A stretch of 64,000 nt of DNA, taken from NCBI RefSeq assembly GCF_014203355.1, contig NZ_JACHIR010000001.1, positions 3,288,038-3,352,037 of the forward strand. Reading direction: 5' to 3'. The notes under the pieces are model-generated. The model saw only the letters and a program-made list of their open reading frames with translations. It ran no database searches and had not been told where the DNA came from. How positions within the stretch are numbered: position 1 is the first letter of the stretch; every line of letters begins with the position of its first letter. The stretch comes from Kutzneria kofuensis (lineage in GTDB: Bacteria; Actinomycetota; Actinomycetes; Mycobacteriales; Pseudonocardiaceae). The translations under genes and the position numbers were made by a program. Below are positions 1 to 64,000 of the stretch, in pieces.

Positions 1-178
1 AACCGAGCCCGGGGCCGACCTCAAGCACGACGTCGTCGGCCGTGACACCGGAGGCGGTGACGATGCGCCGCACGGTGTTGGTGTCGTGCACGAAGTTCTG
101 GCCCAGCTTCTTGGTCGGACGGACGTCCAACTCCTTGGCGAGGGCACGGACCTCGACGGGTCCCAGCAGTTCGGGCAC
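1..178 (-). CDS. ksgA: 16S rRNA (adenine1518-N6/adenine1519-N6)-dimethyltransferase, N-terminal part
   Basis: This is the first 59 codons of KsgA/RsmA, which dimethylates two adjacent adenines near the 3' end of 16S rRNA; the rest lies left of the window. Reading leftward from a GTG at 178 gives [20 protein letters not shown], then [13 protein letters not shown], a family signature close to the N terminus, and VLEVGPGLG, which is SAM-binding motif I. The start lies 17 bp after the rpfB stop, so the two genes are probably cotranscribed. The order tatD, rpfB, ksgA is conserved across actinobacteria, which supports the call. No strong ribosome binding site is visible. Confidence 0.93.
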
Positions 179-195
179 GAACGGGGATTCTAGGC

Positions 196-2003
<1,808 letters not shown>

Positions 2004-2032
2004 ACCGTAACGGAGGTCGGGCGTGTGAGCAA
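2004..2032 (-). promoter_or_regulatory. Predicted housekeeping promoter of rpfB
   Basis: On the minus strand, TTGCTC (2027-2032) and TACGGT (2004-2009) are separated by exactly 17 nt. This fits an actinobacterial SigA-type promoter with a TAnnnT -10 element. It lies between the end of tatD and rpfB and would give rpfB-ksgA their own transcript. Confidence 0.5.
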
Positions 2033-2095
2033 ACATTCCCGGGGTTGTTGTGTCTCCAGTCACACCACGGGGTGATTTCTTTGCGGCACGGAGGG

Positions 2096-2920
2096 TCATA
2101 CGCCCAGGCCGAAGACTCGGTTCACCGTTGCGGTGACAATTGTTGCCAGCTCACCGACGTGCACTCCGCGTAGATCAGCGAGTTCACGGAGCGTGTACGC
2201 GGCGCAGTACGGCTCGTTGGGACGGCCGCGGAACGGGTGCGGCGTCAGGAAAGGCGCGTCGGTCTCCACAAGCAACTGTTGCAGCGGCACAACCATTGCC
2301 GCCTCCCGCAACGCGCCTGCGTTGCGAAACGTGACCGTGCCCGAGAACGACAGCACGTAACCGGCGTCCACGCAGCGTCGCGCCATGTCCACGTCGCCGG
2401 AGAAACTGTGGAACACCACGGTGTCCGGGGCGCCCTCTTCGTCCAGGATGCGCAGCACGTCCTCGTGCGCGTCCCGGTCGTGGATCATCAGCGGCTTGCC
2501 GAGCCGCTTGGAAAGCCCGATGTGCCAACGGAAAGCGTCCTGCTGGGCGTCGTGCGGGGCGTAGTCCCAGTAGTAGTCCAGACCGGTCTCGCCGACCGCG
2601 ACCACCCGCGGGTGCGCGGCCAACTCGGCCAGCTCCTCCCGCTCGGCGTCGCCGAAGTCCTTGGTACGCGTGGGATGCAGCGCGACGGCGGCGAACACGC
2701 GATCATCCCAGGTGGACGCTTCCACGGCCCAGCGCGCGGCCGCCATGTCGTCCGCGACGGTGATCGCGTGCCCGATGCCGGCCGACTCGGCGCGGTCCAT
2801 CATGGACCGGACATCGGCGGAATCCTTGGCGCCACAGGCTTCCAGATGCGTGTGGGCGTCGACCGCCGACACCGGAAGACGCTCCGGTATCGGCGGCCGC
2901 GCACCCTTGCGTGGAGTCAC
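2096..2920 (-). CDS. tatD: TatD family metal-dependent hydrolase (3'-5' DNA exonuclease)
   Basis: This is a 274-residue TatD-type amidohydrolase, a family with Mg-dependent 3'-5' DNase activity. The metal-binding motifs are visible: VDAHTHLE near residue 22, [27 protein letters not shown], and ETDAPFL near the C terminus. The GTG at 2920 overlaps the metG stop as GTGA, which indicates translational coupling and decides the start over longer upstream options. In actinobacteria this gene commonly lies between metG and rpfB, as here. It is distinct from the second TatD-like protein of the window (58359-59117), which belongs to a Qatuor defence operon. Confidence 0.93.
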
Positions 2921-4710
2921 TTCTCGATCGGAGCCCACTCCGGACCGGTCTCCGCCAGCTCCGGGTCGAGCTTGGCGAACAGCGGCGTCGGCTTGCTCAG
3001 CGGCACGCCGACCTCGATCGGCGTGGACTCCCACTTGGCCTGCTCGGCCTTGTAGTCACCGGTCAGCACCGGGTACTCGCGCGACGGGTCGTCCAGGTCC
3101 GTGACCTCACGCATCTCCGGCTGCGACGCCCACAGGCCGGTGCCGCCGAGCAGCTCGTGGATCTTCTGGGCGGAGTGCGGCAGGAACGGCGTGAGCAGCG
3201 TGTTGGCGTCCTTGACCACCTGCAACGCGGTGTGCAGCACCGTGTCGCGGCGGGCCGGGTCGTCCTTGAGCTTCCACGGCTCCTGGTCGGACAGGTACTT
3301 GTTGGCCGCCGACACCACCCGCATCGCCTCGCCGATGCCGGCGCGGAAGCGGGAGTGGCGCAGGTGCGTGCCCACGGTGTCGAACGCGGCCCTGGACAGC
3401 GCCTTCAGGTCCTCGTCGGCCTGGGTGGGCGCGGTCGGCGCCGGCACCGCGCCGACGTTCTTGTGCGCCATCGAGACCGACCGGTTGACCAGGTTGCCCC
3501 ACTCGTTGGCCAGCTCGAAGTTGATCCGCCGGACGAACTCCTCCCAGGTGAAGTCCACGTCCTGGGTCTCGGGGCCGGCCGCCGAGATGAAGTAGCGCAG
3601 CGCGTCCGGGCCGAACTCGGCCAGGAAGTCCCGCACGTAGATGACGCGGCCCCGGGAGGTGGAGAACTTGGAGCCGCTCATGGTGAGGAACTCGCTGGAG
3701 GCGATCTCCGTCGGCAGGTTGAGCGTGCCGTAGCGGCCGGGCTTGCCGCCCTTGTCGCCGGCCCCGTTGTGGCCGAGCAGCAGCGCGGGCCAGATCTGGG
3801 CGTGGAAGGTGATGTTGTCCTTGCCCATGAAGTGCACGATCGGCGTCTCGGGGTCGGTCCAGAAGCGCTTCCACGCGTCCGGGTCGCCGCTGCGCCTGGC
3901 CCACTCCACGCTGGCCGAGAAGTAGCCGATCACCGCGTCGAACCACACGTAGAACCGCTTGAGGCCCTGGTCGCGCCAGCCGTCCAGCGGGATCGGCACG
4001 CCCCAGTCCAGGTCGCGGGTGATCGCCCGCGGCCGCATGTCGTCGACCAGGTTCTTGGTGAAGTTGACGACGTTGGGCCGCCAGTCGGTCTTGGACGCCA
4101 GCCACTCGCCCAGCGTCCGGGTGAACGCGGGCAGGTCCAGGAACAGGTGCTCGGTCTCGACGAACTTCGGCGTCTCGCCGTTGATCCGCGACTTGGGATT
4201 GATCAGGTCGGCGGCGTCGAGCTGGTTGCCGCAGTTGTCGCACTGGTCGCCGCGCGCCCCGTCGTAGCCGCAGATCGGGCAGGTGCCCTCGATGTAGCGG
4301 TCGGGCAGGGTGCGGCCGGTGGACGGGCTGACCGCGCCGGTCGTGGTCTTCGGGACGATGTAGCCGTTGTCGTTGAGCGCCAGGAAGATCTGCTGCACGA
4401 CCTCGTAGTGGTTGCGCGTGGTGGTGCGCGTGTAGAGGTCGTACGTGACGCCGAGGGCGCGCATGTCCTCCGCGACGACGCGGTGGTACTTGTCCGCGGT
4501 CTGCTGCGGTGTCAGGCCCTCCTTGTCGGCCTGCACCAGGATCGGCGTGCCGTGCTCGTCGCTGCCGGAGACCATGAGCACGTCGTGACCCGACATTCGC
4601 ATGTAGCGGGCGAACAGGTCGGAGGGGACACCGATACCGGAGACATGGCCGATGTGACGGGGGCCGTTGGCGTAGGGCCAGGCCACCGCCGTCAGCACGG
4701 AGGCACTCAT
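2917..4710 (-). CDS. metG: Methionyl-tRNA synthetase
   Basis: This 597-residue class I aminoacyl-tRNA synthetase charges tRNA-Met. Visible hallmarks are [12 protein letters not shown] (HIGH motif) near residue 14, the zinc-binding [17 protein letters not shown] near residue 140, and GSKFSTSRG, the KMSKS loop. The anticodon-binding alpha-helical domain follows, and there is no C-terminal tRNA-binding EMAP domain. The ATG at 4710 starts [16 protein letters not shown] and fits the family N terminus. It is the first gene of a leftward metG-tatD unit with a 4-bp overlap, and rsmI lies directly upstream in the same direction. Confidence 0.96.
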
Positions 4711-4741
4711 GGGCGTAAGGGTACGGGGGCGCACCCATCGC

Positions 4742-5596
4742 TTACTTCTTGGCCGCTACCACACTGTCGTACAGCGCCTTCTTGCTGACGCCTGCGGCCG
4801 CCGCGACCTCGGCAACCACGTCCTTGAGCCGTTGTCCAGCGGCCACCCGCTGCTGCACCGCCGGCACCAGGTCGGCCACATCCGTGACGTCGACGGCGAC
4901 CGGGTCGGCGCCGGCGAACACCACGGTGACCTCGCCGCCGACGCCGCCGGCCGCCCACTCGGCCAGCTCCGCGAGGGTGCCGCGCTCGACCTGCTCGTCG
5001 GACTTCGTCAACTGGCGGCAGACCGCGCCGCGGCGGTCGGCCCCCAGCACCTCGACGGCGTCGGCCAGCGTCGCCGCCACCCGATGCGGTGATTCGAAGA
5101 AGACGCAGGCCCGGGTCTCGGACGCCAGCGTGGACAGCCACTTGCGGCGCTCCCCCGGCTTGCGCGGCGGAAAGCCGTCGAAGCAGAACCGGTCGACCGG
5201 CACCCCGGACAGCGCCAGCGCCGTGACCACCGCCGACGGGCCGGGCAGGCACGTGATCGGCAGGTCCTCGGCGACGCAGGCGGCGACCAGCCGGTAGCCC
5301 GGGTCGGACACGCTCGGCATGCCGGCGTCGGTCACCAGCAGCACCGTTTGTCCGGAAGCGACCGCCTTGACCAGTCCGGGCAGCCGGGCCGCCTCGACCG
5401 CGTCGTAGAAGCTGACGACCTTGCCGGCGGGCGTGACCCCGAGCCCGGAGGCGAGCGAGCGCAGCTTGCGCGTGTCCTCCGCGGCCACCAGATCGGCCGT
5501 GGCCAGGGCATCCACCAGACGCCGGGTCGCGTCGCCGAGGTTGCCCAGGGGCGTCGCCGCCAGCAGCAGGCGGCCGGTGCCCGATACGGTATTCAC
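4742..5596 (-). CDS. rsmI: 16S rRNA (cytidine1402-2'-O)-methyltransferase RsmI
   Basis: This 284-residue tetrapyrrole-methylase-fold enzyme 2'-O-methylates C1402 of 16S rRNA. Conserved segments are [13 protein letters not shown] at the N terminus, [39 protein letters not shown] and [11 protein letters not shown]. The GTG at 5596 is preferred because AGGG lies 8 nt upstream; a GTG at 5605 is an alternative. The gene is divergent from the mannosyltransferase gene, with only 25 bp between the two starts, a pairing also seen in mycobacteria. Its stop lies 31 bp upstream of metG, so the two could be cotranscribed. Confidence 0.94.
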
Positions 5597-5621
5597 GCCA
5601 CTCACCCTACGATCGACCCCC

Positions 5622-7211
5622 GTGACGACGATCGTGGAGCGGACCGAGCCCGAGCCCGACGGCGTGGTGGATGTCGGCGAACTGCCGCCGGCGACGCAGC
5701 CGTCCACCGCCGGGCCGCTGGACCGGCTGGCCGTCTGGCGACCCACGGACACCGTCCGCGGGTGGCTCGTCACGCTCAGCGTCACGCTGCTCGGCGGCCT
5801 GGTCCGGTTCTGGGACCTGGGCTGGCCCACCGACCGCGGCACGCCCGTGTTCGACGAGAAGCACTACGTGCCGCAGGCCTGGCAGATGCTGCGCAACGGC
5901 GGCTACGAGGACAACCCCGGCTACGAGCTGGTGGTGCACCCGCCCGTCGGCAAGTACCTGATCGCCGTCGGCGAGTGGCTGTTCGGCTACGACGGCTGGG
6001 GCTGGCGGTTCTCCTCGGCCATCGCCGGCACGCTGTGCATCTTCCTGATCGTCCGGATCGGACGCCGCCTGACCCGCTCGACGATGCTGGGCGCGCTGGC
6101 CGGTGTGCTGCTGATCTGCGACGGCGTCAGCCACGTCCAGTCGCGGCTGGGCATGCTCGACATCTTCGGCGCGCTGTTCGTCGTGATCGCCTTCGGCTGC
6201 CTGCTGGTGGACCGGGATGTCGTGCGCAACCGTCTGGCGGTCGCGGTCACCGAGGGCTGGGTCGGCGAGTCCGAGTTCGGGCCGCGGCTCGGGTTCCGAT
6301 GGTGGCGCTTCGCGTGCGGCCTCTCGCTGGGATTGGCGTGCGGGGTCAAGTGGAACGGCATCTACTACATCGTCGCCTTCGGCCTGCTGTCGGTGATCTG
6401 GGACGCGACCGCGCGGCGGGCCGCCGGTGTGGAGCGGCCGTGGGCCGGCGCGATCGTCCGGGACGTGCTGCCGGCGCTGTGGGCGATCGTCGTGATCTCG
6501 GTGGCGGTGTACTTCGCCTCGTGGTGGGCGTGGTTCGGCAGTGAGACCGGTGTCGACCGGCACGCCGCCGGCAACCAGGTGGCCGTGTCGAGCTGGCTGC
6601 CCGACGCCTTCCAGTCGTTCTTCTACTACGAGGGGAACGTGCTGCACTTCCACGAGAACCTGATCACCGGGGCGCCGGGGGTCGGCACCCATCCGTGGGA
6701 GTCGAAGCCGTGGACGTGGCCGATGGGGCTGCGGCCGATGCTGTACTACATCGAGCAGAGCCCCAGCCCGCTCGCCGCCGGCTGCGGCGCGTCGGAATGC
6801 GTCAGCGCCCAGATGCTCGTCGGCACCCCGGCCATGTGGTGGCTGGCGTTCCCGATGATCGGCTGGTCGCTGTGGCGGGCCCTGGTCAAGTTCGACTGGC
6901 GCCACGCCGCCGTCATGGTCGGCTACATGGCCGGCCTGCTGCCCTGGTTCGTCAACATCGACCGGCAGATGTTCTTCTTCTACGTCACCCCGATGGCGCC
7001 GTTCCTGGTGCTGGGCCTGGTGTTGGCCTGCGGCGACATCCTCGGCCGGGCGAAGGCCGGCTCGGAGCGCCGCGGCACCGGTCTCCTGGTCGTGGCGATC
7101 TACACGGGCCTGGTGGTGGCCAACTTCGTCTGGCTGTGGCCGATCCTGAACGGCGACCCCATCAGCGCCGCCCAGTGGCAGGCCGAGCTCTGGCTCCCCA
7201 GCTGGCGCTGA
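5622..7211 (+). CDS. pmt: Dolichyl-phosphate-mannose--protein mannosyltransferase (GT39, Pmt)
   Basis: This 529-residue polytopic membrane enzyme transfers mannose from polyprenyl-phosphate-mannose to Ser/Thr of exported proteins. The first luminal loop has VFDEKHYVPQAW with the conserved Asp-Glu pair of GT39 enzymes, followed by many hydrophobic segments and a C-terminal PMT_4TMC region ending near WLPSWR. The GTG at 5622 gives VTTIVERTEPEPDG and is preferred to longer readings that overlap rsmI. The gene is divergent from rsmI. The several secreted lipoproteins and glycosidases of this window are plausible substrates, but that is inference. Confidence 0.92.
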   Translation: MTTIVERTEPEPDGVVDVGELPPATQPSTAGPLDRLAVWRPTDTVRGWLVTLSVTLLGGLVRFWDLGWPTDRGTPVFDEKHYVPQAWQMLRNGGYEDNPGYELVVHPPVGKYLIAVGEWLFGYDGWGWRFSSAIAGTLCIFLIVRIGRRLTRSTMLGALAGVLLICDGVSHVQSRLGMLDIFGALFVVIAFGCLLVDRDVVRNRLAVAVTEGWVGESEFGPRLGFRWWRFACGLSLGLACGVKWNGIYYIVAFGLLSVIWDATARRAAGVERPWAGAIVRDVLPALWAIVVISVAVYFASWWAWFGSETGVDRHAAGNQVAVSSWLPDAFQSFFYYEGNVLHFHENLITGAPGVGTHPWESKPWTWPMGLRPMLYYIEQSPSPLAAGCGASECVSAQMLVGTPAMWWLAFPMIGWSLWRALVKFDWRHAAVMVGYMAGLLPWFVNIDRQMFFFYVTPMAPFLVLGLVLACGDILGRAKAGSERRGTGLLVVAIYTGLVVANFVWLWPILNGDPISAAQWQAELWLPSWR

Positions 7212-7239
7212 CCGGACTTGTCAACCCCCTCATGTTCGG

Positions 7240-7280
7240 AAAGGACCATTCCTCTCATCCAACGTTAGGAATGGTCCTTT
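7240..7280. terminator. Bidirectional hairpin terminator with GGACCATTCC core
   Basis: A perfect 14-bp inverted repeat (7240-7253 and 7267-7280) with a 13-nt loop lies between the convergent pmt and 7294-7548 genes. The stem begins AAA and ends TTT, so it can end transcripts from both sides. The same core, GGACCATTCC paired with GGAATGGTCC, recurs at 28135-28189. Confidence 0.75.
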
Positions 7281-7293
7281 CACAGAGGTCAGG

Positions 7294-7548
7294 TCAGTTG
7301 GCGAGGGCGGTCGTGAGGGTGGACTTCCAGGGGTTGTCGCAGCAGGGGCGGTCGATCCGGTCCCCGGCCTCCAGGTCGGCGACGACCTTGCGGATCCGGG
7401 CGGCCGTGTCCGCATCGGCTTTGCCCACGACGGCGGCGATGGCGTCCAGCACGAGCGCGGCCTCACGCAGCGCGGGCGCCGGCACGACGCGAGCGTCCTG
7501 AAGGGACGGAAGCGGGGCGGTGACGGGTTCGGTGGCAGCAGTCGACAC
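7294..7548 (-). CDS. Small hypothetical protein
   Basis: This 84-residue acidic, alanine-rich protein has no motif I recognise. It has no signal peptide or membrane segment, and Cys-Cys occurs near the C terminus (RPCCDNPW). The GTG at 7548 has no obvious ribosome binding site, so a leaderless mRNA is possible. It is convergent with pmt, sharing the terminator at 7240-7280, and divergent from the lysyl-oxidase-like gene. It is kept because it fills the gap with typical high-GC codon use, but it could be spurious. Confidence 0.5.
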   Translation of the reverse strand: MSTAATEPVTAPLPSLQDARVVPAPALREAALVLDAIAAVVGKADADTAARIRKVVADLEAGDRIDRPCCDNPWKSTLTTALAN

Positions 7549-7631
7549 GCGCCGAGGTTAAGGGCATCCACGCACCGTCACAGCGGAGATCACCCGATCG
7601 AGTCGGCGACCGGCTGGCTAGGTTGAGGCCC

Positions 7632-8570
7632 ATGACGGCGACTGCGCGGTTCCTTGCGGTGGCGGGGATTCTGACCCTGCTGGCGACGACGCCCCCGGCA
7701 CAGGCGGCGGCCCCGATGCTGCTGCCGGACCTGCGCCAGGCGCCGGTCGGCTGCGCCGGCGGCCACCGCGGCAGCCCGATGGACTGCAAGGACTGGGACG
7801 TCTGCATGGTCACGGACGCCAACGTCCCCAACGCGCCGTGCGTGACGTCCGGTGACATCAAGGCGGTCCGGCTGCGGTTCACCTCGTCGGAGGAGAACAT
7901 CGGCGACGGCCCGCTGCTGTTCTACGCCCACCGCGACAGCACGCTGTTCCCGACGATGTCGGTGCGGCAGGCGTTCCAGAACGGCGAGCACGGCCCGATC
8001 CCCGACACGTACCGGACGGCCCAGAAGCCGTCGGGCACCAGCGCCTACTACGAGCCGGCGCCGGCGCACGTGCACTGGCACCTGCTGAACTTCGAGCGTT
8101 TCCAGCTCCGGACGTTGAAGGGCAGCGCCGTGGTGTCCGACCGCAAGAACGGCTTCTGCCTCGGCGACCGCTACGACGTGCCGGACAAGGCGTCGCTGCA
8201 GCACCGCGTGCACGATGACGACCAGCCCGAGGCGAAGCTGCACCAGTTCCTCATCTACAACATGTGCGGGCACCAGCAGCCCCAGGCCACCGACGTCACC
8301 GAGGGCATCTCCGTGGGCAGCGGCGACGACTACCGGTTCGACGTTGACTTCCAGTGGCTGGACATCACCTCGGTGCCCTCCGGCGTGTACGACGTGGTCA
8401 ACACGGTGAACCCGGACCGGACGCTGACCGAGAAGAACTACGACAACAACTCGTCGTCGATCGCGGTGTCCATCCAGTGGCCGGGGTCGGGGGCGCCGTC
8501 ACGGATCACGGCGCCCCCGGTGGTGCGACTGCTGCGCAGCTGCCCCGGCAGCGACACCTGTTCGGCCTGA
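7632..8570 (+). CDS. Secreted lysyl-oxidase-family protein
   Basis: This 312-residue exported protein has a signal peptide of about 26 residues (hydrophobic core ending in PPAQAAA). The mature part matches the lysyl oxidase fold: EPAPAHVHWHLLNFERFQL supplies the His-rich copper site, and FCLGDRYD and the Cys pairs are typical. Animal lysyl oxidases use copper and a quinone cofactor to oxidise lysine amines; the substrate of bacterial members is unknown. The ATG at 7632 follows GAGG. A 15-bp hairpin terminator lies immediately downstream. Confidence 0.85.
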   Translation: MTATARFLAVAGILTLLATTPPAQAAAPMLLPDLRQAPVGCAGGHRGSPMDCKDWDVCMVTDANVPNAPCVTSGDIKAVRLRFTSSEENIGDGPLLFYAHRDSTLFPTMSVRQAFQNGEHGPIPDTYRTAQKPSGTSAYYEPAPAHVHWHLLNFERFQLRTLKGSAVVSDRKNGFCLGDRYDVPDKASLQHRVHDDDQPEAKLHQFLIYNMCGHQQPQATDVTEGISVGSGDDYRFDVDFQWLDITSVPSGVYDVVNTVNPDRTLTEKNYDNNSSSIAVSIQWPGSGAPSRITAPPVVRLLRSCPGSDTCSA

Positions 8571-8609
8571 CGGTGGTTCGCGCGCTCCCCTCTGGCGCGC
8601 GAACCACCG
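8571..8609. terminator. Hairpin terminator between convergent genes
   Basis: The arms 8571-8585 and 8595-8609 form a perfect 15-bp GC-rich stem with a 9-nt loop. It starts directly after the lysyl-oxidase-like stop codon and ends 2 bp before the stop of the convergent permease gene. It has no T-tract, as is common in actinomycetes. Confidence 0.7.
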
Positions 8610-8610
8610 G

Positions 8611-9330
8611 TCAGACGCGAGCGGAGTCCCGCCGGTAGCGGAGCGCGACGAGCGCGCCCGCCACCACGATCCAGACCGCCATGGTGATCACGCCCTGGAC
8701 GCTCACAGCGTTGCCTGCCAACGCGTCATGTCCGAATTCCGCCAGCCAGTAGCTCGGCAGGGCCTTCGCGACGATGGTCATCACCGCCGGCAGGTTGCTC
8801 AGCGGCAGCCACAGGCCGCCGAGCATGCTCAGCGCGAGCATCAGCACCGTGCTCATCGCCTGGGCCGAGTCGCCGGTGGCGAGCAGGCCGATCAGGAGGC
8901 CGAGCACCGCCGTCGGCAGCACGCCCAGCCAGCAGAGGACGATGAGCTGCGCCCACGTACCGGCGCCGAGGTTCACGTGCTCGACCAGCACGCCGGCGGC
9001 GTACACGAGCAGCATGCTCGGCAGCGCGACCAGCATCGCCGCGGCGACCTTCGAGGCCAGGTAGTTCACGCCGGTCAGCGGCGTCAACCGAAGCTGGCGG
9101 TTCCAGCCGACCTGCCGTTCGATCGCCGTGCGGGAGCCGGTGCTGACCGACGCGGCCACCGCGCCGAAGGCCGCCATGCTCACCATCAGGAAGGTGACGG
9201 CGTCCGGGTCGTTGCGGCCGTACGCGGAGCTGAACGCCAGGAACATCGCCAGCGGAAACGCGACGGTGAAGATGAAGAACCGGGGTGAGCGGACCAGCCG
9301 GCGCACCTCGAACGTCAACAGCGCGCCCAT
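8611..9330 (-). CDS. ABC-2 type transporter permease
   Basis: This 239-residue membrane protein has about six hydrophobic segments and the layout of ABC-2 exporter permeases (MGALLTFEVRRLVRSPRFF at the N terminus, then alternating helices). Its ATG overlaps the stop of the upstream ATPase gene as TGATG, so the two subunits are translated together. The pair probably exports a lipid, drug or peptide; the substrate cannot be read from the sequence. It is a separate system from the exporter at 13738-15446. Confidence 0.9.
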   Translation of the reverse strand: MGALLTFEVRRLVRSPRFFIFTVAFPLAMFLAFSSAYGRNDPDAVTFLMVSMAAFGAVAASVSTGSRTAIERQVGWNRQLRLTPLTGVNYLASKVAAAMLVALPSMLLVYAAGVLVEHVNLGAGTWAQLIVLCWLGVLPTAVLGLLIGLLATGDSAQAMSTVLMLALSMLGGLWLPLSNLPAVMTIVAKALPSYWLAEFGHDALAGNAVSVQGVITMAVWIVVAGALVALRYRRDSARV

Positions 9331-10244
9331 CAGGCGGCCTCCTGCCTGGTCAGCGTGACGAATGCGGCTTCGAGGCCGGCGCCGCGAACCTCGATGTCGT
9401 GGGCCTGGGGATGGTTCGCGAGCAGTTCACGCAGGGCCACGTCGGAGTCCGCGCAGGCCAACTCGGTGGACTCGCCGCGAACCAGCACGGAGGTGACGCC
9501 CGGCAGCATGGCCAGCACGCCTTCGTCGGCCTGCGGAATCCTGGCCGTGATCACCCGGCCGGCGGCGAGGGAGCGGACCTGGCTCACCGAGCCGTCCGCG
9601 ACGACCCGGCCGGATCGCAGCAGCACCACCCGGTCCGCGTAGTCCTCGGCCTCGGCGAGGTAGTGGGTCGCGAACACCACCGTGCGGCCGGTGTCCGTGT
9701 AGGAGCGCATCGCCGTCCAGAACTCGCGGCGGGCCTCCACGTCCATGGCCACCGTCGGCTCGTCGAGGACCAGCAGGTCCGGATCGCTGACCAGCGCCAC
9801 CGCGAACCGGACCCGCTGCTTCTCCCCGCCGGACAGCGCGCCGACCTTGCGTCCGGCCAGCTCCGCCAGCCCGGCCCTGGTCAGGGTTTCCTTGAGCGGC
9901 AACGGCTTCGGATACATCGCACGGAACAGCGACACCGTCTCCGCCACCGTCGCGTCGTCGAGCAGGCCGCCCGACTGCAGCATCGCGCCGACCAGCCCCG
10001 ACGCGACGGCCTCCCGCGGCCCCCGCCCGAACACCGACACCGTGCCCCCGGTCGGCTCGGCCAGGCCCAGCAGCATGTCGATGGTCGTCGACTTGCCGGC
10101 CCCGTTCGGGCCCAGCAGCGCCACCACCTCGCCCGGTGCGATCGTCACGTCGACCCCGTCGACCGCGTGCACGCCGTCGAAGTGCTTGACCAGTCCACGA
10201 AGGCTCACCGCGGCACCCCGGGTGACGGTGTCTGTGCTGTCCAT
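9330..10244 (-). CDS. ABC transporter ATP-binding protein (DrrA/CcmA-like)
   Basis: This 304-residue exporter ATPase has Walker A GPNGAGKST, the signature segment LSGGEKQRVRFA, Walker B LLVLDEPTVAMD and the switch His in FATHYLAEAED. A C-terminal extension of about 80 residues is typical of DrrA-type drug-resistance ATPases. The ATG at 10244 is used; a GTG two codons earlier (10250) is possible. It is translationally coupled to the permease at 8611-9330, and no regulator gene is adjacent. Confidence 0.92.
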   Translation of the reverse strand: MDSTDTVTRGAAVSLRGLVKHFDGVHAVDGVDVTIAPGEVVALLGPNGAGKSTTIDMLLGLAEPTGGTVSVFGRGPREAVASGLVGAMLQSGGLLDDATVAETVSLFRAMYPKPLPLKETLTRAGLAELAGRKVGALSGGEKQRVRFAVALVSDPDLLVLDEPTVAMDVEARREFWTAMRSYTDTGRTVVFATHYLAEAEDYADRVVLLRSGRVVADGSVSQVRSLAAGRVITARIPQADEGVLAMLPGVTSVLVRGESTELACADSDVALRELLANHPQAHDIEVRGAGLEAAFVTLTRQEAA

Positions 10245-10319
10245 GCCCACAGCCTGTCGTCACCCGGGGTCCGGGCCCCGGCACACCTGTCAGGACCCCG
10301 ACATGACAACTGTCACGGG

Positions 10320-11066
10320 CTAGCCGGCCGCCAGGAGGAGGCGGGCTCGGGTGACGGCCGTGGCCGCCGCGCCGTACAAGGCACCGGCGTCGATGCCTGG
10401 CGGCGGTTCGATGCTCAGGAGGCGGAGCTCCTCGGTGGCGGGCGGCGGCGGTTCTGGCAGCGGCGGCACGGGCCGAGCAAAGGCCTCAGCGGCGAGGGTG
10501 GTTGGCGTCGGGTCGTCGGGATCAGTCAGGCAGACGGGCGGGTTCGCGCGGTGCTCGGCGATGGCCGCGGTGAGCTCCTCCATCGACCGGCCGCGCAGCA
10601 GGAGTAGCAGCGACGGATCGCCGTCGAGCAGCCAGGCCGTCTGGTAGCAGAGGGCCGCGGCGTGCTGGCACGGATTGCCCCAGTCGTCGCAGCTGCACTG
10701 GGCGTCGAGGTCGCCGATGCCGGGCACCAGGCCGCTGAGGGCGTGCGGCAGGTAGCCGTCGAGCAGGGCGGCGAGGTGTCCCGACTGGACGGACGCCTCG
10801 GCGACCAGCGCCGCCCATGCGTTGCCGGACAAGGCTTCGACGGTGACGGCCGTCTGACAGGCCCCGTCCAGCACCGCCGCGACCCGGCCCGGGCTCACGG
10901 TGATCGGCCCGATCCGTCCGTCGGCGGCAATGCGCCGTCCGCGCTTGGTCAGTCCGGAGTCGACGGCCGTGTCCTCCATGGCCTGGATCCACTCGGTGCC
11001 CCACCAGGTGTGGTGGCGCCGTCGACTGCGGACGGGAAAGGCGCGAAACCCGCGGGCCTCGGTCAT
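10320..11066 (-). CDS. SWIM zinc-finger protein
   Basis: This 248-residue protein carries a SWIM finger, CSCDDWGNPCQHAAAL (CxC-x6-CxH), in its middle. The N terminus, with FRAFPVRSRRRHHTWWGTEW, is typical of the actinobacterial partner of SNF2 helicases. The C-terminal part is proline-rich, then helical. The ATG at 11066 overlaps the helicase stop as ATGA. SWIM fingers bind DNA or protein, so it probably works with the coupled helicase; the process is not known. Confidence 0.88.
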   Translation of the reverse strand: MTEARGFRAFPVRSRRRHHTWWGTEWIQAMEDTAVDSGLTKRGRRIAADGRIGPITVSPGRVAAVLDGACQTAVTVEALSGNAWAALVAEASVQSGHLAALLDGYLPHALSGLVPGIGDLDAQCSCDDWGNPCQHAAALCYQTAWLLDGDPSLLLLLRGRSMEELTAAIAEHRANPPVCLTDPDDPTPTTLAAEAFARPVPPLPEPPPPATEELRLLSIEPPPGIDAGALYGAAATAVTRARLLLAAG

Positions 11067-13738
11067 CGCAGCTCCACCAGGTCGGCCAGCTCGGCGTCGG
11101 TCAGCTCGGTGAGCGCGGCCTCGCCGCCGGTGAGCACGGCGTCGGCGAGGGCCCGCTTGCCGGCGAGCATGGCGGCGATGCGGTCCTCGATGGTGCCCTC
11201 GGTCATCAGGCGGTGCACCTGCACGGGCCGGGTCTGCCCGATCCGGTAGGCACGGTCGGTGGCCTGGTCCTCGACGGCGGGGTTCCACCAGCGGTCGTAG
11301 TGCACGACGTGGTCGGCCCGGGTGAGGTTGAGGCCGGTGCCGCCGGCCTTGAGCGAGATGAGGAAGATCGGCACCTCGCCGTCCTGGAACCGGGCGACCA
11401 TGGCCTCGCGCCGGGCGACGGGGGTGCCGCCGTGCAGGAACTGGCTGGGCAGGCCGCGCTCGGCCAGGTGCCGGGAGAGCAGCTCGGCCATGGCCACGTA
11501 CTGGGTGAACACGAGCACGGCATGGTCCTCGGCGACGATGGTGCCCACGAGCTCGTCGAACAGGGCGAGCTTGCCGGAGCGGCCGGTGAGCCGGGCGTCG
11601 GTCTGCTTCAGGTACTGGGCGGGGTGGTTGCAGATCTGCTTGAGCGAGGTGAGCAGCTTGATGATCAGGCCGCGGCGGGCCATGCCGTCGGTCTCGGCGA
11701 TCTCGGTCAGGGTCTCCCGGACGACGGCCTCGTAGAGGCCGGCCTGTTCCCGGGTGAGCGGCACGAGCTGGTCGGTCTCGGTCTTGGCCGGCAGCTCGGG
11801 CGCGATGCCGGGGTCGGACTTGCCGCGCCGCAACAGGAACGGCCGCAGCAGCCGGGCCAGCCGCCGCGCGGTCTCCTCGTCCTTGTCGGCCTCGATGGGC
11901 TTGGCCCACCGCCGCCGGAACGCGGCCTGCGAGCCGAGCAGGCCGGGCGTGGCCCAGTCCAGGATCGCCCACAGCTCAAACAGGGTGTTCTCGACGGGCG
12001 TGCCGGTGAGCGCGACCCGCACGCCGGACTTGATGGTGCGCAAGGCTTTCGCCGTTGCCGAGCGCGCGTTCTTCACGTGCTGGGCCTCGTCGGCGACGAC
12101 CAGATCCCACGGCACGGCACCGAGTTCCTCGGCGTCCAGACGCATGGTGCCGTACGTGGTGAGGACGAAGCCGTCGACATCGGCGAGGTCGCGGGCCGAG
12201 CCGTGGAACCGGCGGACGGGGACGCCGGGCGCGAAGCGGCGGATCTCCCGCTCCCAGTTGCCGAGCAGCGAGGCCGGGCACACCACGAGCGTGGGACCGG
12301 CGGCGCGGTGCAGGTGCAGGGCGATCACGGTGATCGTCTTGCCGAGGCCCATGTCGTCGGCGAGGCAGCAGCCGAGGCCGAGCGAGGTCATCCGGGCCAG
12401 CCAGCGCAGGCCGCGCAGCTGGTAGTCGCGCAGCAAGCCGGCCAGCGCGGGCGGCTGCGCCAGCAGTTCGGCGCCGCCCTCGGCGTCGGCGATCCGGTCC
12501 CGCAGGGCAGCCAGCCAGCCGTCGGCGACGACCTCGATCTGCTCGCCGTCGATCTCGGCGGTGCCGGTGAGCGCGAGCCCGAGCGCCGCCAACGGGTTCA
12601 GCGGCGTCAGTTCCCGCTGCTGGACGCGCCGTGCCAGGTCGGCGTCGACGAGCTGCCACTGCTCGCGTAGCCGCACGATCGGCCGGTGGGCCTGCGCCAG
12701 CTGCTCCAGTTCGTCCTTGGTCAGCGGGTCGTCGCCCAGGGCGACCTGCCAGTCGAAGCGCAGGGCCTCGTTGCCGCCGAGGAAGCCGGGCATGTCCCGG
12801 GGCGCCGAGCCGCCGCCGATGGCGACGCGGGCGACCAGCTGCCGGGCGAGTTCCTTGGGCCAGTGCACGGGCACGCCCTTGGCCGCCAGCCGGTCGGCCG
12901 CGCCGGCCAGGAGCTGCCGCACCTCGTCGTCGAGCAGGATGATCTCGTCCGGGATCTCCTTGTGCAGCAGGGAGTTCAGCGCCGGCCACACCCGGGCCGC
13001 CCGGCGCAGCGCGACCAGCGCCTGCGACTGGGCCCGGGCCCGGCCGGCGCCGGCCCACACCTCGGCGGCGTCACTGACCACGCCGGGGTCGGACACGCTG
13101 TGCAGCTGAACGATGGCCCGGAACCGGCCGTCGAACTCGATGCGCAGCGACACGCTGACGCCGTCGGCCCAGGCCCGCAGCTGCGGCACCCGCTGCGGCG
13201 CGGCGGCCAGGAACGCGGCCTCGCTGCCGCCGCGGGGCATGCCGTCGGCAACCGCGTCCAGGAAGCCCTCGACCAGCTGGTGGGCGTCCGGCAGCTCCAG
13301 CGGCAGCCGGTCGGGCACCGGCACGGCACGGGCCTCGGCCGGCATCGCGGCCACCAGCTCGGCGATCCGGTCCTGGTCGGCTGGGTCGAGCGGGCCGACG
13401 CGCCACGCGTCGTAGTCGCCGGGCGAGACCGTGGGCTTGAGCCGGCCGCGGGCGACCAGTTGCAGCGCGACCACGGTGGCCGCACCCCAGAACGCGGTGG
13501 CCGGGTGGGCCCGGCGGTCACGGCGGGCCCGGCTGAGCAGCGGCACCGCGTCCGCGACCGGCAGCCGCAGCGCCGGCACGGTGCGGACCCGGACCTCCTG
13601 GTCCTGGGCCTCGACGATGTCCAGAGCGCCGAGCTCCCCCATCCCCGTGGGGAGCTCGGCACCCCAGAAGGCCATTCTGCCCAATCGCGGCGGATCCGCG
13701 GGCTCGAACACGACGGGACAGCGCGTCAGTTCGTCCAC
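11063..13738 (-). CDS. SNF2-family DEAD/DEAH-box helicase (HepA-like)
   Basis: This 891-residue helicase has a roughly 400-residue N-terminal region typical of bacterial SNF2 proteins, then LADDMGLGKT (Walker A), VADEAQHVKN (motif II), ALTGTPVEN (motif III), and in the second RecA lobe KAGGTGLNLT and YRIGQTRPV. The GTG at 13738 overlaps the permease stop by one base and decides the start. It is coupled downstream to the SWIM-finger gene. Sitting in one coupled run with an ABC exporter is unusual and may simply reflect gene packing. Confidence 0.92.
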   Translation of the reverse strand: MDELTRCPVVFEPADPPRLGRMAFWGAELPTGMGELGALDIVEAQDQEVRVRTVPALRLPVADAVPLLSRARRDRRAHPATAFWGAATVVALQLVARGRLKPTVSPGDYDAWRVGPLDPADQDRIAELVAAMPAEARAVPVPDRLPLELPDAHQLVEGFLDAVADGMPRGGSEAAFLAAAPQRVPQLRAWADGVSVSLRIEFDGRFRAIVQLHSVSDPGVVSDAAEVWAGAGRARAQSQALVALRRAARVWPALNSLLHKEIPDEIILLDDEVRQLLAGAADRLAAKGVPVHWPKELARQLVARVAIGGGSAPRDMPGFLGGNEALRFDWQVALGDDPLTKDELEQLAQAHRPIVRLREQWQLVDADLARRVQQRELTPLNPLAALGLALTGTAEIDGEQIEVVADGWLAALRDRIADAEGGAELLAQPPALAGLLRDYQLRGLRWLARMTSLGLGCCLADDMGLGKTITVIALHLHRAAGPTLVVCPASLLGNWEREIRRFAPGVPVRRFHGSARDLADVDGFVLTTYGTMRLDAEELGAVPWDLVVADEAQHVKNARSATAKALRTIKSGVRVALTGTPVENTLFELWAILDWATPGLLGSQAAFRRRWAKPIEADKDEETARRLARLLRPFLLRRGKSDPGIAPELPAKTETDQLVPLTREQAGLYEAVVRETLTEIAETDGMARRGLIIKLLTSLKQICNHPAQYLKQTDARLTGRSGKLALFDELVGTIVAEDHAVLVFTQYVAMAELLSRHLAERGLPSQFLHGGTPVARREAMVARFQDGEVPIFLISLKAGGTGLNLTRADHVVHYDRWWNPAVEDQATDRAYRIGQTRPVQVHRLMTEGTIEDRIAAMLAGKRALADAVLTGGEAALTELTDAELADLVELR

Positions 13739-14511
13739 TATCGGCTCAACCTCCGAAACGTTCGTACCGACAGTGGGAAGAACACCGCCACCAGGAGCAG
13801 CGGCCACGCCACCGCGACGCCGACCCACCCGCCGGCCAGGCCGGGGTTGCCGAACAGGTCGCGGGTGGCGGCCGCCGTCGCGGACAGGGGGTTCCAGGTG
13901 GCGATCGCGCCCAGCCAGCCGGGCATGGTGTCCGGCGCGACGAAGATGTTGGACAGGAAGCTGACCGGCCACACCACGACCTGCACCAGCGTCACCGCGC
14001 TTGGGTTGGCGATGACCAGGCCCAGGTAGATGCCCACCCAGAGGAAGGCGAACCGGAGCAGGAGTAACAGGCCGAACGCCGCGAGGGTGGCGCCGGGACC
14101 GCCGTGCGGCCGCCAGCCGACGGCCAGCCCACAGGCCGCCATCACGACCAGCACGAGCGCCGAGTTCAGCATGTCCGCGCCGCACCGGCCGACCACCACC
14201 GCCGACGGCGCCATCGGGATCGACCGGAACCGGTCGGTGACGCCGCGCGAGGCGTCGGTGGTGACCGCGAGCAGCGTGCTCTCCACGCCGAAGCCCATAG
14301 TCATCACGAACATGCCCGGCAGCAGGAACTCCCGGTAGTCCCCGCCGCCCGGGACGGCGATGGCCCCGCCCAGCAAGTAGCCGAACATCAGCACGAGCAG
14401 GATGGGGAACAGCAGGCTCACCACGACCGGCGCCGGCTGGCGGACCCAGTGCGCGAGGTCGCGCCGGGTCATCGTCCAACCGTCGGCGACGGCCCACCGG
14501 ATGCTGCTCAC
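13738..14511 (-). CDS. ABC-2 type transporter permease (DrrB-like)
   Basis: This 257-residue protein has six predicted membrane segments and ABC-2 features such as [21 protein letters not shown] near the N terminus and [16 protein letters not shown] in the second half, a DrrB-type hallmark. The GTG at 14511 overlaps the ATPase stop as GTGA. It is the membrane half of an exporter likely controlled by the neighbouring PadR regulator, and the combination suggests drug or toxin efflux. Confidence 0.9.
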
Positions 14512-15446
14512 GCGGACACCTTTCCATCGGTCAGGGTCAGGAACACCTCGTCGAGGGTGGGTCGGCGCAGGGCTATGTCCTCCACCGGCACGCCGGCGGC
14601 GTCCAGAGCGCGGACGGTCTCGGTCAGCGCCGCGACGCGGTCCCGCACCGGCGCACTGAGCCGGCGCAGGTCGACGTCCCGCTCGGGCTCGGCGTCGGCG
14701 ACCTTGCGCAGCACCTCCGTGGCGGCGGGCAGGTCGGCGGCGTTGTGCACGACAAACTCGACGCGGTCGCCGCCGATCAGGGACTTGAGCTCGGTGGGGC
14801 TGCCGCCGGCGATCACCCGCCCGGCGTCGATGACGGCGATCTGGTCCGCCAGCTGGTCGGCCTCGTCGAGGTACTGGGTGGTGAGCAGCACCGTTGTGCC
14901 GTCGGCGACCAGCGACCGCACGGCGTCCCAGACCTCGTTGCGGCCACGGGGATCCAGCCCGGTGGTGGGCTCGTCCAGGAACAGCACCTGCGGCGCGAGG
15001 ATCATGCCGGCGGCCAGGTCGAGCCGCCGTCGCATGCCGCCGGAGTACTGCCGGACGGCCTTGTTCCCGGTGTCGGCCAACCCGAACCGGTCCAGCAGCT
15101 CCTCGGCCCGGGCCCGGGCCGAAGCGGCGCTGAGGTGGTAGAGCCGGCCGAACAGCTCCAGGTTCTGACGACCGCTCAGCACCTCGTCGACCGCGGCATG
15201 CTGGCCGACCAGTCCGATGCGTCGCCGCACCTCCATGGGTTGCGCGGCGACGTCGAAGCCGGCGACCTCGGCGCGGCCGCCGTCGGCGCGCAGCAGCGTG
15301 CTCAGGATGCGCACCGACGTGGTCTTGCCGGCGCCGTTCGGCCCGAGCAACCCGCACACCGTGCCGGGACGAACCAGCAGGTCGAAGCCGTCGAGCGCGG
15401 TCTTGCCACCGAACCGCTTGCGCAGCCCGTCAACGAGAACTGACAT
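14508..15446 (-). CDS. ABC transporter ATP-binding protein (DrrA-like)
   Basis: This 312-residue ATPase of the daunorubicin-resistance type has Walker [11 protein letters not shown], the signature [12 protein letters not shown], Walker [12 protein letters not shown] and the H-loop region TTQYLDEAD, in which Gln replaces the usual switch His, as in DrrA. The ATG at 15446 is preceded by AGGGGG within a few bases. The C-terminal 90 residues match the DrrA tail. It is the first gene of a coupled run (ATPase, permease, helicase, SWIM protein). Confidence 0.92.
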
Positions 15447-15469
15447 TCATTCCCCCTGGTCGAGTACTA

Positions 15470-15533
15470 AAACTTGAATACCCGCGGCTGCCAGTGTGCA
15501 CCCTGGGGCGCCGGGTATGCAAACTTGAATACC
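15470..15533. promoter_or_regulatory. Paired inverted-repeat sites, likely PadR operators
   Basis: AAACTTGAATACC occurs twice (15470-15482 and 15521-15533), 51 bp apart. The second copy lies in an extended palindrome at 15514-15533 reading GGTATnCAAnnTTGnATACC; the first is a weaker version. Both lie between the padR-like gene and the ATPase start, where a repressor of the exporter would bind. Confidence 0.6.
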
Positions 15534-15535
15534 GA

Positions 15536-16111
15536 TCAGGCCGGATGCGGCCAGCTGCCGGCCTTGCCGACGCTGCCGGGGTCGTCTGCCATGGCGTACT
15601 CGCCGGCCCGCAACCGGTCGATCAGTTCCCTGGTCCAGGCCGCATCGCCGGCCGCGTTGGCCACCCGCAGCCGGTACAGCTCCCGCACGTGGGGCGGCTC
15701 CCGCCAGCCGGTCAACTGGTGGTCGGCCTCCTTGCGGATGGACTCCTGGACGGCCAGCCGCAGCTCCAGCAGCGACAGCGCCTGGTCGCGGGTGAGCGCC
15801 GGCAGCATGGCCACGCCCGCGGCCAGCATGTCCGGCCGCGGCTCCGGCTTGCGCAGGGCGTCCGCGAGCAGCCGCTGGAACTCGAACTCACCCTTCTCGG
15901 TGAGCTCGTAGTCGGTGCGGCCCGGCACCGTCCAGTCCTCGTTGAGGAAACCGGCCTTCACGCCCTGCTTCAACGCGTGGTAGATCGAGCCCCACTTGAC
16001 GTTGGCCCACACGTCCGCGCCCCACGACATCAGGTCGTTGCCGATCAGGTAGCCGTGCGCGCGCCCGTAGCCCCGCACCACCCCCAGCACCAACAACCGC
16101 GTCGCCGACAT
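15536..16111 (-). CDS. PadR-family transcriptional regulator
   Basis: This 191-residue regulator has a PadR-type winged helix at the N terminus (LLVLGVVRGYGRAHGYLI, WGSIYHALKQG, YELTEKG) and a C-terminal alpha-helical dimerisation region. PadR proteins usually repress nearby efflux or detoxification genes and release DNA when they bind a small ligand. Here the gene is directly upstream of an ABC exporter in the same direction, with matching inverted-repeat sites in the 89-bp gap. Autoregulation cannot be judged because its own promoter region shows no obvious copy of the site. Confidence 0.88.
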   Translation of the reverse strand: MSATRLLVLGVVRGYGRAHGYLIGNDLMSWGADVWANVKWGSIYHALKQGVKAGFLNEDWTVPGRTDYELTEKGEFEFQRLLADALRKPEPRPDMLAAGVAMLPALTRDQALSLLELRLAVQESIRKEADHQLTGWREPPHVRELYRLRVANAAGDAAWTRELIDRLRAGEYAMADDPGSVGKAGSWPHPA

Positions 16112-16373
16112 GGGGTGCAGCCTAAGGCGGCCCGTAGATCACCACTGAGTGCCGGGTCCCCACGACCATCCGCCCGTCGGCCAGCGGTCACGCCCGTTGT
16201 TACAGGTCTTGCCGCCGTCGTGGACCAGCCGCAGCTCGCGCCGGAGTGGGCCCCACTTGCGTAGGCCCCTCAGTTCCTACCCCTCGACGACGCGTCAGGG
16301 ATGACGTGACTGCCCGATGCCTGAGGGGTCGCCTCAGTCCGAACCTCATGGTGGCCGAAAGGGGAGGTTCGTC

Positions 16374-16517
16374 ATGTGGCAGATCAACGACTCGCAGTAC
16401 CAGTACGTGGTCGACCAGCAGAAGGCGCAGCGGCAGGCGGCGGAGCAGGCGCGGATGGCCCGGCGGGGGCAGCGTCGCCGCTGGTGGAAGCGGGCGAACC
16501 AGCCGCAGAGCCGGTGA
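16374..16517 (+). CDS. Small basic protein, unknown function
   Basis: This 47-residue protein (MWQINDSQYQYVVDQQ at the start) is rich in Gln, Ala and Arg, with a C-terminal RRGQRRRWWKR patch that could bind nucleic acid or membrane. The ribosome binding site AGGGGAGG, 6 nt before the ATG at 16374, is among the best in the window and is the main reason to accept the gene. It lies 19 bp upstream of the LuxR-type regulator and is probably cotranscribed with it. I do not recognise the family. Confidence 0.65.
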   Translation: MWQINDSQYQYVVDQQKAQRQAAEQARMARRGQRRRWWKRANQPQSR

Positions 16518-16536
16518 GGGTGTGCAACCATGCGAT

Positions 16537-19350
16537 GTGCCGCGCATCGGATCCGGGATTCCGCTGGTGGCTCGCCGGACCGAGCTGGCGGCGCTGGAGT
16601 CGGCGCTGGCCGCCGCGGCGGACGGGCGAGCCGGGGCGGTGCTGCTGGCCGGTGACGCCGGCGTCGGCAAGTCGCGGTTGCTCACGGAACTGACCTCGCG
16701 GGCCCGAGACGACGGGGTCAAGGTTCTGACCGGGCGGTGCCTGGACGTCGAACGCGCCGGCCTGCCGTATCTGCCGTTCGTGGAGGCGCTGGGCCGGTTG
16801 CCCGAGTCCGGCGCCTCCCGGCTGGACGACGCGATGGAGCAGCTGCGGCTGTTCGAGGCCGTGCACACCGAGTTGGCGGACCTGTCCGCCGACTCGTGTG
16901 TGCTGCTCGCGCTGGAGGACCTGCACTGGGCCGACGCGGCGACCCGGGACCTGTTGCTGTTCCTCGTTTCCCGGCTGAACAGGCAGCGGTTGCTCGTGGT
17001 CGCCACGTATCGGCTGGACGACCTGCACCGCCGGCATCCGCTGCGGCCGTTGCTGACCGAGCTGGCCCGGTTGTCCACTGTGGACCGTATCGAGCTGCGA
17101 CCGTTCGACCGGGCCGATGCGATGGCGTTCGTGTCGGCCCTGTCGGACTCCGCACTGCCGGACGAGACGCTGCGGGGCATCGTCGACCGTTCGCAGGGCA
17201 ACGCCTTCTTCTGCGAGGAGCTGATCGCCGCCTACGGCTCCAGCGTTCCCGCCGGGCTGTCGGACCTGCTGCTGGCCCGGGTGGAGCGGTTGGGGCGCAA
17301 CGCCCAGCAGGTCGTCCGCGCCGCCTCCGGGGCTGGTGGCGAGGTCGAGCACTCGGCGCTGCAGGCCGTCACCCAACTCGACGATCTCGACGAGGCGCTC
17401 CGTGAGGCCGTGCAGCACAACGTGTTGGTCGCCGCCGACCACGGCTATGCGTTCCGGCACGCCTTGCTGCGCGAGGCCGTGTACGAGGATCTGCTCCCGG
17501 GAGAACGGGTTCGCCTGCACGCCCACTACGCACGGGTGGTCACCTCGCCGGCGTCACTGGCGTATCACGCGCTGCAGAGCCATGATCTGCCGACGGCGTT
17601 CAAGGCGTCGGTGCAGGCGGCCGAGGAAGCCGTGGAGCTACGCGCTCCGGCCGAGGCCCTGCACCACGTCGAGCAAGCGCTGCAGCTGTTCGGCGCGGTG
17701 CGGGATCCGGGCGTTACCGAGTATTCGTTGCAGCGCCTGGCTTCTCGAATGGCCTCGGCCGCCGGAGAAACCGAGCGGGCCATCGCCTACGCCCGGTCGT
17801 CGATCGCCCTGGCCGACGACCCCGAATCCGGGGCCGAGGCTCGGCATCAACTGGTGGTGACACTGATACCGTTGGAGACCGCGTCGGCGGAGATCGCCGC
17901 AGCGGTCAGCGAGGCCTGGGACCTGGTGAAGGACCGGCCGCCGAGTGTCACCCGGGCAAAGATCCTCGCGCTACGGGCCCGAGAGTGGGCGTGGTATGGC
18001 GGCGCAGTGCTCGACGTGGAGGGACTGGAGCGGCTGGCCCAGCAGGCCCGCGCGGCCGCCATCGAGGTCGGGGCCGAAGACGTCGCCATCGACGCGCTGG
18101 CCACGATGGCCATCTACGCGGAGTGGCGAGACCGCGTCGAGGAGGCCCATGAGCTGGGCCGCGCCGCGGCCGATCGGGCTGCCACGATCGGCGCGTACAA
18201 CGTCGAGCTGCGCGCACTGAACAACCTGACGGTCAACCTGGCCCAGCGCGGGTTGTACCGGGAGGCGGTCGCGGTGGCCGACGAGATCGTCGAGCGTGCG
18301 GCCGAGGTCGGCCTGACCTGGTCGGAGCTCGCGGTGGAAGCCCGCGTCACTTCGAACGGGGTGCTGTTTTCCCTGGGCGCGCGGACCGCGGCTGACGCCA
18401 TCACCGACCACTCCGCCGCGCCACATTGGGCCGCGCTGCGGATCGAGGCGGCCAACCTGTTCCCACTGGCCGCCGCCGGCCGGTTCGCCGAGGTCGACGA
18501 GGCTGCCGCACGGATCCTGGCCAACGCTCCCGACGCCCGGACCGTCGTACGCGTGCGGCTCGCGCTGGCCGAGGTGGCGCTGTGGCGGGGCAATCTGCGG
18601 CAGACCGCCGACGAGAGCATCCGAGTCATCGACTGGCTCACCGATCTCCCCCTGCCGTGGGTGGCGTTGGCGTGGCGGGTCGGCGCGACCGCCCTCTGCG
18701 CACTTGCCGACACCGCGGAGCATGCCTGGCGTCGACGGGACGAGAAGGCGGCTCGTGACGCTGTCACCGAGGGCGAGCGCCTGCATGATCGGGTGTTGTC
18801 GCACGGCCGGTATGCGCTGGAAGGACAGTGGCGGGAGGAGATGCGTAATCCGGAGACCATCTGCATGGAGGCCCGGATGTACGCGGAGCTGACCCGCCTG
18901 CACGGCGAGAACGACATCGAGATGTGGCGGACCGCGGTGGCCAAGTCCGCCGCGTTCAAGTACTGGCAGATCTCGGCGCGTTGGCGGCTGGCTGAGGCGC
19001 TGCACAACGACGGCCGACGCGATGAGGCCATTGCGGAGCTTCGGACCGCGCATGCCGATGCCGTCCACATGGGAGCACTGCCGCTGCGTGACGCCATCGA
19101 GGCGTGGGCGAAGCGGGCACGCATCGCCGTCGGCGACGTGGAACCGGACAGCGATGACCTGTTCACCCCGCGGGAGCGGGCCGTGCTGGAGCTGGTCGCC
19201 AGCGGACTGACCAACCGGCAGATCGGCGAGCGTCTCTACATCAGTGAGAAGACCGCCAGCGTGCACCTGTCGCGGGTGATGGCCAAGCTGGGGGCCGGCA
19301 GCCGCACCGAGGCCGTCTCCCTGGCCTACGACCGGGGGCTGCTGGCATAA
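16537..19350 (+). CDS. Large ATP-binding LuxR-family regulator (LAL type)
   Basis: This 937-residue regulator has an N-terminal AAA/STAND ATPase with Walker A GDAGVGKSRLL near residue 39 and Walker B CVLLALEDLHWAD. A long TPR-like helical region follows, then a C-terminal LuxR HTH (FTPRERAVLELVASGLTNRQ, then ISEKTASVHLSRVMAKL). LAL proteins are usually pathway-specific activators responding to a small molecule. The GTG at 16537 begins VPRIGSGIPLVARRTEL and suits the family N terminus. The only close downstream gene in the same direction is the quinone-oxidoreductase-like enzyme, a possible target. Confidence 0.92.
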   Translation: MPRIGSGIPLVARRTELAALESALAAAADGRAGAVLLAGDAGVGKSRLLTELTSRARDDGVKVLTGRCLDVERAGLPYLPFVEALGRLPESGASRLDDAMEQLRLFEAVHTELADLSADSCVLLALEDLHWADAATRDLLLFLVSRLNRQRLLVVATYRLDDLHRRHPLRPLLTELARLSTVDRIELRPFDRADAMAFVSALSDSALPDETLRGIVDRSQGNAFFCEELIAAYGSSVPAGLSDLLLARVERLGRNAQQVVRAASGAGGEVEHSALQAVTQLDDLDEALREAVQHNVLVAADHGYAFRHALLREAVYEDLLPGERVRLHAHYARVVTSPASLAYHALQSHDLPTAFKASVQAAEEAVELRAPAEALHHVEQALQLFGAVRDPGVTEYSLQRLASRMASAAGETERAIAYARSSIALADDPESGAEARHQLVVTLIPLETASAEIAAAVSEAWDLVKDRPPSVTRAKILALRAREWAWYGGAVLDVEGLERLAQQARAAAIEVGAEDVAIDALATMAIYAEWRDRVEEAHELGRAAADRAATIGAYNVELRALNNLTVNLAQRGLYREAVAVADEIVERAAEVGLTWSELAVEARVTSNGVLFSLGARTAADAITDHSAAPHWAALRIEAANLFPLAAAGRFAEVDEAAARILANAPDARTVVRVRLALAEVALWRGNLRQTADESIRVIDWLTDLPLPWVALAWRVGATALCALADTAEHAWRRRDEKAARDAVTEGERLHDRVLSHGRYALEGQWREEMRNPETICMEARMYAELTRLHGENDIEMWRTAVAKSAAFKYWQISARWRLAEALHNDGRRDEAIAELRTAHADAVHMGALPLRDAIEAWAKRARIAVGDVEPDSDDLFTPRERAVLELVASGLTNRQIGERLYISEKTASVHLSRVMAKLGAGSRTEAVSLAYDRGLLA

Positions 19351-19404
19351 ATCCCCCATCGAGGTGGTTGAAGGCTCACATACACCCGATGAGGAGGCAC
19401 TGCC

Positions 19405-20325
19405 ATGCCCAAGGCGGTCAGGTACAACCAGTTCGGCGGCATCGACGTGCTGGAAGTGGTCGAGGTGGACCGGCCGGTTCCCGGCCCCGGCGAGGTCCTC
19501 GTGCAGGTCAAGGCGGCCGGCATCAACCCCGGCGAGGCGGCCATCCGCACCGGCGCGTTCCACGAGGTATGGCCGTCGACGTTCCCGTCCGGCCAGGGCA
19601 GCGACCTTGCCGGCGTCGTCGCCGAGCTGGGTGACGGCGTGTCCGATGTGTCGGTCGGCGACGAGGTCATCGGGTGGACGGACAACCGCGCCAGCCAGGC
19701 CGAGTACGTCGTGGTACCGGTGACGCAGCTCACGCCGAAGCCGGCCGGGGTGACGTGGGAGCAGGCGGGCTCGCTGTTCGTCGCCGGAACCACCGCCTAT
19801 GCGGCGGTTCGCGCGGTCGCATTGTCCAAGGGGGACACCGTGGTGGTGTCCGGCGCGGCCGGCGGCGTCGGATCCCTGGTCGTGCAGCTCGCCGTCGCCG
19901 CGGGCGCGAAGGTCATCGGCATCGCCGGACCGTCCAATGGCGACTGGTTGACGGCACACGGCGTGACGCCGGTCGAATACGGCGATGGCCTGGCCGACCG
20001 CGTGCGCGAAGCCGCCGGTGGGACCGTGGACGCCTTCATCGACACCTTCGGCGCCGACTACGTGGAACTGGCGCTGGAACTGGGCGTCGACAAGGAACGG
20101 ATCAACACGATCATCAACTTCGCCGCCGTCGAGAAGTACGGCGTCAAGGCCGAGGGCAACGCCCAGGCCGCGAGCGCCGACGTGCTGGCCGAGCTCGCCT
20201 CGCGGATCGCCGCGGGCGAACTGGAACTCGTCGTTGCCCGAAAGTACCCACTGGCTCAGGTTCGCGACGCCTACCGGGACCTCGAGCACCGGCACACCCG
20301 GGGCAAGATCGTGTTGATTCCCTAG
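19405..20325 (+). CDS. NADPH:quinone-oxidoreductase-like medium-chain dehydrogenase/reductase
   Basis: This 306-residue zinc-independent MDR enzyme has an N-terminal GroES-like fold and the cofactor-binding segment VVVSGAAGGVGSLVVQLA, then a C-terminal HTRGKIVLIP tail typical of QOR-like reductases. It probably uses NADPH to reduce a quinone or enone. The ATG at 19405 has GAGGAGG upstream. It lies 54 bp after the LuxR-type gene. An inverted repeat at 20335-20377 follows the stop and could terminate its transcript. Confidence 0.9.
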   Translation: MPKAVRYNQFGGIDVLEVVEVDRPVPGPGEVLVQVKAAGINPGEAAIRTGAFHEVWPSTFPSGQGSDLAGVVAELGDGVSDVSVGDEVIGWTDNRASQAEYVVVPVTQLTPKPAGVTWEQAGSLFVAGTTAYAAVRAVALSKGDTVVVSGAAGGVGSLVVQLAVAAGAKVIGIAGPSNGDWLTAHGVTPVEYGDGLADRVREAAGGTVDAFIDTFGADYVELALELGVDKERINTIINFAAVEKYGVKAEGNAQAASADVLAELASRIAAGELELVVARKYPLAQVRDAYRDLEHRHTRGKIVLIP

Positions 20326-20334
20326 TGCTGACCA

Positions 20335-20377
20335 GCGGCGAACGGTTCTGTCGAAAATTCTTTGAACCGTTCGCCGC
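20335..20377. terminator. Inverted repeat after the oxidoreductase gene, overlapping the next promoter
   Basis: The arms 20335-20348 (GCGGCGAACGGTTC) and 20364-20377 are perfect complements with a 15-nt loop. It follows the oxidoreductase stop by 9 bp, so it may be a terminator. Its right arm contains most of the TGAACC -35 element of the downstream lipoprotein gene, so it could also affect that promoter. Confidence 0.55.
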
Positions 20378-20390
20378 GGGCTCCCGTGTA
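20363..20390 (+). promoter_or_regulatory. SigL-type ECF promoter of the lipoprotein gene
   Basis: TGAACC (20363-20368), a 16-nt spacer and CGTGTA (20385-20390) match the mycobacterial SigL consensus TGAACC-N16/17-CGTGT. The same motif occurs divergently at 23195-23221 and 23236-23263, next to the sigma factor operon. Confidence 0.75.
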
Positions 20391-20447
20391 GATCGCGAAC
20401 GGCTTCCGGACGACCCGGAACCCTGTCGCCACACACTGGAGAATCCC

Positions 20448-21668
20448 ATGTCTCGCAAGCATGTTGTGTCCTTTGCCGCCCTCGTTGCTGGCGCCGCCGC
20501 GATGCTGGCCGCCTGCGGGACCCCGGAAGCGCCGCAGGCGTCGCCGGCCACCAGCAACGTCGCCGACGCCACGCCGCTGAACCTGTTGCAGGGCACCGCG
20601 AAGTCCAACAACGCCACGCCCGGCACCGGCGACTGGGCACCGCAGGGCGCGCCCGCCTCCGTTGTGCAGTCGTGGGTGCAGCTGCGGGCCGGCAAGGCCG
20701 GCAACCTCGACCCCGTCGTTCTGAACGCCGCCAACAAGGTGCTGTACGTCTTCGACAAGGACGAGAAGAACAAGTCCAACTGCACGGACCAGTGCAAGGT
20801 CACCTGGCCGCCGGTGGAGATCGCGAACAAGAGCAAGGTGTTCATCGCCGGCATCAATCCGAAGGACCTCGGCACCATCCGGCGGCCCGACGACGGCAAC
20901 CTGCAGCTGACGCTGAAGGGCAAGCCGGTCTACACGTTCAGCAAGGACGTGAAGCCGTTCGACACCAACGGTGAGGCCGTGGGCAACACCTGGTGGGCTG
21001 TCGAGCCCGACGGTTCGCGCAACTTCGGTGGCCACACCCCGCCCGGATCCACCCCGCCCGCGACCAGCACCCCCGCGCCCACCGGCAACCCGAACGCCGC
21101 GCTGACCGGCAAGAGCGCGATCCTGTTCGATGACGCCAACTTCTCCGACAACGGCGCCTCCCAGGGCCTGGCCGGCCCCGGCTGCCAGCCCGTGTTCCGC
21201 CCGAACGTGACGTCCTCCATCACCACCGACGGCGCCATCAAACTGTGGACCGGCCCCAACTGCACCGGCAAGTCCGTCGTCATCAACGGTGACGTGAAGG
21301 ACCTCGCCTCCCTCGGCTTCGACAACGCCATCCGGTCCGTGCGCTTCGCCGACGGCGGTGGCAACGGTGGTGGCACCACTGCGCCGACCACCACCACGCC
21401 CGACAACAGCAACCTGACCGCTACCAGCGCCATCCTCGACTCCGGCAAGAACCTCTCGGAGCCCAACGGCTCGCAGGCCATCTCCGGTCACAAGTGCCAG
21501 AACGTCGGCGACCCGACCAACGTCTCCTCCATCCAGGCCGACGGCGTCTACAAGCTGTGGACCGGCAAGGACTGCACCGGCAAGTCGATGGTCGTCACCG
21601 GTAACCAGAACGACCTCAGCGCGATCGGCTTCGACAAGATGGTCGCCTCGATCCGCTTCGCGGACTGA
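20448..21668 (+). CDS. Lipoprotein with secreted-repeat domain and two crystallin-like repeats
   Basis: This 406-residue lipoprotein has a signal ending in the lipobox LAACG. Residues about 75-190 form the 'secreted repeat of unknown function' domain, with LYVFDKDEKNKSNCTDQCKV, TWPPVE and GKPVYTFSKD. A Pro/Thr-rich linker leads to two similar 85-residue modules (SAILFDDANFSDNG..., SAILDSGKNLSEPNG...), each ending IxSxRFAD and resembling beta/gamma-crystallin repeats. The ATG at 20448 follows GGAG. A SigL-type promoter lies 60-85 bp upstream. It is a paralogue of the lipoprotein at 23303-23926, sharing the ACG-P--PQA sequence after the lipid-modified Cys. The role is unknown; an envelope stress or redox function is inferred from regulation. 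Confidence 0.85.
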   Translation: MSRKHVVSFAALVAGAAAMLAACGTPEAPQASPATSNVADATPLNLLQGTAKSNNATPGTGDWAPQGAPASVVQSWVQLRAGKAGNLDPVVLNAANKVLYVFDKDEKNKSNCTDQCKVTWPPVEIANKSKVFIAGINPKDLGTIRRPDDGNLQLTLKGKPVYTFSKDVKPFDTNGEAVGNTWWAVEPDGSRNFGGHTPPGSTPPATSTPAPTGNPNAALTGKSAILFDDANFSDNGASQGLAGPGCQPVFRPNVTSSITTDGAIKLWTGPNCTGKSVVINGDVKDLASLGFDNAIRSVRFADGGGNGGGTTAPTTTTPDNSNLTATSAILDSGKNLSEPNGSQAISGHKCQNVGDPTNVSSIQADGVYKLWTGKDCTGKSMVVTGNQNDLSAIGFDKMVASIRFAD

Positions 21669-21683
21669 ACCCGCCAACTCCCG

Positions 21684-21715
21684 AAGGGGACCGGCTTCGG
21701 CCGGTCCCCTTTTTT
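21684..21715 (+). terminator. Rho-independent terminator
   Basis: The stem AAGGGGACCGGC pairs with GCCGGTCCCCTT around a TTCG loop and is followed by a run of T. It lies 15 bp after the lipoprotein stop codon. This is the most canonical intrinsic terminator in the window. Confidence 0.9.
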
Positions 21716-21780
21716 GTCATATGGACAGCGCCCACCACACACGACTTGCCGCTCGTCATCGTCCACGCACCAACAACAAA

Positions 21781-21812
21781 CGGGGCCGCCACCCGGCTGG
21801 GTGGCGGCCCCG
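21781..21812 (-). terminator. Hairpin terminator of the sigma/anti-sigma operon
   Basis: The perfect 14-bp stem CGGGGCCGCCACCC with its complement and a 4-nt loop lies just after the anti-sigma stop. On the minus strand it is followed by TTTGTTG. Together with the terminator at 21684-21715 it isolates the two convergent transcripts. Confidence 0.8.
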
Positions 21813-21825
21813 AAAACTGCCGGAA

Positions 21826-22443
21826 CTACAGCTTCACCGACACGAACTGCTTCCCGGCGGTGCTCTCCAACCGCACGCTGGCGATGTCGGCGGGATCCAT
21901 CAACGCGCTGGCGTCGATGGTGGACTGCGCGGCGGTCACCTTCCAACCGGCGGCGACGGTCCGACGTCCGTCCTTGCCGACGAGCACGAGTTCGCACCGC
22001 TCTCCCACCGGAACCCCGCTCACGGCGGCGGAAATGTGCGACCATCCGGAGGTCTCGGCGAACGAGACCGAAAGCCCCGCGCCGGTGCCGGTGTCGGTGG
22101 CGCTGGCGCGAACGGGGCCGACGGAATCACCGGATCGTCCTACGGCCACGCCGCCGGTCAACGCGACGCCGACGACAACAGCGGCGGCGGAAGCCAGGAA
22201 GGCGCCGCGACGCCGGCGTTTGGCGGCGGACTCGGCGCGGATCTGTCGAAGGGCCCGTTGCAGCACAAGGTCGCCGTCGGGCGGGGGACCGTTCAGAACG
22301 GTGTCGACGATGCGCTGGAATTCGTGGAACTCGGCGACGTCGTCACTGCACTGCACGCATGTCCGGAGGTGCCGCTCCAACAGCCGCGACCGTTCCTCGT
22401 CCAGCGTGCCGGCGAGGTAGCGCTCCACATCAGGGTTTTTCAT
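21826..22443 (-). CDS. Membrane-anchored zinc anti-sigma factor (RslA-like)
   Basis: This 205-residue protein has an N-terminal zinc anti-sigma domain with ERHLRTCVQC (HxxxCxxC), then a basic stretch KRRRRG, one membrane helix near residues 85-107, and an extracytoplasmic domain of about 95 residues. ZAS proteins hold an ECF sigma factor inactive until a redox or envelope signal releases it. The ATG at 22443 overlaps the sigma factor stop as ATGA. The position, motif and adjacent SigL-type promoters suggest a counterpart of mycobacterial RslA. Confidence 0.9.
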   Translation of the reverse strand: MKNPDVERYLAGTLDEERSRLLERHLRTCVQCSDDVAEFHEFQRIVDTVLNGPPPDGDLVLQRALRQIRAESAAKRRRRGAFLASAAAVVVGVALTGGVAVGRSGDSVGPVRASATDTGTGAGLSVSFAETSGWSHISAAVSGVPVGERCELVLVGKDGRRTVAAGWKVTAAQSTIDASALMDPADIASVRLESTAGKQFVSVKL

Positions 22444-22991
22444 GACACCGACCGTTCCAATCCCGCTTCGACCCCAGGGAGTGATCCGCGCAGCGCGCGA
22501 AGTGCGTGGTAGCACCGGGACTTCACGGTCCCGAGCGGAATGCCCAGCGCCTGCGCGGCCTCGGAGGCGGTGCCGCCGAGCAGGTAGATCTGCTCCAGCA
22601 CGTCACGGTGCTCGGCGGAAAGCCGGCGCAGCGCGGCCCCGACGACCATCGAGTTGACGATCCCCTCGGCGTGGTCGTGGGCAACGGCGACATCGACGGG
22701 CGGCTCGGCGACTTCCCGCGGCCGCGAGGCGCGGGCGCGAGCCTTGTCCGTCACGAGATTGCGCACCACCGTCAACAGCCAGCCACGGACCGATCCCCTG
22801 CCGTTGACCAGGCTGTCCGGGTGCTGCCAGGCCCGCACCAGCGTCTCCTGCACGACGTCCTCCGCCGCGGCGCGGTCCCCGGTCAGCCGATACGCGTACG
22901 CCAACATGGCGCTGCCGTGCTCGCGGTACAGCGAGCGCAGCAGCGCCTCGTCGGCGACGTCCTGGCGGGCGCGCCTGCTCAGCCCTGCCAT
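22440..22991 (-). CDS. ECF RNA polymerase sigma factor (SigL-like)
   Basis: This 183-residue ECF sigma factor has region 2 (LAYAYRLTGDRAAAEDVVQETLVRAW with the DxxQxT-type core) and region 4 (LRRLSAEHRDVLEQIYLLGG, then EAAQALGIPLGTVKSRCYHALRALR). The ATG at 22991 has AAGGTGG upstream. It is cotranscribed with its anti-sigma factor. A TGAACC-N16-CGTGT promoter about 200 bp upstream points toward it, implying autoregulation. Confidence 0.92.
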   Translation of the reverse strand: MAGLSRRARQDVADEALLRSLYREHGSAMLAYAYRLTGDRAAAEDVVQETLVRAWQHPDSLVNGRGSVRGWLLTVVRNLVTDKARARASRPREVAEPPVDVAVAHDHAEGIVNSMVVGAALRRLSAEHRDVLEQIYLLGGTASEAAQALGIPLGTVKSRCYHALRALRGSLPGVEAGLERSVS

Positions 22992-23194
22992 CAGCACCAC
23001 CTTCCGTGTCACCCCCGTGCACCGACCGGAAAACCCGATCGGACTCATCGAGGAACACGGCCACGCCGCGCGGTCGGCCGACCGTGGGGCGGCTCCAGCC
23101 GCCGACCCTTGCCCGTTCGGTCACACGTCCACAGTGGAGGGCGGCCGGGTCCGTGCGACGCCCTGCAACACCGCACGGGCCCGGCCTAGGTGAC

Positions 23195-23221
23195 ACACGA
23201 GCGGATCGGCACCCCGGTTCA
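23195..23221 (-). promoter_or_regulatory. SigL-type promoter of the sigma/anti-sigma operon
   Basis: On the minus strand, TGAACC (23216-23221), a 16-nt spacer and CGTGT (23195-23199) match the SigL consensus and point toward the sigma factor gene. The predicted leader is about 200 nt. The site lies back to back with the promoter at 23236-23263. Confidence 0.72.
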
Positions 23222-23235
23222 AAACAATTTCGCAC

Positions 23236-23263
23236 TGAACCGTCGCACCGGCCGGACCGTGTT
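23236..23263 (+). promoter_or_regulatory. SigL-type promoter of the second lipoprotein gene
   Basis: TGAACC (23236-23241), 16 nt, and CGTGTT (23258-23263) lie about 40-65 bp upstream of the lipoprotein ATG. Its -35 element is only 14 bp from the divergent sigma-operon -35 element. Confidence 0.75.
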
Positions 23264-23302
23264 TGCGGCAACCCGACAAGACGACTCACGGAGTTGAGTG
23301 CC

Positions 23303-23926
23303 ATGCGGCTGCCCAAGCTGATCCTTTCCGCGTCCCTCCTGGTCACGGCCATGATCACGATGACGGCCTGCGGCGTACCGGGCACGCCGCAGGCGGCCGA
23401 CGTCAAGCCGGCGGAGAAGGTGGTGACGCTGCCGAGCCCGGCCGCGGTCCCACCACCGACCGTGGCCAAGACGCAGAAGCTCGTCCAGATCTACAGCGGC
23501 CCCTCGGACCAGCCGGTGGCGCAGACGGCCAACACCGCGCCCGGCAGCCACGACGTCGAGTTGCGCGCGACGACGTCCGAGCAGATCGGCACGTTCCTCA
23601 CCGACGGCAACGGCATGACGCTGTACATGTTCACCAACGACAGCAACAACCCACCGAAGTCGACGTGTAACGGCGACTGCGCGAAGACCTGGCCGGCGCT
23701 GCGCATCGCCTCCCCGGGCAAGATCTTCCCGACCGGCGTCGACCCGCAGCTCATCGGCTACGTGGAGCGCGCCGACGGCACCTGCCAGGTGACGGTGAAC
23801 GGCCAGCCCGTGTACTACTTCTCCGGCGACAAGGCGCCGGGTGAGATCAACGGCCAGGGCGTGAAGGGCACCTGGTTCGCGGTCAGCCCGACGGGCGGCA
23901 AGACCCCGCCGCTGCCGGGCAAGTGA
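23303..23926 (+). CDS. Lipoprotein with secreted-repeat domain
   Basis: This 207-residue lipoprotein has a signal peptide ending MTACG, a Pro-rich linker, then the 'secreted repeat of unknown function' domain: LYMFTNDSNNPPKSTCNGDC, KTWPAL, GQPVYYFSGDKAPGEINGQG. Two Cys residues (in TCNGDC) mirror those of the larger paralogue at 20448-21668. The ATG at 23303 follows GGAG. It is divergent from the sigma operon and carries its own SigL-type promoter. Its stop codon abuts the stop of the convergent DUF1996 gene with no space for a terminator. Confidence 0.85.
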   Translation: MRLPKLILSASLLVTAMITMTACGVPGTPQAADVKPAEKVVTLPSPAAVPPPTVAKTQKLVQIYSGPSDQPVAQTANTAPGSHDVELRATTSEQIGTFLTDGNGMTLYMFTNDSNNPPKSTCNGDCAKTWPALRIASPGKIFPTGVDPQLIGYVERADGTCQVTVNGQPVYYFSGDKAPGEINGQGVKGTWFAVSPTGGKTPPLPGK

Positions 23927-24889
23927 TCAGCAGTGCCGTCCGGAGTTGACGCAGTCGACGACGGTCTGCATCAGCGAGTCGGGCATCACGTCGACGTACA
24001 TCGCGTGATCGGTGATGGAGCTGTAGTGCTCCTCCGGGAAGGCGTCGATCGCGTAGTGGGTGCCGGGCGGCAGCGTGTACGACACCTCGATGTGCAGTTC
24101 CGGCACCGGGAAGGTGCCGATCCGGCAGCCGCCGCCTGCTTCCGGGAACACGAGGTGGCTGCGGTGGTCAGGGCTGTCGGTGGTGGTGCCGTTCCAGCAG
24201 CTGGGGAAGTCGAACACGCGAATGGTCTGCTGCCCGGCCCCGCACTCCGGGTAGTCCTTGGTGACCTTGTCCCGGGCCCCGGAACACGTCCACTGCACGT
24301 GCTCGGTGTTGACGCCGCCCTCGCTGGCGCCGTGCGGATTGCCGGTGGTGGCGCGCAGGAATCGCGGCATCGCGATGACACTGCTGACGGCACTGCCGCG
24401 GTATTCGATACGCACGGAGGACGGCACAACGATGGTGCTGTGGTTCATGGACATCCCGTCCATGCCGTCCATCTGCGTCTTCGCCGACGGCAACAGCGCC
24501 ACGGGCCAGTAGTACGTGGACTTGTCGCCGAACTGGCACGTGGTCTCGGCGGCGGCCAGGCTCTCCTCGGTGGACAGCGCGTTGGTCGATTTGTTGCCGA
24601 CGTAGTCGTGCACGTGATGCGCGCCGCCGACGACGCCGGGCTGCGCGACCAGGTTGTCGGAGTTGTACATCCGCCCCTGGTTGCGCCCGCAGTCGACGTG
24701 CCAGCTGCCGCGGGAACCGGTCGAGGTGAACGCGGCCGGCGTCGGCGCCGGGTTCGCGTCGGCGATGTCGATGTAGGTCGCACCGGCCGGCGTGCTGAGC
24801 CAGCGGTAGGCCACGACACCACCGGCGACCAGCGCCAGGCACAGCACAGGCAGCGCCACCTGCCAGAGCCGCTTGCGCGCTCGTATCAC
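23927..24889 (-). CDS. DUF1996 membrane-anchored or secreted protein
   Basis: This protein of about 320 residues starts with a basic segment and one hydrophobic helix (LWQVALPVLCLALVAGGVVAY), followed by a DUF1996 domain. Typical segments are GGAHHVHDYVGN, TYYWPVALL, WTCSG, FDFPSCWNGTTTDSPDHRSH and HYAIDAFPEEHYSSITDHA. DUF1996 is found in bacteria and fungi and has no settled activity; the many His and Cys residues suggest metal or carbohydrate binding. The GTG at 24889 is chosen over a TTG at 24925, but neither has a clear ribosome binding site. A second family member lies at 28202-29104. Confidence 0.82.
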   Translation of the reverse strand: MIRARKRLWQVALPVLCLALVAGGVVAYRWLSTPAGATYIDIADANPAPTPAAFTSTGSRGSWHVDCGRNQGRMYNSDNLVAQPGVVGGAHHVHDYVGNKSTNALSTEESLAAAETTCQFGDKSTYYWPVALLPSAKTQMDGMDGMSMNHSTIVVPSSVRIEYRGSAVSSVIAMPRFLRATTGNPHGASEGGVNTEHVQWTCSGARDKVTKDYPECGAGQQTIRVFDFPSCWNGTTTDSPDHRSHLVFPEAGGGCRIGTFPVPELHIEVSYTLPPGTHYAIDAFPEEHYSSITDHAMYVDVMPDSLMQTVVDCVNSGRHC

Positions 24890-24969
24890 CGTCGCAGCAT
24901 CACAAACGGTCACGCCGGCGGACAAATCAGGTCCATGAACGGGCAGACGTACAGGTCCGTTCGGCCGAA

Positions 24970-25722
24970 TCAGGCGTAGGCCGTCAGAAACTCGCGTAGG
25001 GACGGGTTGACCGCGTCGGCGTCGGTGAGGCTGAGGAAGTGCGCGCCGCCCTCGACCAGCACGAGCGGCTCGGCCTTGGGCACAGCCGCAACGATCTCCT
25101 CGGCCCGCTCGACGGGATAGGCGGCGTCCGCGGTGCCGTGCAGCACCAGCGTCGGGCAGGAGATCTCACCCAACCGGTCGACCACACCATCCCGGCTGAC
25201 CAGCGCTTCCAACAACAGGGTCACGAGGTCGTACGGCAACGCGCGCAGCTTGACCCGCCACGCGGAGGCATCCATCGTGCCGACGCAGATGGTGGCAACC
25301 ATGTCCAGCAGCTGATCGGTCGGCCCCTGCGTGGTCCACAGCGCGCCGAGCCCGCGGTACGCCTCGGCGACCTGTGGATCCTCGGGCGCCGCGGAGCTGC
25401 CCAGCACGGCGAGCGCGGTCACCCGCTCGGGGGCGAGTAGCGCGAGCCGCAGGCCGACGAAGCCGCCCTGGCTGGTGCCGACCACCGCGAACCGGTCGAT
25501 GCCCAGCTCGTCGAGCACGTCCACCACGTCATGCGCCACGTCCCAGTAGGTGAAGGGGCCGTCCACCGGCGTCTTGCCGTGACCGCGTTCGTCGATCGCG
25601 ATCAGTCGGAATTCGTCGCCGAACGCGGCGACCTGCGGCGCGAACATACCGCCGTCCATCAGGAAGCTGTGCAGCAGGACGACCACCGGTCCGGTGCCGC
25701 CGTGGTCCACGTAGTGCGTCAC
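24970..25722 (-). CDS. Alpha/beta-fold hydrolase
   Basis: This 250-residue hydrolase has VVVLLHSFLMDGGMF (oxyanion region), the nucleophile elbow VVGTSQGGFVG (GxSxG), the acid in LVLHGTADAAYP and the His in EGGAHFLSLTD, so the catalytic triad is intact. The nearest families are 3-oxoadipate enol-lactonase and other lactonase-like enzymes. The GTG at 25722 has GGGGAGG 6 nt upstream. It is divergent from a TetR-family regulator, with a 43-bp palindrome between the two, and is very probably its main target. Confidence 0.9.
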   Translation of the reverse strand: MTHYVDHGGTGPVVVLLHSFLMDGGMFAPQVAAFGDEFRLIAIDERGHGKTPVDGPFTYWDVAHDVVDVLDELGIDRFAVVGTSQGGFVGLRLALLAPERVTALAVLGSSAAPEDPQVAEAYRGLGALWTTQGPTDQLLDMVATICVGTMDASAWRVKLRALPYDLVTLLLEALVSRDGVVDRLGEISCPTLVLHGTADAAYPVERAEEIVAAVPKAEPLVLVEGGAHFLSLTDADAVNPSLREFLTAYA

Positions 25723-25728
25723 GCCGAG

Positions 25729-25771
25729 CCTCCCCTGTGAGACAATCACCGTATTTGTCTCACAGGGGAGG
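25729..25771. promoter_or_regulatory. Palindromic TetR operator that also supplies both ribosome binding sites
   Basis: CCTCCCCTGTGAGACAA (25729-25745) and its exact complement (25755-25771) are separated by 9 nt. The core TGAGACAA-N9-TTGTCTCA resembles a TetR-family operator. The outer CCTCCCC/GGGGAGG ends are the Shine-Dalgarno sequences of the two divergent genes. Confidence 0.8.
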
Positions 25772-25776
25772 CCCGG

Positions 25777-26337
25777 TTGACAAGGAACAGCGCCGAGGAC
25801 GTGGTGCGGGCGGCGACCGCCGCCTACCTGGCCGGCCGGCCCCTGGACATGTCCGCGCTCGCCGCCGACCTCGGTCTCAGCCGCGCCACGCTGTACCGGC
25901 GCATCGGCAACCACGACGCACTGGTCGGCATGGTGCTCGCCGAGCAGACCGAACGGACCTTCCGGGCCTGCGCGGACAGCGTCTCCGCCGAGGGGCTGGA
26001 CCGCGTGCGAGCCGTGTTCGAGCGCTTCATGTACGCCGTGATCGGCGCCGAGCCGTTGCGAGCGTTCATCGCCCGCGACCCGCTGCTGTTCATCCGGATC
26101 GTGCTCGCCCCGGGCCACGTCGAGCAGCGGGCGACCGCGCTGTTCGCCAAGCTGCTCGCGGAGTCCGGTGTGGACTTCGCCCTTCCGCCGGCCGCGCTGG
26201 CGCAGGCCATCGTCCGCATCGGCGACTCGTTCATGTACACCCATCTGCTCGGCGGGCACGAGCCGGAGACCGACAACGTGATCACGCTGGTCAACCTCCT
26301 GCTGGACTCGGCCCGGGCTGGGTCTGGACGGCGGTGA
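25777..26337 (+). CDS. TetR/AcrR-family transcriptional regulator (QsdR-like)
   Basis: This 186-residue regulator has an N-terminal TetR HTH (LDMSALAADLGLSRATLYRR, then IGNHDALVGMVLAEQTERTF) and a ligand-binding C-terminal half resembling the QsdR branch. The TTG at 25777 is supported by GGGGAGG 5 nt upstream. It is divergent from the alpha/beta hydrolase and probably represses both genes through the palindrome between them. QsdR-type regulators often control lactonases, which fits the neighbour, but that link is inference. Its 3' end overlaps the convergent glycosidase gene by 47 bp. Confidence 0.88.
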   Translation: MTRNSAEDVVRAATAAYLAGRPLDMSALAADLGLSRATLYRRIGNHDALVGMVLAEQTERTFRACADSVSAEGLDRVRAVFERFMYAVIGAEPLRAFIARDPLLFIRIVLAPGHVEQRATALFAKLLAESGVDFALPPAALAQAIVRIGDSFMYTHLLGGHEPETDNVITLVNLLLDSARAGSGRR

Positions 26338-28057
26338 GGGCCTCCAGCGCGCTGGCCTGCGTACGCCAGTCGACGGCGTTCGGCGTGCCGCCGGCCCAGC
26401 GCAGGCCGAGGTGGTTCAGCGAGTCGCGATCGTTGGCCCACAACGAGTCCGCCTGTGTCCGCAGGTACGGCTGGTAGCCCGGCTCGGACAGGTAGCGGAC
26501 GAGAATCCCCTTGAACTGCTTCTGGTTGTCGTCGCAGTTCGGCTCGCACGACTCGGCGAGAACGCCTTGGCCGACAGCGTTGCCCAGGCGAGTCGCAGCG
26601 TCCAGCCAACGCCGGTCGCCGGTCGCACGGTAGAGCTCGTCGAAGCCACCGATCGCCAGACCCTGGTTGTACGTCCAGACGGTCTGGCCGTTGTTGCGGC
26701 AGTCGGCGGTGAGACCGTCGTTGACCTGGTTCGACGCGTTGATCAGCCCGCTGTTCAGGTACCAGTTGCCCGCGATCAGAGCGCGTTGTCCCCACACGGT
26801 GTCGCCGGGAGTGTCGACGTGCAGCGCGGCCGTCAACCGCAGGTAAAGACCGCTCGTCACGGCGTTCTTGTACGTCCGCTCGCGGTTCCACCACACCCCG
26901 CCGCCACACGTGCTCGGGTCCCAGAACCCGTTGACGTAGTTGGCAATCGTGGTCGCCTCGGTCAGGTAGCGGGAGTCGCGCGTGTACTCGTAGGCGGCGA
27001 TCCACGCCAGGCCCCACCACGCCGAGTCGTCGATCGCACGGCTGATGAAGTCGCCCTCGATCGGGTCGCTCGACTTGGTTCCGGCCGGGAACGACCCCCT
27101 GTTCACGTCGAACGTGCGTCCGACAACCCAGTCGTAGTCATGGGTTCCGGTGCGTTGGGCATAGTTGATCAACGCCGTCAGCGTGGCCGCCGAGTTCCAC
27201 CAGCTGCTCGGCCACCACGCCTGGTACGTGTCGTAGGAGTACATCAACGCGTCGGCCGCGGCCCCGGCCCTGGTCGGCGCCGGCCGCGCCCAGGCTGTGC
27301 AACTTCCGTTGGCATGGCTGGCTTCTCGTCCACATGCCCGTACCGCACCGCCGTACAGCTTGGCTCTCGGGTCCCGGGTCGCGAACATCGTTGTGCGGCC
27401 GCTGGTCGTGCGGCCGAGCGACGATCCGTCCGGCCAGCTCGCCCCCTCGTTCCAACTCCGGTCGAGCCAGACCTCGTCGCCGGGTCCGTTGTTCTCGATC
27501 GTCGCCCACGCCATGCCGTTCACGTCGGTGTGCAGCCGGATCGTGCGGCCATAGATCGTCGTGGGGGCGACAGGCTGCGTGTCGCCGTTCGGTGTGTTCG
27601 CGCCGTCGCACATCTTGTCGCAAACCTTGGGGTACAGCCAATCGGTGCACCCCACCGCGTTCGCGTCGCCACACGCCCGAATCACGCCCCGGCGATGCCC
27701 GACCGGGTCGTAGATGTTGTACATCAGCGTTCTCGTGCCGGTCCACGTGCCCGGGATGCCGGCCTTGCCCAGCAAGCCCTCCCAGGTCGCGCCGCCGTCC
27801 CAGGAGCGGTCCAGCCAGACGGAGTCGCCGGTCGTGCCCAGGTCGATGCTGGCCCAGGCCATGCCGTCCGGCACGGAGACGTGCAGCTGGATCTTGCGGC
27901 CGTTGATGTTCTTGTCCGGTAAGGGGAAAGTCTCCTGCTGTGCCCTCGACGGGTCGAGGGTGTCGCAGGACAGGGCGCAGACGGTCGTCGTGGCCGCCGC
28001 GGCAGGGGCGGGCGGCAGCGCCAGGACGATCAGGAGAAGCGGCAGGAGCCTGATCAC
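26291..28057 (-). CDS. Secreted GH76-family alpha-1,6-mannanase-like glycosidase
   Basis: This 588-residue exported protein has a signal peptide (LLPLLLIVLALPPAPAAAA). Residues about 40-245 hold two similar 100-residue modules (IQLHVSVPDGMAWASI..., IRLHTDVNGMAWATI...), each with VWLDRSW and a closing RACG. The C-terminal half is a GH76 (alpha/alpha)6 barrel with DDSAWWGLAWIAAYEY, carrying the paired catalytic Asp residues, and QTVWTYNQGLAIGG. GH76 enzymes cut alpha-1,6-mannan, the backbone of yeast mannan. An operator-like palindrome sits 13 bp upstream of the start. The GTG at 28057 has only GAAGG directly before it. It lies next to the GH16 locus and probably shares its LacI regulator. Confidence 0.87.
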   Translation of the reverse strand: MIRLLPLLLIVLALPPAPAAAATTTVCALSCDTLDPSRAQQETFPLPDKNINGRKIQLHVSVPDGMAWASIDLGTTGDSVWLDRSWDGGATWEGLLGKAGIPGTWTGTRTLMYNIYDPVGHRRGVIRACGDANAVGCTDWLYPKVCDKMCDGANTPNGDTQPVAPTTIYGRTIRLHTDVNGMAWATIENNGPGDEVWLDRSWNEGASWPDGSSLGRTTSGRTTMFATRDPRAKLYGGAVRACGREASHANGSCTAWARPAPTRAGAAADALMYSYDTYQAWWPSSWWNSAATLTALINYAQRTGTHDYDWVVGRTFDVNRGSFPAGTKSSDPIEGDFISRAIDDSAWWGLAWIAAYEYTRDSRYLTEATTIANYVNGFWDPSTCGGGVWWNRERTYKNAVTSGLYLRLTAALHVDTPGDTVWGQRALIAGNWYLNSGLINASNQVNDGLTADCRNNGQTVWTYNQGLAIGGFDELYRATGDRRWLDAATRLGNAVGQGVLAESCEPNCDDNQKQFKGILVRYLSEPGYQPYLRTQADSLWANDRDSLNHLGLRWAGGTPNAVDWRTQASALEALTAVQTQPGPSPAGG

Positions 28058-28069
28058 CCTTCGCAGGAT

Positions 28070-28081
28070 GACAGCGCTCTC
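28070..28081. promoter_or_regulatory. Putative LacI operator O4 upstream of the GH76 gene
   Basis: GACAGCGCTCTC differs at one position from the GAGAGCGCTCTC operators at 32076-32089, 32132-32143 and 33202-33213. It lies 13-24 bp upstream of the GH76 start, a position suited to repression. Confidence 0.6.
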
Positions 28082-28134
28082 ACGGCTCGGACACCCCTCG
28101 GCCCCGATTCTGACCCGAACCGGACACCGCCCGA

Positions 28135-28189
28135 CGCTCGGAACGGACCATTCCCAAACTCCGAGTTGAGGAATGGTCCGTTCCGAGCG
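28135..28189. terminator. Hairpin with 20-bp perfect stem, GGACCATTCC family
   Basis: The arms 28135-28154 and 28170-28189 are exact complements around a 15-nt loop. It lies directly after the stop of the leftward DUF1996 gene. The inner GGACCATTCC/GGAATGGTCC core matches the terminator at 7240-7280, so the two belong to one repeated family. Confidence 0.75.
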
Positions 28190-28201
28190 GTAGGGGGTTG
28201 A

Positions 28202-29104
28202 CTAGCGGCCGGGGAGGCGGTAGTTGGGGCCGAGTGCCGCGCCCCGATCCGGCTTGTACTGGTCGAAGCCGCGCGAGTCGCACTGCAGGCCGCCGTTGAT
28301 GCAGTGCTTGACCAGGGCGGCCAGCGTCGGCGGGTCCCAGGCGTTGAAGAAGTCGTAGTGCCAGGAGTAGCCGCGGCCGCTGGCCAGGTGCACCTGCGAC
28401 ATGTCGCCGCTCACCGGGAACGCGATCTTGAACTCCAGCATGGGCACCGGCACCGGGTGGTCGGCCGGGCAGGTCAGCGTGGCCCGGTCCGGATACGCCA
28501 TGTGGCTCTTGTGGTCCGCCGAGTCCAGGTGCACGCCGTCCCAGCAACTCGGGGCCTGGTAACGGATGTTGGCCTGGCTGCCCACGACGCAGTAGGACGG
28601 GAAGTCCCAGTTGTGGAAGCTGTCGCCGCACTCCCAGCCCTCGATCGCGCCGGGAGCGTGCTGGAACTCGTCCTGGGTGGCCATCATGTCGCCGGTGACG
28701 AACCTGAGCCCCTGCGGGAACGGCTGCACCTTGGTGTAGTCGAGAATCCCGGACTTGTAGTAGACGACCTGCGACCACGTGGACAGCACCGGCTGGTTTC
28801 CGTTGTACAGCGTGGGGAACCAGTACGCGGACAGGTCGTCCGGAGCGAGGCACGTGGTGGCGCCGGTGCCGGCGGCCAGCAGCGACTGCAGGGTTGTCGC
28901 CGCGTTCGTGGTGGTGTTGCCGAGGAAGGTGTGGTCGTGCGACGCCCCCGGCTGGTTCGGATAGACGATCGGGTCGTCCGGCTGGTGATGGGTGATCGTG
29001 CAGTCGGCCTGGAACTCGTGGTGGGTCACGGTGTCGTCGGCGCGGGCGGCCGGCGACAGCGCGAGCACCAGTGCCGCGGCGAGGAGCAGGGCCTTGCGGG
29101 ACAC
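28202..29104 (-). CDS. Secreted DUF1996 protein
   Basis: This 300-residue exported protein has a signal peptide (ALLLAAALVLALSPAARA) and a full DUF1996 domain: ASHDHTFLGNTTTNA, YWFPTLYNG, FPSYCVVG, SCWDGVHLDSADHKSHMAY and the C-terminal WHYDFFNAWDPP. It starts 10 bp after the stop of the large GH16 protein and is probably cotranscribed with it. That suggests a role in polysaccharide degradation, but the family has no established activity. It ends in the hairpin at 28135-28189. Confidence 0.86.
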   Translation of the reverse strand: MSRKALLLAAALVLALSPAARADDTVTHHEFQADCTITHHQPDDPIVYPNQPGASHDHTFLGNTTTNAATTLQSLLAAGTGATTCLAPDDLSAYWFPTLYNGNQPVLSTWSQVVYYKSGILDYTKVQPFPQGLRFVTGDMMATQDEFQHAPGAIEGWECGDSFHNWDFPSYCVVGSQANIRYQAPSCWDGVHLDSADHKSHMAYPDRATLTCPADHPVPVPMLEFKIAFPVSGDMSQVHLASGRGYSWHYDFFNAWDPPTLAALVKHCINGGLQCDSRGFDQYKPDRGAALGPNYRLPGR

Positions 29105-29114
29105 GGGCTTCTCC

Positions 29115-32024
29115 CTACTGGTAGATGCCGAACTCGAACAGCGAATAGCCGTACGGGGTGCCGCGCTGGGTGCCGGTCAGCCGGACGAACCGGCCGGAAC
29201 CGCTCACATCGAAGTCCTCGACGCCCCCAGCGCCCGCTGTCGTGCTGTGGATCGTGGTCCAGTTCGAGTTGCCGTCCGGCGACACCTGGATGGTGTATGC
29301 CTTGCCGTACGCGGACTCCCAGACCAGTTGGATGTGGTGGATGGCGGTGTTCTGCCCGAGATCGACCTGGATCCACTGTGGATCGCTCCAGTCGGTGGCC
29401 CACCGCGTGCCGATGTTGCCGTCGACGGCGTTGCCCGGCGGGAACGGAGCGCCGTTACCCGTTGACTGGTAACTGGACGCGGTGGTCGGCTTGCCCCGCG
29501 CCACGTTGGTCCCGTTGACCGGCGGCACCGTCACGTTGATCGACTTCGTCTCGACGGCGACGTTGCCGTGCCCGTCGTAGGCGTACACGTACACCTTCCA
29601 GACGCCGAGCTGGTTCGGCGCGGTGACGCTGAAGGAGTTCGCGCCGGTCTGGGTGAAGGCGGCGTACCGCAGGGTCGTGTTGTTGTCGACGTACTTGCTG
29701 GTGTACATCAGATTGTACCGCACGGACCCGGTCACGTTGACGCTGACATTGAACTGCTTGCCGGCGCTCACCGTCTGCGGCACGGACATGTCCGTGATCA
29801 CCGGGCCGGCCGGGGTGGCCGGCGAGCCGCCGTACAGCTGCGCGACCTGGTAGTAGGTCGGGAACTTCCAGCCGCCCGGCTCAAGGTTGAACCAGATGCC
29901 GCCGAAGTCGTTCTCGTTGCCGTAGTTGAACAACGTGGCCCCGAGGGACACGCCGGTGTGGCCGTGGACGCAGTTCCATGCGGTCGCGTAGCCGGTCACC
30001 TTCTGCTGATCGGTCGGCTCGGTCGGCACACCGTTGGCGTCGTTGGGAACCTCCCACTCGCCCGCCTCGCCGGACTCGGTGACGATGTACGGCTTGGTGT
30101 AGCCACCGTTGATCCAGTCCTGCTTGACGTTGCAGACGGCGCCGTAGGAGTTGACCGCGTACAGGTCCAGCGACGGCGTGTTCGCCTTGTAGTACGGCCA
30201 GGCGCCGGTCCACGCGTCGGTCGAGGTCACCGGGTGGTTCGGGTCGGCGGCGTGAATGGCCTGGGCGACCCGCTCCACGTACCTCGCGTAGGCGTTGCGC
30301 TCCGCCTCCAGCTGCGCGCCGGAGTAGGTGTTCTGCAACGTCAGCAGGACCTCGTTGCCGACGTCCCACATCAGCACGCCCGGATGGTTCTTGTACGCGT
30401 TGACCTGCTGCACGATCGAGTTGAGCGTGCTGTCCTCGTACGCGGTGTCGTTGACGAAGTCGGTGCCCTGGTTGAGCCAGAACCCGTTGATCACCTTGAT
30501 CCCGTTGGCGGCGGCGCGGTCCAGCAGCGGCTGACTCGAGGCATCGGTGCCCCAGGTCCGGACCGTGTTCACGCCGAGTTCCTTCAGGTCCTGCATGTGC
30601 GCGTCGGCGGTCGCGCTCTGCGGCCCGAACGTCACTCCCTTGATGTAGTACGGAGATCCGTTCACCGACAGCCCCCAGTTGCCCTGCCCACCGGTCACCT
30701 TCACCACGCTCCCGCCGGCCGGCACTGGCGGCGCCGTCAGGGTCGGCGGCACCGGTCCGGTGCTCTGGTAGACGCCGACGGAGCCGATGCTGAGCACGCC
30801 GCCGGACGACGTCTGCGGGCTCGGCGACGTGCAGCCGCAGACCGTGTTCGGGTAGCCGCCGCCGATCGCGAGGTCGAACACGAGGAAGAAGCCGTGGTCC
30901 ACGGCGGCCTGCCAGGTGCTGATGCCGACCTGGCTTTCCCTTACCTGCCAGACCTGTTGGCCGTCGATGGTGAACCGGATCTGCTCGTCGCTCAGCGTCC
31001 GGTCGATCACCTCGGCGTACGTGTGGTAGGCGGTCTGGCAGTCGCCGCAGGTGCCAAGGCCACTGGTGACACCGTTGTACTCGTTGCAGTTTCCGCCCGG
31101 CACCGTGCCGCAGTGCAGGGTTTCCGACGACTGCGCGCGGCCGTTGACGCCCTCCATGATGTCGGTCTCGCCGACCGCCGGCCACGCCCCGGTGTTGCCG
31201 CGGTAGGCGGAGCCGTAGGTGCGGAAGGCCGGCCAGTAGCCGAGCGCGTTGGGCACGTTGGGCTGCTTGATGGAGGCCGTGATCATCAGCTGCCCGCCGG
31301 CCGGGGCGGCGAAGTCGGTGCGCTGCGACTCGATGCGACCGGACGTCCAGTTGCCGCCGGTGTTCAACGCTGTCAGGTTGACGTGCCCGTTGCCGTCGAG
31401 GGCGACGTTCGCGGCGGTGTTCGTCTCGACCTCGCCGCTGGACGGGTTCGGGCCGGTGTCGACGATCCAGTTCGCCGCGCTGGGCTGGCTGCCCGCGGCG
31501 CCGGGGAAGTTGTCGGTCCAGACCGGGGTCCAATCACCGCCGCCAGGCTGCGAGCCGCCGCCGTAGACCTGGAACTCCCACAGCGAGTAGCCGTAGCCGT
31601 TGGCGCGCTTGGTCCCGTACATGCGGACGTACCGGCCGGTGCCGGAGACGGAGAGCGTTTGCCGACCACCGGTGCCGGTCGTGGTCGAGTAGATCGGATG
31701 CCAGTTCGTGGTGCCGTCGTCGGACACCTGGATCTCGAAGCTGGTCGCGTACGCGGCCTCCCACTGCAGGACGACCTGGCTGATCGCCTGGGTCGAGCCG
31801 AGGTCGACGCGGAGCCACTGCGGGTCGCTCCACTCGCTCGACCAGCGGGTGTTCGGATCGCCGTCGACCGCAGCGGACGCCGGCGTCCCGCCGCCCTCGG
31901 AGGACGACGCGAGCGCCGGTTTCCCCTGGGAGAGCAGGGTTCCGGCGGCATGGGCGGGGGGCGGGTCGAGCACCGGTGCGCACAGGCCGAGCACGAGCAG
32001 CAGCGCACAGGAGAGAGCCTTCAT
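29115..32024 (-). CDS. Multidomain secreted glycosidase: F5/8C - GH16 - TIM-barrel hydrolase - F5/8C
   Basis: This 969-residue exported protein has a signal peptide of about 26 residues; a discoidin-type carbohydrate-binding module near 30-155; and a GH16 beta-glucanase near 165-420 with WPAFR and the catalytic ETDIME (286-291). A second catalytic domain near 445-740 has a TIM-barrel layout, with KGVTFGPQ, LMWDVGNE (acid/base Glu near 558) and VTESGEAGEW (possible nucleophile). An Ig-like module and a second F5/8C module with its own WATDWSDPQWIQVDLG follow. GH16 enzymes of this type cut beta-1,3-glucan. The ATG at 32024 follows GGAG. Two LacI-type operators and a clear promoter lie upstream. 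Confidence 0.88.
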   Translation of the reverse strand: MKALSCALLLVLGLCAPVLDPPPAHAAGTLLSQGKPALASSSEGGGTPASAAVDGDPNTRWSSEWSDPQWLRVDLGSTQAISQVVLQWEAAYATSFEIQVSDDGTTNWHPIYSTTTGTGGRQTLSVSGTGRYVRMYGTKRANGYGYSLWEFQVYGGGSQPGGGDWTPVWTDNFPGAAGSQPSAANWIVDTGPNPSSGEVETNTAANVALDGNGHVNLTALNTGGNWTSGRIESQRTDFAAPAGGQLMITASIKQPNVPNALGYWPAFRTYGSAYRGNTGAWPAVGETDIMEGVNGRAQSSETLHCGTVPGGNCNEYNGVTSGLGTCGDCQTAYHTYAEVIDRTLSDEQIRFTIDGQQVWQVRESQVGISTWQAAVDHGFFLVFDLAIGGGYPNTVCGCTSPSPQTSSGGVLSIGSVGVYQSTGPVPPTLTAPPVPAGGSVVKVTGGQGNWGLSVNGSPYYIKGVTFGPQSATADAHMQDLKELGVNTVRTWGTDASSQPLLDRAAANGIKVINGFWLNQGTDFVNDTAYEDSTLNSIVQQVNAYKNHPGVLMWDVGNEVLLTLQNTYSGAQLEAERNAYARYVERVAQAIHAADPNHPVTSTDAWTGAWPYYKANTPSLDLYAVNSYGAVCNVKQDWINGGYTKPYIVTESGEAGEWEVPNDANGVPTEPTDQQKVTGYATAWNCVHGHTGVSLGATLFNYGNENDFGGIWFNLEPGGWKFPTYYQVAQLYGGSPATPAGPVITDMSVPQTVSAGKQFNVSVNVTGSVRYNLMYTSKYVDNNTTLRYAAFTQTGANSFSVTAPNQLGVWKVYVYAYDGHGNVAVETKSINVTVPPVNGTNVARGKPTTASSYQSTGNGAPFPPGNAVDGNIGTRWATDWSDPQWIQVDLGQNTAIHHIQLVWESAYGKAYTIQVSPDGNSNWTTIHSTTAGAGGVEDFDVSGSGRFVRLTGTQRGTPYGYSLFEFGIYQ

Positions 32025-32075
32025 CGGGTCTCCAGAGGGTACGTCGTGGCAGCGGACCGAGTAGCCCCTCTGGCG

Positions 32076-32089
32076 GGAGAGCGCTCTCC
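32076..32089. promoter_or_regulatory. LacI operator O1
   Basis: GGAGAGCGCTCTCC is a perfect 14-bp palindrome of the LacI type, with the central CG pair. It lies about 15 bp downstream of the -10 element of the GH16 gene, where bound repressor would block transcription. Confidence 0.82.
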
Positions 32090-32102
32090 GTACTGACAGC
32101 CA

Positions 32103-32131
32103 GTTTTACCCCGCGTTCACACCCGGGTCAA
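32103..32131 (-). promoter_or_regulatory. Predicted promoter of the GH16 gene
   Basis: On the minus strand, TTGACC (32126-32131) and TAAAAC (32103-32108) have a 17-nt spacer. The -35 element abuts operator O2 and the -10 element lies just before operator O1. Confidence 0.6.
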
Positions 32132-32143
32132 GAGAGCGCTCTC
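32132..32143. promoter_or_regulatory. LacI operator O2
   Basis: GAGAGCGCTCTC is a perfect palindrome immediately next to the predicted -35 element of the GH16 promoter. It lies 5 bp from the end of the repressor gene. Confidence 0.82.
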
Positions 32144-32148
32144 CAAAC

Positions 32149-33180
32149 TCAGGAGGAGCCGCGGACCACCAGCGCCGGTTCGAAGATCACAGACGTCACC
32201 CGCTGGCCCTCGCCGCTGATGCGGTCCACCACCAGCCGGGCCATCTCCGCGGCCATGTCCTCCACCGGCTGGCGGATCGTGGTCAGCTGCGGCCGGCAGC
32301 TCAACGCCGCGCCGCTGTCGTCGAACCCGACCACCGAGACGTCCTCGGGAACACGCTTCCCGTGCTTGCGCAGCACGTCGAGGGCACCCATCGCCATCAG
32401 GTCGTTGGCCACGAACAGGCCGTCGAACGGCTGGGTGAGCAGCAGCATCTCCGTGGCCCGCTCGCCGCCGGTCTGGGTGAAGTCGCCCTCCGCGCTGGGC
32501 ACGTACGCCTGGCCGTGCCGGGCCATCGCCGACCGGAAGCCGGACAGCCGGTCCTGGCCCGCCGGCGTGTCCAGCGGGCCGCTGATCGTCGCCACCTGCT
32601 TGCAGCCCCGGGCCACCAGGTGGTCCGCCGCCAGCCGCGCGCCGTCCTCGTGCGCCACGTCCACGTAGCTGATCGGGGTCGACCGCGCCGGGCGGGCGAA
32701 CATCACCGTGGGCACCCCGGCCTGCGTGAGCTGGGCCGGCAGCGGATCGCGGGGGTCGATGGAGATCAACAGCACGCCGTCGAACCGGTCCTGACGCAGC
32801 CGGTTGATCAGCTGCGCGCGGGCCTTCTCCGAGTCCACCAGCATCAGCACCGGGTTGACGTCCATCGGGCCCAGCACGCTCAGCACCCCGCTGACCACCC
32901 GCCCGAAGAACGGGTCCGCGAACACGCCGCCGGCGAAGGCGTCCGTGTGCTTGGTCGGCTCCGAGACCACCAGCGCCACCGCGCCCGTCCGGCGCGTGAC
33001 CAGCGACCTCGCCGCCCGGTTCGGGACGTAGCCGGTCTGCTCGATCGCCCGCTCCACCGCCTCGCGCAGCTCCGGGTCCACGTTGCGGATGCCGTTGACC
33101 ACTCGGGACACCGTCGCCCGGGAGACACCCGCCACCTTCGCCACGTGCTCCAGGGTCGGCGGCGCCTGATCGGTGCTCAT
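32149..33180 (-). CDS. LacI-family transcriptional repressor
   Basis: This 343-residue repressor has an N-terminal LacI HTH (TLEHVAKVAGVSRATVSRVV) with the hinge helix in PNRAARSLVTRR, then a periplasmic-binding-protein-like ligand domain ending VRGSS. The ATG at 33180 gives MSTDQAPPTLEHVA. Palindromes with GAGAGCGCTCTC lie upstream of this gene (33202-33213) and of the GH16 gene, and a near-match lies before GH76. That makes it the likely local regulator, released by a glucan- or mannan-derived sugar. The ligand is inferred from the neighbours. Confidence 0.93.
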   Translation of the reverse strand: MSTDQAPPTLEHVAKVAGVSRATVSRVVNGIRNVDPELREAVERAIEQTGYVPNRAARSLVTRRTGAVALVVSEPTKHTDAFAGGVFADPFFGRVVSGVLSVLGPMDVNPVLMLVDSEKARAQLINRLRQDRFDGVLLISIDPRDPLPAQLTQAGVPTVMFARPARSTPISYVDVAHEDGARLAADHLVARGCKQVATISGPLDTPAGQDRLSGFRSAMARHGQAYVPSAEGDFTQTGGERATEMLLLTQPFDGLFVANDLMAMGALDVLRKHGKRVPEDVSVVGFDDSGAALSCRPQLTTIRQPVEDMAAEMARLVVDRISGEGQRVTSVIFEPALVVRGSS

Positions 33181-33201
33181 GCAGCATTTGTAGCACGCCC
33201 A

Positions 33202-33213
33202 GAGAGCGCTCTC
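33202..33213. promoter_or_regulatory. LacI operator O3 (autoregulation)
   Basis: GAGAGCGCTCTC lies 22 bp upstream of the repressor ATG. It has the same core as O1 and O2, indicating that the repressor controls its own gene. Confidence 0.78.
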
Positions 33214-33291
33214 CCTGGACGCAACCCAGTCGCCCCCGCCGCCGTCTGTACCTGCGACCGGGGCGCGTGGCTCGACGGACGGAGGTTGCAG

Positions 33292-33495
33292 TTGATTCGT
33301 GCGGACCGCGAACTGCTCGCCGAACTCATGAGCGTCAACGACGCCGTGCCCGCGATAACCCTGGCCATGCTCGACGGCACCTTCAGCCGCCGGCAACATG
33401 CCGAGTTCGGCGCCCGACTGGTGGCGTTGGGCAATGCGCTCTGCGCCCGCGGCCGCCAGCAGCCCACCGTTGTCGTCGACGGCACCGTGGCCTGA
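33292..33495 (+). CDS. Small hypothetical protein
   Basis: This 67-residue protein has the predicted sequence (M)IRADRELLAELMSVNDAV, then ...TLAMLDGTFSRRQHAEFGAR and a C-terminal VVVDGTVA. The TTG at 33292 has GGAGG 6 nt upstream, and an in-frame ATG at 33328 is an alternative. It is divergent from the LacI gene and predicted to be helical and soluble. I recognise no function; the amphipathic pattern and good ribosome binding site are the evidence for a real gene. Confidence 0.55.
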   Translation: MIRADRELLAELMSVNDAVPAITLAMLDGTFSRRQHAEFGARLVALGNALCARGRQQPTVVVDGTVA

Positions 33496-33634
33496 CCGCC
33501 GCGCGCGGCCCCCTGTGCCCGGATCCATCCGCCCAAGCGGCGGGTCTCGCCGCCACCACTCGCCGCCCGGCGGCGGCCAAGCACCGCCATGGTCGCCCCG
33601 GTCACTGCCCGCCCCGGTCACCGCCCGGCCCGAC

Positions 33635-33720
33635 CGTGGCCAGGCCGTGGCTCGGCCCGGTCATGGCGGGGCCCGATCGTGGCCAGGTCGTGGCTCGGCC
33701 CGATCGCGGCTCGGCCCGGT
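33635..33720. repeat. Two 43-bp tandem repeats in a non-coding stretch
   Basis: Units 33635-33677 and 33678-33720 both begin CGTGGCCAGG and share about 36 of 43 positions, with a degenerate partial copy before them. The surrounding 33496-33821 is a non-coding GC-rich segment with no gene I can support. Confidence 0.65.
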
Positions 33721-33821
33721 CGCGTGCGGAGGTGCCCGGATCCGGGCCTGATCGTGCCGTCTTCCCTTGACCGGTCCGGAAGGCCGTCCATCGCGCCACT
33801 TCCCCGTGGGAGCATCGGTGA

Positions 33822-34574
33822 ATGGGGAGCTTTCGGTCGCTCGACGGCCTGCGCCTGGCCGGAACCTTGACGTCACCACCGTCGGGCGAGCCGCATCGGG
33901 CGGTGGTGCTCGCCCACAGCGAGGGTCTGGACCGGGACGAGAACGGGTTGTTCCCGCTACTGGCCGACAAGCTGGCAGCCGAGGGAGTGGCGGCGCTGCG
34001 GTTCGACCACCGTGGGCACGGCGAGAGCGACGGGACCCAGGAGGAGCGGACCCTCACCGAGCACCTGAACGATCTTCGCGCCGCGGTCGAGCACGTCCGG
34101 GCCGAGACCGGGGCCAGGCGGGTGTCACTGCTCGGCACCCGGTTCAGCGGCGGGTTGGCCGCCTTCTACGCCGCGCGGCGTCCGACGGAGTTGGACCGCC
34201 TGGTGCTGCTCACTCCGCAGCTGAACTTCAAGGGCGACTACATCGACCAGAACCCGAACTGGGCCGGTGGGCGGCTGGCGTCGCCGCTGCTCGCCGAGGT
34301 CGGCTACCTGGAGCACGGTCCCGGGGTTCGGCACGGGCGGGCGTTCCTGAACGAGGCGTTCTGGGTGCGGCCCAGCTTCGTGTTCGGCGAGATCCTGCCG
34401 CCGACGCTGATCGTGCACGGGACCAAGGACGACCGGGTGCCCGTCGAGTCGTCGCGGGCCGCGGCCCGGCGACTGAAGGCGGACGACGTTCTCGTGGAGA
34501 TCGACGGCGTCTGCGAGGAGAACGAGGACTTCGTGGCGGAGCGGGTCGTGGAGTGGATCACGTTCAGCGAGTGA
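33822..34574 (+). CDS. Alpha/beta-hydrolase-fold protein, atypical nucleophile elbow
   Basis: This 250-residue protein has the alpha/beta hydrolase core: AVVLAHSEGLDRDENG, ALRFDHRGHGES, and the acid loop LIVHGTKDDRVP. At the nucleophile position the sequence is LLGTRFSGGLA, where Arg replaces the Ser of GxSxG, with a Ser two residues later. The His expected near the C terminus is also not obvious (VCEENEDF). It may be inactive or use a displaced Ser. The ATG at 33822 follows GGGAGC. It converges on the small membrane protein gene with an 11-bp overlap. Confidence 0.8.
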   Translation: MGSFRSLDGLRLAGTLTSPPSGEPHRAVVLAHSEGLDRDENGLFPLLADKLAAEGVAALRFDHRGHGESDGTQEERTLTEHLNDLRAAVEHVRAETGARRVSLLGTRFSGGLAAFYAARRPTELDRLVLLTPQLNFKGDYIDQNPNWAGGRLASPLLAEVGYLEHGPGVRHGRAFLNEAFWVRPSFVFGEILPPTLIVHGTKDDRVPVESSRAAARRLKADDVLVEIDGVCEENEDFVAERVVEWITFSE

Positions 34575-34896
34575 ACGGCACCAGCGACCGCGGCAGCAGC
34601 CGCGGCCGGGCGTGCCGGCCACGACGGGACTTGAGCGCCACCTTGTTGATCACCTGAACCGTCGCCCCCACCGTCTCCCGCCGGCTCAACCCTCCGGGCC
34701 TCGGTCTGACCAGCCCCCATAACGCCGCACCCCCCACCGCCAGCAGGTACGCCACCGCCGCCACGGTGATGAGCACCGCGATCGCCACCGCCGTCAGCAG
34801 GAAGAAGACGATCATGAATGGCAGCAGGATCGGGTTGAGCGAGCGGTCGCGGCGGTAGTGGACGGAGTCTGCGTGCTTGTCGGCACCCAGCTTCAT
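34564..34896 (-). CDS. Small membrane protein, unknown function
   Basis: This 110-residue protein has a short basic N terminus (KLGADKHADSVHYRRDRS), two closely spaced hydrophobic segments near residues 24-62, and a strongly basic C terminus (RRGRHARPRLLPR). The ATG at 34896 has GGGAGC upstream. Two helices with basic ends suggest a membrane-associated role, but I do not recognise the family. It is the last ordinary chromosomal gene before the defence island. Confidence 0.65.
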   Translation of the reverse strand: MKLGADKHADSVHYRRDRSLNPILLPFMIVFFLLTAVAIAVLITVAAVAYLLAVGGAALWGLVRPRPGGLSRRETVGATVQVINKVALKSRRGRHARPRLLPRSLVPFTR

Positions 34897-35593
34897 GATT
34901 GCTCCCGGTGTGCGAATTCCATTCGGATCTTGCTGGAGCAAATTGCAACTAGTTTACCCGAAAACCATCCACATCTCATCCGATCTCGTTCCGTGTTCGG
35001 CCACACCACCACTATCGACCTAGGAACACCCCACGCAATGGCTCCCACCGACACCGCTCGCACCGTCCACACCAGACTGTTGATCATTCAACCGCCATCC
35101 CCCCAGCTCACACCCACGCACACCAGCGCAACCCCACCCCCGACATCACCCAGTTGGCCTAGTCAATATTGACGATGCCACCCCGAGTACCCCTGCCCCG
35201 TGATCCATTCCCCACCCCACCGAGCCCCCCGCGCCCCCACACCCCCAGAAGTCGATCAGAAAACCTTTTCTACCCACCGCCTCGAAGACGGCGACCACTT
35301 CACAAGATCACCGTCAAAACAAAGCACGGAATCAAAGGGACCCGCCCCACTGCCCCCGTTTTACGTGGCCTGACAATTCAGCCCCAAGCCCCCCATTCCC
35401 CCTAACTCAAATACCCCCACCCCCACACGCACAGTCCCCACCCCGAAAATAACGCAGACCACCCGACCCAACACCCGCATTGGGGGCGTGGGGGCGAAGC
35501 CCCCACCTCGGGGGTGTGGGGGTCGTCCCCCACAAACAAAGACGAGGGGCCCGCGTTCGCGCTTTTTGCGAACACAGGCCCCTCGGATCCCGA
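34897..35593. other. Non-coding, C-rich, lower-GC boundary segment with three hairpins
   Basis: No gene is supportable here. The + strand from about 34935 to 35475 is strongly C/A-biased with few G residues, unlike the rest of the window. Three hairpins follow: 35488-35506 (8-bp stem, GAA loop), 35515-35534 (8-bp stem, TCGT loop) and 35543-35585 (9-bp outer stem CGAGGGGCC with an inner GTTCGC/GCGAAC stem). The last ends 9 bp before the HTH gene. It marks the left edge of the accessory region. Confidence 0.7.
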
Positions 35594-36052
35594 GTGGAGG
35601 TTAGGGGACCTTACTCGAACATAAAAGACCAGATCAGGGCCCTGGAAGAGCTTCGCGAGAAGCTTCCCAGTATCGATACGCCCGAGCCGACCTTGATCAA
35701 GCGCGACCGACCTCGCCGGGCCCGGCAACTCCGTGCCGATCAAGTCGAGCAGCTGATCACCGACTACCAGGCCGGCGCAACCGTGTACGAACTCAGTGAC
35801 CGGTTCGGCATCGAACGGCGGACGGTCAGCACCATCCTCCACCGGCACGGCGTGCCAATGCGCCGCCGCGGCCTCACGCCCCAACAGGTCGACCACGCCA
35901 TCCACCTCTACAACCTCGGCTGGTCCCTGGCCCGCGTCGGCGACCACCTCGGCGTCAACCACACCACCGTGCTGAACAAACTGCGCGAACGCGGCATCCC
36001 CACCCGAGACACCCACGGCCGCCCACGCATCGAAGCAGGTGGTGCCCGATGA
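35594..36052 (+). CDS. Double helix-turn-helix DNA-binding protein (copy A)
   Basis: This 152-residue basic protein has two resolvase-like HTH units: [20 protein letters not shown] and [20 protein letters not shown]. No serine-recombinase catalytic domain is present. A second copy at 53909-54367 has the same length and differs at about 13 residues. DNA similarity between the copies begins at this GTG, whose codon overlaps a GGAGG; the start is therefore uncertain. The stop overlaps the DUF2637 gene start as ATGA. Such pairs occur on actinomycete integrative elements, so it probably regulates or maintains such an element. Confidence 0.8.
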
Positions 36053-36954
36053 CTCGACCCGGAACTGCATTAGCTCGACCAGGTTCGGACGGAGCCGCCG
36101 TCGTTAAGGCCGTCACTGTCATCATGGGCAGCGTCGTCGGCCTCACCTTCATGTTCGGCTTCGGCAACATCCTCAATCTCGCACTCCGCCTCGGCGTGCC
36201 CATTTGGGTCGCTCCACTCGTCGCACCCGCTGTAGACCTCTCGATCCTCGGACTTCTGCTCGGCACCCGGCACCTCGCGCTCACTGGCGCCTCTGCCGAA
36301 GTACTGAGGCCGGCCCGCCGGCTGCTGATCTTCGCGAGCGTGGTCACGTTGGCATTGAACGTTGCGGACCCGCTCGTTGCCGGCGAGTACGGTAAGGCGG
36401 CGTTCGATGCCGTCGGGCCGCTGCTGCTGGTCGGGTGGGCGGAAGTCGGCCCGGACCTGCTCAGGGCGCTGGCTACCACACTTCAGCTGAGCGAAGCAAC
36501 GCCCGACGGCGTGAAGCGGATGGATGCCTGGTTGGCTGACGAACCGACCGCTATCGGGCAGCCGGCGCCGGAGTCGCGCAGAGAAAACACGAAGCCACGT
36601 GGCGCTCAGGTCGATGGCCAGCGCAGCCTTGCCGCTTCCAGCATGGTTGACGACGACCTGCTTGAGCGGGCGAGGCAGGCGGACGCGCGTCATTGGGACG
36701 AGCATCGCCGACCGATCTCCGCAGACACACTTCGCAAGAAGTTGCGCATCGGTGCCGCCCGCGCCCGGCTCCTCGTCACGATCATCCGGGCCGACTCGCA
36801 ACAACGATCAGCTCCAGACGAGATGGCAGCCCACCTTGAGGGGGTGAAGTCAGATGATCGACACGTCGATACCTGCGACACCATAAGGTGGCAGCTGGCG
36901 ACTCACCAGTCCCCGGATGTCGGCGGGCCCATGCCAGAACCGCCAGGTTGGTAG
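36049..36954 (+). CDS. DUF2637 membrane protein with C-terminal DNA-binding-like segment (copy A)
   Basis: This 301-residue protein has about four membrane segments in residues 20-150 ([20 protein letters not shown], then two paired helices), matching DUF2637, a family common on actinomycete plasmids and integrative elements. The soluble C-terminal half includes [20 protein letters not shown], an HTH-like element. Its N-terminal half closely matches copy B at 54364-55164; the linker regions differ and the HTH-like end is conserved. The 299 bp after it (36955-37253) show no gene. Confidence 0.8.
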
Positions 36955-37253
36955 CTGGTCCGGCGCGACCAGCAGTTCGGCGCCTCTGTTTAGAGTTGCG
37001 TCGATCGCCGAGGTCAAGGTACTCGTCTCTGCCGTTTGCTGCTCACCAGGCGTGACAGGCTAAGTGCAGGTGGTGTCCACTGCGAGCCATCGGCCCACAA
37101 CCGTCCGGAACTGCGGCCGTCCGTCCTGGTCTACTACCCTCAAGTTCCGCCGCTGGTACTGGGAAGACCGGCGATCCACACTCTGGAGGTCGTAACGCAA
37201 GGGCCGAGCCTCTCGATCGAACGTAGGTGGGCTGTTGGCGAGGAGGGCAATAG

Positions 37254-40666
<3,413 letters not shown>

Positions 40667-40667
<1 letters not shown>

Positions 40668-41260
40668 TGCCGACTGCTTCGAGCGGAACTCTGGTCGCGG
40701 TTCTGGCCAACCCGCCCCTGACCGATGGCAAGCGGACCCTGCGCCGGGTGACGCTTGCCGCCGAACTGCTCGGCTTCGACAACGTCGCGGTGGCGAACCT
40801 CTTCTCGGTGCCGTCACACCGGACCGGTGCCATCACTGAACTGGGGGCAGCCGAGGACGGATGGCTGGCGGCGAGAGGATCGCTGGAGACCTGCCTCGGG
40901 GCGGGGGACGGCGTCCTACTCGCGTATGGAGCCACCTCACCGTCCGGAGAGGCGCGAGTTCAGTTTCGTCAGCAGGTCGCGTGGCTTCACCACCGAATCG
41001 CCGCCGAAGATCTGCCGATCTGGCACGTCGGCGACGGGCCGAGGCATCCGTCGCGGTGGCAACGATGGACCTATCGCGCACACCCTGACGTTCCTTTCAC
41101 AGAGGCTCTGCGCGACAGTCTTGTCCTGGTTCAGGTCGATCGCGTATGGCCGGCCACTAGGTTTGAACGAGCAAGTCGCGGTGGCGAGACGCCGCTTGGT
41201 CGAGCCAACTCCAAGGCTCAGAGGGTCGAGAAGGTAGATGTACAAGCGCAAGTTGATTGA
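40667..41260 (+). CDS. DUF1643-like protein
   Basis: This 197-residue protein has ANPPLTDGKRTLRRVTLAAE followed by LLGFDNVAVANLFSVP, resembling the core of DUF1643, a family found in phage and defence contexts with no firm activity. The ATG overlaps the helicase stop (TGATG), and the 3' end overlaps the methyltransferase start by 23 bp, so it is embedded in the operon. The C-terminal third has no recognisable motif. It is the least expected member of a methylase-helicase-ATPase cluster. Confidence 0.72.
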
Positions 41261-44012
41261 GGTGGCCCTGCCGCTGGAGGCTATCAACCGGGAGTCGGCC
41301 CGCGAAAAGTCGATCCGGCATGGACACCCGTCGACCCTGCATCTGTGGTGGGCACGCCGCCCGCTCGCGGCGGCTCGGGCGGTGCTGTTCGCCCAACTTG
41401 TCGACGACCCGTCATCGCGGCCTGACGAGTTTCCGACCGAGGAACTGCAGCGCAAAGAGCGGGAGCGCCTGCACAACCTGATTGAGCGGCTCGTCGTATG
41501 GGAGAACATCCGCGACGAGAAGCTGCTGGCTGAGGCTCACGCGGAAATCCTGAAGTCCACCGACGGCAATCCTCCACCGATTCTCGACCCATTCGCCGGT
41601 GGCGGCACCATTCCCCTTGAAGCGCAACGGCTTGGACTGGAGGCACACGCCTCCGACCTCAACCCGGTCGCCGTCCTCATCAACAAGGCGCTCATCGAGA
41701 TACCGCCAAAATTTCGTGACCAGTCGCCAGTCTTCCCCGGCCTGGCCGATTCCCAGATCCGGCAGTGGCATGGCGCCGAGGGCCTCGCGGCCGACGTCCG
41801 CGCCTACGGCGCGTGGATGCGCGACGAGGCCGAGAAGCGAATCGGCCACCTCTACCCCAAAGCCGCGCTACCCGACGGCACCCAGGCCCCTGTAATAGCC
41901 TGGATCTGGGCCCGCACCGTTACCTGCCCCAACCCCGCCTGTGGTATCGAGACGCCGCTAGTCCGGTCATGGTGGCTGGGCAAGAAAAAGGGCAAGGAGG
42001 CTTACATTGTCCCCTCCGTCGTCACCGACCCCAGCCTGCCTGCTGGACGGCGAGTGAAGTTCGAGATCGGCCACGATGTGGGACGCATCCCACAAAATGT
42101 CGATCAAGGAACCGTCGGACGGACCGGTGCCACGTGTATCTCAGTCTCGTGTGAAGCACCAATAAAGCTTTCCTACATTCGTGACGAGGGTCGAGCTAAA
42201 CGGCTTCGAACCCAACTCATGGCCATCGTTGCTGAAGGAAATCGTCGGCGCAACTACGTTCCGCCAGATCAGCACCACATTGCCGCCGCCGCCGTCGCGC
42301 CCCCAGCTGACACCATTGTCGGTTCGCTTGGCTACTACCCGCGTGACCTGAAGGCACCGACCTACGGGCTCACAGAATTTACCGACCTTTTCACCAATCG
42401 CCAGCTTGTGGCGCTGACAACCTTCAGTGACCTGGTCTCCGAGGCTCGTGCCCGCGTCCTCGTCGACGGCAACTCCGCGACATACGCTGACGCTATCGCC
42501 ACTTATCTCGGAATGGCGATCAGTCGAACCATTAACAAGTCGACCTCCATCTGCTCTTGGGACAGCAGTCCCAAGATGGAAGCAGTACGTGGGCTGTTCG
42601 CTCGCCAGGCGATTCCCATGTCATGGGACTTCGCCGAAGCGAACGTCCTCGGCTCATCGTCTGGCAACTTCGCTGAAGACGTAGAGTGGGTGGCGCGGTC
42701 ACTAGAACGCCTGCCGATCAAAGGTACTTCCGGCGAGGTCAAGCAGGCCAATGCCGCTAATCGCGATTACTCGTCGCTACTCATCAACACAGACCCTCCG
42801 TATTACGACAATATCGGTTACTCGGATCTTTCCGACTTCTTCTACGTATGGCTGCGCCGTTCCCTGCGCTCGATCCATTCGGACTTGCTCGCCACGATGC
42901 TCGTGCCGAAGGCAGAGGAACTTGTTGCGAACCCCTATCGCCATGGCGGCAAGGACGGTGCGCGGGAATTCTTCGAGGGTGGCTTCCGTAGTGTATTCGC
43001 CCGCGCCAGGGAGACAGCTTTCGATGACTATCCAATCACGGTCTGGTATGCGTTCAAACAGAGCGAGGATGATGATTCCGGCGAGGCATCGACAGGTTGG
43101 GAGACGCTTCTCGAAGGGATGATCCGCTCGGGCTGGAGGATCACGGCCACATGGCCGAACCGCTCCGAGTTGGGCAACCGAATGATGGCCAAGGACATGA
43201 ATGCGCTCGCCTCCTCGATCGTCCTATCGCTCCGGCCGCGACCGGAGGGGGCACCGATGGCTGACCGCCGTGGGTTTATCGCGGCGCTGGAGGCCGAACT
43301 CCCTGACGCGCTTCGCAAGCTTCAGCAGGGACAGATTGCGCCGGTTGACTTGCCACAGGCTGCGATCGGCCCCGGAATGGCTGTGTACAGTCGCTACAGC
43401 GGGGTGATCGAAAATGACGGGTCGAAGATGACCGTCCGGTCCGCGCTGGCGCGGATCAACGAAATCCTCGACCAAGTGCTGGCCGAGCAAGAAGGGGACT
43501 TCGACGCGACGACGCGGTTTGCGATCGCGTGGTACCGACAGCACGGTTACGGCATCGGAAAGTTCGGGGACGCCGATAGTCTCGCTCGGGCGCGGAACAC
43601 CAGTGTGGTCGTGATGGACCGGGAAGCGATCTTGACTAGTCGGGCGGGCAACGTTCAGCTCCTCAAGCCGGCGGATCTGCCATCGGCGTACGACGTCCTC
43701 AAAGACAGCCACACCAGCAACTGGGAAGCACTGCACCACCTGATCAAGGTCGTGGAGCGCGATGGCATCGCTCACGCCGGTGGCTTCCTCCAGGCCGCGT
43801 TGAGCCGTCCCGACGGGGCCGTTGACGGTGATCTCGTCAAGGAACTCGCCCACTTGTTGTTCCGCATCGCCGAGGGAAATGGCTGGACCAAAGATGCGCT
43901 GAGCTTCAACAACCTCGTCACGAGCTGGCCCGAGATTTTCGAGGTAGCGCGGGCCGTGCAAAAGCCGGTCCAAGAGCAGGGCGCATTCGACTTTACTGAG
44001 GGGGACGATTGA
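41238..44012 (+). CDS. DUF1156 / COG1743-type DNA methyltransferase with zinc ribbon (DrmMI-like)
   Basis: This 924-residue protein begins with the DUF1156 signature SIRHGHPSTLHLWWARRPLA (about 25-44). It has the SAM-binding motif ILDPFAGGGTIPLEA (117-124 core), a Cys-containing segment TCPNPACGIET that may form a zinc ribbon with later Cys residues, and the catalytic DPPYYDNIGYSD near residue 519, the NPPY-type motif of N6-adenine or N4-cytosine methylases. The C-terminal third is helical and unassigned. By analogy with DISARM it would mark host DNA as self. The ATG at 41238 lies inside the previous gene, and the DUF499 gene starts one base after its stop. Confidence 0.87.
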   Translation: MYKRKLIEVALPLEAINRESAREKSIRHGHPSTLHLWWARRPLAAARAVLFAQLVDDPSSRPDEFPTEELQRKERERLHNLIERLVVWENIRDEKLLAEAHAEILKSTDGNPPPILDPFAGGGTIPLEAQRLGLEAHASDLNPVAVLINKALIEIPPKFRDQSPVFPGLADSQIRQWHGAEGLAADVRAYGAWMRDEAEKRIGHLYPKAALPDGTQAPVIAWIWARTVTCPNPACGIETPLVRSWWLGKKKGKEAYIVPSVVTDPSLPAGRRVKFEIGHDVGRIPQNVDQGTVGRTGATCISVSCEAPIKLSYIRDEGRAKRLRTQLMAIVAEGNRRRNYVPPDQHHIAAAAVAPPADTIVGSLGYYPRDLKAPTYGLTEFTDLFTNRQLVALTTFSDLVSEARARVLVDGNSATYADAIATYLGMAISRTINKSTSICSWDSSPKMEAVRGLFARQAIPMSWDFAEANVLGSSSGNFAEDVEWVARSLERLPIKGTSGEVKQANAANRDYSSLLINTDPPYYDNIGYSDLSDFFYVWLRRSLRSIHSDLLATMLVPKAEELVANPYRHGGKDGAREFFEGGFRSVFARARETAFDDYPITVWYAFKQSEDDDSGEASTGWETLLEGMIRSGWRITATWPNRSELGNRMMAKDMNALASSIVLSLRPRPEGAPMADRRGFIAALEAELPDALRKLQQGQIAPVDLPQAAIGPGMAVYSRYSGVIENDGSKMTVRSALARINEILDQVLAEQEGDFDATTRFAIAWYRQHGYGIGKFGDADSLARARNTSVVVMDREAILTSRAGNVQLLKPADLPSAYDVLKDSHTSNWEALHHLIKVVERDGIAHAGGFLQAALSRPDGAVDGDLVKELAHLLFRIAEGNGWTKDALSFNNLVTSWPEIFEVARAVQKPVQEQGAFDFTEGDD

Positions 44013-44013
44013 C

Positions 44014-47000
44014 ATGGCAGTGAGCAACCGAGACCGCATCGGCCAGATGTTCGACTTGCTGGCCCCCAAGTTGGACGCCTTCCTGTCCCAGATCCTCGAT
44101 CCACAGCTCGAGGCCGGTCGCACCTGGGTAGACATCATCACCGCGGTTGACAACAGCGACGGCAGGGAGGTCCACCGTGGTGATCCGTCGGTCCAGCTCA
44201 AGCTGATCACCCGGGACTATACTCACCGGTATCGGCGTAACTGGCGTCCGTTGAACTCCCACTTGAACCGCACGCATCTGGCTTACGCCGCGGAACTCCT
44301 ACAGGTGCGGCACACGTGGGCGCACATGAGGTCGTTCACCGATGACGACGCGTACCGGGCTCTCGACACCGCTCAGCGTTTCGCGGTCGCGATCGGCGCC
44401 GTCGACACCGGCGAGGAGATCGCGCGGATTCGGCTCAACCTTCGTCGCGTTACCGCGGACAAGGACGACAAGAAGGTCCTGAAGTCCGCGGTCGACAACC
44501 CCGAGGCATCCGGGCTCAAGCCGTGGCGTGAGGTGCTGCCACCGCACGATGATGTCGCGACCGGCAACTTTCATGCCTCCGAGTTCGCCGCCGACCTGTA
44601 CAAGGTCGCTACGGGCGGCGAGGCGGACTCGGACTACGCCGACCCCGTGGAGTTCTTCAAGCGCACCTACCTGACCGAGGGCCTACGTGACCTCATCGGC
44701 CGGGCGGTGCGCCGGCTGTCCGGTGACGACAACGCCTCGCCGGTGATCAATCTGCAGACCAACTTCGGTGGCGGCAAGACCCACTCGATGCTGTCCCTGT
44801 GGCACATCGCCGCCGGGCTCCCGGTGGGCGACTTCCCACAAGACACCCAGGAATTGCTGAGCGCCAGCGGCTATACCGGCGCAAAGGTCAACCGTGTCGC
44901 GATCGTCGGCAACCACCTCAGCCCGTCCGGCGCGACCAAGGACGACGGCACCCAGGTCAACACGATCTGGGGCGAACTCGCGTGGCAGCTCGGTGGCGCA
45001 GAGGGTTACGCGATCGTCGCCACCGCTGACACCAACCGGACACACCCCGGCAACGCTCTCCACGAGTTACTGGCGAAGTACGCCCCGGCAGTGATCCTGA
45101 TCGACGAGTGGGTCGCTTACGCCCGCTCGCTCATTGACCGTGACGATCTCGCCGGCGGCACCTTCGATGACCAATTCACCTTCGCCCAGTCGCTCACCGA
45201 GACGGCCAAGGGCACCTCAGGCGTCCTGCTCGCGATCTCCATCCCCGCCTCCGAGAGCGGCGACGACTCCGAGATCGTCGCCGGTAACGCCGAGGAGGTC
45301 GGCGGCGCCAACGGTCTCGAGGCGCTCAAGCGACTACAGAACGTTGTGCGTCGGGTCGCCGACCAGTGGCGGCCGGCGTCCTCGGACGAGGCATACCACA
45401 TCGTGAAACAACGGCTATTCAAACAACCTGACGCCGCAGCACTTGCCGCGATCGGCGCTACCGCGCGTGCCTATGTGGAGATGTACCGCAAGTACATCGA
45501 CGATTTTCCACGGGAAGCTCGGGACTCGGCGTACGAGAACCGGATCAAGCGGACCTATCCGATCCATCCGGAGCTGTTCGACACCCTGTACGAGGAGTGG
45601 TCCTCGCTAGAGCGGTTCCAGCGCACCCGTGGCGTGCTGCGGTTGATGAGTACGGTCATTCATACCCTTTGGACAGGCGAGGACGCCGCGCCCTTGATCA
45701 TGCCCTCGTCGATTCCACTCGCCACGGCGAACGTGAACGCCGAGCTGACGCAGTACCTCCAGGACTCCTGGAAAACGATCATTGACGCCGATGTGGATGG
45801 TCCCAACTCCGAACCTGCCCGCATCGACCGGGAGAAGCCTCTGTATGGCCAGCGAGCCCTGACCAAGCGCCTCGCCCGTGCGGTGTTCTTCGGTGCCGCG
45901 CCGACCATCGCCCCCGGCTCGGTCCACAAGGGGATCGGTACCCAGCGGGTCTTCCTTGGCACCGCTGTCCCCGGCGACGTGCCCGGCAACTTCCACTCCG
46001 CACTCACCCAACTTGGCGACCGGGCGACCTACTTCTACTCCGGCTCTGGCAAGTACTGGTACGACCTCCAGCCCAACATCACCCGCACCGCCAAAGATCA
46101 GGCCGAGCGCTTGCACAAGGAAGATGTCTGGGCAGAGATCAGGCGTCGGCTGCAGAGCCAGGCCCGCACTCCCGGCGACTTCGCGGGCGTACACGTGTGC
46201 CCAGAGACCAGTTCCGACATCCCCGACACAGACGAAGCCCGGCTAGTCATCCTCCACCCGAAGGTCGCCCACAAGCGCGGTACCGAGTCAGCGGCGAAGG
46301 AATTCACCCAAGAGGCGACCGAACGGCGCGGAAACGCCAACCGAACCCATCGCAACATGCTCGTCTACCTCGCGGCCGACGAGGCCCGGCTCGAAGAGCT
46401 CGACACGGCGACCCGTGACTACCTCGGCTGGCGCCATGTGCTTGACAACGAGGCAGACCTCGACCTGACCCAGAACCAGAAGAACCAAGCCGCACAGCGC
46501 CAGGCTCAGGCCGACCAGACGGTGACCGCGCGCCTGCTGCAAACCTTCACCTGGGCGCTCATCCCCGCCCAGCCCGACCCCGGAGCGCCCTTCTTCCTTC
46601 GGGAGACCAAAGTGGAAGGGCAGTCTGACGCATTGGCTGAGCGGGTCTCGCGACGCCTCGGCAACGACGGTGACCTGTCCACTCGACAAGCTGCCGCGAC
46701 GATCCGTCTGGCCCTGGGCAAAGTTCCACAAATCTGGAAAGACGGCCACGTCGCTCTGGGCTCGCTCTGGGGACTTTACAGCCAGTACCCGTACCTGCCG
46801 CGTCTGCGTGATCGCCGTGTTCTCGACGAGGGCGTGGTCGATCTGCCGATGATCTGGCAGACCGATGCCTTTGCCCTGGCGACCGGCTACGACGAGGTCG
46901 CTAACCGGTACATCGACCTCTGGACACCGGACGATGAGCGGCCCGCTCCCCCCACCTCGGATTCGCTGCTGCTCGTCCGTCCTGACGTCGCCACCCAACA

Positions 47001-47349
47001 GCGCGAGGCCGAAGTCTCTGCGGCGCCGGGAATCTCCCCTGGGTCTACCGAGAGCAGTGCCGAGAAACACTTCGAGCCGGCCCCTGACTATCCCGGCGTC
47101 TACCGCCGGAAGTTCAAGACGCGATTCTACGGCGTCAAGACTCTAAACACCGAGAAAATCGCACTGGACTTCAAGAACATCGCCGAGGAAATCATCACAC
47201 CCCTCCGAGCCGACGAGAGCACGAACCTGACTGTCCGCATCGAAATCGAAGCAACTGATACCTCCGGATTCGAGGAGGGCAAGGTGCGCACGGTCTCCGA
47301 GAACGCCCAAACCCTCAAGTTCGACCAGTCCGGTTTTGAGGAGAATTGA
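44014..47349 (+). CDS. DUF499 AAA+ ATPase with N-terminal Swt1-type HEPN domain
   Basis: This 1111-residue protein starts with a Swt1-like HEPN domain (about 1-130) in which LLQVRHTWAHMRSF carries R99-x4-H104, the Rx4-6H catalytic signature of HEPN ribonucleases. The ATPase follows: NFGGGKTHSM (Walker A, 252-258) and VILIDEWVAYA (Walker B, about 360-370). Long helical regions follow, then a C-terminal beta-rich segment. The ATG at 44014 has GGGGGAC upstream. HEPN-ATPase fusions in defence systems often act as RNase effectors gated by the ATPase; that role is inferred. It is the last gene of the rightward operon, and an IS inserted 26 bp after its stop. Confidence 0.87.
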   Translation: MAVSNRDRIGQMFDLLAPKLDAFLSQILDPQLEAGRTWVDIITAVDNSDGREVHRGDPSVQLKLITRDYTHRYRRNWRPLNSHLNRTHLAYAAELLQVRHTWAHMRSFTDDDAYRALDTAQRFAVAIGAVDTGEEIARIRLNLRRVTADKDDKKVLKSAVDNPEASGLKPWREVLPPHDDVATGNFHASEFAADLYKVATGGEADSDYADPVEFFKRTYLTEGLRDLIGRAVRRLSGDDNASPVINLQTNFGGGKTHSMLSLWHIAAGLPVGDFPQDTQELLSASGYTGAKVNRVAIVGNHLSPSGATKDDGTQVNTIWGELAWQLGGAEGYAIVATADTNRTHPGNALHELLAKYAPAVILIDEWVAYARSLIDRDDLAGGTFDDQFTFAQSLTETAKGTSGVLLAISIPASESGDDSEIVAGNAEEVGGANGLEALKRLQNVVRRVADQWRPASSDEAYHIVKQRLFKQPDAAALAAIGATARAYVEMYRKYIDDFPREARDSAYENRIKRTYPIHPELFDTLYEEWSSLERFQRTRGVLRLMSTVIHTLWTGEDAAPLIMPSSIPLATANVNAELTQYLQDSWKTIIDADVDGPNSEPARIDREKPLYGQRALTKRLARAVFFGAAPTIAPGSVHKGIGTQRVFLGTAVPGDVPGNFHSALTQLGDRATYFYSGSGKYWYDLQPNITRTAKDQAERLHKEDVWAEIRRRLQSQARTPGDFAGVHVCPETSSDIPDTDEARLVILHPKVAHKRGTESAAKEFTQEATERRGNANRTHRNMLVYLAADEARLEELDTATRDYLGWRHVLDNEADLDLTQNQKNQAAQRQAQADQTVTARLLQTFTWALIPAQPDPGAPFFLRETKVEGQSDALAERVSRRLGNDGDLSTRQAAATIRLALGKVPQIWKDGHVALGSLWGLYSQYPYLPRLRDRRVLDEGVVDLPMIWQTDAFALATGYDEVANRYIDLWTPDDERPAPPTSDSLLLVRPDVATQQREAEVSAAPGISPGSTESSAEKHFEPAPDYPGVYRRKFKTRFYGVKTLNTEKIALDFKNIAEEIITPLRADESTNLTVRIEIEATDTSGFEEGKVRTVSENAQTLKFDQSGFEEN

Positions 47350-47375
47350 GAGTTAAGCGAGAAACGAAAAAAGAC

Positions 47376-48448
47376 CTAGTGTCCCGTGATCCTGGTGTCT
47401 TTACTTGGCGCTGTTGTCGACCAGCTTCTTGACGTTGACCTGCACCAGCCTCACCTTGGCCAGGATCTCCTCGGCGGTCGCGGTCCAGACGAACGGCGTG
47501 GCGGTGGCGTTCCAGTGCGCGATGTACTCGCGGATCTGCGTGACCAGGACCTTCACCGAGCTGAACGTCCCAACCTTTGGGAGTGAAGTGAAACCGCACG
47601 TGCGGGTTGTCGGCCAGCCAGGCCATGACCTCCGGCGTGTGTGGGGCGACAGGTTGTCCAGCACCACATGCACGTCCTTGCCGGCGTGCGGCTTCACCGC
47701 CTTTTCAGGAACGCCAAGAAGTTCGCGCCGTCACGAGCCTGCGCGCACTCGCCCAACACCTGCCCGGTGCCCACGTTCAACGCGGCGAACAGGCTCTTGG
47801 TGCCATGCCGCACGTAGTCGTGAGTGCGCTTCTCGGTCGCGTCGAACGTGATCGGCAGCAGCGGCTGGGTCCGGTCCAACGCCTGAATCTGCGTCTTCTC
47901 GTCGATCGAGCACCACGGCGCCACCGGGCGGATCCAGGTACAACCCGACGATGTCGGCGACGTTCTCCGCGACCTCCGGGTCCTCGCTGATCTTGAACGT
48001 GCCCTGGCGATGCGACACCGACACCCCCTCTGTCCGGGTGATGAACCCCGCCATCTCCCGGCTCGATCAGCCAGACAGCCCAGTGCAGGCAGGCGGGCTT
48101 GTCCGGCTCAGCGCCAAGATCCGGGCCTGGACACGGGCGGTAACCTGCTCACGCCCGGCGCCGCGTGGCCGATCGAGCAGCCCGGCGAACCCGTTCGTGG
48201 CGTAGCGCGACAGCCACAGATCCACGGTCGGACGCGACACCCCAGCCAGCGCGGCGATGTCCTTCCTCTGCCGACCCTCGTTCTGCCACAACACAATCCG
48301 CGCCCGGGTCGAGACTGTCGCCGCAACGTCCGGGCTGTAGACCAGGGACTGCAACTCGGCTTCCCCCTGCGGCGTCAGCTCCACCCGGGCCGGTCAACAC
48401 CATGACCATTCCACCCCGTGTAAACTAAACAGCTTCACGGGACACTAG
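47376..48448. mobile_element. IS630-family insertion sequence, degraded
   Basis: The element is bounded by perfect inverted repeats CTAGTGTCCCGTGA (47376-47389) and its complement (48435-48448). The outer CTAG on each side fits the NTAN target and TA duplication of IS630 elements, so the IS proper runs about 47379-48445. It lies in the short gap between two convergent operons, and removing it restores a plain intergenic junction. Its transposase is broken, so it cannot move by itself. Confidence 0.85.
47401..48384 (-). pseudogene. IS630-family transposase, frameshifted and internally deleted
   Basis: Pieces of one transposase lie in successive frames: an HTH region at 48384-48067 (KDIAALAGVSRPTVDLWLSR), the first DDE Asp in CSIDEKTQIQALDR (near 47910-47860), and the second Asp in VHVVLDNLSPHTRR (near 47680-47630). 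After FTSLPKV the sequence jumps to GTFSSVKVLV, so the segment that normally carries the catalytic Glu is missing. At least two frameshifts are needed to join the parts, and this copy is inactive. Confidence 0.82.
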
Positions 48449-49443
48449 CGACAGTTGCTGCAGATGCCATCCTGAAGATCATTCTTTGGAGATTGCGCGA
48501 AGCATTCTTTGCAGGTTCCGGTCAATGACTGTCGTCGCTGGCAGTCGCATCGCCCGCATCGTGGGCAGAACGGCTTCCCGCAGTCGGGGCAGGGAAACCC
48601 TGTTGTGGCGCCGGTGAAGCCGCATCGGCAGGTGAAGGTGGTCCTCGGGCGGTCGGTTCTCTGGTGTTCCGGGCCGGTTAGGTGGAGCTTGTCGACGTTC
48701 CAGAGATCTAGCTCGGCGAGAACAGCGTACGTGCGCTTCGGAGATGCTGCGGCATTCAAGTAGAAGGTGTTCCGAGTACCCCACGGAGTGGACCAGAATG
48801 ACTTTCGGACCAGTTGCTGGCCGGGTTGCAGGCGGACCAAAGGGTGGTCGCTGGGGACGCCTTGCCCAGAACTGGGGTAGACCGCGGGGCGGTCGACCAA
48901 CCGCGCGTGAACGACCTTTTGGGTGGCACGGTCCGTGATGACGACCGCGCCTGTGCAGGTGAGACGACGGGCCAGGGCGATGGCGCATACGATTTGACTG
49001 GCCTCGGTCGTCTTGAACAGCTCGAGCAGGTGCTGCCCGGTGATCGGCCCTTTGCCGACGATCGTGTTCAGGACTTCGTCTGGCACGAGGAGCATGGCGG
49101 CGATTTCGTCGCAGAGTTTCTCGAGTTCGATGGCCGGTTCGTCCTGGTCGGCGACCCAGTTCACGGCTTCCTCGTCCTGAAGCACCAGTATGTGCCCGTA
49201 CTCGTGCAGGAGGGTGAAGTTCTCGCGGCGTGAGTCCGTGGGCGAGTACAGCACGGTGTTGTGCTCGCTGAACGACATTCCGTCGCACATCCCGTTCGCG
49301 CCACGGCGAGAAGTCAACTGCTCAACTGCGCGAACGGTGAGACCGGTCCCGGTCATCGCTTCGAAAGGTGCTCGGCGAAGTGCCTCTCGAAGCGGTGGAG
49401 GGAGTGCCCGCACCAGCCTGGTGGCCTGGCTTCTCCTTGTCAT
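48445..49443 (-). CDS. ImmA/IrrE-type metallopeptidase with C-terminal multi-zinc-ribbon tail
   Basis: This 332-residue protein has the zinc-protease motif LLHEYGHILV (80-84 core) and a downstream Glu-rich helix (ELEKLCDEIAAMLLVP) typical of ImmA/IrrE peptidases, which cleave partner repressors. Its last 65 residues are packed with Cys pairs (CRCGF, CPDCGKPFCPRCGRCDC, CKECF, CSNC), an unusual zinc-ribbon array. The ATG overlaps the XRE gene stop as ATGA. The TAG stop lies at the IS border, but the IS target duplication preserved the original stop. It ends the seven-gene ubiquitin-like operon. Confidence 0.88.
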   Translation of the reverse strand: MTRRSQATRLVRALPPPLREALRRAPFEAMTGTGLTVRAVEQLTSRRGANGMCDGMSFSEHNTVLYSPTDSRRENFTLLHEYGHILVLQDEEAVNWVADQDEPAIELEKLCDEIAAMLLVPDEVLNTIVGKGPITGQHLLELFKTTEASQIVCAIALARRLTCTGAVVITDRATQKVVHARLVDRPAVYPSSGQGVPSDHPLVRLQPGQQLVRKSFWSTPWGTRNTFYLNAAASPKRTYAVLAELDLWNVDKLHLTGPEHQRTDRPRTTFTCRCGFTGATTGFPCPDCGKPFCPRCGRCDCQRRQSLTGTCKECFAQSPKNDLQDGICSNCR

Positions 49444-50090
49444 GATCTGTCCAAAAATCCGGGGATCGACCGAAACTGGCGGAGGACGCCGAGCAATGCC
49501 TCGACCGAGCCGCCGGTGCGGTTCCGATGGGCGGCGTCGGCCAATGTGGACGAAGCGCGCTGGCGGAGCACCGCGGGCTGAACGCCGGCCTCGGCTGCCC
49601 AGTCCGAGAGAAAAGCTTGGATCCTCTGGTCGTCGAAGAGGTCGTCCATGCCACCGGTCGGCTGCACCGCGGTGAGAAGCGCATCGTCTCCGACAGAGAG
49701 CTCTTCGGCGATCGCCGTGATGAGCGCGGGGGCCAGGGCAGGACGGCCGAGCTCCCACTTAAACGCTTCCTGCATGGTCACCTCCCACCCGCGAGCGTTG
49801 AGGCGGGTGACGAGCTGACGGAGGTCCAGCCGTGACCGTTTGCGCGCGGCCGCGAGTTTGCGGCCATCGACGAGTACCCCCGGATCGGGCACGAGGCCGA
49901 GCATCAGGGCGACGGGGTCGTCGTGCCTGACGGGTTCGCGAGTTGGAGGCCCGGATCGGTCCTGCTCTTCCGCGGCCAGTTCGGCGGCGACGTTCACGGC
50001 GTCGAGCCAGGGATCCATCGCGTCGTGCATGTCCGGAGCTTGGCCGTCGTCGGTGCGTTGCCTGGAACCGTCATCAGGGTTGCCGGTCAC
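49440..50090 (-). CDS. XRE-like DNA-binding regulator
   Basis: This 216-residue protein has a disordered acidic N terminus, then an HTH-like region near 77-130 (GRKLAAARKRSRLDLRQLVT, then VTMQEAFKWELGRPALAP), and a helical C terminus. The region resembles an XRE repressor but is divergent. Its stop overlaps the ImmA/IrrE gene start and its GTG (50090) lies inside the 3' end of the sigma-like gene by 17 bp. XRE-ImmA pairs are usually repressor and activating protease, and this pairing is the best guide to its role. Confidence 0.72.
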   Translation of the reverse strand: MTGNPDDGSRQRTDDGQAPDMHDAMDPWLDAVNVAAELAAEEQDRSGPPTREPVRHDDPVALMLGLVPDPGVLVDGRKLAAARKRSRLDLRQLVTRLNARGWEVTMQEAFKWELGRPALAPALITAIAEELSVGDDALLTAVQPTGGMDDLFDDQRIQAFLSDWAAEAGVQPAVLRQRASSTLADAAHRNRTGGSVEALLGVLRQFRSIPGFLDRS

Positions 50091-50664
50091 GCGGACGATT
50101 CACCTCCTCCTTGAGCCTCTTAAGTGCTTCCTTATGCAGCTGGCTTACTCGTTGGCCGGTCAGGTTCAGCTCTTCGCCGATTTCCTTATTGGTCCGGTGG
50201 TGGGCGTGCTTAGCGATGACGATCGCACGGGAGCGCTCGTCGAGTGCGTCCAGCGCAGTCTTGGCGCGGTCTGCGCGCTCTGCCTGTTCGAGGTACTCGT
50301 CTTGCTGGAGGACGGAGTCGCCGGTCGGATCGTGCGGTACGTCGCGGTGAATCCGCGGATCACCGTCGTCGACCTCCTCATGCTGCCGCGCCAGTGCCAG
50401 GGTCTTGCAGGCGTTGCCGACCGCAACGTGCAAGTAGGCCTCCCAGTTGGACGGCCGGGGCATCCGGCCCTCCTTGCGGTAGTTCACCAGCCGCTCGAAA
50501 ACGATGCTGAGCGCCGTGCCGGCCTCGCTCCGCAACCTGAAGGGAAGCTTTCCCTCCGCGTAAGTTTTCAGGGTTCCGTGGTAGCGCGCGTAGAGCGCGC
50601 CGGGGTCGGCCACCGGGCCGTCGGTCGACCCCGGCGCCTCACCCGCTTCCTGACCAGCGCTCAC
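50074..50664 (-). CDS. Sigma-70-like factor (ECF-type)
   Basis: This 196-residue protein has a region-4 HTH (ALDALDERSRAIVIAKHAHH, then NKEIGEELNLTGQRVSQLHKEALKRL). A region-2-like helix bundle near 25-95 includes TALSIVFERLVNYRKEG and WEAYLHVAVGNACKTLALAR. The GTG at 50664 follows the E1-like stop by 34 bp, the only gap of more than a few bases in this operon. It may activate the operon's own promoter. Sigma-like genes inside ubiquitin-like operons are unexpected. Confidence 0.8.
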   Translation of the reverse strand: MSAGQEAGEAPGSTDGPVADPGALYARYHGTLKTYAEGKLPFRLRSEAGTALSIVFERLVNYRKEGRMPRPSNWEAYLHVAVGNACKTLALARQHEEVDDGDPRIHRDVPHDPTGDSVLQQDEYLEQAERADRAKTALDALDERSRAIVIAKHAHHRTNKEIGEELNLTGQRVSQLHKEALKRLKEEVNRPRDRQP

Positions 50665-50698
50665 AGCAGCAGTATGCGCCGAATGCCCGCGCGCCAGC

Positions 50699-52258
50699 TC
50701 ATGACGCACCGTGCGCGACCTCGACCGGCACCGAGGCGTCGCCGTACAGCTGCTGGTACCACCAGAGCCGCGTCCCCGAGCGGCACAAGCACCGGCCCGT
50801 GCGGTCGGCCGGCACTCGGCGGACCAACCCGGGCGGCAGTCCACTGAGGTCGACATCCACCCGGCCGGTCAACACCGGTAGACCGTGAATCTGTTTCACA
50901 ACTTCCGCCGCTGCCAGCACTCCGGCGAACCAGGACACCTGCGGCGCGGCCACGGCAACCACCTCCTCACCGCCGGCCGAGGAGCCCATACGGACCTCGG
51001 CTTCGGCGTACGCCTGACGGACCAGGTCGTTGATCGTCCGGCCGACGAGCGCGTCGCGCCGATGTGCGGGCAGTTTGCCCGCCGCGATGGCCTGGTCGAC
51101 GTCCGCGGCGGTCAGCTGGGCTCCGTCCTGGAGCAGCGCGAGTACCCGCTGGACGGACAGACCGGTGGTCTCGGCGTAGACGCCCGCTTGGGTGGCCGGG
51201 GGCTGGGCGCTGACGAAGCCGCAGAACGGACACGCGAACCCGTCGCCGAACCCTTCCCGCTGGGCGTGCAGGGAGAGGCCGGACACGCCGAGGGACAACG
51301 TCGACCGGGCCAGCACGTCGGTTACCTCCAACCGGCCCGTAAGGGTGTCGACCGACGACAACACCAGCCCGTCGAAGCCCGGGTTTTCCCGGTTGACGAC
51401 CCAGTCGGCGACGCTCTTGGCGACCGGACGTGCGCTCAACCCGAGCTCAGTGAGTTTGGAGGCCATGTAGTCCGCCTTCGGCCCCGTCTCGATCCCGAGG
51501 AGCGCCGGATAGCGAAAAGGGTTTCGCGTCCTGTCGAAGATGTCGGAGTCGATTACCGTGATCTCCTCGAGAGCGCCCGCGCTCGACGTCCCGGTGAGCT
51601 GTGGCGCGAACACCGTCGCGAGCAGGGCGAGGCTGCTCGTGCCCACCGAGCCGACTCCCGCGACGGCCAGCTCCAGGCGATCCCGGGTCGGTGGGAGCAC
51701 AGGTATCTCCGACGCTGCGGTCAATTCGTAGTCGATCAAGTTGGTCACGTACGACGCGTCCACGGCAACGCCCGAGAACCCGAGGGGGCCGAGCACGCGG
51801 ATTAGGAGCTGGCTCACCGCCAGGCACGCCGCCGCGTGCACGCCGAGCGCGTGGGTCGTTACGACGCCCCAGGGCTGCGGAATCCGGCCGAGACGGACGG
51901 TGTAGTCGTCGCCACCCACGCCGAGGTCGCCGGCCTCCACCTGGATCCCGAAGGTCACCACGAGGGTCCGCTGCGGTGCGCGCGCAGGATGAGGACGTAC
52001 GTAGGCCAGCGCGGTCAGCAGGGCGGTGCTGTCGCTGGCGCCCCACCAGTTGGGTGCCAAGGCGACCGGATGCTCGAAGGCGACGTCACCGAACAGGCGT
52101 GCCGCCATGCCGGTGAACGCCGCCAGCGCGGTGGCGGCCCCGCCGGTCACGTTCGCCTCGGCGCGGATCACCACCCGCACGTCGTCCAGGGCGCGCAGGA
52201 GCTCGGCCGCGGCCGATTCGTCGGCGGTGCCGAGGAGCCTCAGGCGCGGATCAGTCAT
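50699..52258 (-). CDS. E1-like ThiF-family adenylyltransferase
   Basis: This 519-residue protein has an N-terminal domain of about 190 residues with no clear match, then a ThiF/E1 Rossmann fold: LAVAGVGSVGTSSLA (201-206 core), TVIDSDIFDRTRNPFRY (Asp and the NxxR element) and GPKADYMASKL with the conserved Lys. Cys pairs FACPFCGF (343/346) and GRCLC near the C terminus probably bind zinc. A typical E1 catalytic Cys is not obvious between the Rossmann core and the zinc site. E1 enzymes adenylate the C-terminal Gly of a ubiquitin-like protein. Its ATG overlaps the JAB gene stop as ATGA. Confidence 0.87.
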   Translation of the reverse strand: MTDPRLRLLGTADESAAAELLRALDDVRVVIRAEANVTGGAATALAAFTGMAARLFGDVAFEHPVALAPNWWGASDSTALLTALAYVRPHPARAPQRTLVVTFGIQVEAGDLGVGGDDYTVRLGRIPQPWGVVTTHALGVHAAACLAVSQLLIRVLGPLGFSGVAVDASYVTNLIDYELTAASEIPVLPPTRDRLELAVAGVGSVGTSSLALLATVFAPQLTGTSSAGALEEITVIDSDIFDRTRNPFRYPALLGIETGPKADYMASKLTELGLSARPVAKSVADWVVNRENPGFDGLVLSSVDTLTGRLEVTDVLARSTLSLGVSGLSLHAQREGFGDGFACPFCGFVSAQPPATQAGVYAETTGLSVQRVLALLQDGAQLTAADVDQAIAAGKLPAHRRDALVGRTINDLVRQAYAEAEVRMGSSAGGEEVVAVAAPQVSWFAGVLAAAEVVKQIHGLPVLTGRVDVDLSGLPPGLVRRVPADRTGRCLCRSGTRLWWYQQLYGDASVPVEVAHGAS

Positions 52259-52728
52259 CGGGCTTCCGCCTCCGGGTCCACACGGAGGCGAAGATCCCGT
52301 TCGCTGCCCGGGGGCAGGGAACGCCACCGATCGCCTTCGCGGCGCAGAACCGCACACGTGTCGAGGCCGAGGCGCAACCCGAGCCCGAAGAACGGAACGA
52401 CGATGGAAAGTGCGCCCTCGTGGGTCAAGACGGGGTTCGCGTCGTCGGCGGGTGAGTGGAATGCCTCTGCCGGGTGGGAGTGGATCCGGGCGACGTAGAG
52501 CTCTTCGGGTTCGAGGGCCAAGGCCAGTTCGATCTGCCCGGCCCGGGTGACCTCCACGGAGACGCCGCCGCCGGTGCCCCGCCACGGCCGCTGCTGCGGA
52601 ACGACGAGCGCCGCGCCGTTCGGGCCGCTTTTGATCATGGCGGTGCCCTCGTGACCGCGGGCCCCGCGATCTTCGAAGAACATCCGCGCGTCGGCCAGCA
52701 GTTGCGTCGGCAGAACCAGGGGGCTCAT
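52255..52728 (-). CDS. JAB/MPN (Mov34) metalloprotease, predicted deubiquitinase-like
   Basis: This 157-residue protein has a JAB/JAMM fold with a Glu in RGHEGTAMI (near 27) and the metal site ARIHSHPAEAFHSPADDAN (83-97), close to HxHx7SxxD but with one residue fewer between the His and Ser. In ubiquitin-like operons these enzymes process the precursor or remove the modifier from targets. The ATG overlaps the E2-like stop, and the stop overlaps the E1-like ATG, so the three are translated together. Confidence 0.85.
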   Translation of the reverse strand: MSPLVLPTQLLADARMFFEDRGARGHEGTAMIKSGPNGAALVVPQQRPWRGTGGGVSVEVTRAGQIELALALEPEELYVARIHSHPAEAFHSPADDANPVLTHEGALSIVVPFFGLGLRLGLDTCAVLRREGDRWRSLPPGSERDLRLRVDPEAEAR

Positions 52729-53141
52729 AGCCCCACCTTGGTCAGGAGGCGGTCCAGGAGGCTGTCCGCCCGGAGTGCGTATCGCACCGCGTCCCACCTT
52801 TCTCCGTAGTGGCTCTCGTGGGCGTAGTAGGCCCGGGTGCCGCTGACGCAGACCCAGGGCACGCCGAGGCTGCTGTGGATGCCGTGGGCGAACCCAGGGA
52901 TCCACTGGTCGAGCGGAAGCACGTCGCCCGCGTCGTCGACGAGGGCGACGTCGAACGGCTCCGCGTCATATTGAGAGCCGTCCAACCGCAACGTCCACAT
53001 GCCGCCGACGGGCGGCCGCAGCGTCATCAACAAGCTGGAACCCTCACGGCGGAGGTCTCCTGCGCGAGGGCCCAGCCGTGCCCGCGCCTGCTCGACCTCG
53101 ATGTCGAGCAGGTCGGCCAGCACCCGCGGGTGCAAGGCCAT
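52725..53141 (-). CDS. E2-like ubiquitin-conjugation protein (Prok-E2 type)
   Basis: This 138-residue protein contains HGIHSSLGVPWVCVSGTRAY followed by YAHESHYGERWD near its C terminus. The single Cys (C98), with flanking His and Trp residues, resembles bacterial E2-like families found between ubiquitin-like and E1 genes. The N-terminal half is beta-rich (LLMTLRPPVGGMWTLRLDG). It would carry the activated modifier as a thioester on C98. The family assignment rests partly on context. Its ATG overlaps the ubiquitin-like stop by one base. Confidence 0.75.
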   Translation of the reverse strand: MALHPRVLADLLDIEVEQARARLGPRAGDLRREGSSLLMTLRPPVGGMWTLRLDGSQYDAEPFDVALVDDAGDVLPLDQWIPGFAHGIHSSLGVPWVCVSGTRAYYAHESHYGERWDAVRYALRADSLLDRLLTKVGL

Positions 53142-53464
53142 CAGCCGTCGACCTGCGGCTTGCGGTTGATCAGCACGAGCACGTCGTCCTCACGCACGCC
53201 CGCGTGCCGGAGGGTCGATGTGGGGTCGAGCTCGCCTTCGCCGCCGCGGGGCAGGGTCAGGGCATACTCGCCGTCGACGAGCTCGCCCTTGTTGATGAAG
53301 TACTTCACCGCCTTGCGGGTCAGATCCGCGACCTTGTCGTCCGGCTTGACCGTCTCCCGTACCTGGTGGCCCGCCAGCGTCCGGACGGTCACGTGAAACG
53401 GGTGGCCGCCGCCGTGGCCAGCCTGCTCGTCGTTCGGTCCCTGCGGGACATTGGTGGTCGGCAT
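53141..53464 (-). CDS. Ubiquitin-like beta-grasp modifier protein
   Basis: This 107-residue protein has a disordered Gly/His-rich N terminus of about 22 residues and a beta-grasp domain: FHVTVRTLAGHQVRETVKPD, DLTRKAVKYFINKG, YALTLPRGGEGELDP, and a final strand DDVLVLINRKPQVDG. It ends in a single exposed Gly, the residue an E1 would adenylate, with no GG and no residues to trim. The start has a strong GAGGAGGAG ribosome binding site, fitting a modifier made in quantity. It is the first gene of the leftward operon; the promoter is not clear. Confidence 0.82.
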   Translation of the reverse strand: MPTTNVPQGPNDEQAGHGGGHPFHVTVRTLAGHQVRETVKPDDKVADLTRKAVKYFINKGELVDGEYALTLPRGGEGELDPTSTLRHAGVREDDVLVLINRKPQVDG

Positions 53465-53908
53465 CGTTCTCCTCCTCGGTTTCGTTGCCGTGTACCGAGT
53501 AGACGATCGAGCTCACCAGAATGAAAATGTCCAGGTCAACGACGCTGTGCTGTCTAGGTTGGAGAGTGCTGAGTGAGCGATGGCCGCCGCAGGCAACTGC
53601 TCGACTCGTCCGGCTAGCGGACTGAGCCCGGCACAACTGCTGGCCCGCATGCACGAGCCGTGGGTAGTGTCACGCGCTGGAACGCCGCACGGGCGATGCC
53701 AGCCCGCCGACTGCGACGTCGGTGACCTGCCAGCGCTCGTGCCCGTTGATGGTGTTCGCTGCAAGGGCTGCCGTCGGCGTTCTCGGTGGGCTGGTCGGCT
53801 TCGCCGCGCACTCAACCTCAGCGTTGGGCAAGGCACCCTACAATATGACATTCCAACGGTATATAACGAAACCGACTCAATCCGGCATCGCATGTCCAAA
53901 ATACGTCG
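53465..53908. other. Intergenic region between the ubiquitin-like operon and HTH copy B
   Basis: These 444 bp separate divergent genes and should hold both promoters. TTGACC occurs on the minus strand at 53534-53539, but no convincing -10 element follows at the right spacing. The part nearest the HTH gene (53840-53900) is AT-rich. No gene is supportable. Confidence 0.5.
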
Positions 53909-54367
53909 GTGGAGGTTAGGGGACCTTACTCGAACATAAAAGACCAGGTCAGGGCCCTGGAAGAGCTACGCGAGAAGCTTCCCAGCCTCGATATCCCCGA
54001 GCCGACCTTGATCAAGCGCGACCGACCTCGCCGGGCCCGGCAACTCCGTGCCGATCAAGTCGAGCAGTTGATCGCTGACTACCGGTCCGGCGCGACGGTG
54101 TACGAACTCGGTGACCGGTTCGGCATCGAGCGGCGGACGGTCAGCAACATCCTCCACCGGCACGGCGTGCCGATGCGCCGCCGCGGCCTCTCCCCCGAGC
54201 AGGTCGACGACGCCATCCACCTCTACAACCTCGGCTGGTCACTGGCGCGAGTCGGCGACCACCTGGGCGTCAACCACACGACAGTGCTGAACAAGCTCCG
54301 TGAACGTGGCATCCCCACGCGAGACTCCCACGGGCGTCCGCGAGTCGAAGCCGGTGGTGCTCGATGA
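53909..54367 (+). CDS. Double helix-turn-helix DNA-binding protein (copy B)
   Basis: This 152-residue protein is the same length as copy A (35594-36052), with about 91 percent identity by eye. The HTH units read [20 protein letters not shown] and [20 protein letters not shown]. Similarity between the loci starts at the GTG and stops immediately upstream, where the sequences are unrelated. Its stop overlaps the DUF2637 start as ATGA. Both copies point the same way, so they form a direct repeat around the 37254-53464 interval. Confidence 0.8.
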
Positions 54368-55164
54368 CCAGGCGTTCAACTGTGTCGACGCGTTCAGGTT
54401 CGGACGGGGCTTCTGTGATTCAGGCTGTCACCGTGATCATGGGCGTCGTCGTTGGCCTCACTTTTCTGTTCGGCTTCGGCAACGTCCTCAATCTCGCGCT
54501 CCGGCTCGGCGTGCCCGCCTGGGTCGCGCCGCTGGTGGCTCCAGCGGTTGACCTTTCGATCCTCGGTCTTCTGCTCGGCACGCGGCACTTGGCTCTCACC
54601 GGTGCGTCCCCGGAGGTCCTACGGCCGGCTCGCCGGCTGCTGATCTTCGCAAGCGTGGTCACGCTCGCGCTGAACGTGGCGGAGCCTCTCGTTGCGGGCG
54701 AGTTCGGTAAGGCAGCGTTCGATGCGGTAGGGCCACTTCTTCTGATCGGATGGTCGGAAGTCGGCCCCGGCCTGTTGCAAGCGATCGGCGCCACGAGTCG
54801 TACACCGGTCGCACGCGACATCGAGCAGCCGGAGCCAACTGTCGATACGAACTCGGATGACGGTGTGCCGGAGGCTCAGGTCCAACTTGACGACGATGTC
54901 CCGCAACAAGGTGGCGAGCAGGCAGTCGTCAAGCGCACGCCGGAGGCACTTTTGGCTCAGGCGCGGCGAGAAGACGCGGCCCACCGTGCCACTCATCAGA
55001 AGCCGATCTCGGCGGACACCCTCCGTGTACGGCTCGGGATTGGCGCGACTCGGGCGCGACGGCTCGTCAAGGCCATCCGAGAGGAGTACCAGGTTCAACG
55101 CGATCAGATTGAAGTGGATGCAACGAGTGAGGAGCAGCGTGCCTCAGCGAGTCTGGCGGCGTGA
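54364..55164 (+). CDS. DUF2637 membrane protein with C-terminal DNA-binding-like segment (copy B)
   Basis: This 266-residue paralogue of 36049-36954 has the same four-helix membrane half ([20 protein letters not shown], then ...[20 protein letters not shown]). Its linker is shorter and different, and the end is a conserved [20 protein letters not shown] segment. The membrane halves are nearly identical, while the linkers share little, so the copies have diverged by more than point mutation. The following 358 bp (55165-55522) show no gene I can support. Confidence 0.8.
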
Positions 55165-55522
55165 GGAGGGCAGCGAGCGCGTCGGGTTGCCCGCCGCCCC
55201 GCCTCAGTCGCCTGGACAAACCATCGGCCGAGGCGACGAGGGCCAGGGGAAGGAGATGGTCATCGTCGCAGCGGAGGGCGGCGAGTAGGGCATCGGCATC
55301 TGAGGCCGCTGGGGAGCGAACGGCGGTGCACGGGCCTCCCGACGAACCGATCACGACATTTCGGACACAGCTGGGGCCAACCAGATCCAGCGCGGTACGC
55401 CCACGGTCGGCGGACGGTGTGGTGGGCACAACCAGGGACGGTAGCCACGAACGCCGTGACACGAACGGGCGATACCACCCGGAACAGTCAATTCGGACAG
55501 CGGCTAGTCCTGCTGGCCATGG

Positions 55523-57064
55523 TCACAAGAAGGGTGATCGACGAACACGCCGGCCCCGTGCGAGCAGGCGCATCTGGATCGCGGACGGGAGCTTGTCAGC
55601 CAGGGTGCCGGCCCATCGAGGCCACCGCCGTGCAGCGGCGTAGTCCTGCCAGCTCACGCGTATCGCGGCTCGGGCATGGTCGGCGGCAGGGACCGCGGCA
55701 CTGTGGGTGGTGTCGGGTAGGTAGCGTCCCCTGACCGGGCAGTGCTGCACTTCGGCGGCGCGCAGGGCGCAGAGGCGGTGCTGGCCATTGGTCAGCATCT
55801 GGTCGCGGTCGTCCCATTCGATCGGATCGATCAGCAAGGTCTGCAGCCACTGCTTGTCTTCGGCCGAGAGCAGGACGTAGTCCGGGTGCCGCTGTGGCTG
55901 AGGGTCCTGCCCGTTGGCGGTGTCAAGGATTTCGGTAAGGATGCGGACCAAGCGCGGCCAATCGGGCTGATGGTACGAGCAGGAAGACATCGTCTCGCGG
56001 CCTTCCGCCGACAGGAAAGCTGCGGCGTGGGCGGTCTGCTCGTCGGCCACGACTGCCTTGTAGGTGTCGGCGATGCGGCCCATCCGGCAGTTGGACTGGC
56101 CATGTGGCCAGGGCAAAGCCGATAACGGCACGGTGCGCAGCCCGTACCGGGACTCCAGCGCCAGCCGGCGCTGAAAGGGGTCGCTGAACCGGCTCGGATA
56201 CCAGCCGGCCTCGTCGGCCTGCGGTCGGCACGCCGCGTCGATCGCCTCGGCGGCCTGTCGCTCGGCGTCGGTGGGCGCGTGGCTGTCGATGAACACCATC
56301 GACGGCTGGCCCGACCACCGGTTGCGGGCCTCCCAGGCGGCTCGCTCCGGATTGGGCACTGCCTGGACCTCGACCGTGTCCTCGCCGCGCAGCATCAACA
56401 CGCCGGGCAGCCCGTACACGCTGGCCACGACAACGGTGCCACCCCAGACCAAATCGACGAACAGCTGCTGCGTCAACTCGGGATTGAGTAAGCGCAGGTG
56501 CTCTACTCGGGCGAAGCCCTCGTCGACATCCTGGTCACACTCAGGCCAGCGATCGCGATGGATCCGCAGATAGTCCCCCACGAGCAAAGCCGCGGCGGAC
56601 TTGGTGAACCCGGTCGCCCGATACGGCGCACGGGGCGGCCAGTCTGCGTCCGCCCAGGTGACCTGTCCGGTCCACGGTATGGGTTCACGGCGCCACCGGT
56701 AGGGCTCGTGGCCCGCGGCCACGGCGCCCCGCAGGAGGACCTTCCCGGCGGGCGGCCACCACGGGTGCGCTTCATCGTGGCGAACACGGCCGGGATTGGC
56801 GTGATCGAGAACGTGCACGTCACCACCGCGCAGCACCAGCGGACCAGGAGTGCCGTGACACCACACCACCGGCACCGGGCCAAAGTCGACGGACTCGCGC
56901 GTGAAGATCTCCCGCGCAAGGTCTTCGGCGAGATGCTCAATCCGTTCAATACGGGCGAAGCCCTCGTCCGCGCCCCGGCCCGACACCGCCGGACGATCAG
57001 TAGTGACACGAAGGTAGTCGCCGATCAGCAAGTTGAACGAGTTTTGCGGCCCCTTCGGCACCAC
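55523..57064 (-). CDS. ParB-like protein with duplicated N-terminal module
   Basis: This 513-residue protein is not recognised as a named family. Two related N-terminal modules occur: LLIGDYLRVTTDRP with DEGFARIERIEHL (about 12-50), and LLVGDYLRIHRDRWPE with DEGFARVEHLRLL (about 160-200). The C-terminal part has DRDQMLTNGQHRLCALRAA, resembling the GxxR box of ParB/sulfiredoxin domains that can have nucleotidase or nuclease activity. The GTG at 57064 follows GAGAGGG. It lies between the second element-like pair and the Qatuor operon, and defence or element maintenance is a guess from context. Confidence 0.6.
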   Translation of the reverse strand: MVPKGPQNSFNLLIGDYLRVTTDRPAVSGRGADEGFARIERIEHLAEDLAREIFTRESVDFGPVPVVWCHGTPGPLVLRGGDVHVLDHANPGRVRHDEAHPWWPPAGKVLLRGAVAAGHEPYRWRREPIPWTGQVTWADADWPPRAPYRATGFTKSAAALLVGDYLRIHRDRWPECDQDVDEGFARVEHLRLLNPELTQQLFVDLVWGGTVVVASVYGLPGVLMLRGEDTVEVQAVPNPERAAWEARNRWSGQPSMVFIDSHAPTDAERQAAEAIDAACRPQADEAGWYPSRFSDPFQRRLALESRYGLRTVPLSALPWPHGQSNCRMGRIADTYKAVVADEQTAHAAAFLSAEGRETMSSCSYHQPDWPRLVRILTEILDTANGQDPQPQRHPDYVLLSAEDKQWLQTLLIDPIEWDDRDQMLTNGQHRLCALRAAEVQHCPVRGRYLPDTTHSAAVPAADHARAAIRVSWQDYAAARRWPRWAGTLADKLPSAIQMRLLARGRRVRRSPFL

Positions 57065-57203
57065 TGCAGCCCTCTCCCTTCAGCCACCCACACTGGCCGA
57101 CACAAGCCTCGTTCCGCCGAGTGAAGCGGCAGCCAGCTCTCACCTGTTTACCGTGGGACGGACGTTCGGGCTCGGTGCGACACGAGGCTGTGGAGCTGCA
57201 ATG

Positions 57204-58358
57204 TCAGGCGGAGTAGCGCTCGGCTAGCCGGTCGAAGAACGCGGCAAGCCGCTTCTCCGTGGCCGGGCCCTCGGCGAGCTCGGCGCCGCCGAAGCGGTAG
57301 ACCTCATAGCCGCGAAGCCGCAAGTCGCGGTCCTCGGTGACCATCTCGGCGTACCGCTGTGGGTCGGCGCGCCCGGACTCGTCGGCGTAGTGCTGCCGGC
57401 CGTCGCACTCGATCACGATGCGGATTCGCTGTGGCAGGAGCAGTAGGAAGTCCATGCGCTGGCGGGGCAAGGGCGCATCACCGAGAACGTGATGTGCTCG
57501 GGTGTACGGGTCGTAGTGGAGGTACACCTGCGGGAGCAGGGCCGGGATGTCATCGCCAAGCCGGACGTAGCGCTCAGCGTATGTGCGCAGGATCCGCCGT
57601 TCCGCGTCATTGCCTCCCAGTGAGCGGTCGAGCCGCCGGTACAAGCCACGCGAGACTTCGCGCGCAGGTGCCGCCGTCAGTCCTTCGCGCTCGGCCCACC
57701 AGCTGGTCAGGTCGGCCCAGGTGAGGCCGTGCGCCGCCAGCGGCCGGTCGTAGATGAGGCAGAACTGTTCGTTCTTGACCACCTGGACGTCGTTGTTGAG
57801 TGCATCGGTGAACACGATCTCCGGTTTGGGGCCGTCCGCGGCGAAGATCAGGTTCTTCATGGAGCCGGGCACACCGGTGCCGATCCTGCGGCCGGCGAAG
57901 ACGGGCGCACCGCTGATGGCGTCGACCTGGACGATCTCGTAGCCGTCGTGAACCAGTGTCTGGTTGAGGAAGTTGTGCAGCTGCTCGACTTCGGTGAGGT
58001 TCGTCCGGACCGTTGGGTGGAGCATCTCCGCCAGGAAGCGCAGGAGCGCGTCATCGTTGTCGGCCAAGCCGAACCGCTCGTCGTTGAAGATCCAGTCGTC
58101 GGGCCAGTCCAGGTTGGCCATGCAGTGCTGGATGATGTCCTCGCGCGCTGTGGGGAACTGCGTGGACCTGGAATCTGTGGTGGGCAGCGTGTCGAGGTCG
58201 TAGAGGCGCACGAGGAACTCGACTTCGTTGAGCACGCCGAACCAGGCCGTGGTGGCGAGACCCTCGATGAGGCGCCGCCGGGTGACATCGGTGATGCGGC
58301 TCGCCGGTGCGATGGGTGCCTCCTGGGAGTCGGCTGCAGGCGGTGAAGAGGTCGTCAA
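57204..58358 (-). CDS. AbiJ-NTD3 domain fused to a DUF559/Vsr-like endonuclease
   Basis: This 384-residue protein has an N-terminal AbiJ-NTD3-like region (WFGVLNEVEFLVRLYDLDTL, then DWIFNDERFGLADNDDALLR), a domain of abortive-infection proteins. The C-terminal nuclease has PRQRMDFLLLL, RIVIECDGRQHYAD and LRLRGYEVYRFGG, the D...ExD-x3-H pattern of Vsr/DUF559 enzymes. The TTG at 58358 starts immediately after the qatD stop, so it is probably the fifth gene of the Qatuor transcript; no ribosome binding site is visible and a later start is possible. Confidence 0.8.
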   Translation of the reverse strand: MTTSSPPAADSQEAPIAPASRITDVTRRRLIEGLATTAWFGVLNEVEFLVRLYDLDTLPTTDSRSTQFPTAREDIIQHCMANLDWPDDWIFNDERFGLADNDDALLRFLAEMLHPTVRTNLTEVEQLHNFLNQTLVHDGYEIVQVDAISGAPVFAGRRIGTGVPGSMKNLIFAADGPKPEIVFTDALNNDVQVVKNEQFCLIYDRPLAAHGLTWADLTSWWAEREGLTAAPAREVSRGLYRRLDRSLGGNDAERRILRTYAERYVRLGDDIPALLPQVYLHYDPYTRAHHVLGDAPLPRQRMDFLLLLPQRIRIVIECDGRQHYADESGRADPQRYAEMVTEDRDLRLRGYEVYRFGGAELAEGPATEKRLAAFFDRLAERYSA

Positions 58359-59117
58359 TCAGGCTGGCGGCGGCTCACCGGCGGTGCAGCGAAGTCGCTG
58401 TTCGTTCTGGGCAATCGCCTTTCTCGCTTCATCGGTCGACATACCCCAGAGCCGTGCCAGGTGATCAAGTGTTCCGAGGACATCGGAAGGAACGGCTGGG
58501 CGACTCCCGGAGCGGGCAAAGGGGCCATCGGTTTCTAGTAGTACCCGTTGCGGCGGAAGCCGTTGGAGCAGCGGAACAGCTTTCTTCGACCGGATCATGG
58601 CCGGGTTGATCGAGAACCAGAGTCCTGCGGCAAGTGCGTCGTCTACGGCCGACAGCGGCCCGGTGTACCAGTGCAGGATTGCCGGCACGTGCGCTTGCGC
58701 AAGTCGGGTGATGGTCTCCGGCTCGGCGCCCCGGCTGTGGACGGTGACGGGGCGGGTTCGTAGCTGGGGGTCGGCCAGGATTGCCTCGAATACGCGGATT
58801 TGCTGCTTGCGCGTTGCCGCTCCGGTTCGAGAGAAGTCGAGCCCGATCTCGCCGATCCACTTCGCCTGTGGCAAGAGCCGGAGAAATCGAGCGAGATCGT
58901 TTGGGGATGCACCCCCTGCGCGAAGTGGGTGGAAGCCCAGCGCGACGTCGACACCATTGCGTCGGCCCAGGCGGGTACGCAGGAGGCGGTACTTGCCGGG
59001 GTCTTCGGTCACGGCGATCACGTGAACTCCGGCGGCGTGGGCGCTATCCAGGATCTCGATCGGGTTATCGTAGGCATCGATGTGACAGTGGGTGTCGGTT
59101 AGCGCTGGCGTAGTCAC
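58359..59117 (-). CDS. qatD: Qatuor system TatD-family nuclease QatD
   Basis: This 252-residue TatD-like metal-dependent hydrolase has TDTHCHIDAY (HxH), GEIGLDF, TVHSRGAEPE, ILHWYTGP and LLETDGPF, so the metal site is complete. QatD is the putative DNase of Qatuor, an anti-phage system named for its four genes. It is shorter and more divergent than the housekeeping TatD at 2096-2920. The GTG at 59117 overlaps the qatC stop as GTGA, in the order qatA, qatB, qatC, qatD expected for the system. Confidence 0.88.
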   Translation of the reverse strand: MTTPALTDTHCHIDAYDNPIEILDSAHAAGVHVIAVTEDPGKYRLLRTRLGRRNGVDVALGFHPLRAGGASPNDLARFLRLLPQAKWIGEIGLDFSRTGAATRKQQIRVFEAILADPQLRTRPVTVHSRGAEPETITRLAQAHVPAILHWYTGPLSAVDDALAAGLWFSINPAMIRSKKAVPLLQRLPPQRVLLETDGPFARSGSRPAVPSDVLGTLDHLARLWGMSTDEARKAIAQNEQRLRCTAGEPPPA

Positions 59118-60484
59118 GATCGCGGTTCCATCAGTTCGGTCAAGGCCCCGCGGGCCCCGTTGGCAAGCCAGGTGCGAAGCTCGGCGAGTCCGCGTCGCCA
59201 GACTCCGGTGAACGCTGCGCGTTCGCCTTGTGGGAGCGGGCCGTTTCGTAGGACGTCGCGATCTGGTCGATCCGCAAACGCACCGGCTATCACGGCCCGC
59301 AGGTCTGCTCCGCGGCGGCTGCGGCGGTTGAGGAGGATCGTGATGTCGTGCTCGTCGAACACGTCGTAGGCGTACTCGTCATGGTCCCATCCGACGTGTG
59401 CCAGGGAGGCGCGGCGGATCAGACAGGGAAAGCAGTATCCACAGTTGCCTTGCTTGCGGCCGACATACCGCGCAGTTTCGGGGTGCGAGCAGGAGACGCT
59501 GAGCGGCGCCAGCCGGCGCAGCAGTTCGGTGTTCCGGGATTCGGCGAGGATCTCGCCCTTGGTGCGCAGCCGGTACGGGTTGAGTATCGGGTTCGGCACG
59601 CCGATCGCGGTGGCGGCGGCGCCGAGCTCATTCATGAAGTGTGGGTGGGTGGTGCGGGTGCTCGCACTGCCGACGCGGGATCGGGTGAGGGGCACGTTGA
59701 TGCCGATGAAGCCGTTCTCCGGCACGTACACCGGCGTCTCGGTTCCTTCGGCCGCGGCGATGGCCAGAGCGGCGGTCAGGAAGAGGAGTGACCGAGATCG
59801 AGTGGTGTTCTCGCGTGGCTTGGGCAGCGCGCGTGCCTGATGGCTATTCGCGGGAGCAGGGCGCAGGTAGAGACGCCGGGAAATGATGCGCTCGGCGCCG
59901 TACTGCTCGTTGAGTTCGTCGAGGAGGAGTTGTTGTGCGGTGGATGCCTGTCCGCCTTCATGGTGGGACAGCAGGCACAGCCGCCGATGGGGATCTTCTT
60001 CGAGAAGATCGATGACGCCGCACAGCGAGTCGAGGCCGCCGGAGAACAGGCACACCCCGTCCACGTCGAGCCCGATCGACCGGTCAGCAGTGGGAACGCC
60101 GGCCACATGAGCGAGCGGGTGGCGATCGAACTTGTAGGGGCTGATCTGCCAGTGGTCGCCGGTCAGGAACCGCAGGGCCGCGTCAAAGCCGGCACTTTGC
60201 CAGGCGGCATCGTCTTCGACGGGAAGCCGGAGGTTGAGCTCCCTCGTCCAGGAGTCCAGTGTGGCGCGTCGCCGGGTGGTCTTGTCGGCGCAGTACACGG
60301 CTGCTCCGAGCAAGAGCAGGTCGGCAGCTGGGCGGGGCGGTCGCCAGCCGGCGAAGAACTCGGGGCCGGTGTCGCCGGTTTGGATGGTGGCCGCGGTCCG
60401 CGCTGGGGCCCAGTCGAGGAGGCGGACGTCGTCGGGTTCGGTCACCGAGGTGGTGAGATCGGTGCGCACCAGGTAGGTGGTCAC
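59114..60484 (-). CDS. qatC: Qatuor system QueC-like protein QatC
   Basis: This 456-residue protein has an N-terminal domain of about 135 residues and then a QueC-like PP-loop ATPase: VCLFSGGLDSLCGVIDLL (SGGLDS 148-153). A C-terminal zinc cluster SCSHPETA...GNCGYCFPC resembles the one in QueC, which makes 7-cyano-7-deazaguanine. In Qatuor it is proposed to modify a nucleic acid or protein with a nitrile-type product; the substrate is not established. The GTG at 60484 overlaps the qatB stop as GTGA. Confidence 0.9.
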   Translation of the reverse strand: MTTYLVRTDLTTSVTEPDDVRLLDWAPARTAATIQTGDTGPEFFAGWRPPRPAADLLLLGAAVYCADKTTRRRATLDSWTRELNLRLPVEDDAAWQSAGFDAALRFLTGDHWQISPYKFDRHPLAHVAGVPTADRSIGLDVDGVCLFSGGLDSLCGVIDLLEEDPHRRLCLLSHHEGGQASTAQQLLLDELNEQYGAERIISRRLYLRPAPANSHQARALPKPRENTTRSRSLLFLTAALAIAAAEGTETPVYVPENGFIGINVPLTRSRVGSASTRTTHPHFMNELGAAATAIGVPNPILNPYRLRTKGEILAESRNTELLRRLAPLSVSCSHPETARYVGRKQGNCGYCFPCLIRRASLAHVGWDHDEYAYDVFDEHDITILLNRRSRRGADLRAVIAGAFADRPDRDVLRNGPLPQGERAAFTGVWRRGLAELRTWLANGARGALTELMEPRS

Positions 60485-61218
60485 TGTGCGTCTCCGTCCA
60501 GTCCTTGCAAAGCTTCGTACGTTATGCGGACGGTGTCCTCGGCGATCTGGCGTCCCTCGGGGCCGGCCCAGTCGACCGTGTAGGGGTCGTCGGGGATGCG
60601 GAGCGAGACGAGGACCTGGATGATCTGGCGCATTTCCTCGTCGGCTTGGCGCACCGCGTGCGGGTCGGTGATGCGGCTGAGGCGTTCCGCGATGACCGGA
60701 ACCCGGTTGTAGACGTACTGGGCGAGGAATGTTTCGAGCAGGGTGGGCAGGTTCTCCCGCGAGACGGCCGTCTCGGCGGTGTCGGTCAACTCGGTCCAGG
60801 TATCGGCGTCGCCGAAGACCTCGTCCAGCACGTCGCACGCGGCGTCACGGGCGGCTTGGGAGTCCAGGTCATCGCCGTCTCCCGCGATGAAGGTGATCAG
60901 TTCATCCAGGACGTCGAACCTGGTCCGGCCAACGAGAGTAGCCAGTCCCAGCGAGGTCAGCGTGTTTTCAAGCCCGGTTCCGCCGACTCCAGCGAGCAAG
61001 GCGCCGAGACGTTGGACGCCGCTGCGTCCGGCACGGGCGCCGGCTGCGGCACCGCCGGCTCCACCCAGCACAGGGACGTGACGAGCGAGCACTCTCTGGG
61101 CGTATGTGCGGGTGCTCGGCGATCCGGAGGTCAGCCCGCGCACGTAGGACGCGGTCGCGTGTTTGAGCGGAGTCCACGCTCCGCCGCTACCTGCGGTGCG
61201 ATCGGCCGAGGTCCCCAT
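60481..61218 (-). CDS. qatB: Qatuor system protein QatB
   Basis: This 245-residue protein opens with MGTSADRTAGSGGAWTPLK, the Gly/Ser-rich N terminus seen in QatB, followed by an alanine-rich helical body and an acidic C terminus (LDGDAQ). QatB is a small protein of unknown activity required for Qatuor defence; the exposed N-terminal motif may be the modification target, which is conjecture. Its ATG shares a base with the qatA stop. The family is weakly conserved, so position in the operon is a main part of the evidence. Confidence 0.82.
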   Translation of the reverse strand: MGTSADRTAGSGGAWTPLKHATASYVRGLTSGSPSTRTYAQRVLARHVPVLGGAGGAAAGARAGRSGVQRLGALLAGVGGTGLENTLTSLGLATLVGRTRFDVLDELITFIAGDGDDLDSQAARDAACDVLDEVFGDADTWTELTDTAETAVSRENLPTLLETFLAQYVYNRVPVIAERLSRITDPHAVRQADEEMRQIIQVLVSLRIPDDPYTVDWAGPEGRQIAEDTVRITYEALQGLDGDAQ

Positions 61219-63230
61219 CAGCGTCGGCCGCTGAGTCGTTGTGCTTCGCGGGCGGTGCTGATCATGGTTTTCAGACCGGGGGCGTCGCTGTTTTCCCACT
61301 GGTCTAGCAGCGCGGACACCGTGGGGTTGTTGGCAGGGAGGCGACGGACGGCGTTCACGGCCTGTGCGCGTGGGACGGCCGCGGGTGGGATCCGCATCAG
61401 GGCGTCGCAAATGGCCGACAGCGTGTCGGGCGCCCGCTCAGCGAGTTCGAGCGCGGCGACGAAGGCCGGCCCGCCTGGTCGGCGCGTCAGCACCTCCACC
61501 AACGCCTCCACCAACTGGACACGCTCGTCGTCAGGCAGCTTTGCGATCTCGTCACACGCCAGCCGCCGCACACCGGCGACCTCGGCCTGCACCCTGGTGA
61601 GCAGCTCCTGCAGGTGGGGAAGCAGCCGGGTGACGGCGACGCCGAAGGCGAGCTTGTCCCGGGAGTAGGTGAAGTATGGCCCCAGGTCCAACTCACCGAG
61701 CGGAGGCTCCAACCCCAGCCACGCACGCACGTGCGATTTTTCCGCCCATGCCCGCACCTCTTCGGCGATCGGCGGCTGTTGGGCCGCCCGCCGCCCCCGC
61801 TTGGCAGCGGGTGATCGGCGGGCGCCCGAAGACCTGTCGGCGGTCTCGCCCTCGTCAGGCTGGGGCGTGTCCCCTTCGTCGTCCGGCTCAGAGGTGGCTG
61901 ATCCGGCCCGCGCGAGGGACTCTGCAGCCGAGAGCTCCGGGATCGGGCCGGGCGAGGTGAGTTGCCAGTCGAATAGCCGCTGGAAGTCGCTGAAGTGTTG
62001 TTCCTCCAGGACCATGAGCTTGGCTAGCACCGGCAAGTCGAGGGAGATCTTCCGGCGCTGGGCGCTGCGGTGCTTGAGCATCAGGTTGTTGAGGAACCGC
62101 TTGAGTTGCCTCGGATTCCCGCGCAGTCCGCCCCCGAGCACTTCTGCGATACTCGCCGCCCAGTTCAGGTCGCGCACCAGGTCGGCCGGCACGTCGCCGA
62201 GGATCTCCCCGGCCACGCCGACATTGAACGCTACCTGCAGGTTGCCGGCTTCGCGGCGGTGCCGAGTCTCGCCCAGGACCTTGGCGAACTGTTCGTTGTC
62301 GAGGCGCAGCTCCGCCAGCAGCAAGTTGACGTACGTGTCGGCCTCCGGAGCGGACAGCGGCGGGATGGCCACCTTGAGCTGCAGCATCTTCTCCAGATAA
62401 TCGGCACCGATCCCAGCGCCGTCGGGTCGCCGCAACTGCGGGTACCGCGAATCGATCGCGGACTCAACAACCGCCTGGTTGGCCGCCAGGACGTAGGCCG
62501 TCTTGGGCGTGTTGAGGAACAACCGAATCGCCTCGAAAGTGTCCACCACGGTCTCGGGCAAGCACCGGTCAAGGTCGTCGATAAACACCACGACGGCATC
62601 CACGTCGTCCAACGTCTTGACGACTTTCGCGAACTCCGCCCGGAACCGCCCCGCGTCCGCGATCGCCTCGGCCGTGTCGTTACCCGACGCGACCTGCTTG
62701 GTCTTGGGATCCTCCAGCAGCTTGTTGGCCTCGCTCGCGGCGGCGTTCACCGCGGCCTTCGTCACGTCCAGAACCTGCGGATCAATGCTCGGATCCATCG
62801 CTTGGATCACGAAGGGAGCCGCGGTCTGGGCGCCGGCTACCGCGACCCGTCCGCCCCTGCGTCCCCACCGGCCGAGGCTCTGGGCGAACCGGCGGAGCCT
62901 GGACACCTGTTCCTGCTCGTCGGGGGCGACTCGCTGGCCGACCGCGTCGAGCACGGTCGTCATCAGCGCAACCTTGACGTCGTCGTAGTCCTCGTACTGC
63001 CATGGGCTGAACTCGACGCACACGTAGCGTGACAGCGACTCCTCGCCGTCACGGATCTTCAGGAGCTCCTGCCGGGTGATCCGCATCAGGCTGCTCTTCC
63101 CAGAGCCCCAGTCCCCCAGGAGGCCCACCGTCAGCGGGAGCAGCCGCGGCTCGGTGAGCGCCACGAACAGGGTGTCCACCAGGAAGTCGAAGCCGAGAAG
63201 GTCGACCTCGGTTTCGTTGTCCGCCCACAT
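61218..63230 (-). CDS. qatA: Qatuor system KAP-family ATPase QatA
   Basis: This 670-residue KAP P-loop ATPase has GDWGSGKSS (Walker A, 39-46), FSPWQYEDYDD, and VVVFIDDLDRCLPE (Walker B with the LDRC extension typical of KAP). A short hydrophobic insertion (VAVAGAQTAAPFVIQA) lies between them. The C-terminal third has an acidic linker, a KRGRR patch and an Arg-rich helical end. The ATG at 63230 has GGAG about 6 nt upstream. It opens the leftward qatABCD operon. Confidence 0.88.
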   Translation of the reverse strand: MWADNETEVDLLGFDFLVDTLFVALTEPRLLPLTVGLLGDWGSGKSSLMRITRQELLKIRDGEESLSRYVCVEFSPWQYEDYDDVKVALMTTVLDAVGQRVAPDEQEQVSRLRRFAQSLGRWGRRGGRVAVAGAQTAAPFVIQAMDPSIDPQVLDVTKAAVNAAASEANKLLEDPKTKQVASGNDTAEAIADAGRFRAEFAKVVKTLDDVDAVVVFIDDLDRCLPETVVDTFEAIRLFLNTPKTAYVLAANQAVVESAIDSRYPQLRRPDGAGIGADYLEKMLQLKVAIPPLSAPEADTYVNLLLAELRLDNEQFAKVLGETRHRREAGNLQVAFNVGVAGEILGDVPADLVRDLNWAASIAEVLGGGLRGNPRQLKRFLNNLMLKHRSAQRRKISLDLPVLAKLMVLEEQHFSDFQRLFDWQLTSPGPIPELSAAESLARAGSATSEPDDEGDTPQPDEGETADRSSGARRSPAAKRGRRAAQQPPIAEEVRAWAEKSHVRAWLGLEPPLGELDLGPYFTYSRDKLAFGVAVTRLLPHLQELLTRVQAEVAGVRRLACDEIAKLPDDERVQLVEALVEVLTRRPGGPAFVAALELAERAPDTLSAICDALMRIPPAAVPRAQAVNAVRRLPANNPTVSALLDQWENSDAPGLKTMISTAREAQRLSGRR

Positions 63231-63715
63231 CGCCCCGCTCCGTTCGACGCGGCATGGTGACTGTCCGCTCCTCGGTGGCCGCCGGCCGAAGGCGAACATC
63301 GAGGATAGGATCGGTGATCAGCGTCGATGGTCATTTGACGGACGTGTCGCCGACGACCACGTACTGTTACTGACAGTTACCAAAGCGTGATAGGCGCGTT
63401 ACGATCACGATGCGGCGGCCGGTGCGCCATGGATGTGGTCGCCTGCTCGCGTCGTTGCAGGACTCTGGCCGGAGCCAGCTGGTCAACGAGGTACAGCCCT
63501 GCGCCGAACCGGTGCTGCGATCCCGGCTCGGATGGCGGACAGACTTCCTGGACTTCGCAGGCGAACGCCGGACGGAAAGGTCCTGCTCGCCCCGAGCACC
63601 GAGGCCGCGGTGCTCGACAATGTCCGGTCATGTGAACTCCACGCTGGCGGCGTGATCATGAGGGGGCCATGAGGGCCGATGCGGCCTTACTGATGCGATC
63701 GGCGAGGATGAACAG
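63231..63715. other. Intergenic region upstream of qatA with repeated GTTAC sites
   Basis: These 485 bp separate divergent genes. GTTAC occurs at 63366-63370 and 63376-63380 (10-bp spacing), with a third copy at 63399-63403. Direct repeats at one helical turn are typical of OmpR-type regulator sites. No gene is supported; several short open frames here have no ribosome binding site or family match. Confidence 0.45.
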
Positions 63716-64000
63716 GTGGTAGACGACCTAAGCGGGCTTGGTCCGCAGGGCTTCGAGCGCCTGAGTCAGGCTCTGGCCGTGCGTGTCCTGGGGCCGGGCG
63801 TTGAGGTGTTCGGCGAGGGACCGGACGGAGGGCGCGAAGCGACCTTTCGCGGTCGGCTGCCGTATCCAAACCCCATCGAGCCCTGGGACGGCTACGGCGT
63901 GCTGCAAGCCAAGTACAAGGCGAAGATCATGGGGACCGGATCGGATGCGGCCTGGTTGCGACAGCAGGTCTCCGCTGAGTTGAAGGCGTGGTCCGACCCC
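63716..64000 (+). CDS. Start of a nuclease-like defence protein, truncated by the window edge
   Basis: The first 95 codons are present and the frame stays open to the window end. The protein reads VVDDLSGLGPQGFERLSQAL at the start, then VFGEGPDGGREATFRGRL and GYGVLQAKYK. The spacing of Asp, Glu and QAKY matches the N-terminal restriction-endonuclease-like domain of several large NTPase defence proteins. The GTG at 63716 has GGCGAGGA upstream. The C-terminal domains, which would name the system, lie outside the window. Confidence 0.65.
   Translation, partial: MVDDLSGLGPQGFERLSQALAVRVLGPGVEVFGEGPDGGREATFRGRLPYPNPIEPWDGYGVLQAKYKAKIMGTGSDAAWLRQQVSAELKAWSDP

Follow-up and report, generated by a model that had tools for sequence, protein, structure and literature searches.

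A Bil-like operon of Kutzneria kofuensis with a sigma factor, an HTH protein and an ImmA-type peptidase as a candidate self-amplifying switch

Organization of the operon

A 64,000-nucleotide stretch of the Kutzneria kofuensis genome (hereafter the window) carries all seven reading frames of the operon on its minus strand, with a promoter-like site upstream of the first gene:

53499..53527, minus strand: promoter-like site TTTTC-N17-CGTCTAC, upstream of the Ubl gene
53141..53464, minus strand: ubiquitin-like protein (Ubl; BilA-like), 107 aa, C-terminus RKPQVDG; weak DUF2604 match
52725..53141, minus strand: E2-like protein (BilB-like), 138 aa, Cys98 and His111 kept; weak Metal_CEHH match
52255..52728, minus strand: JAB/JAMM peptidase (BilC-like), 157 aa; PADLOC BilC match, HSHP..SxxD kept
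50699..52258, minus strand: E1-like protein (BilD-like), 519 aa, Ala418 at the place of the BilD catalytic Cys417; match to BilD 8tyz
50074..50664, minus strand: sigma-70 family (ECF-type) sigma factor, 196 aa from GTG; TIGR02937 and Sigma70_r4 matches
49440..50090, minus strand: HTH (XRE-like) protein, 216 aa; HTH_31/HTH_3 matched by members of its alignment, neither by the window copy
48445..49443, minus strand: ImmA/IrrE-type zinc peptidase, CapP-like, with a cysteine-rich C-terminus, 332 aa; Peptidase_M78 and capP matches

The GTG start of the sigma gene is our choice, the long frame being 260 aa. An earlier note on this DNA had described a leftward run of seven genes with overlaps at every junction but one, and this description was confirmed: five of the six junctions have a stop/start overlap (TGATG, ATGA, ATGA, 17 nt and ATGA), and the exception is a 34-nt gap between the E1 and sigma genes. 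At the same junction in two related loci, L026 and L027, the genes overlap by 4 nt when the longest frames are used.

The ubiquitin-like pathway proteins

The first four genes are adjacent and stand in the Bil order, Ubl-E2-JAB-E1. The JAB protein matches the PADLOC BilC profile (3e-8) and retains HSHP..SxxD, so that it contains HxH..SxxD, which we take to be the motif of JAB/JAMM peptidases. The E1 is homologous to the BilD of solved structure 8tyz (9.3e-15) and matches the PADLOC BilD profile at only 0.023; these matches bear out the earlier reading of the four genes as Bil-like. Pfam matches of the Ubl (DUF2604, 0.017) and the E2 (Metal_CEHH, 0.16) are weak and lie under the curated cut-offs. 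DUF2604 is annotated as gene one in all three rhizobial operons examined, two of which have a 'putative metal-binding protein' as gene two. The C-terminal Gly of the Ubl is kept, as are the glycines, Asp, Asn and Arg of the E1 that are presumably its adenylation residues.

The catalytic cysteine of BilD is Cys417, and the CEHH motif of the E2 consists of C138, E144, H146 and H151, according to PMC11354881. The position of Cys417 is occupied by Ala in all four seven-gene E1s, that of the window (Ala418) included. The CEHH motif is half kept: the Cys and the last His are retained, the Glu is replaced by Ala or Gly and the first His by Tyr. The alanine in all four E1s and the half-kept motif indicate a Bil-derived variant and not canonical Bil. 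On sequence grounds, the first four genes are derived from BilABCD. The loss of the E1 cysteine had escaped the earlier note.

The sigma, HTH and ImmA proteins

The sigma factor possesses sigma-70 regions 2 and 4, as indicated by its matches to TIGR02937 (1.1e-16, residues 88-251 of the 260-aa long frame) and Sigma70_r4 (3.5e-12); no separate region 2 match was found in Pfam. The HTH protein of the window gave neither an HTH match nor a match to the capH profile at E 0.1, and so was not recognized as a CapH-type repressor, and in the 19-member alignment of this protein HTH_31 is matched by eight sequences and HTH_3 by three. The ImmA protein matches Peptidase_M78 in Pfam and the PADLOC capP profile (9.4e-10), as expected of a CapP-type zinc peptidase, and its HExxH motif and seven C-terminal cysteines are invariant in all 20 aligned ImmA sequences. 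A search of viral_contigs returned a single weak ImmA relative.

Conservation of the seven-gene unit

An E1-only query found no relatives in genome_contigs; among family genomes it was positive in one of 297, the window's own, and among phylum genomes in four of 396, the own genome included. One of these four, L004, looked unrelated when its frames were read by eye. After this small yield, relatives were obtained by an ImmA alignment search. The order Ubl-E2-JAB-E1-sigma-HTH-ImmA recurs in Rhodococcus opacus (L025, Nocardiaceae) and Allobranchiibius (L027, Dermacoccaceae), and six of the seven genes lie in order in an actinomycete MAG (L026, from a family other than the window's), where the Ubl falls off the contig end. 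A profile of the four E1s, searched against class genomes, was positive in two of 394, the own genome and G741, and the latter contains the L026 contig again, so the seven-gene unit stays at four loci.

In trees calculated without L022, L057 and L064, the sigma-HTH-ImmA triads of the four loci form one clade, both for ImmA (97/91) and for sigma (96/81, a bootstrap that is not quite settled). The label 'other' on L029 and L062 in these trees predates the identification of their cargo. The earlier proposal that the seven genes are one unit is upheld by the three relatives, in which sigma, HTH and ImmA are conserved with the Ubl-pathway genes, and by the single clade. As far as gene order and descent indicate, the seven-gene arrangement is more than packing.

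The triad as a separable cassette

The order sigma-HTH-ImmA was found in 40 of 40 actinobacterial loci from the ImmA alignment search. The seven-gene system of the earlier note holds as one conserved unit, but its last three genes also stand free of the others: the triad occurs without a window-type Bil-like gene set at 38 other distinct loci, 20 of which adjoin CBASS (as in L029), multi-ubiquitin/ThiF or canonical Bil genes. No cargo could be assigned for 18 of 42 triads. ImmA relatives that had no sigma or HTH match (L018-L022, and L065-L068 at 26-28% identity) were not counted as triads, and L057, a near-copy of L031, was left out of the motif, tree and cargo counts. In the Bil-like loci the cargo precedes the triad; elsewhere, where a cargo could be assigned, it comes after the triad or is oriented divergently from it. 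A relaxase gene adjoins the triad of L031, and three triads are plasmid-borne. The short Ubls of the ThiF operons were assigned to Multi_ubiq by Pfam in four of five cases, and a profile comparison did not join this family to Multi_ubiq. We infer that these multi-ubiquitin operons are Bub in the published sense.

A promoter-like motif at the triad

A two-part promoter-like motif, TAAC-N17-CGACTAC, with a spacing of 16-17 nt, lies before the triad and before the cargo. It was first spotted by eye in the very loci in which it was later counted, where it stands ahead of sigma in 26 of 38 loci and directly behind ImmA, again, in 26 of 38, with four matches elsewhere and a shuffle expectation (own script) of 1.15 matches in total; by the same pattern it is absent from 12 of 38 loci at each of the two places. 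In 16 whole genomes, which represent 16 of the 38 loci and were each chosen for having a motif match, 22 of 23 exact matches flank the triad, and a reversed control gave six matches. The three plasmid triads, the only loci not used for motif discovery and themselves related to loci that were, have five of the six expected sites and none elsewhere in those loci. By these counts, the promoter-like motif occurs almost exclusively at the triad and its cargo.

The Bil-like loci differ in the -35 half, which is TTTTC and not TAAC. The pattern YTTTC-N17-CGTCTWY, fitted to the sites of the window, L025 and L027 themselves, has one match in each of these loci, just upstream of the Ubl gene, and so is seen in the window and in both relatives where the stretch is present. 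The sites of the window and L025 match at 28/40, where 100 shuffles reached 26 at most, and the L027 site by itself is not above shuffles. The window's genome has six matches to TTTC-N17-CGTCTAC (control 0), and the site is not private there. The presence of a promoter-like site at the expected places fits the idea, raised beforehand, that the sigma factor acts on its own operon, as far as sequence can tell.

Comparison with known systems

The operon resembles BilABCD in its Ubl-E2-JAB-E1 order, in the similarity of its E1 to 8tyz and of its JAB to BilC, and in the Cys and last His of its E2. It differs in lacking Cys417 of the E1 and E144 and H146 of the E2, in its poor score against the PADLOC BilD profile, and in including sigma-HTH-ImmA. 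The triad is similar to CapH+CapP in pairing an HTH protein with a CapP-like zinc peptidase, encoded by overlapping genes beside immune operons, but it adds a sigma factor, its HTH protein is not matched by the capH profile, and in Bil-like loci it sits at the 3' end. Its sigma factor shares the TIGR02937-matched regions with ECF (group 4) sigma factors and, like them, may recognize a two-part promoter-like motif, whereas the candidate sites seem, in the 16 genomes, to be confined to its own locus.

According to PMC13373217, CapK+CapS, which adjoins CBASS, Bub and Bil, is a controller made of two genes, for a kinase and a STAS repressor, proteins other than those of the triad; CapW or CapH+CapP adjoins 219 of 544 Bub operons; and the adjacent controllers CapW, CapH+CapP and CapK+CapS act by relieving repression. 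Bub operons are likewise ubiquitin-like and governed by a controller linked to a protease (PMC13373217), and some multi-ubiquitin operons carry the same triad, but with other Ubl, E1 and partner families (Multi_ubiq, DUF6791-ThiF, DUF6527). The nine mentions of 'sigma factor' in that paper concern anti-sigma proteins, their antagonists or references. The earlier note knew of no described version with a sigma factor and a repressor-protease pair; the pair is in fact published beside ubiquitin-like operons (PMC13373217), and the sigma factor appears to be the new part. A literature search whose reach did not extend to key papers found no account of this sigma factor or of the cysteine-less E1.

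Discussion

It is improbable that the arrangement is an accident in which a mobile regulatory or toxin-antitoxin-like triad ended up downstream of a Bil-like operon to which it is unrelated: the 38 loci without the Bil-like set, the relaxase gene of L031 and the three plasmids would agree with such mobility, whereas the identical order of overlapping genes at four loci across families, the single clade of sigma and ImmA, and the site before the first gene argue against it. A stronger contender, though still unlikely, is that the HTH protein acts on the sigma factor, as an anti-sigma factor, and not on the promoter as a repressor, so that its cleavage by ImmA would free the sigma factor. The fixed order of the three genes in all 40 actinobacterial loci is consistent with this, but the HTH domain of the relatives suggests DNA binding, and CapH of the published pair is a DNA-binding repressor (PMC13373217).

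The cysteine-less E1 could instead work outside conjugation, as an adenylate or thiocarboxylate maker of the ThiF/MoeB type or as an inactive partner, which we consider doubtful. The invariant Ala and the loss of E144 and H146 from the E2 motif point in this direction; the presumed adenylation residues, the Cys98 and His111 of the E2, the JAMM motif and the C-terminal Gly of the Ubl, all kept, point away from it. A role of the cysteine-rich C-terminus of ImmA as an E3-like part of the conjugation pathway, suggested by the conservation of the cluster, is very improbable and was rejected, as the cluster is equally conserved without Ubl cargo, in L029 (CBASS) and in loci with no known cargo, a distribution that marks it as a feature of the triad rather than of the Ubl pathway.

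The explanation that we favour, and regard as reasonably probable, is that a ubiquitin-like conjugation operon of Bil descent carries a switch of its own that amplifies itself, given the conserved order, the shared descent of the triads, their position beside several kinds of immune operon and the near-private motif. The HTH protein would silence the operon promoter until a damage or infection signal triggers the CapP-like ImmA protease, by analogy with CapP, an ssDNA-activated protease that cleaves CapH (PMC13373217) and for which ssDNA is the signal. The triggered ImmA would then remove the HTH protein and lift repression. The sigma factor, translated from the operon's own mRNA, would in turn guide RNA polymerase to the operon promoter and yield more of every product. 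The E1 would adenylate the Ubl and, as it has no catalytic cysteine, would probably transfer it directly from the adenylate onto the cysteine of the E2, and the JAB protease would trim or remove the tag. The Bil-derived set probably attaches its tag to proteins during virus attack.

More tentatively, actinobacteria may possess a general immunity controller of sigma factor, HTH repressor and CapP-like protease with a private promoter, swapped among CBASS, multi-ubiquitin and Bil operons, the most integrated form of which would drive a new conjugation pathway, with a cysteine-less E1 that transfers the tag directly from the adenylate to the E2 or the target. A cassette with a dedicated sigma factor and promoter would provide positive feedback beyond relief of repression, which bears on how bacteria hold costly immune operons off and yet turn them on fast. 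The triad motif can be used to predict which operons of unknown kind are immune cargo of the cassette, and a conserved E1 without a catalytic cysteine would open a step of ubiquitin-like transfer that has long been assumed to direct tests. As the cassette also adjoins other immune systems, the triad may serve more generally to switch on bacterial immunity.

Operon layout and distribution

As the earlier note had placed them, the seven genes run along the minus strand in the order Ubl-E2-JAB-E1-sigma-HTH-ImmA, with stop/start overlaps at five of the six junctions and a 34-nt gap at the remaining one, between E1 and sigma. An Hma system and Qat-like genes lie on either side of the locus, in keeping with a defence-island setting.

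Features of the window around the operon
35594-36459 and 53909-54774: copies of an 866-bp direct repeat (85.7% identity), spanning part of a duplicated gene pair
37254-47349: Hma defence system (HmaA, HmaB, HmaC)
47401-48384: transposase frames, broken and by eye IS630-like, directly downstream of ImmA
53464-48445, minus strand: seven-gene operon
57204-63299: QatA-like (2.1e-92) and QatC-like (3.4e-99) genes

Across the first half of the window GC content is approximately 0.70. It drops to 0.62-0.65 between 34 and 50 kb, and the operon itself has 0.64-0.68; the lowered values may be a sign of acquired DNA. The direct repeat brackets the Hma and Bil-like segment, and ARAGORN found no tRNA across the window.

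A profile scan of genome contigs, using an alignment of three ImmA proteins as query, yielded 44 loci. Local profile searches placed sigma, HTH and ImmA in identical order in all 40 actinobacterial loci (L025-L064) and gave no sigma or HTH match in four distant ImmA loci (L065-L068). E2, JAB and E1 precede this triad, again in identical order, in three of the 40: L025 (Rhodococcus opacus), L026 (an actinomycete MAG) and L027 (Allobranchiibius). The seven-gene order that was to be sought across actinobacterial genomes is thus complete in L025 and L027, where the Ubl gene is also present, and runs from E2 onward in L026, which starts at a contig end. The window and these three loci form one clade in trees of 44 ImmA proteins (97/91) and of 41 sigma proteins (96/81, with the bootstrap unsettled at 0.988 vs 0.99). 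Searching 394 class genomes with an E1 profile brought up no new seven-gene loci. We regard the seven-gene unit, as seen in these genomes, as rare but real.

A Bil-derived core with altered catalytic residues

The four-gene core is, by sequence, derived from BilABCD, because E1 matches a single solved chain, BilD 8tyz (9.3e-15, residues 113-512), the JAB protein matches BilC in PADLOC (3e-8), rhizobial operons have a similar make-up, and Ubl and E2 weakly match DUF2604 and Metal_CEHH, respectively. The PADLOC BilD match to E1 is weak (0.023). A protein search with E1 recovered eight rhizobial plasmids; all three operons examined open with a DUF2604 gene and have an 'E2 ligase fold family C' gene in fourth place, and the middle two genes are labelled metal-binding and Mov34/MPN in two operons and hypothetical in the third, where they align with their counterparts.

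The adenylation residues of E1, which we take to be G201, G203, G206, D237, N246, R249 and D304, are all kept. According to a review (PMC11354881), Cys417 of BilD makes the E1~BilA intermediate and BilB works through Cys138 with E144, H146 and H151. In a sequence alignment, Ala418 of the window E1 sits opposite Cys417 of 8tyz; it is invariant within the stretch RQAYAE in all four seven-gene E1s, whereas CGG occupies this place in the E1s of the related loci L002 and L003 and in two rhizobial E1s. The only cysteines common to the four seven-gene E1s are C145, C343, C346, C490 and C492, the last four of which are probably zinc ligands; BilD, L002 and the rhizobial E1s share C145, for which L003 has Thr. 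Compared with the BilB motif, E2 retains Cys98 and His111, but the Glu is replaced by Ala/Gly and the first His by Tyr. Ubl would be handed directly from the adenylate to E2. The Ubl C-terminus is DG in the window and L025 and seven residues longer in L027, where the extra tail could be trimmed by the JAB protein.

The triad as a cassette

Forty-two distinct triads were counted (the window, L016, L017, and L025-L064 minus L057), and cargo was assigned for 24; the other 18 include some on short contigs.

Immune cargo beside the triad
Bil-like, window type: 4 triads
Canonical Bil: 1 triad, L062 (BilB 4e-38, BilC 3e-53, BilD 3.5e-115)
Multi_ubiq, DUF6791-ThiF and DUF6527: 3 triads, L055 (by Pfam), L041 and L063 (by ThiF and DUF6527 gene clusters)
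Multi_ubiq-like with another ThiF protein: 8 triads, L044-L048, L050, L051 and L053 (by ThiF gene cluster; L050 tested, 3.9e-26)
CBASS: 8 triads, L028, L030-L032, L034, L035 and L054 (by CD-NTase cluster), L029 (by PADLOC)

The CD-NTase assignment was checked directly in L028, L031 and L054. A 150-aa protein in the BilA position of L062 has no PADLOC match. Six of the eight Multi_ubiq-like triads have a small Ubl gene belonging to one cluster, and Multi_ubiq matches four of the five of these tested (best 2.8e-4). The L054 and L055 triads are 83-88% identical and carry CBASS and Multi_ubiq cargo, respectively, which looks like a cargo swap. The L016 triad, without assigned cargo, is convergent to a Lamassu-like set. 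Three plasmids also carry the triad: the first two genes are annotated as sigma factor and hypothetical protein, and the third as ImmA/IrrE on two plasmids and as hypothetical on one.

A more distant ImmA relative (CapP-like, 1.2e-14) lies in the L019 CBASS operon (5111-12913; TIR-SAVED, CD-NTase, E1-E2, JAB), behind an HTH-like protein (HTH_31, 0.036) and an unassigned protein. Two other actinobacterial Bil-like operons, L023 (3818-5578) and L024 (9829-11471), adjoin a PIN-like gene (by eye) and an HTH-ImmA fusion (by Pfam in L023; PADLOC RmrA, 2.3e-22, in L024), a protease module different from the triad. A TrwC relaxase gene (4932-8486) adjoins the triad in L031; its cluster, C1, spans 11 loci, counting L057 and some spurious short frames, and hints at mobile elements. 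Large unassigned upstream genes are common to the L059-L061 triads, as is a gene that weakly matches a DNA methylase (0.0032, L059), and L060 has a helicase resembling PDC-M23B/HamB nearby; this set is a possible further immune cargo.

A promoter-like motif flanks the triad

TAAC-N17-CGACTAC was first noticed by reading triad upstream regions. Counted as TAA[CT]-N15-19-CG[AT]CTAC on both strands of 38 triad loci excluding the window type (654,644 bases), the motif stands before sigma in 26 loci and directly after ImmA in 26, with four matches elsewhere; the shuffle expectation for the total is 1.15 (20 shuffles per locus). Two of the four are divergent, on the CBASS-gene side of L028 and L030, and a slightly altered pattern gives 27 sites before sigma and 28 after ImmA, the 28 counting these divergent sites. 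The shared core is CTAAC..CTCGACTAC..TGAG, with TGAG mostly at downstream sites. Among 16 whole genomes picked from loci already showing a match, 15 hold 23 exact matches, 22 of them <=250 nt from a triad (reversed control, 6). Five of six expected sites are present in the three plasmid loci, with none elsewhere in them. In 23 of 41 triad loci the second motif, past ImmA, is followed by a small conserved gene of ~51 aa (MAKNTGxGHR.GAV...), for which Pfam gave no match in the single copy tested.

Neither the window nor L025, L026 or L027 contains the triad motif itself. YTTTC-N17-CGTCTWY, a pattern fitted to the window, L025 and L027, occurs once in each, directly before the Ubl gene. The window and L025 sites are identical at 28 of 40 positions (shuffles, <=26/40), and the L027 site by itself is no better than shuffles. 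TTTC-N17-CGTCTAC has six sites in the window's genome (control, 0).

Relation to known controllers and proposed regulation

PMC13373217 reports that CapW or CapH+CapP accompany 219 of 544 Bub operons; for CapK+CapS it gives 443 loci, five Bil operons among them. Controllers adjoining Bil or Bub are therefore already known. The suggestion that no version with both a sigma factor and a repressor-protease pair had been described may hold: among the matches listed, titles and abstract openings gave no account of a sigma-HTH-ImmA triad or a Cys-less E1, a weak negative, and the term 'sigma factor' is absent from a 2006 survey (PMC1779556).

CapH+CapP offers a precedent in which an ssDNA-activated protease cuts the repressor (PMC13373217). 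Beyond the gene order, descent, modularity, motif placement and residue changes evident here, the HTH protein would repress the operon promoter, ImmA would remove it on a putative trigger, and the sigma factor would recognise the promoter-like motif, driving and amplifying its own operon.
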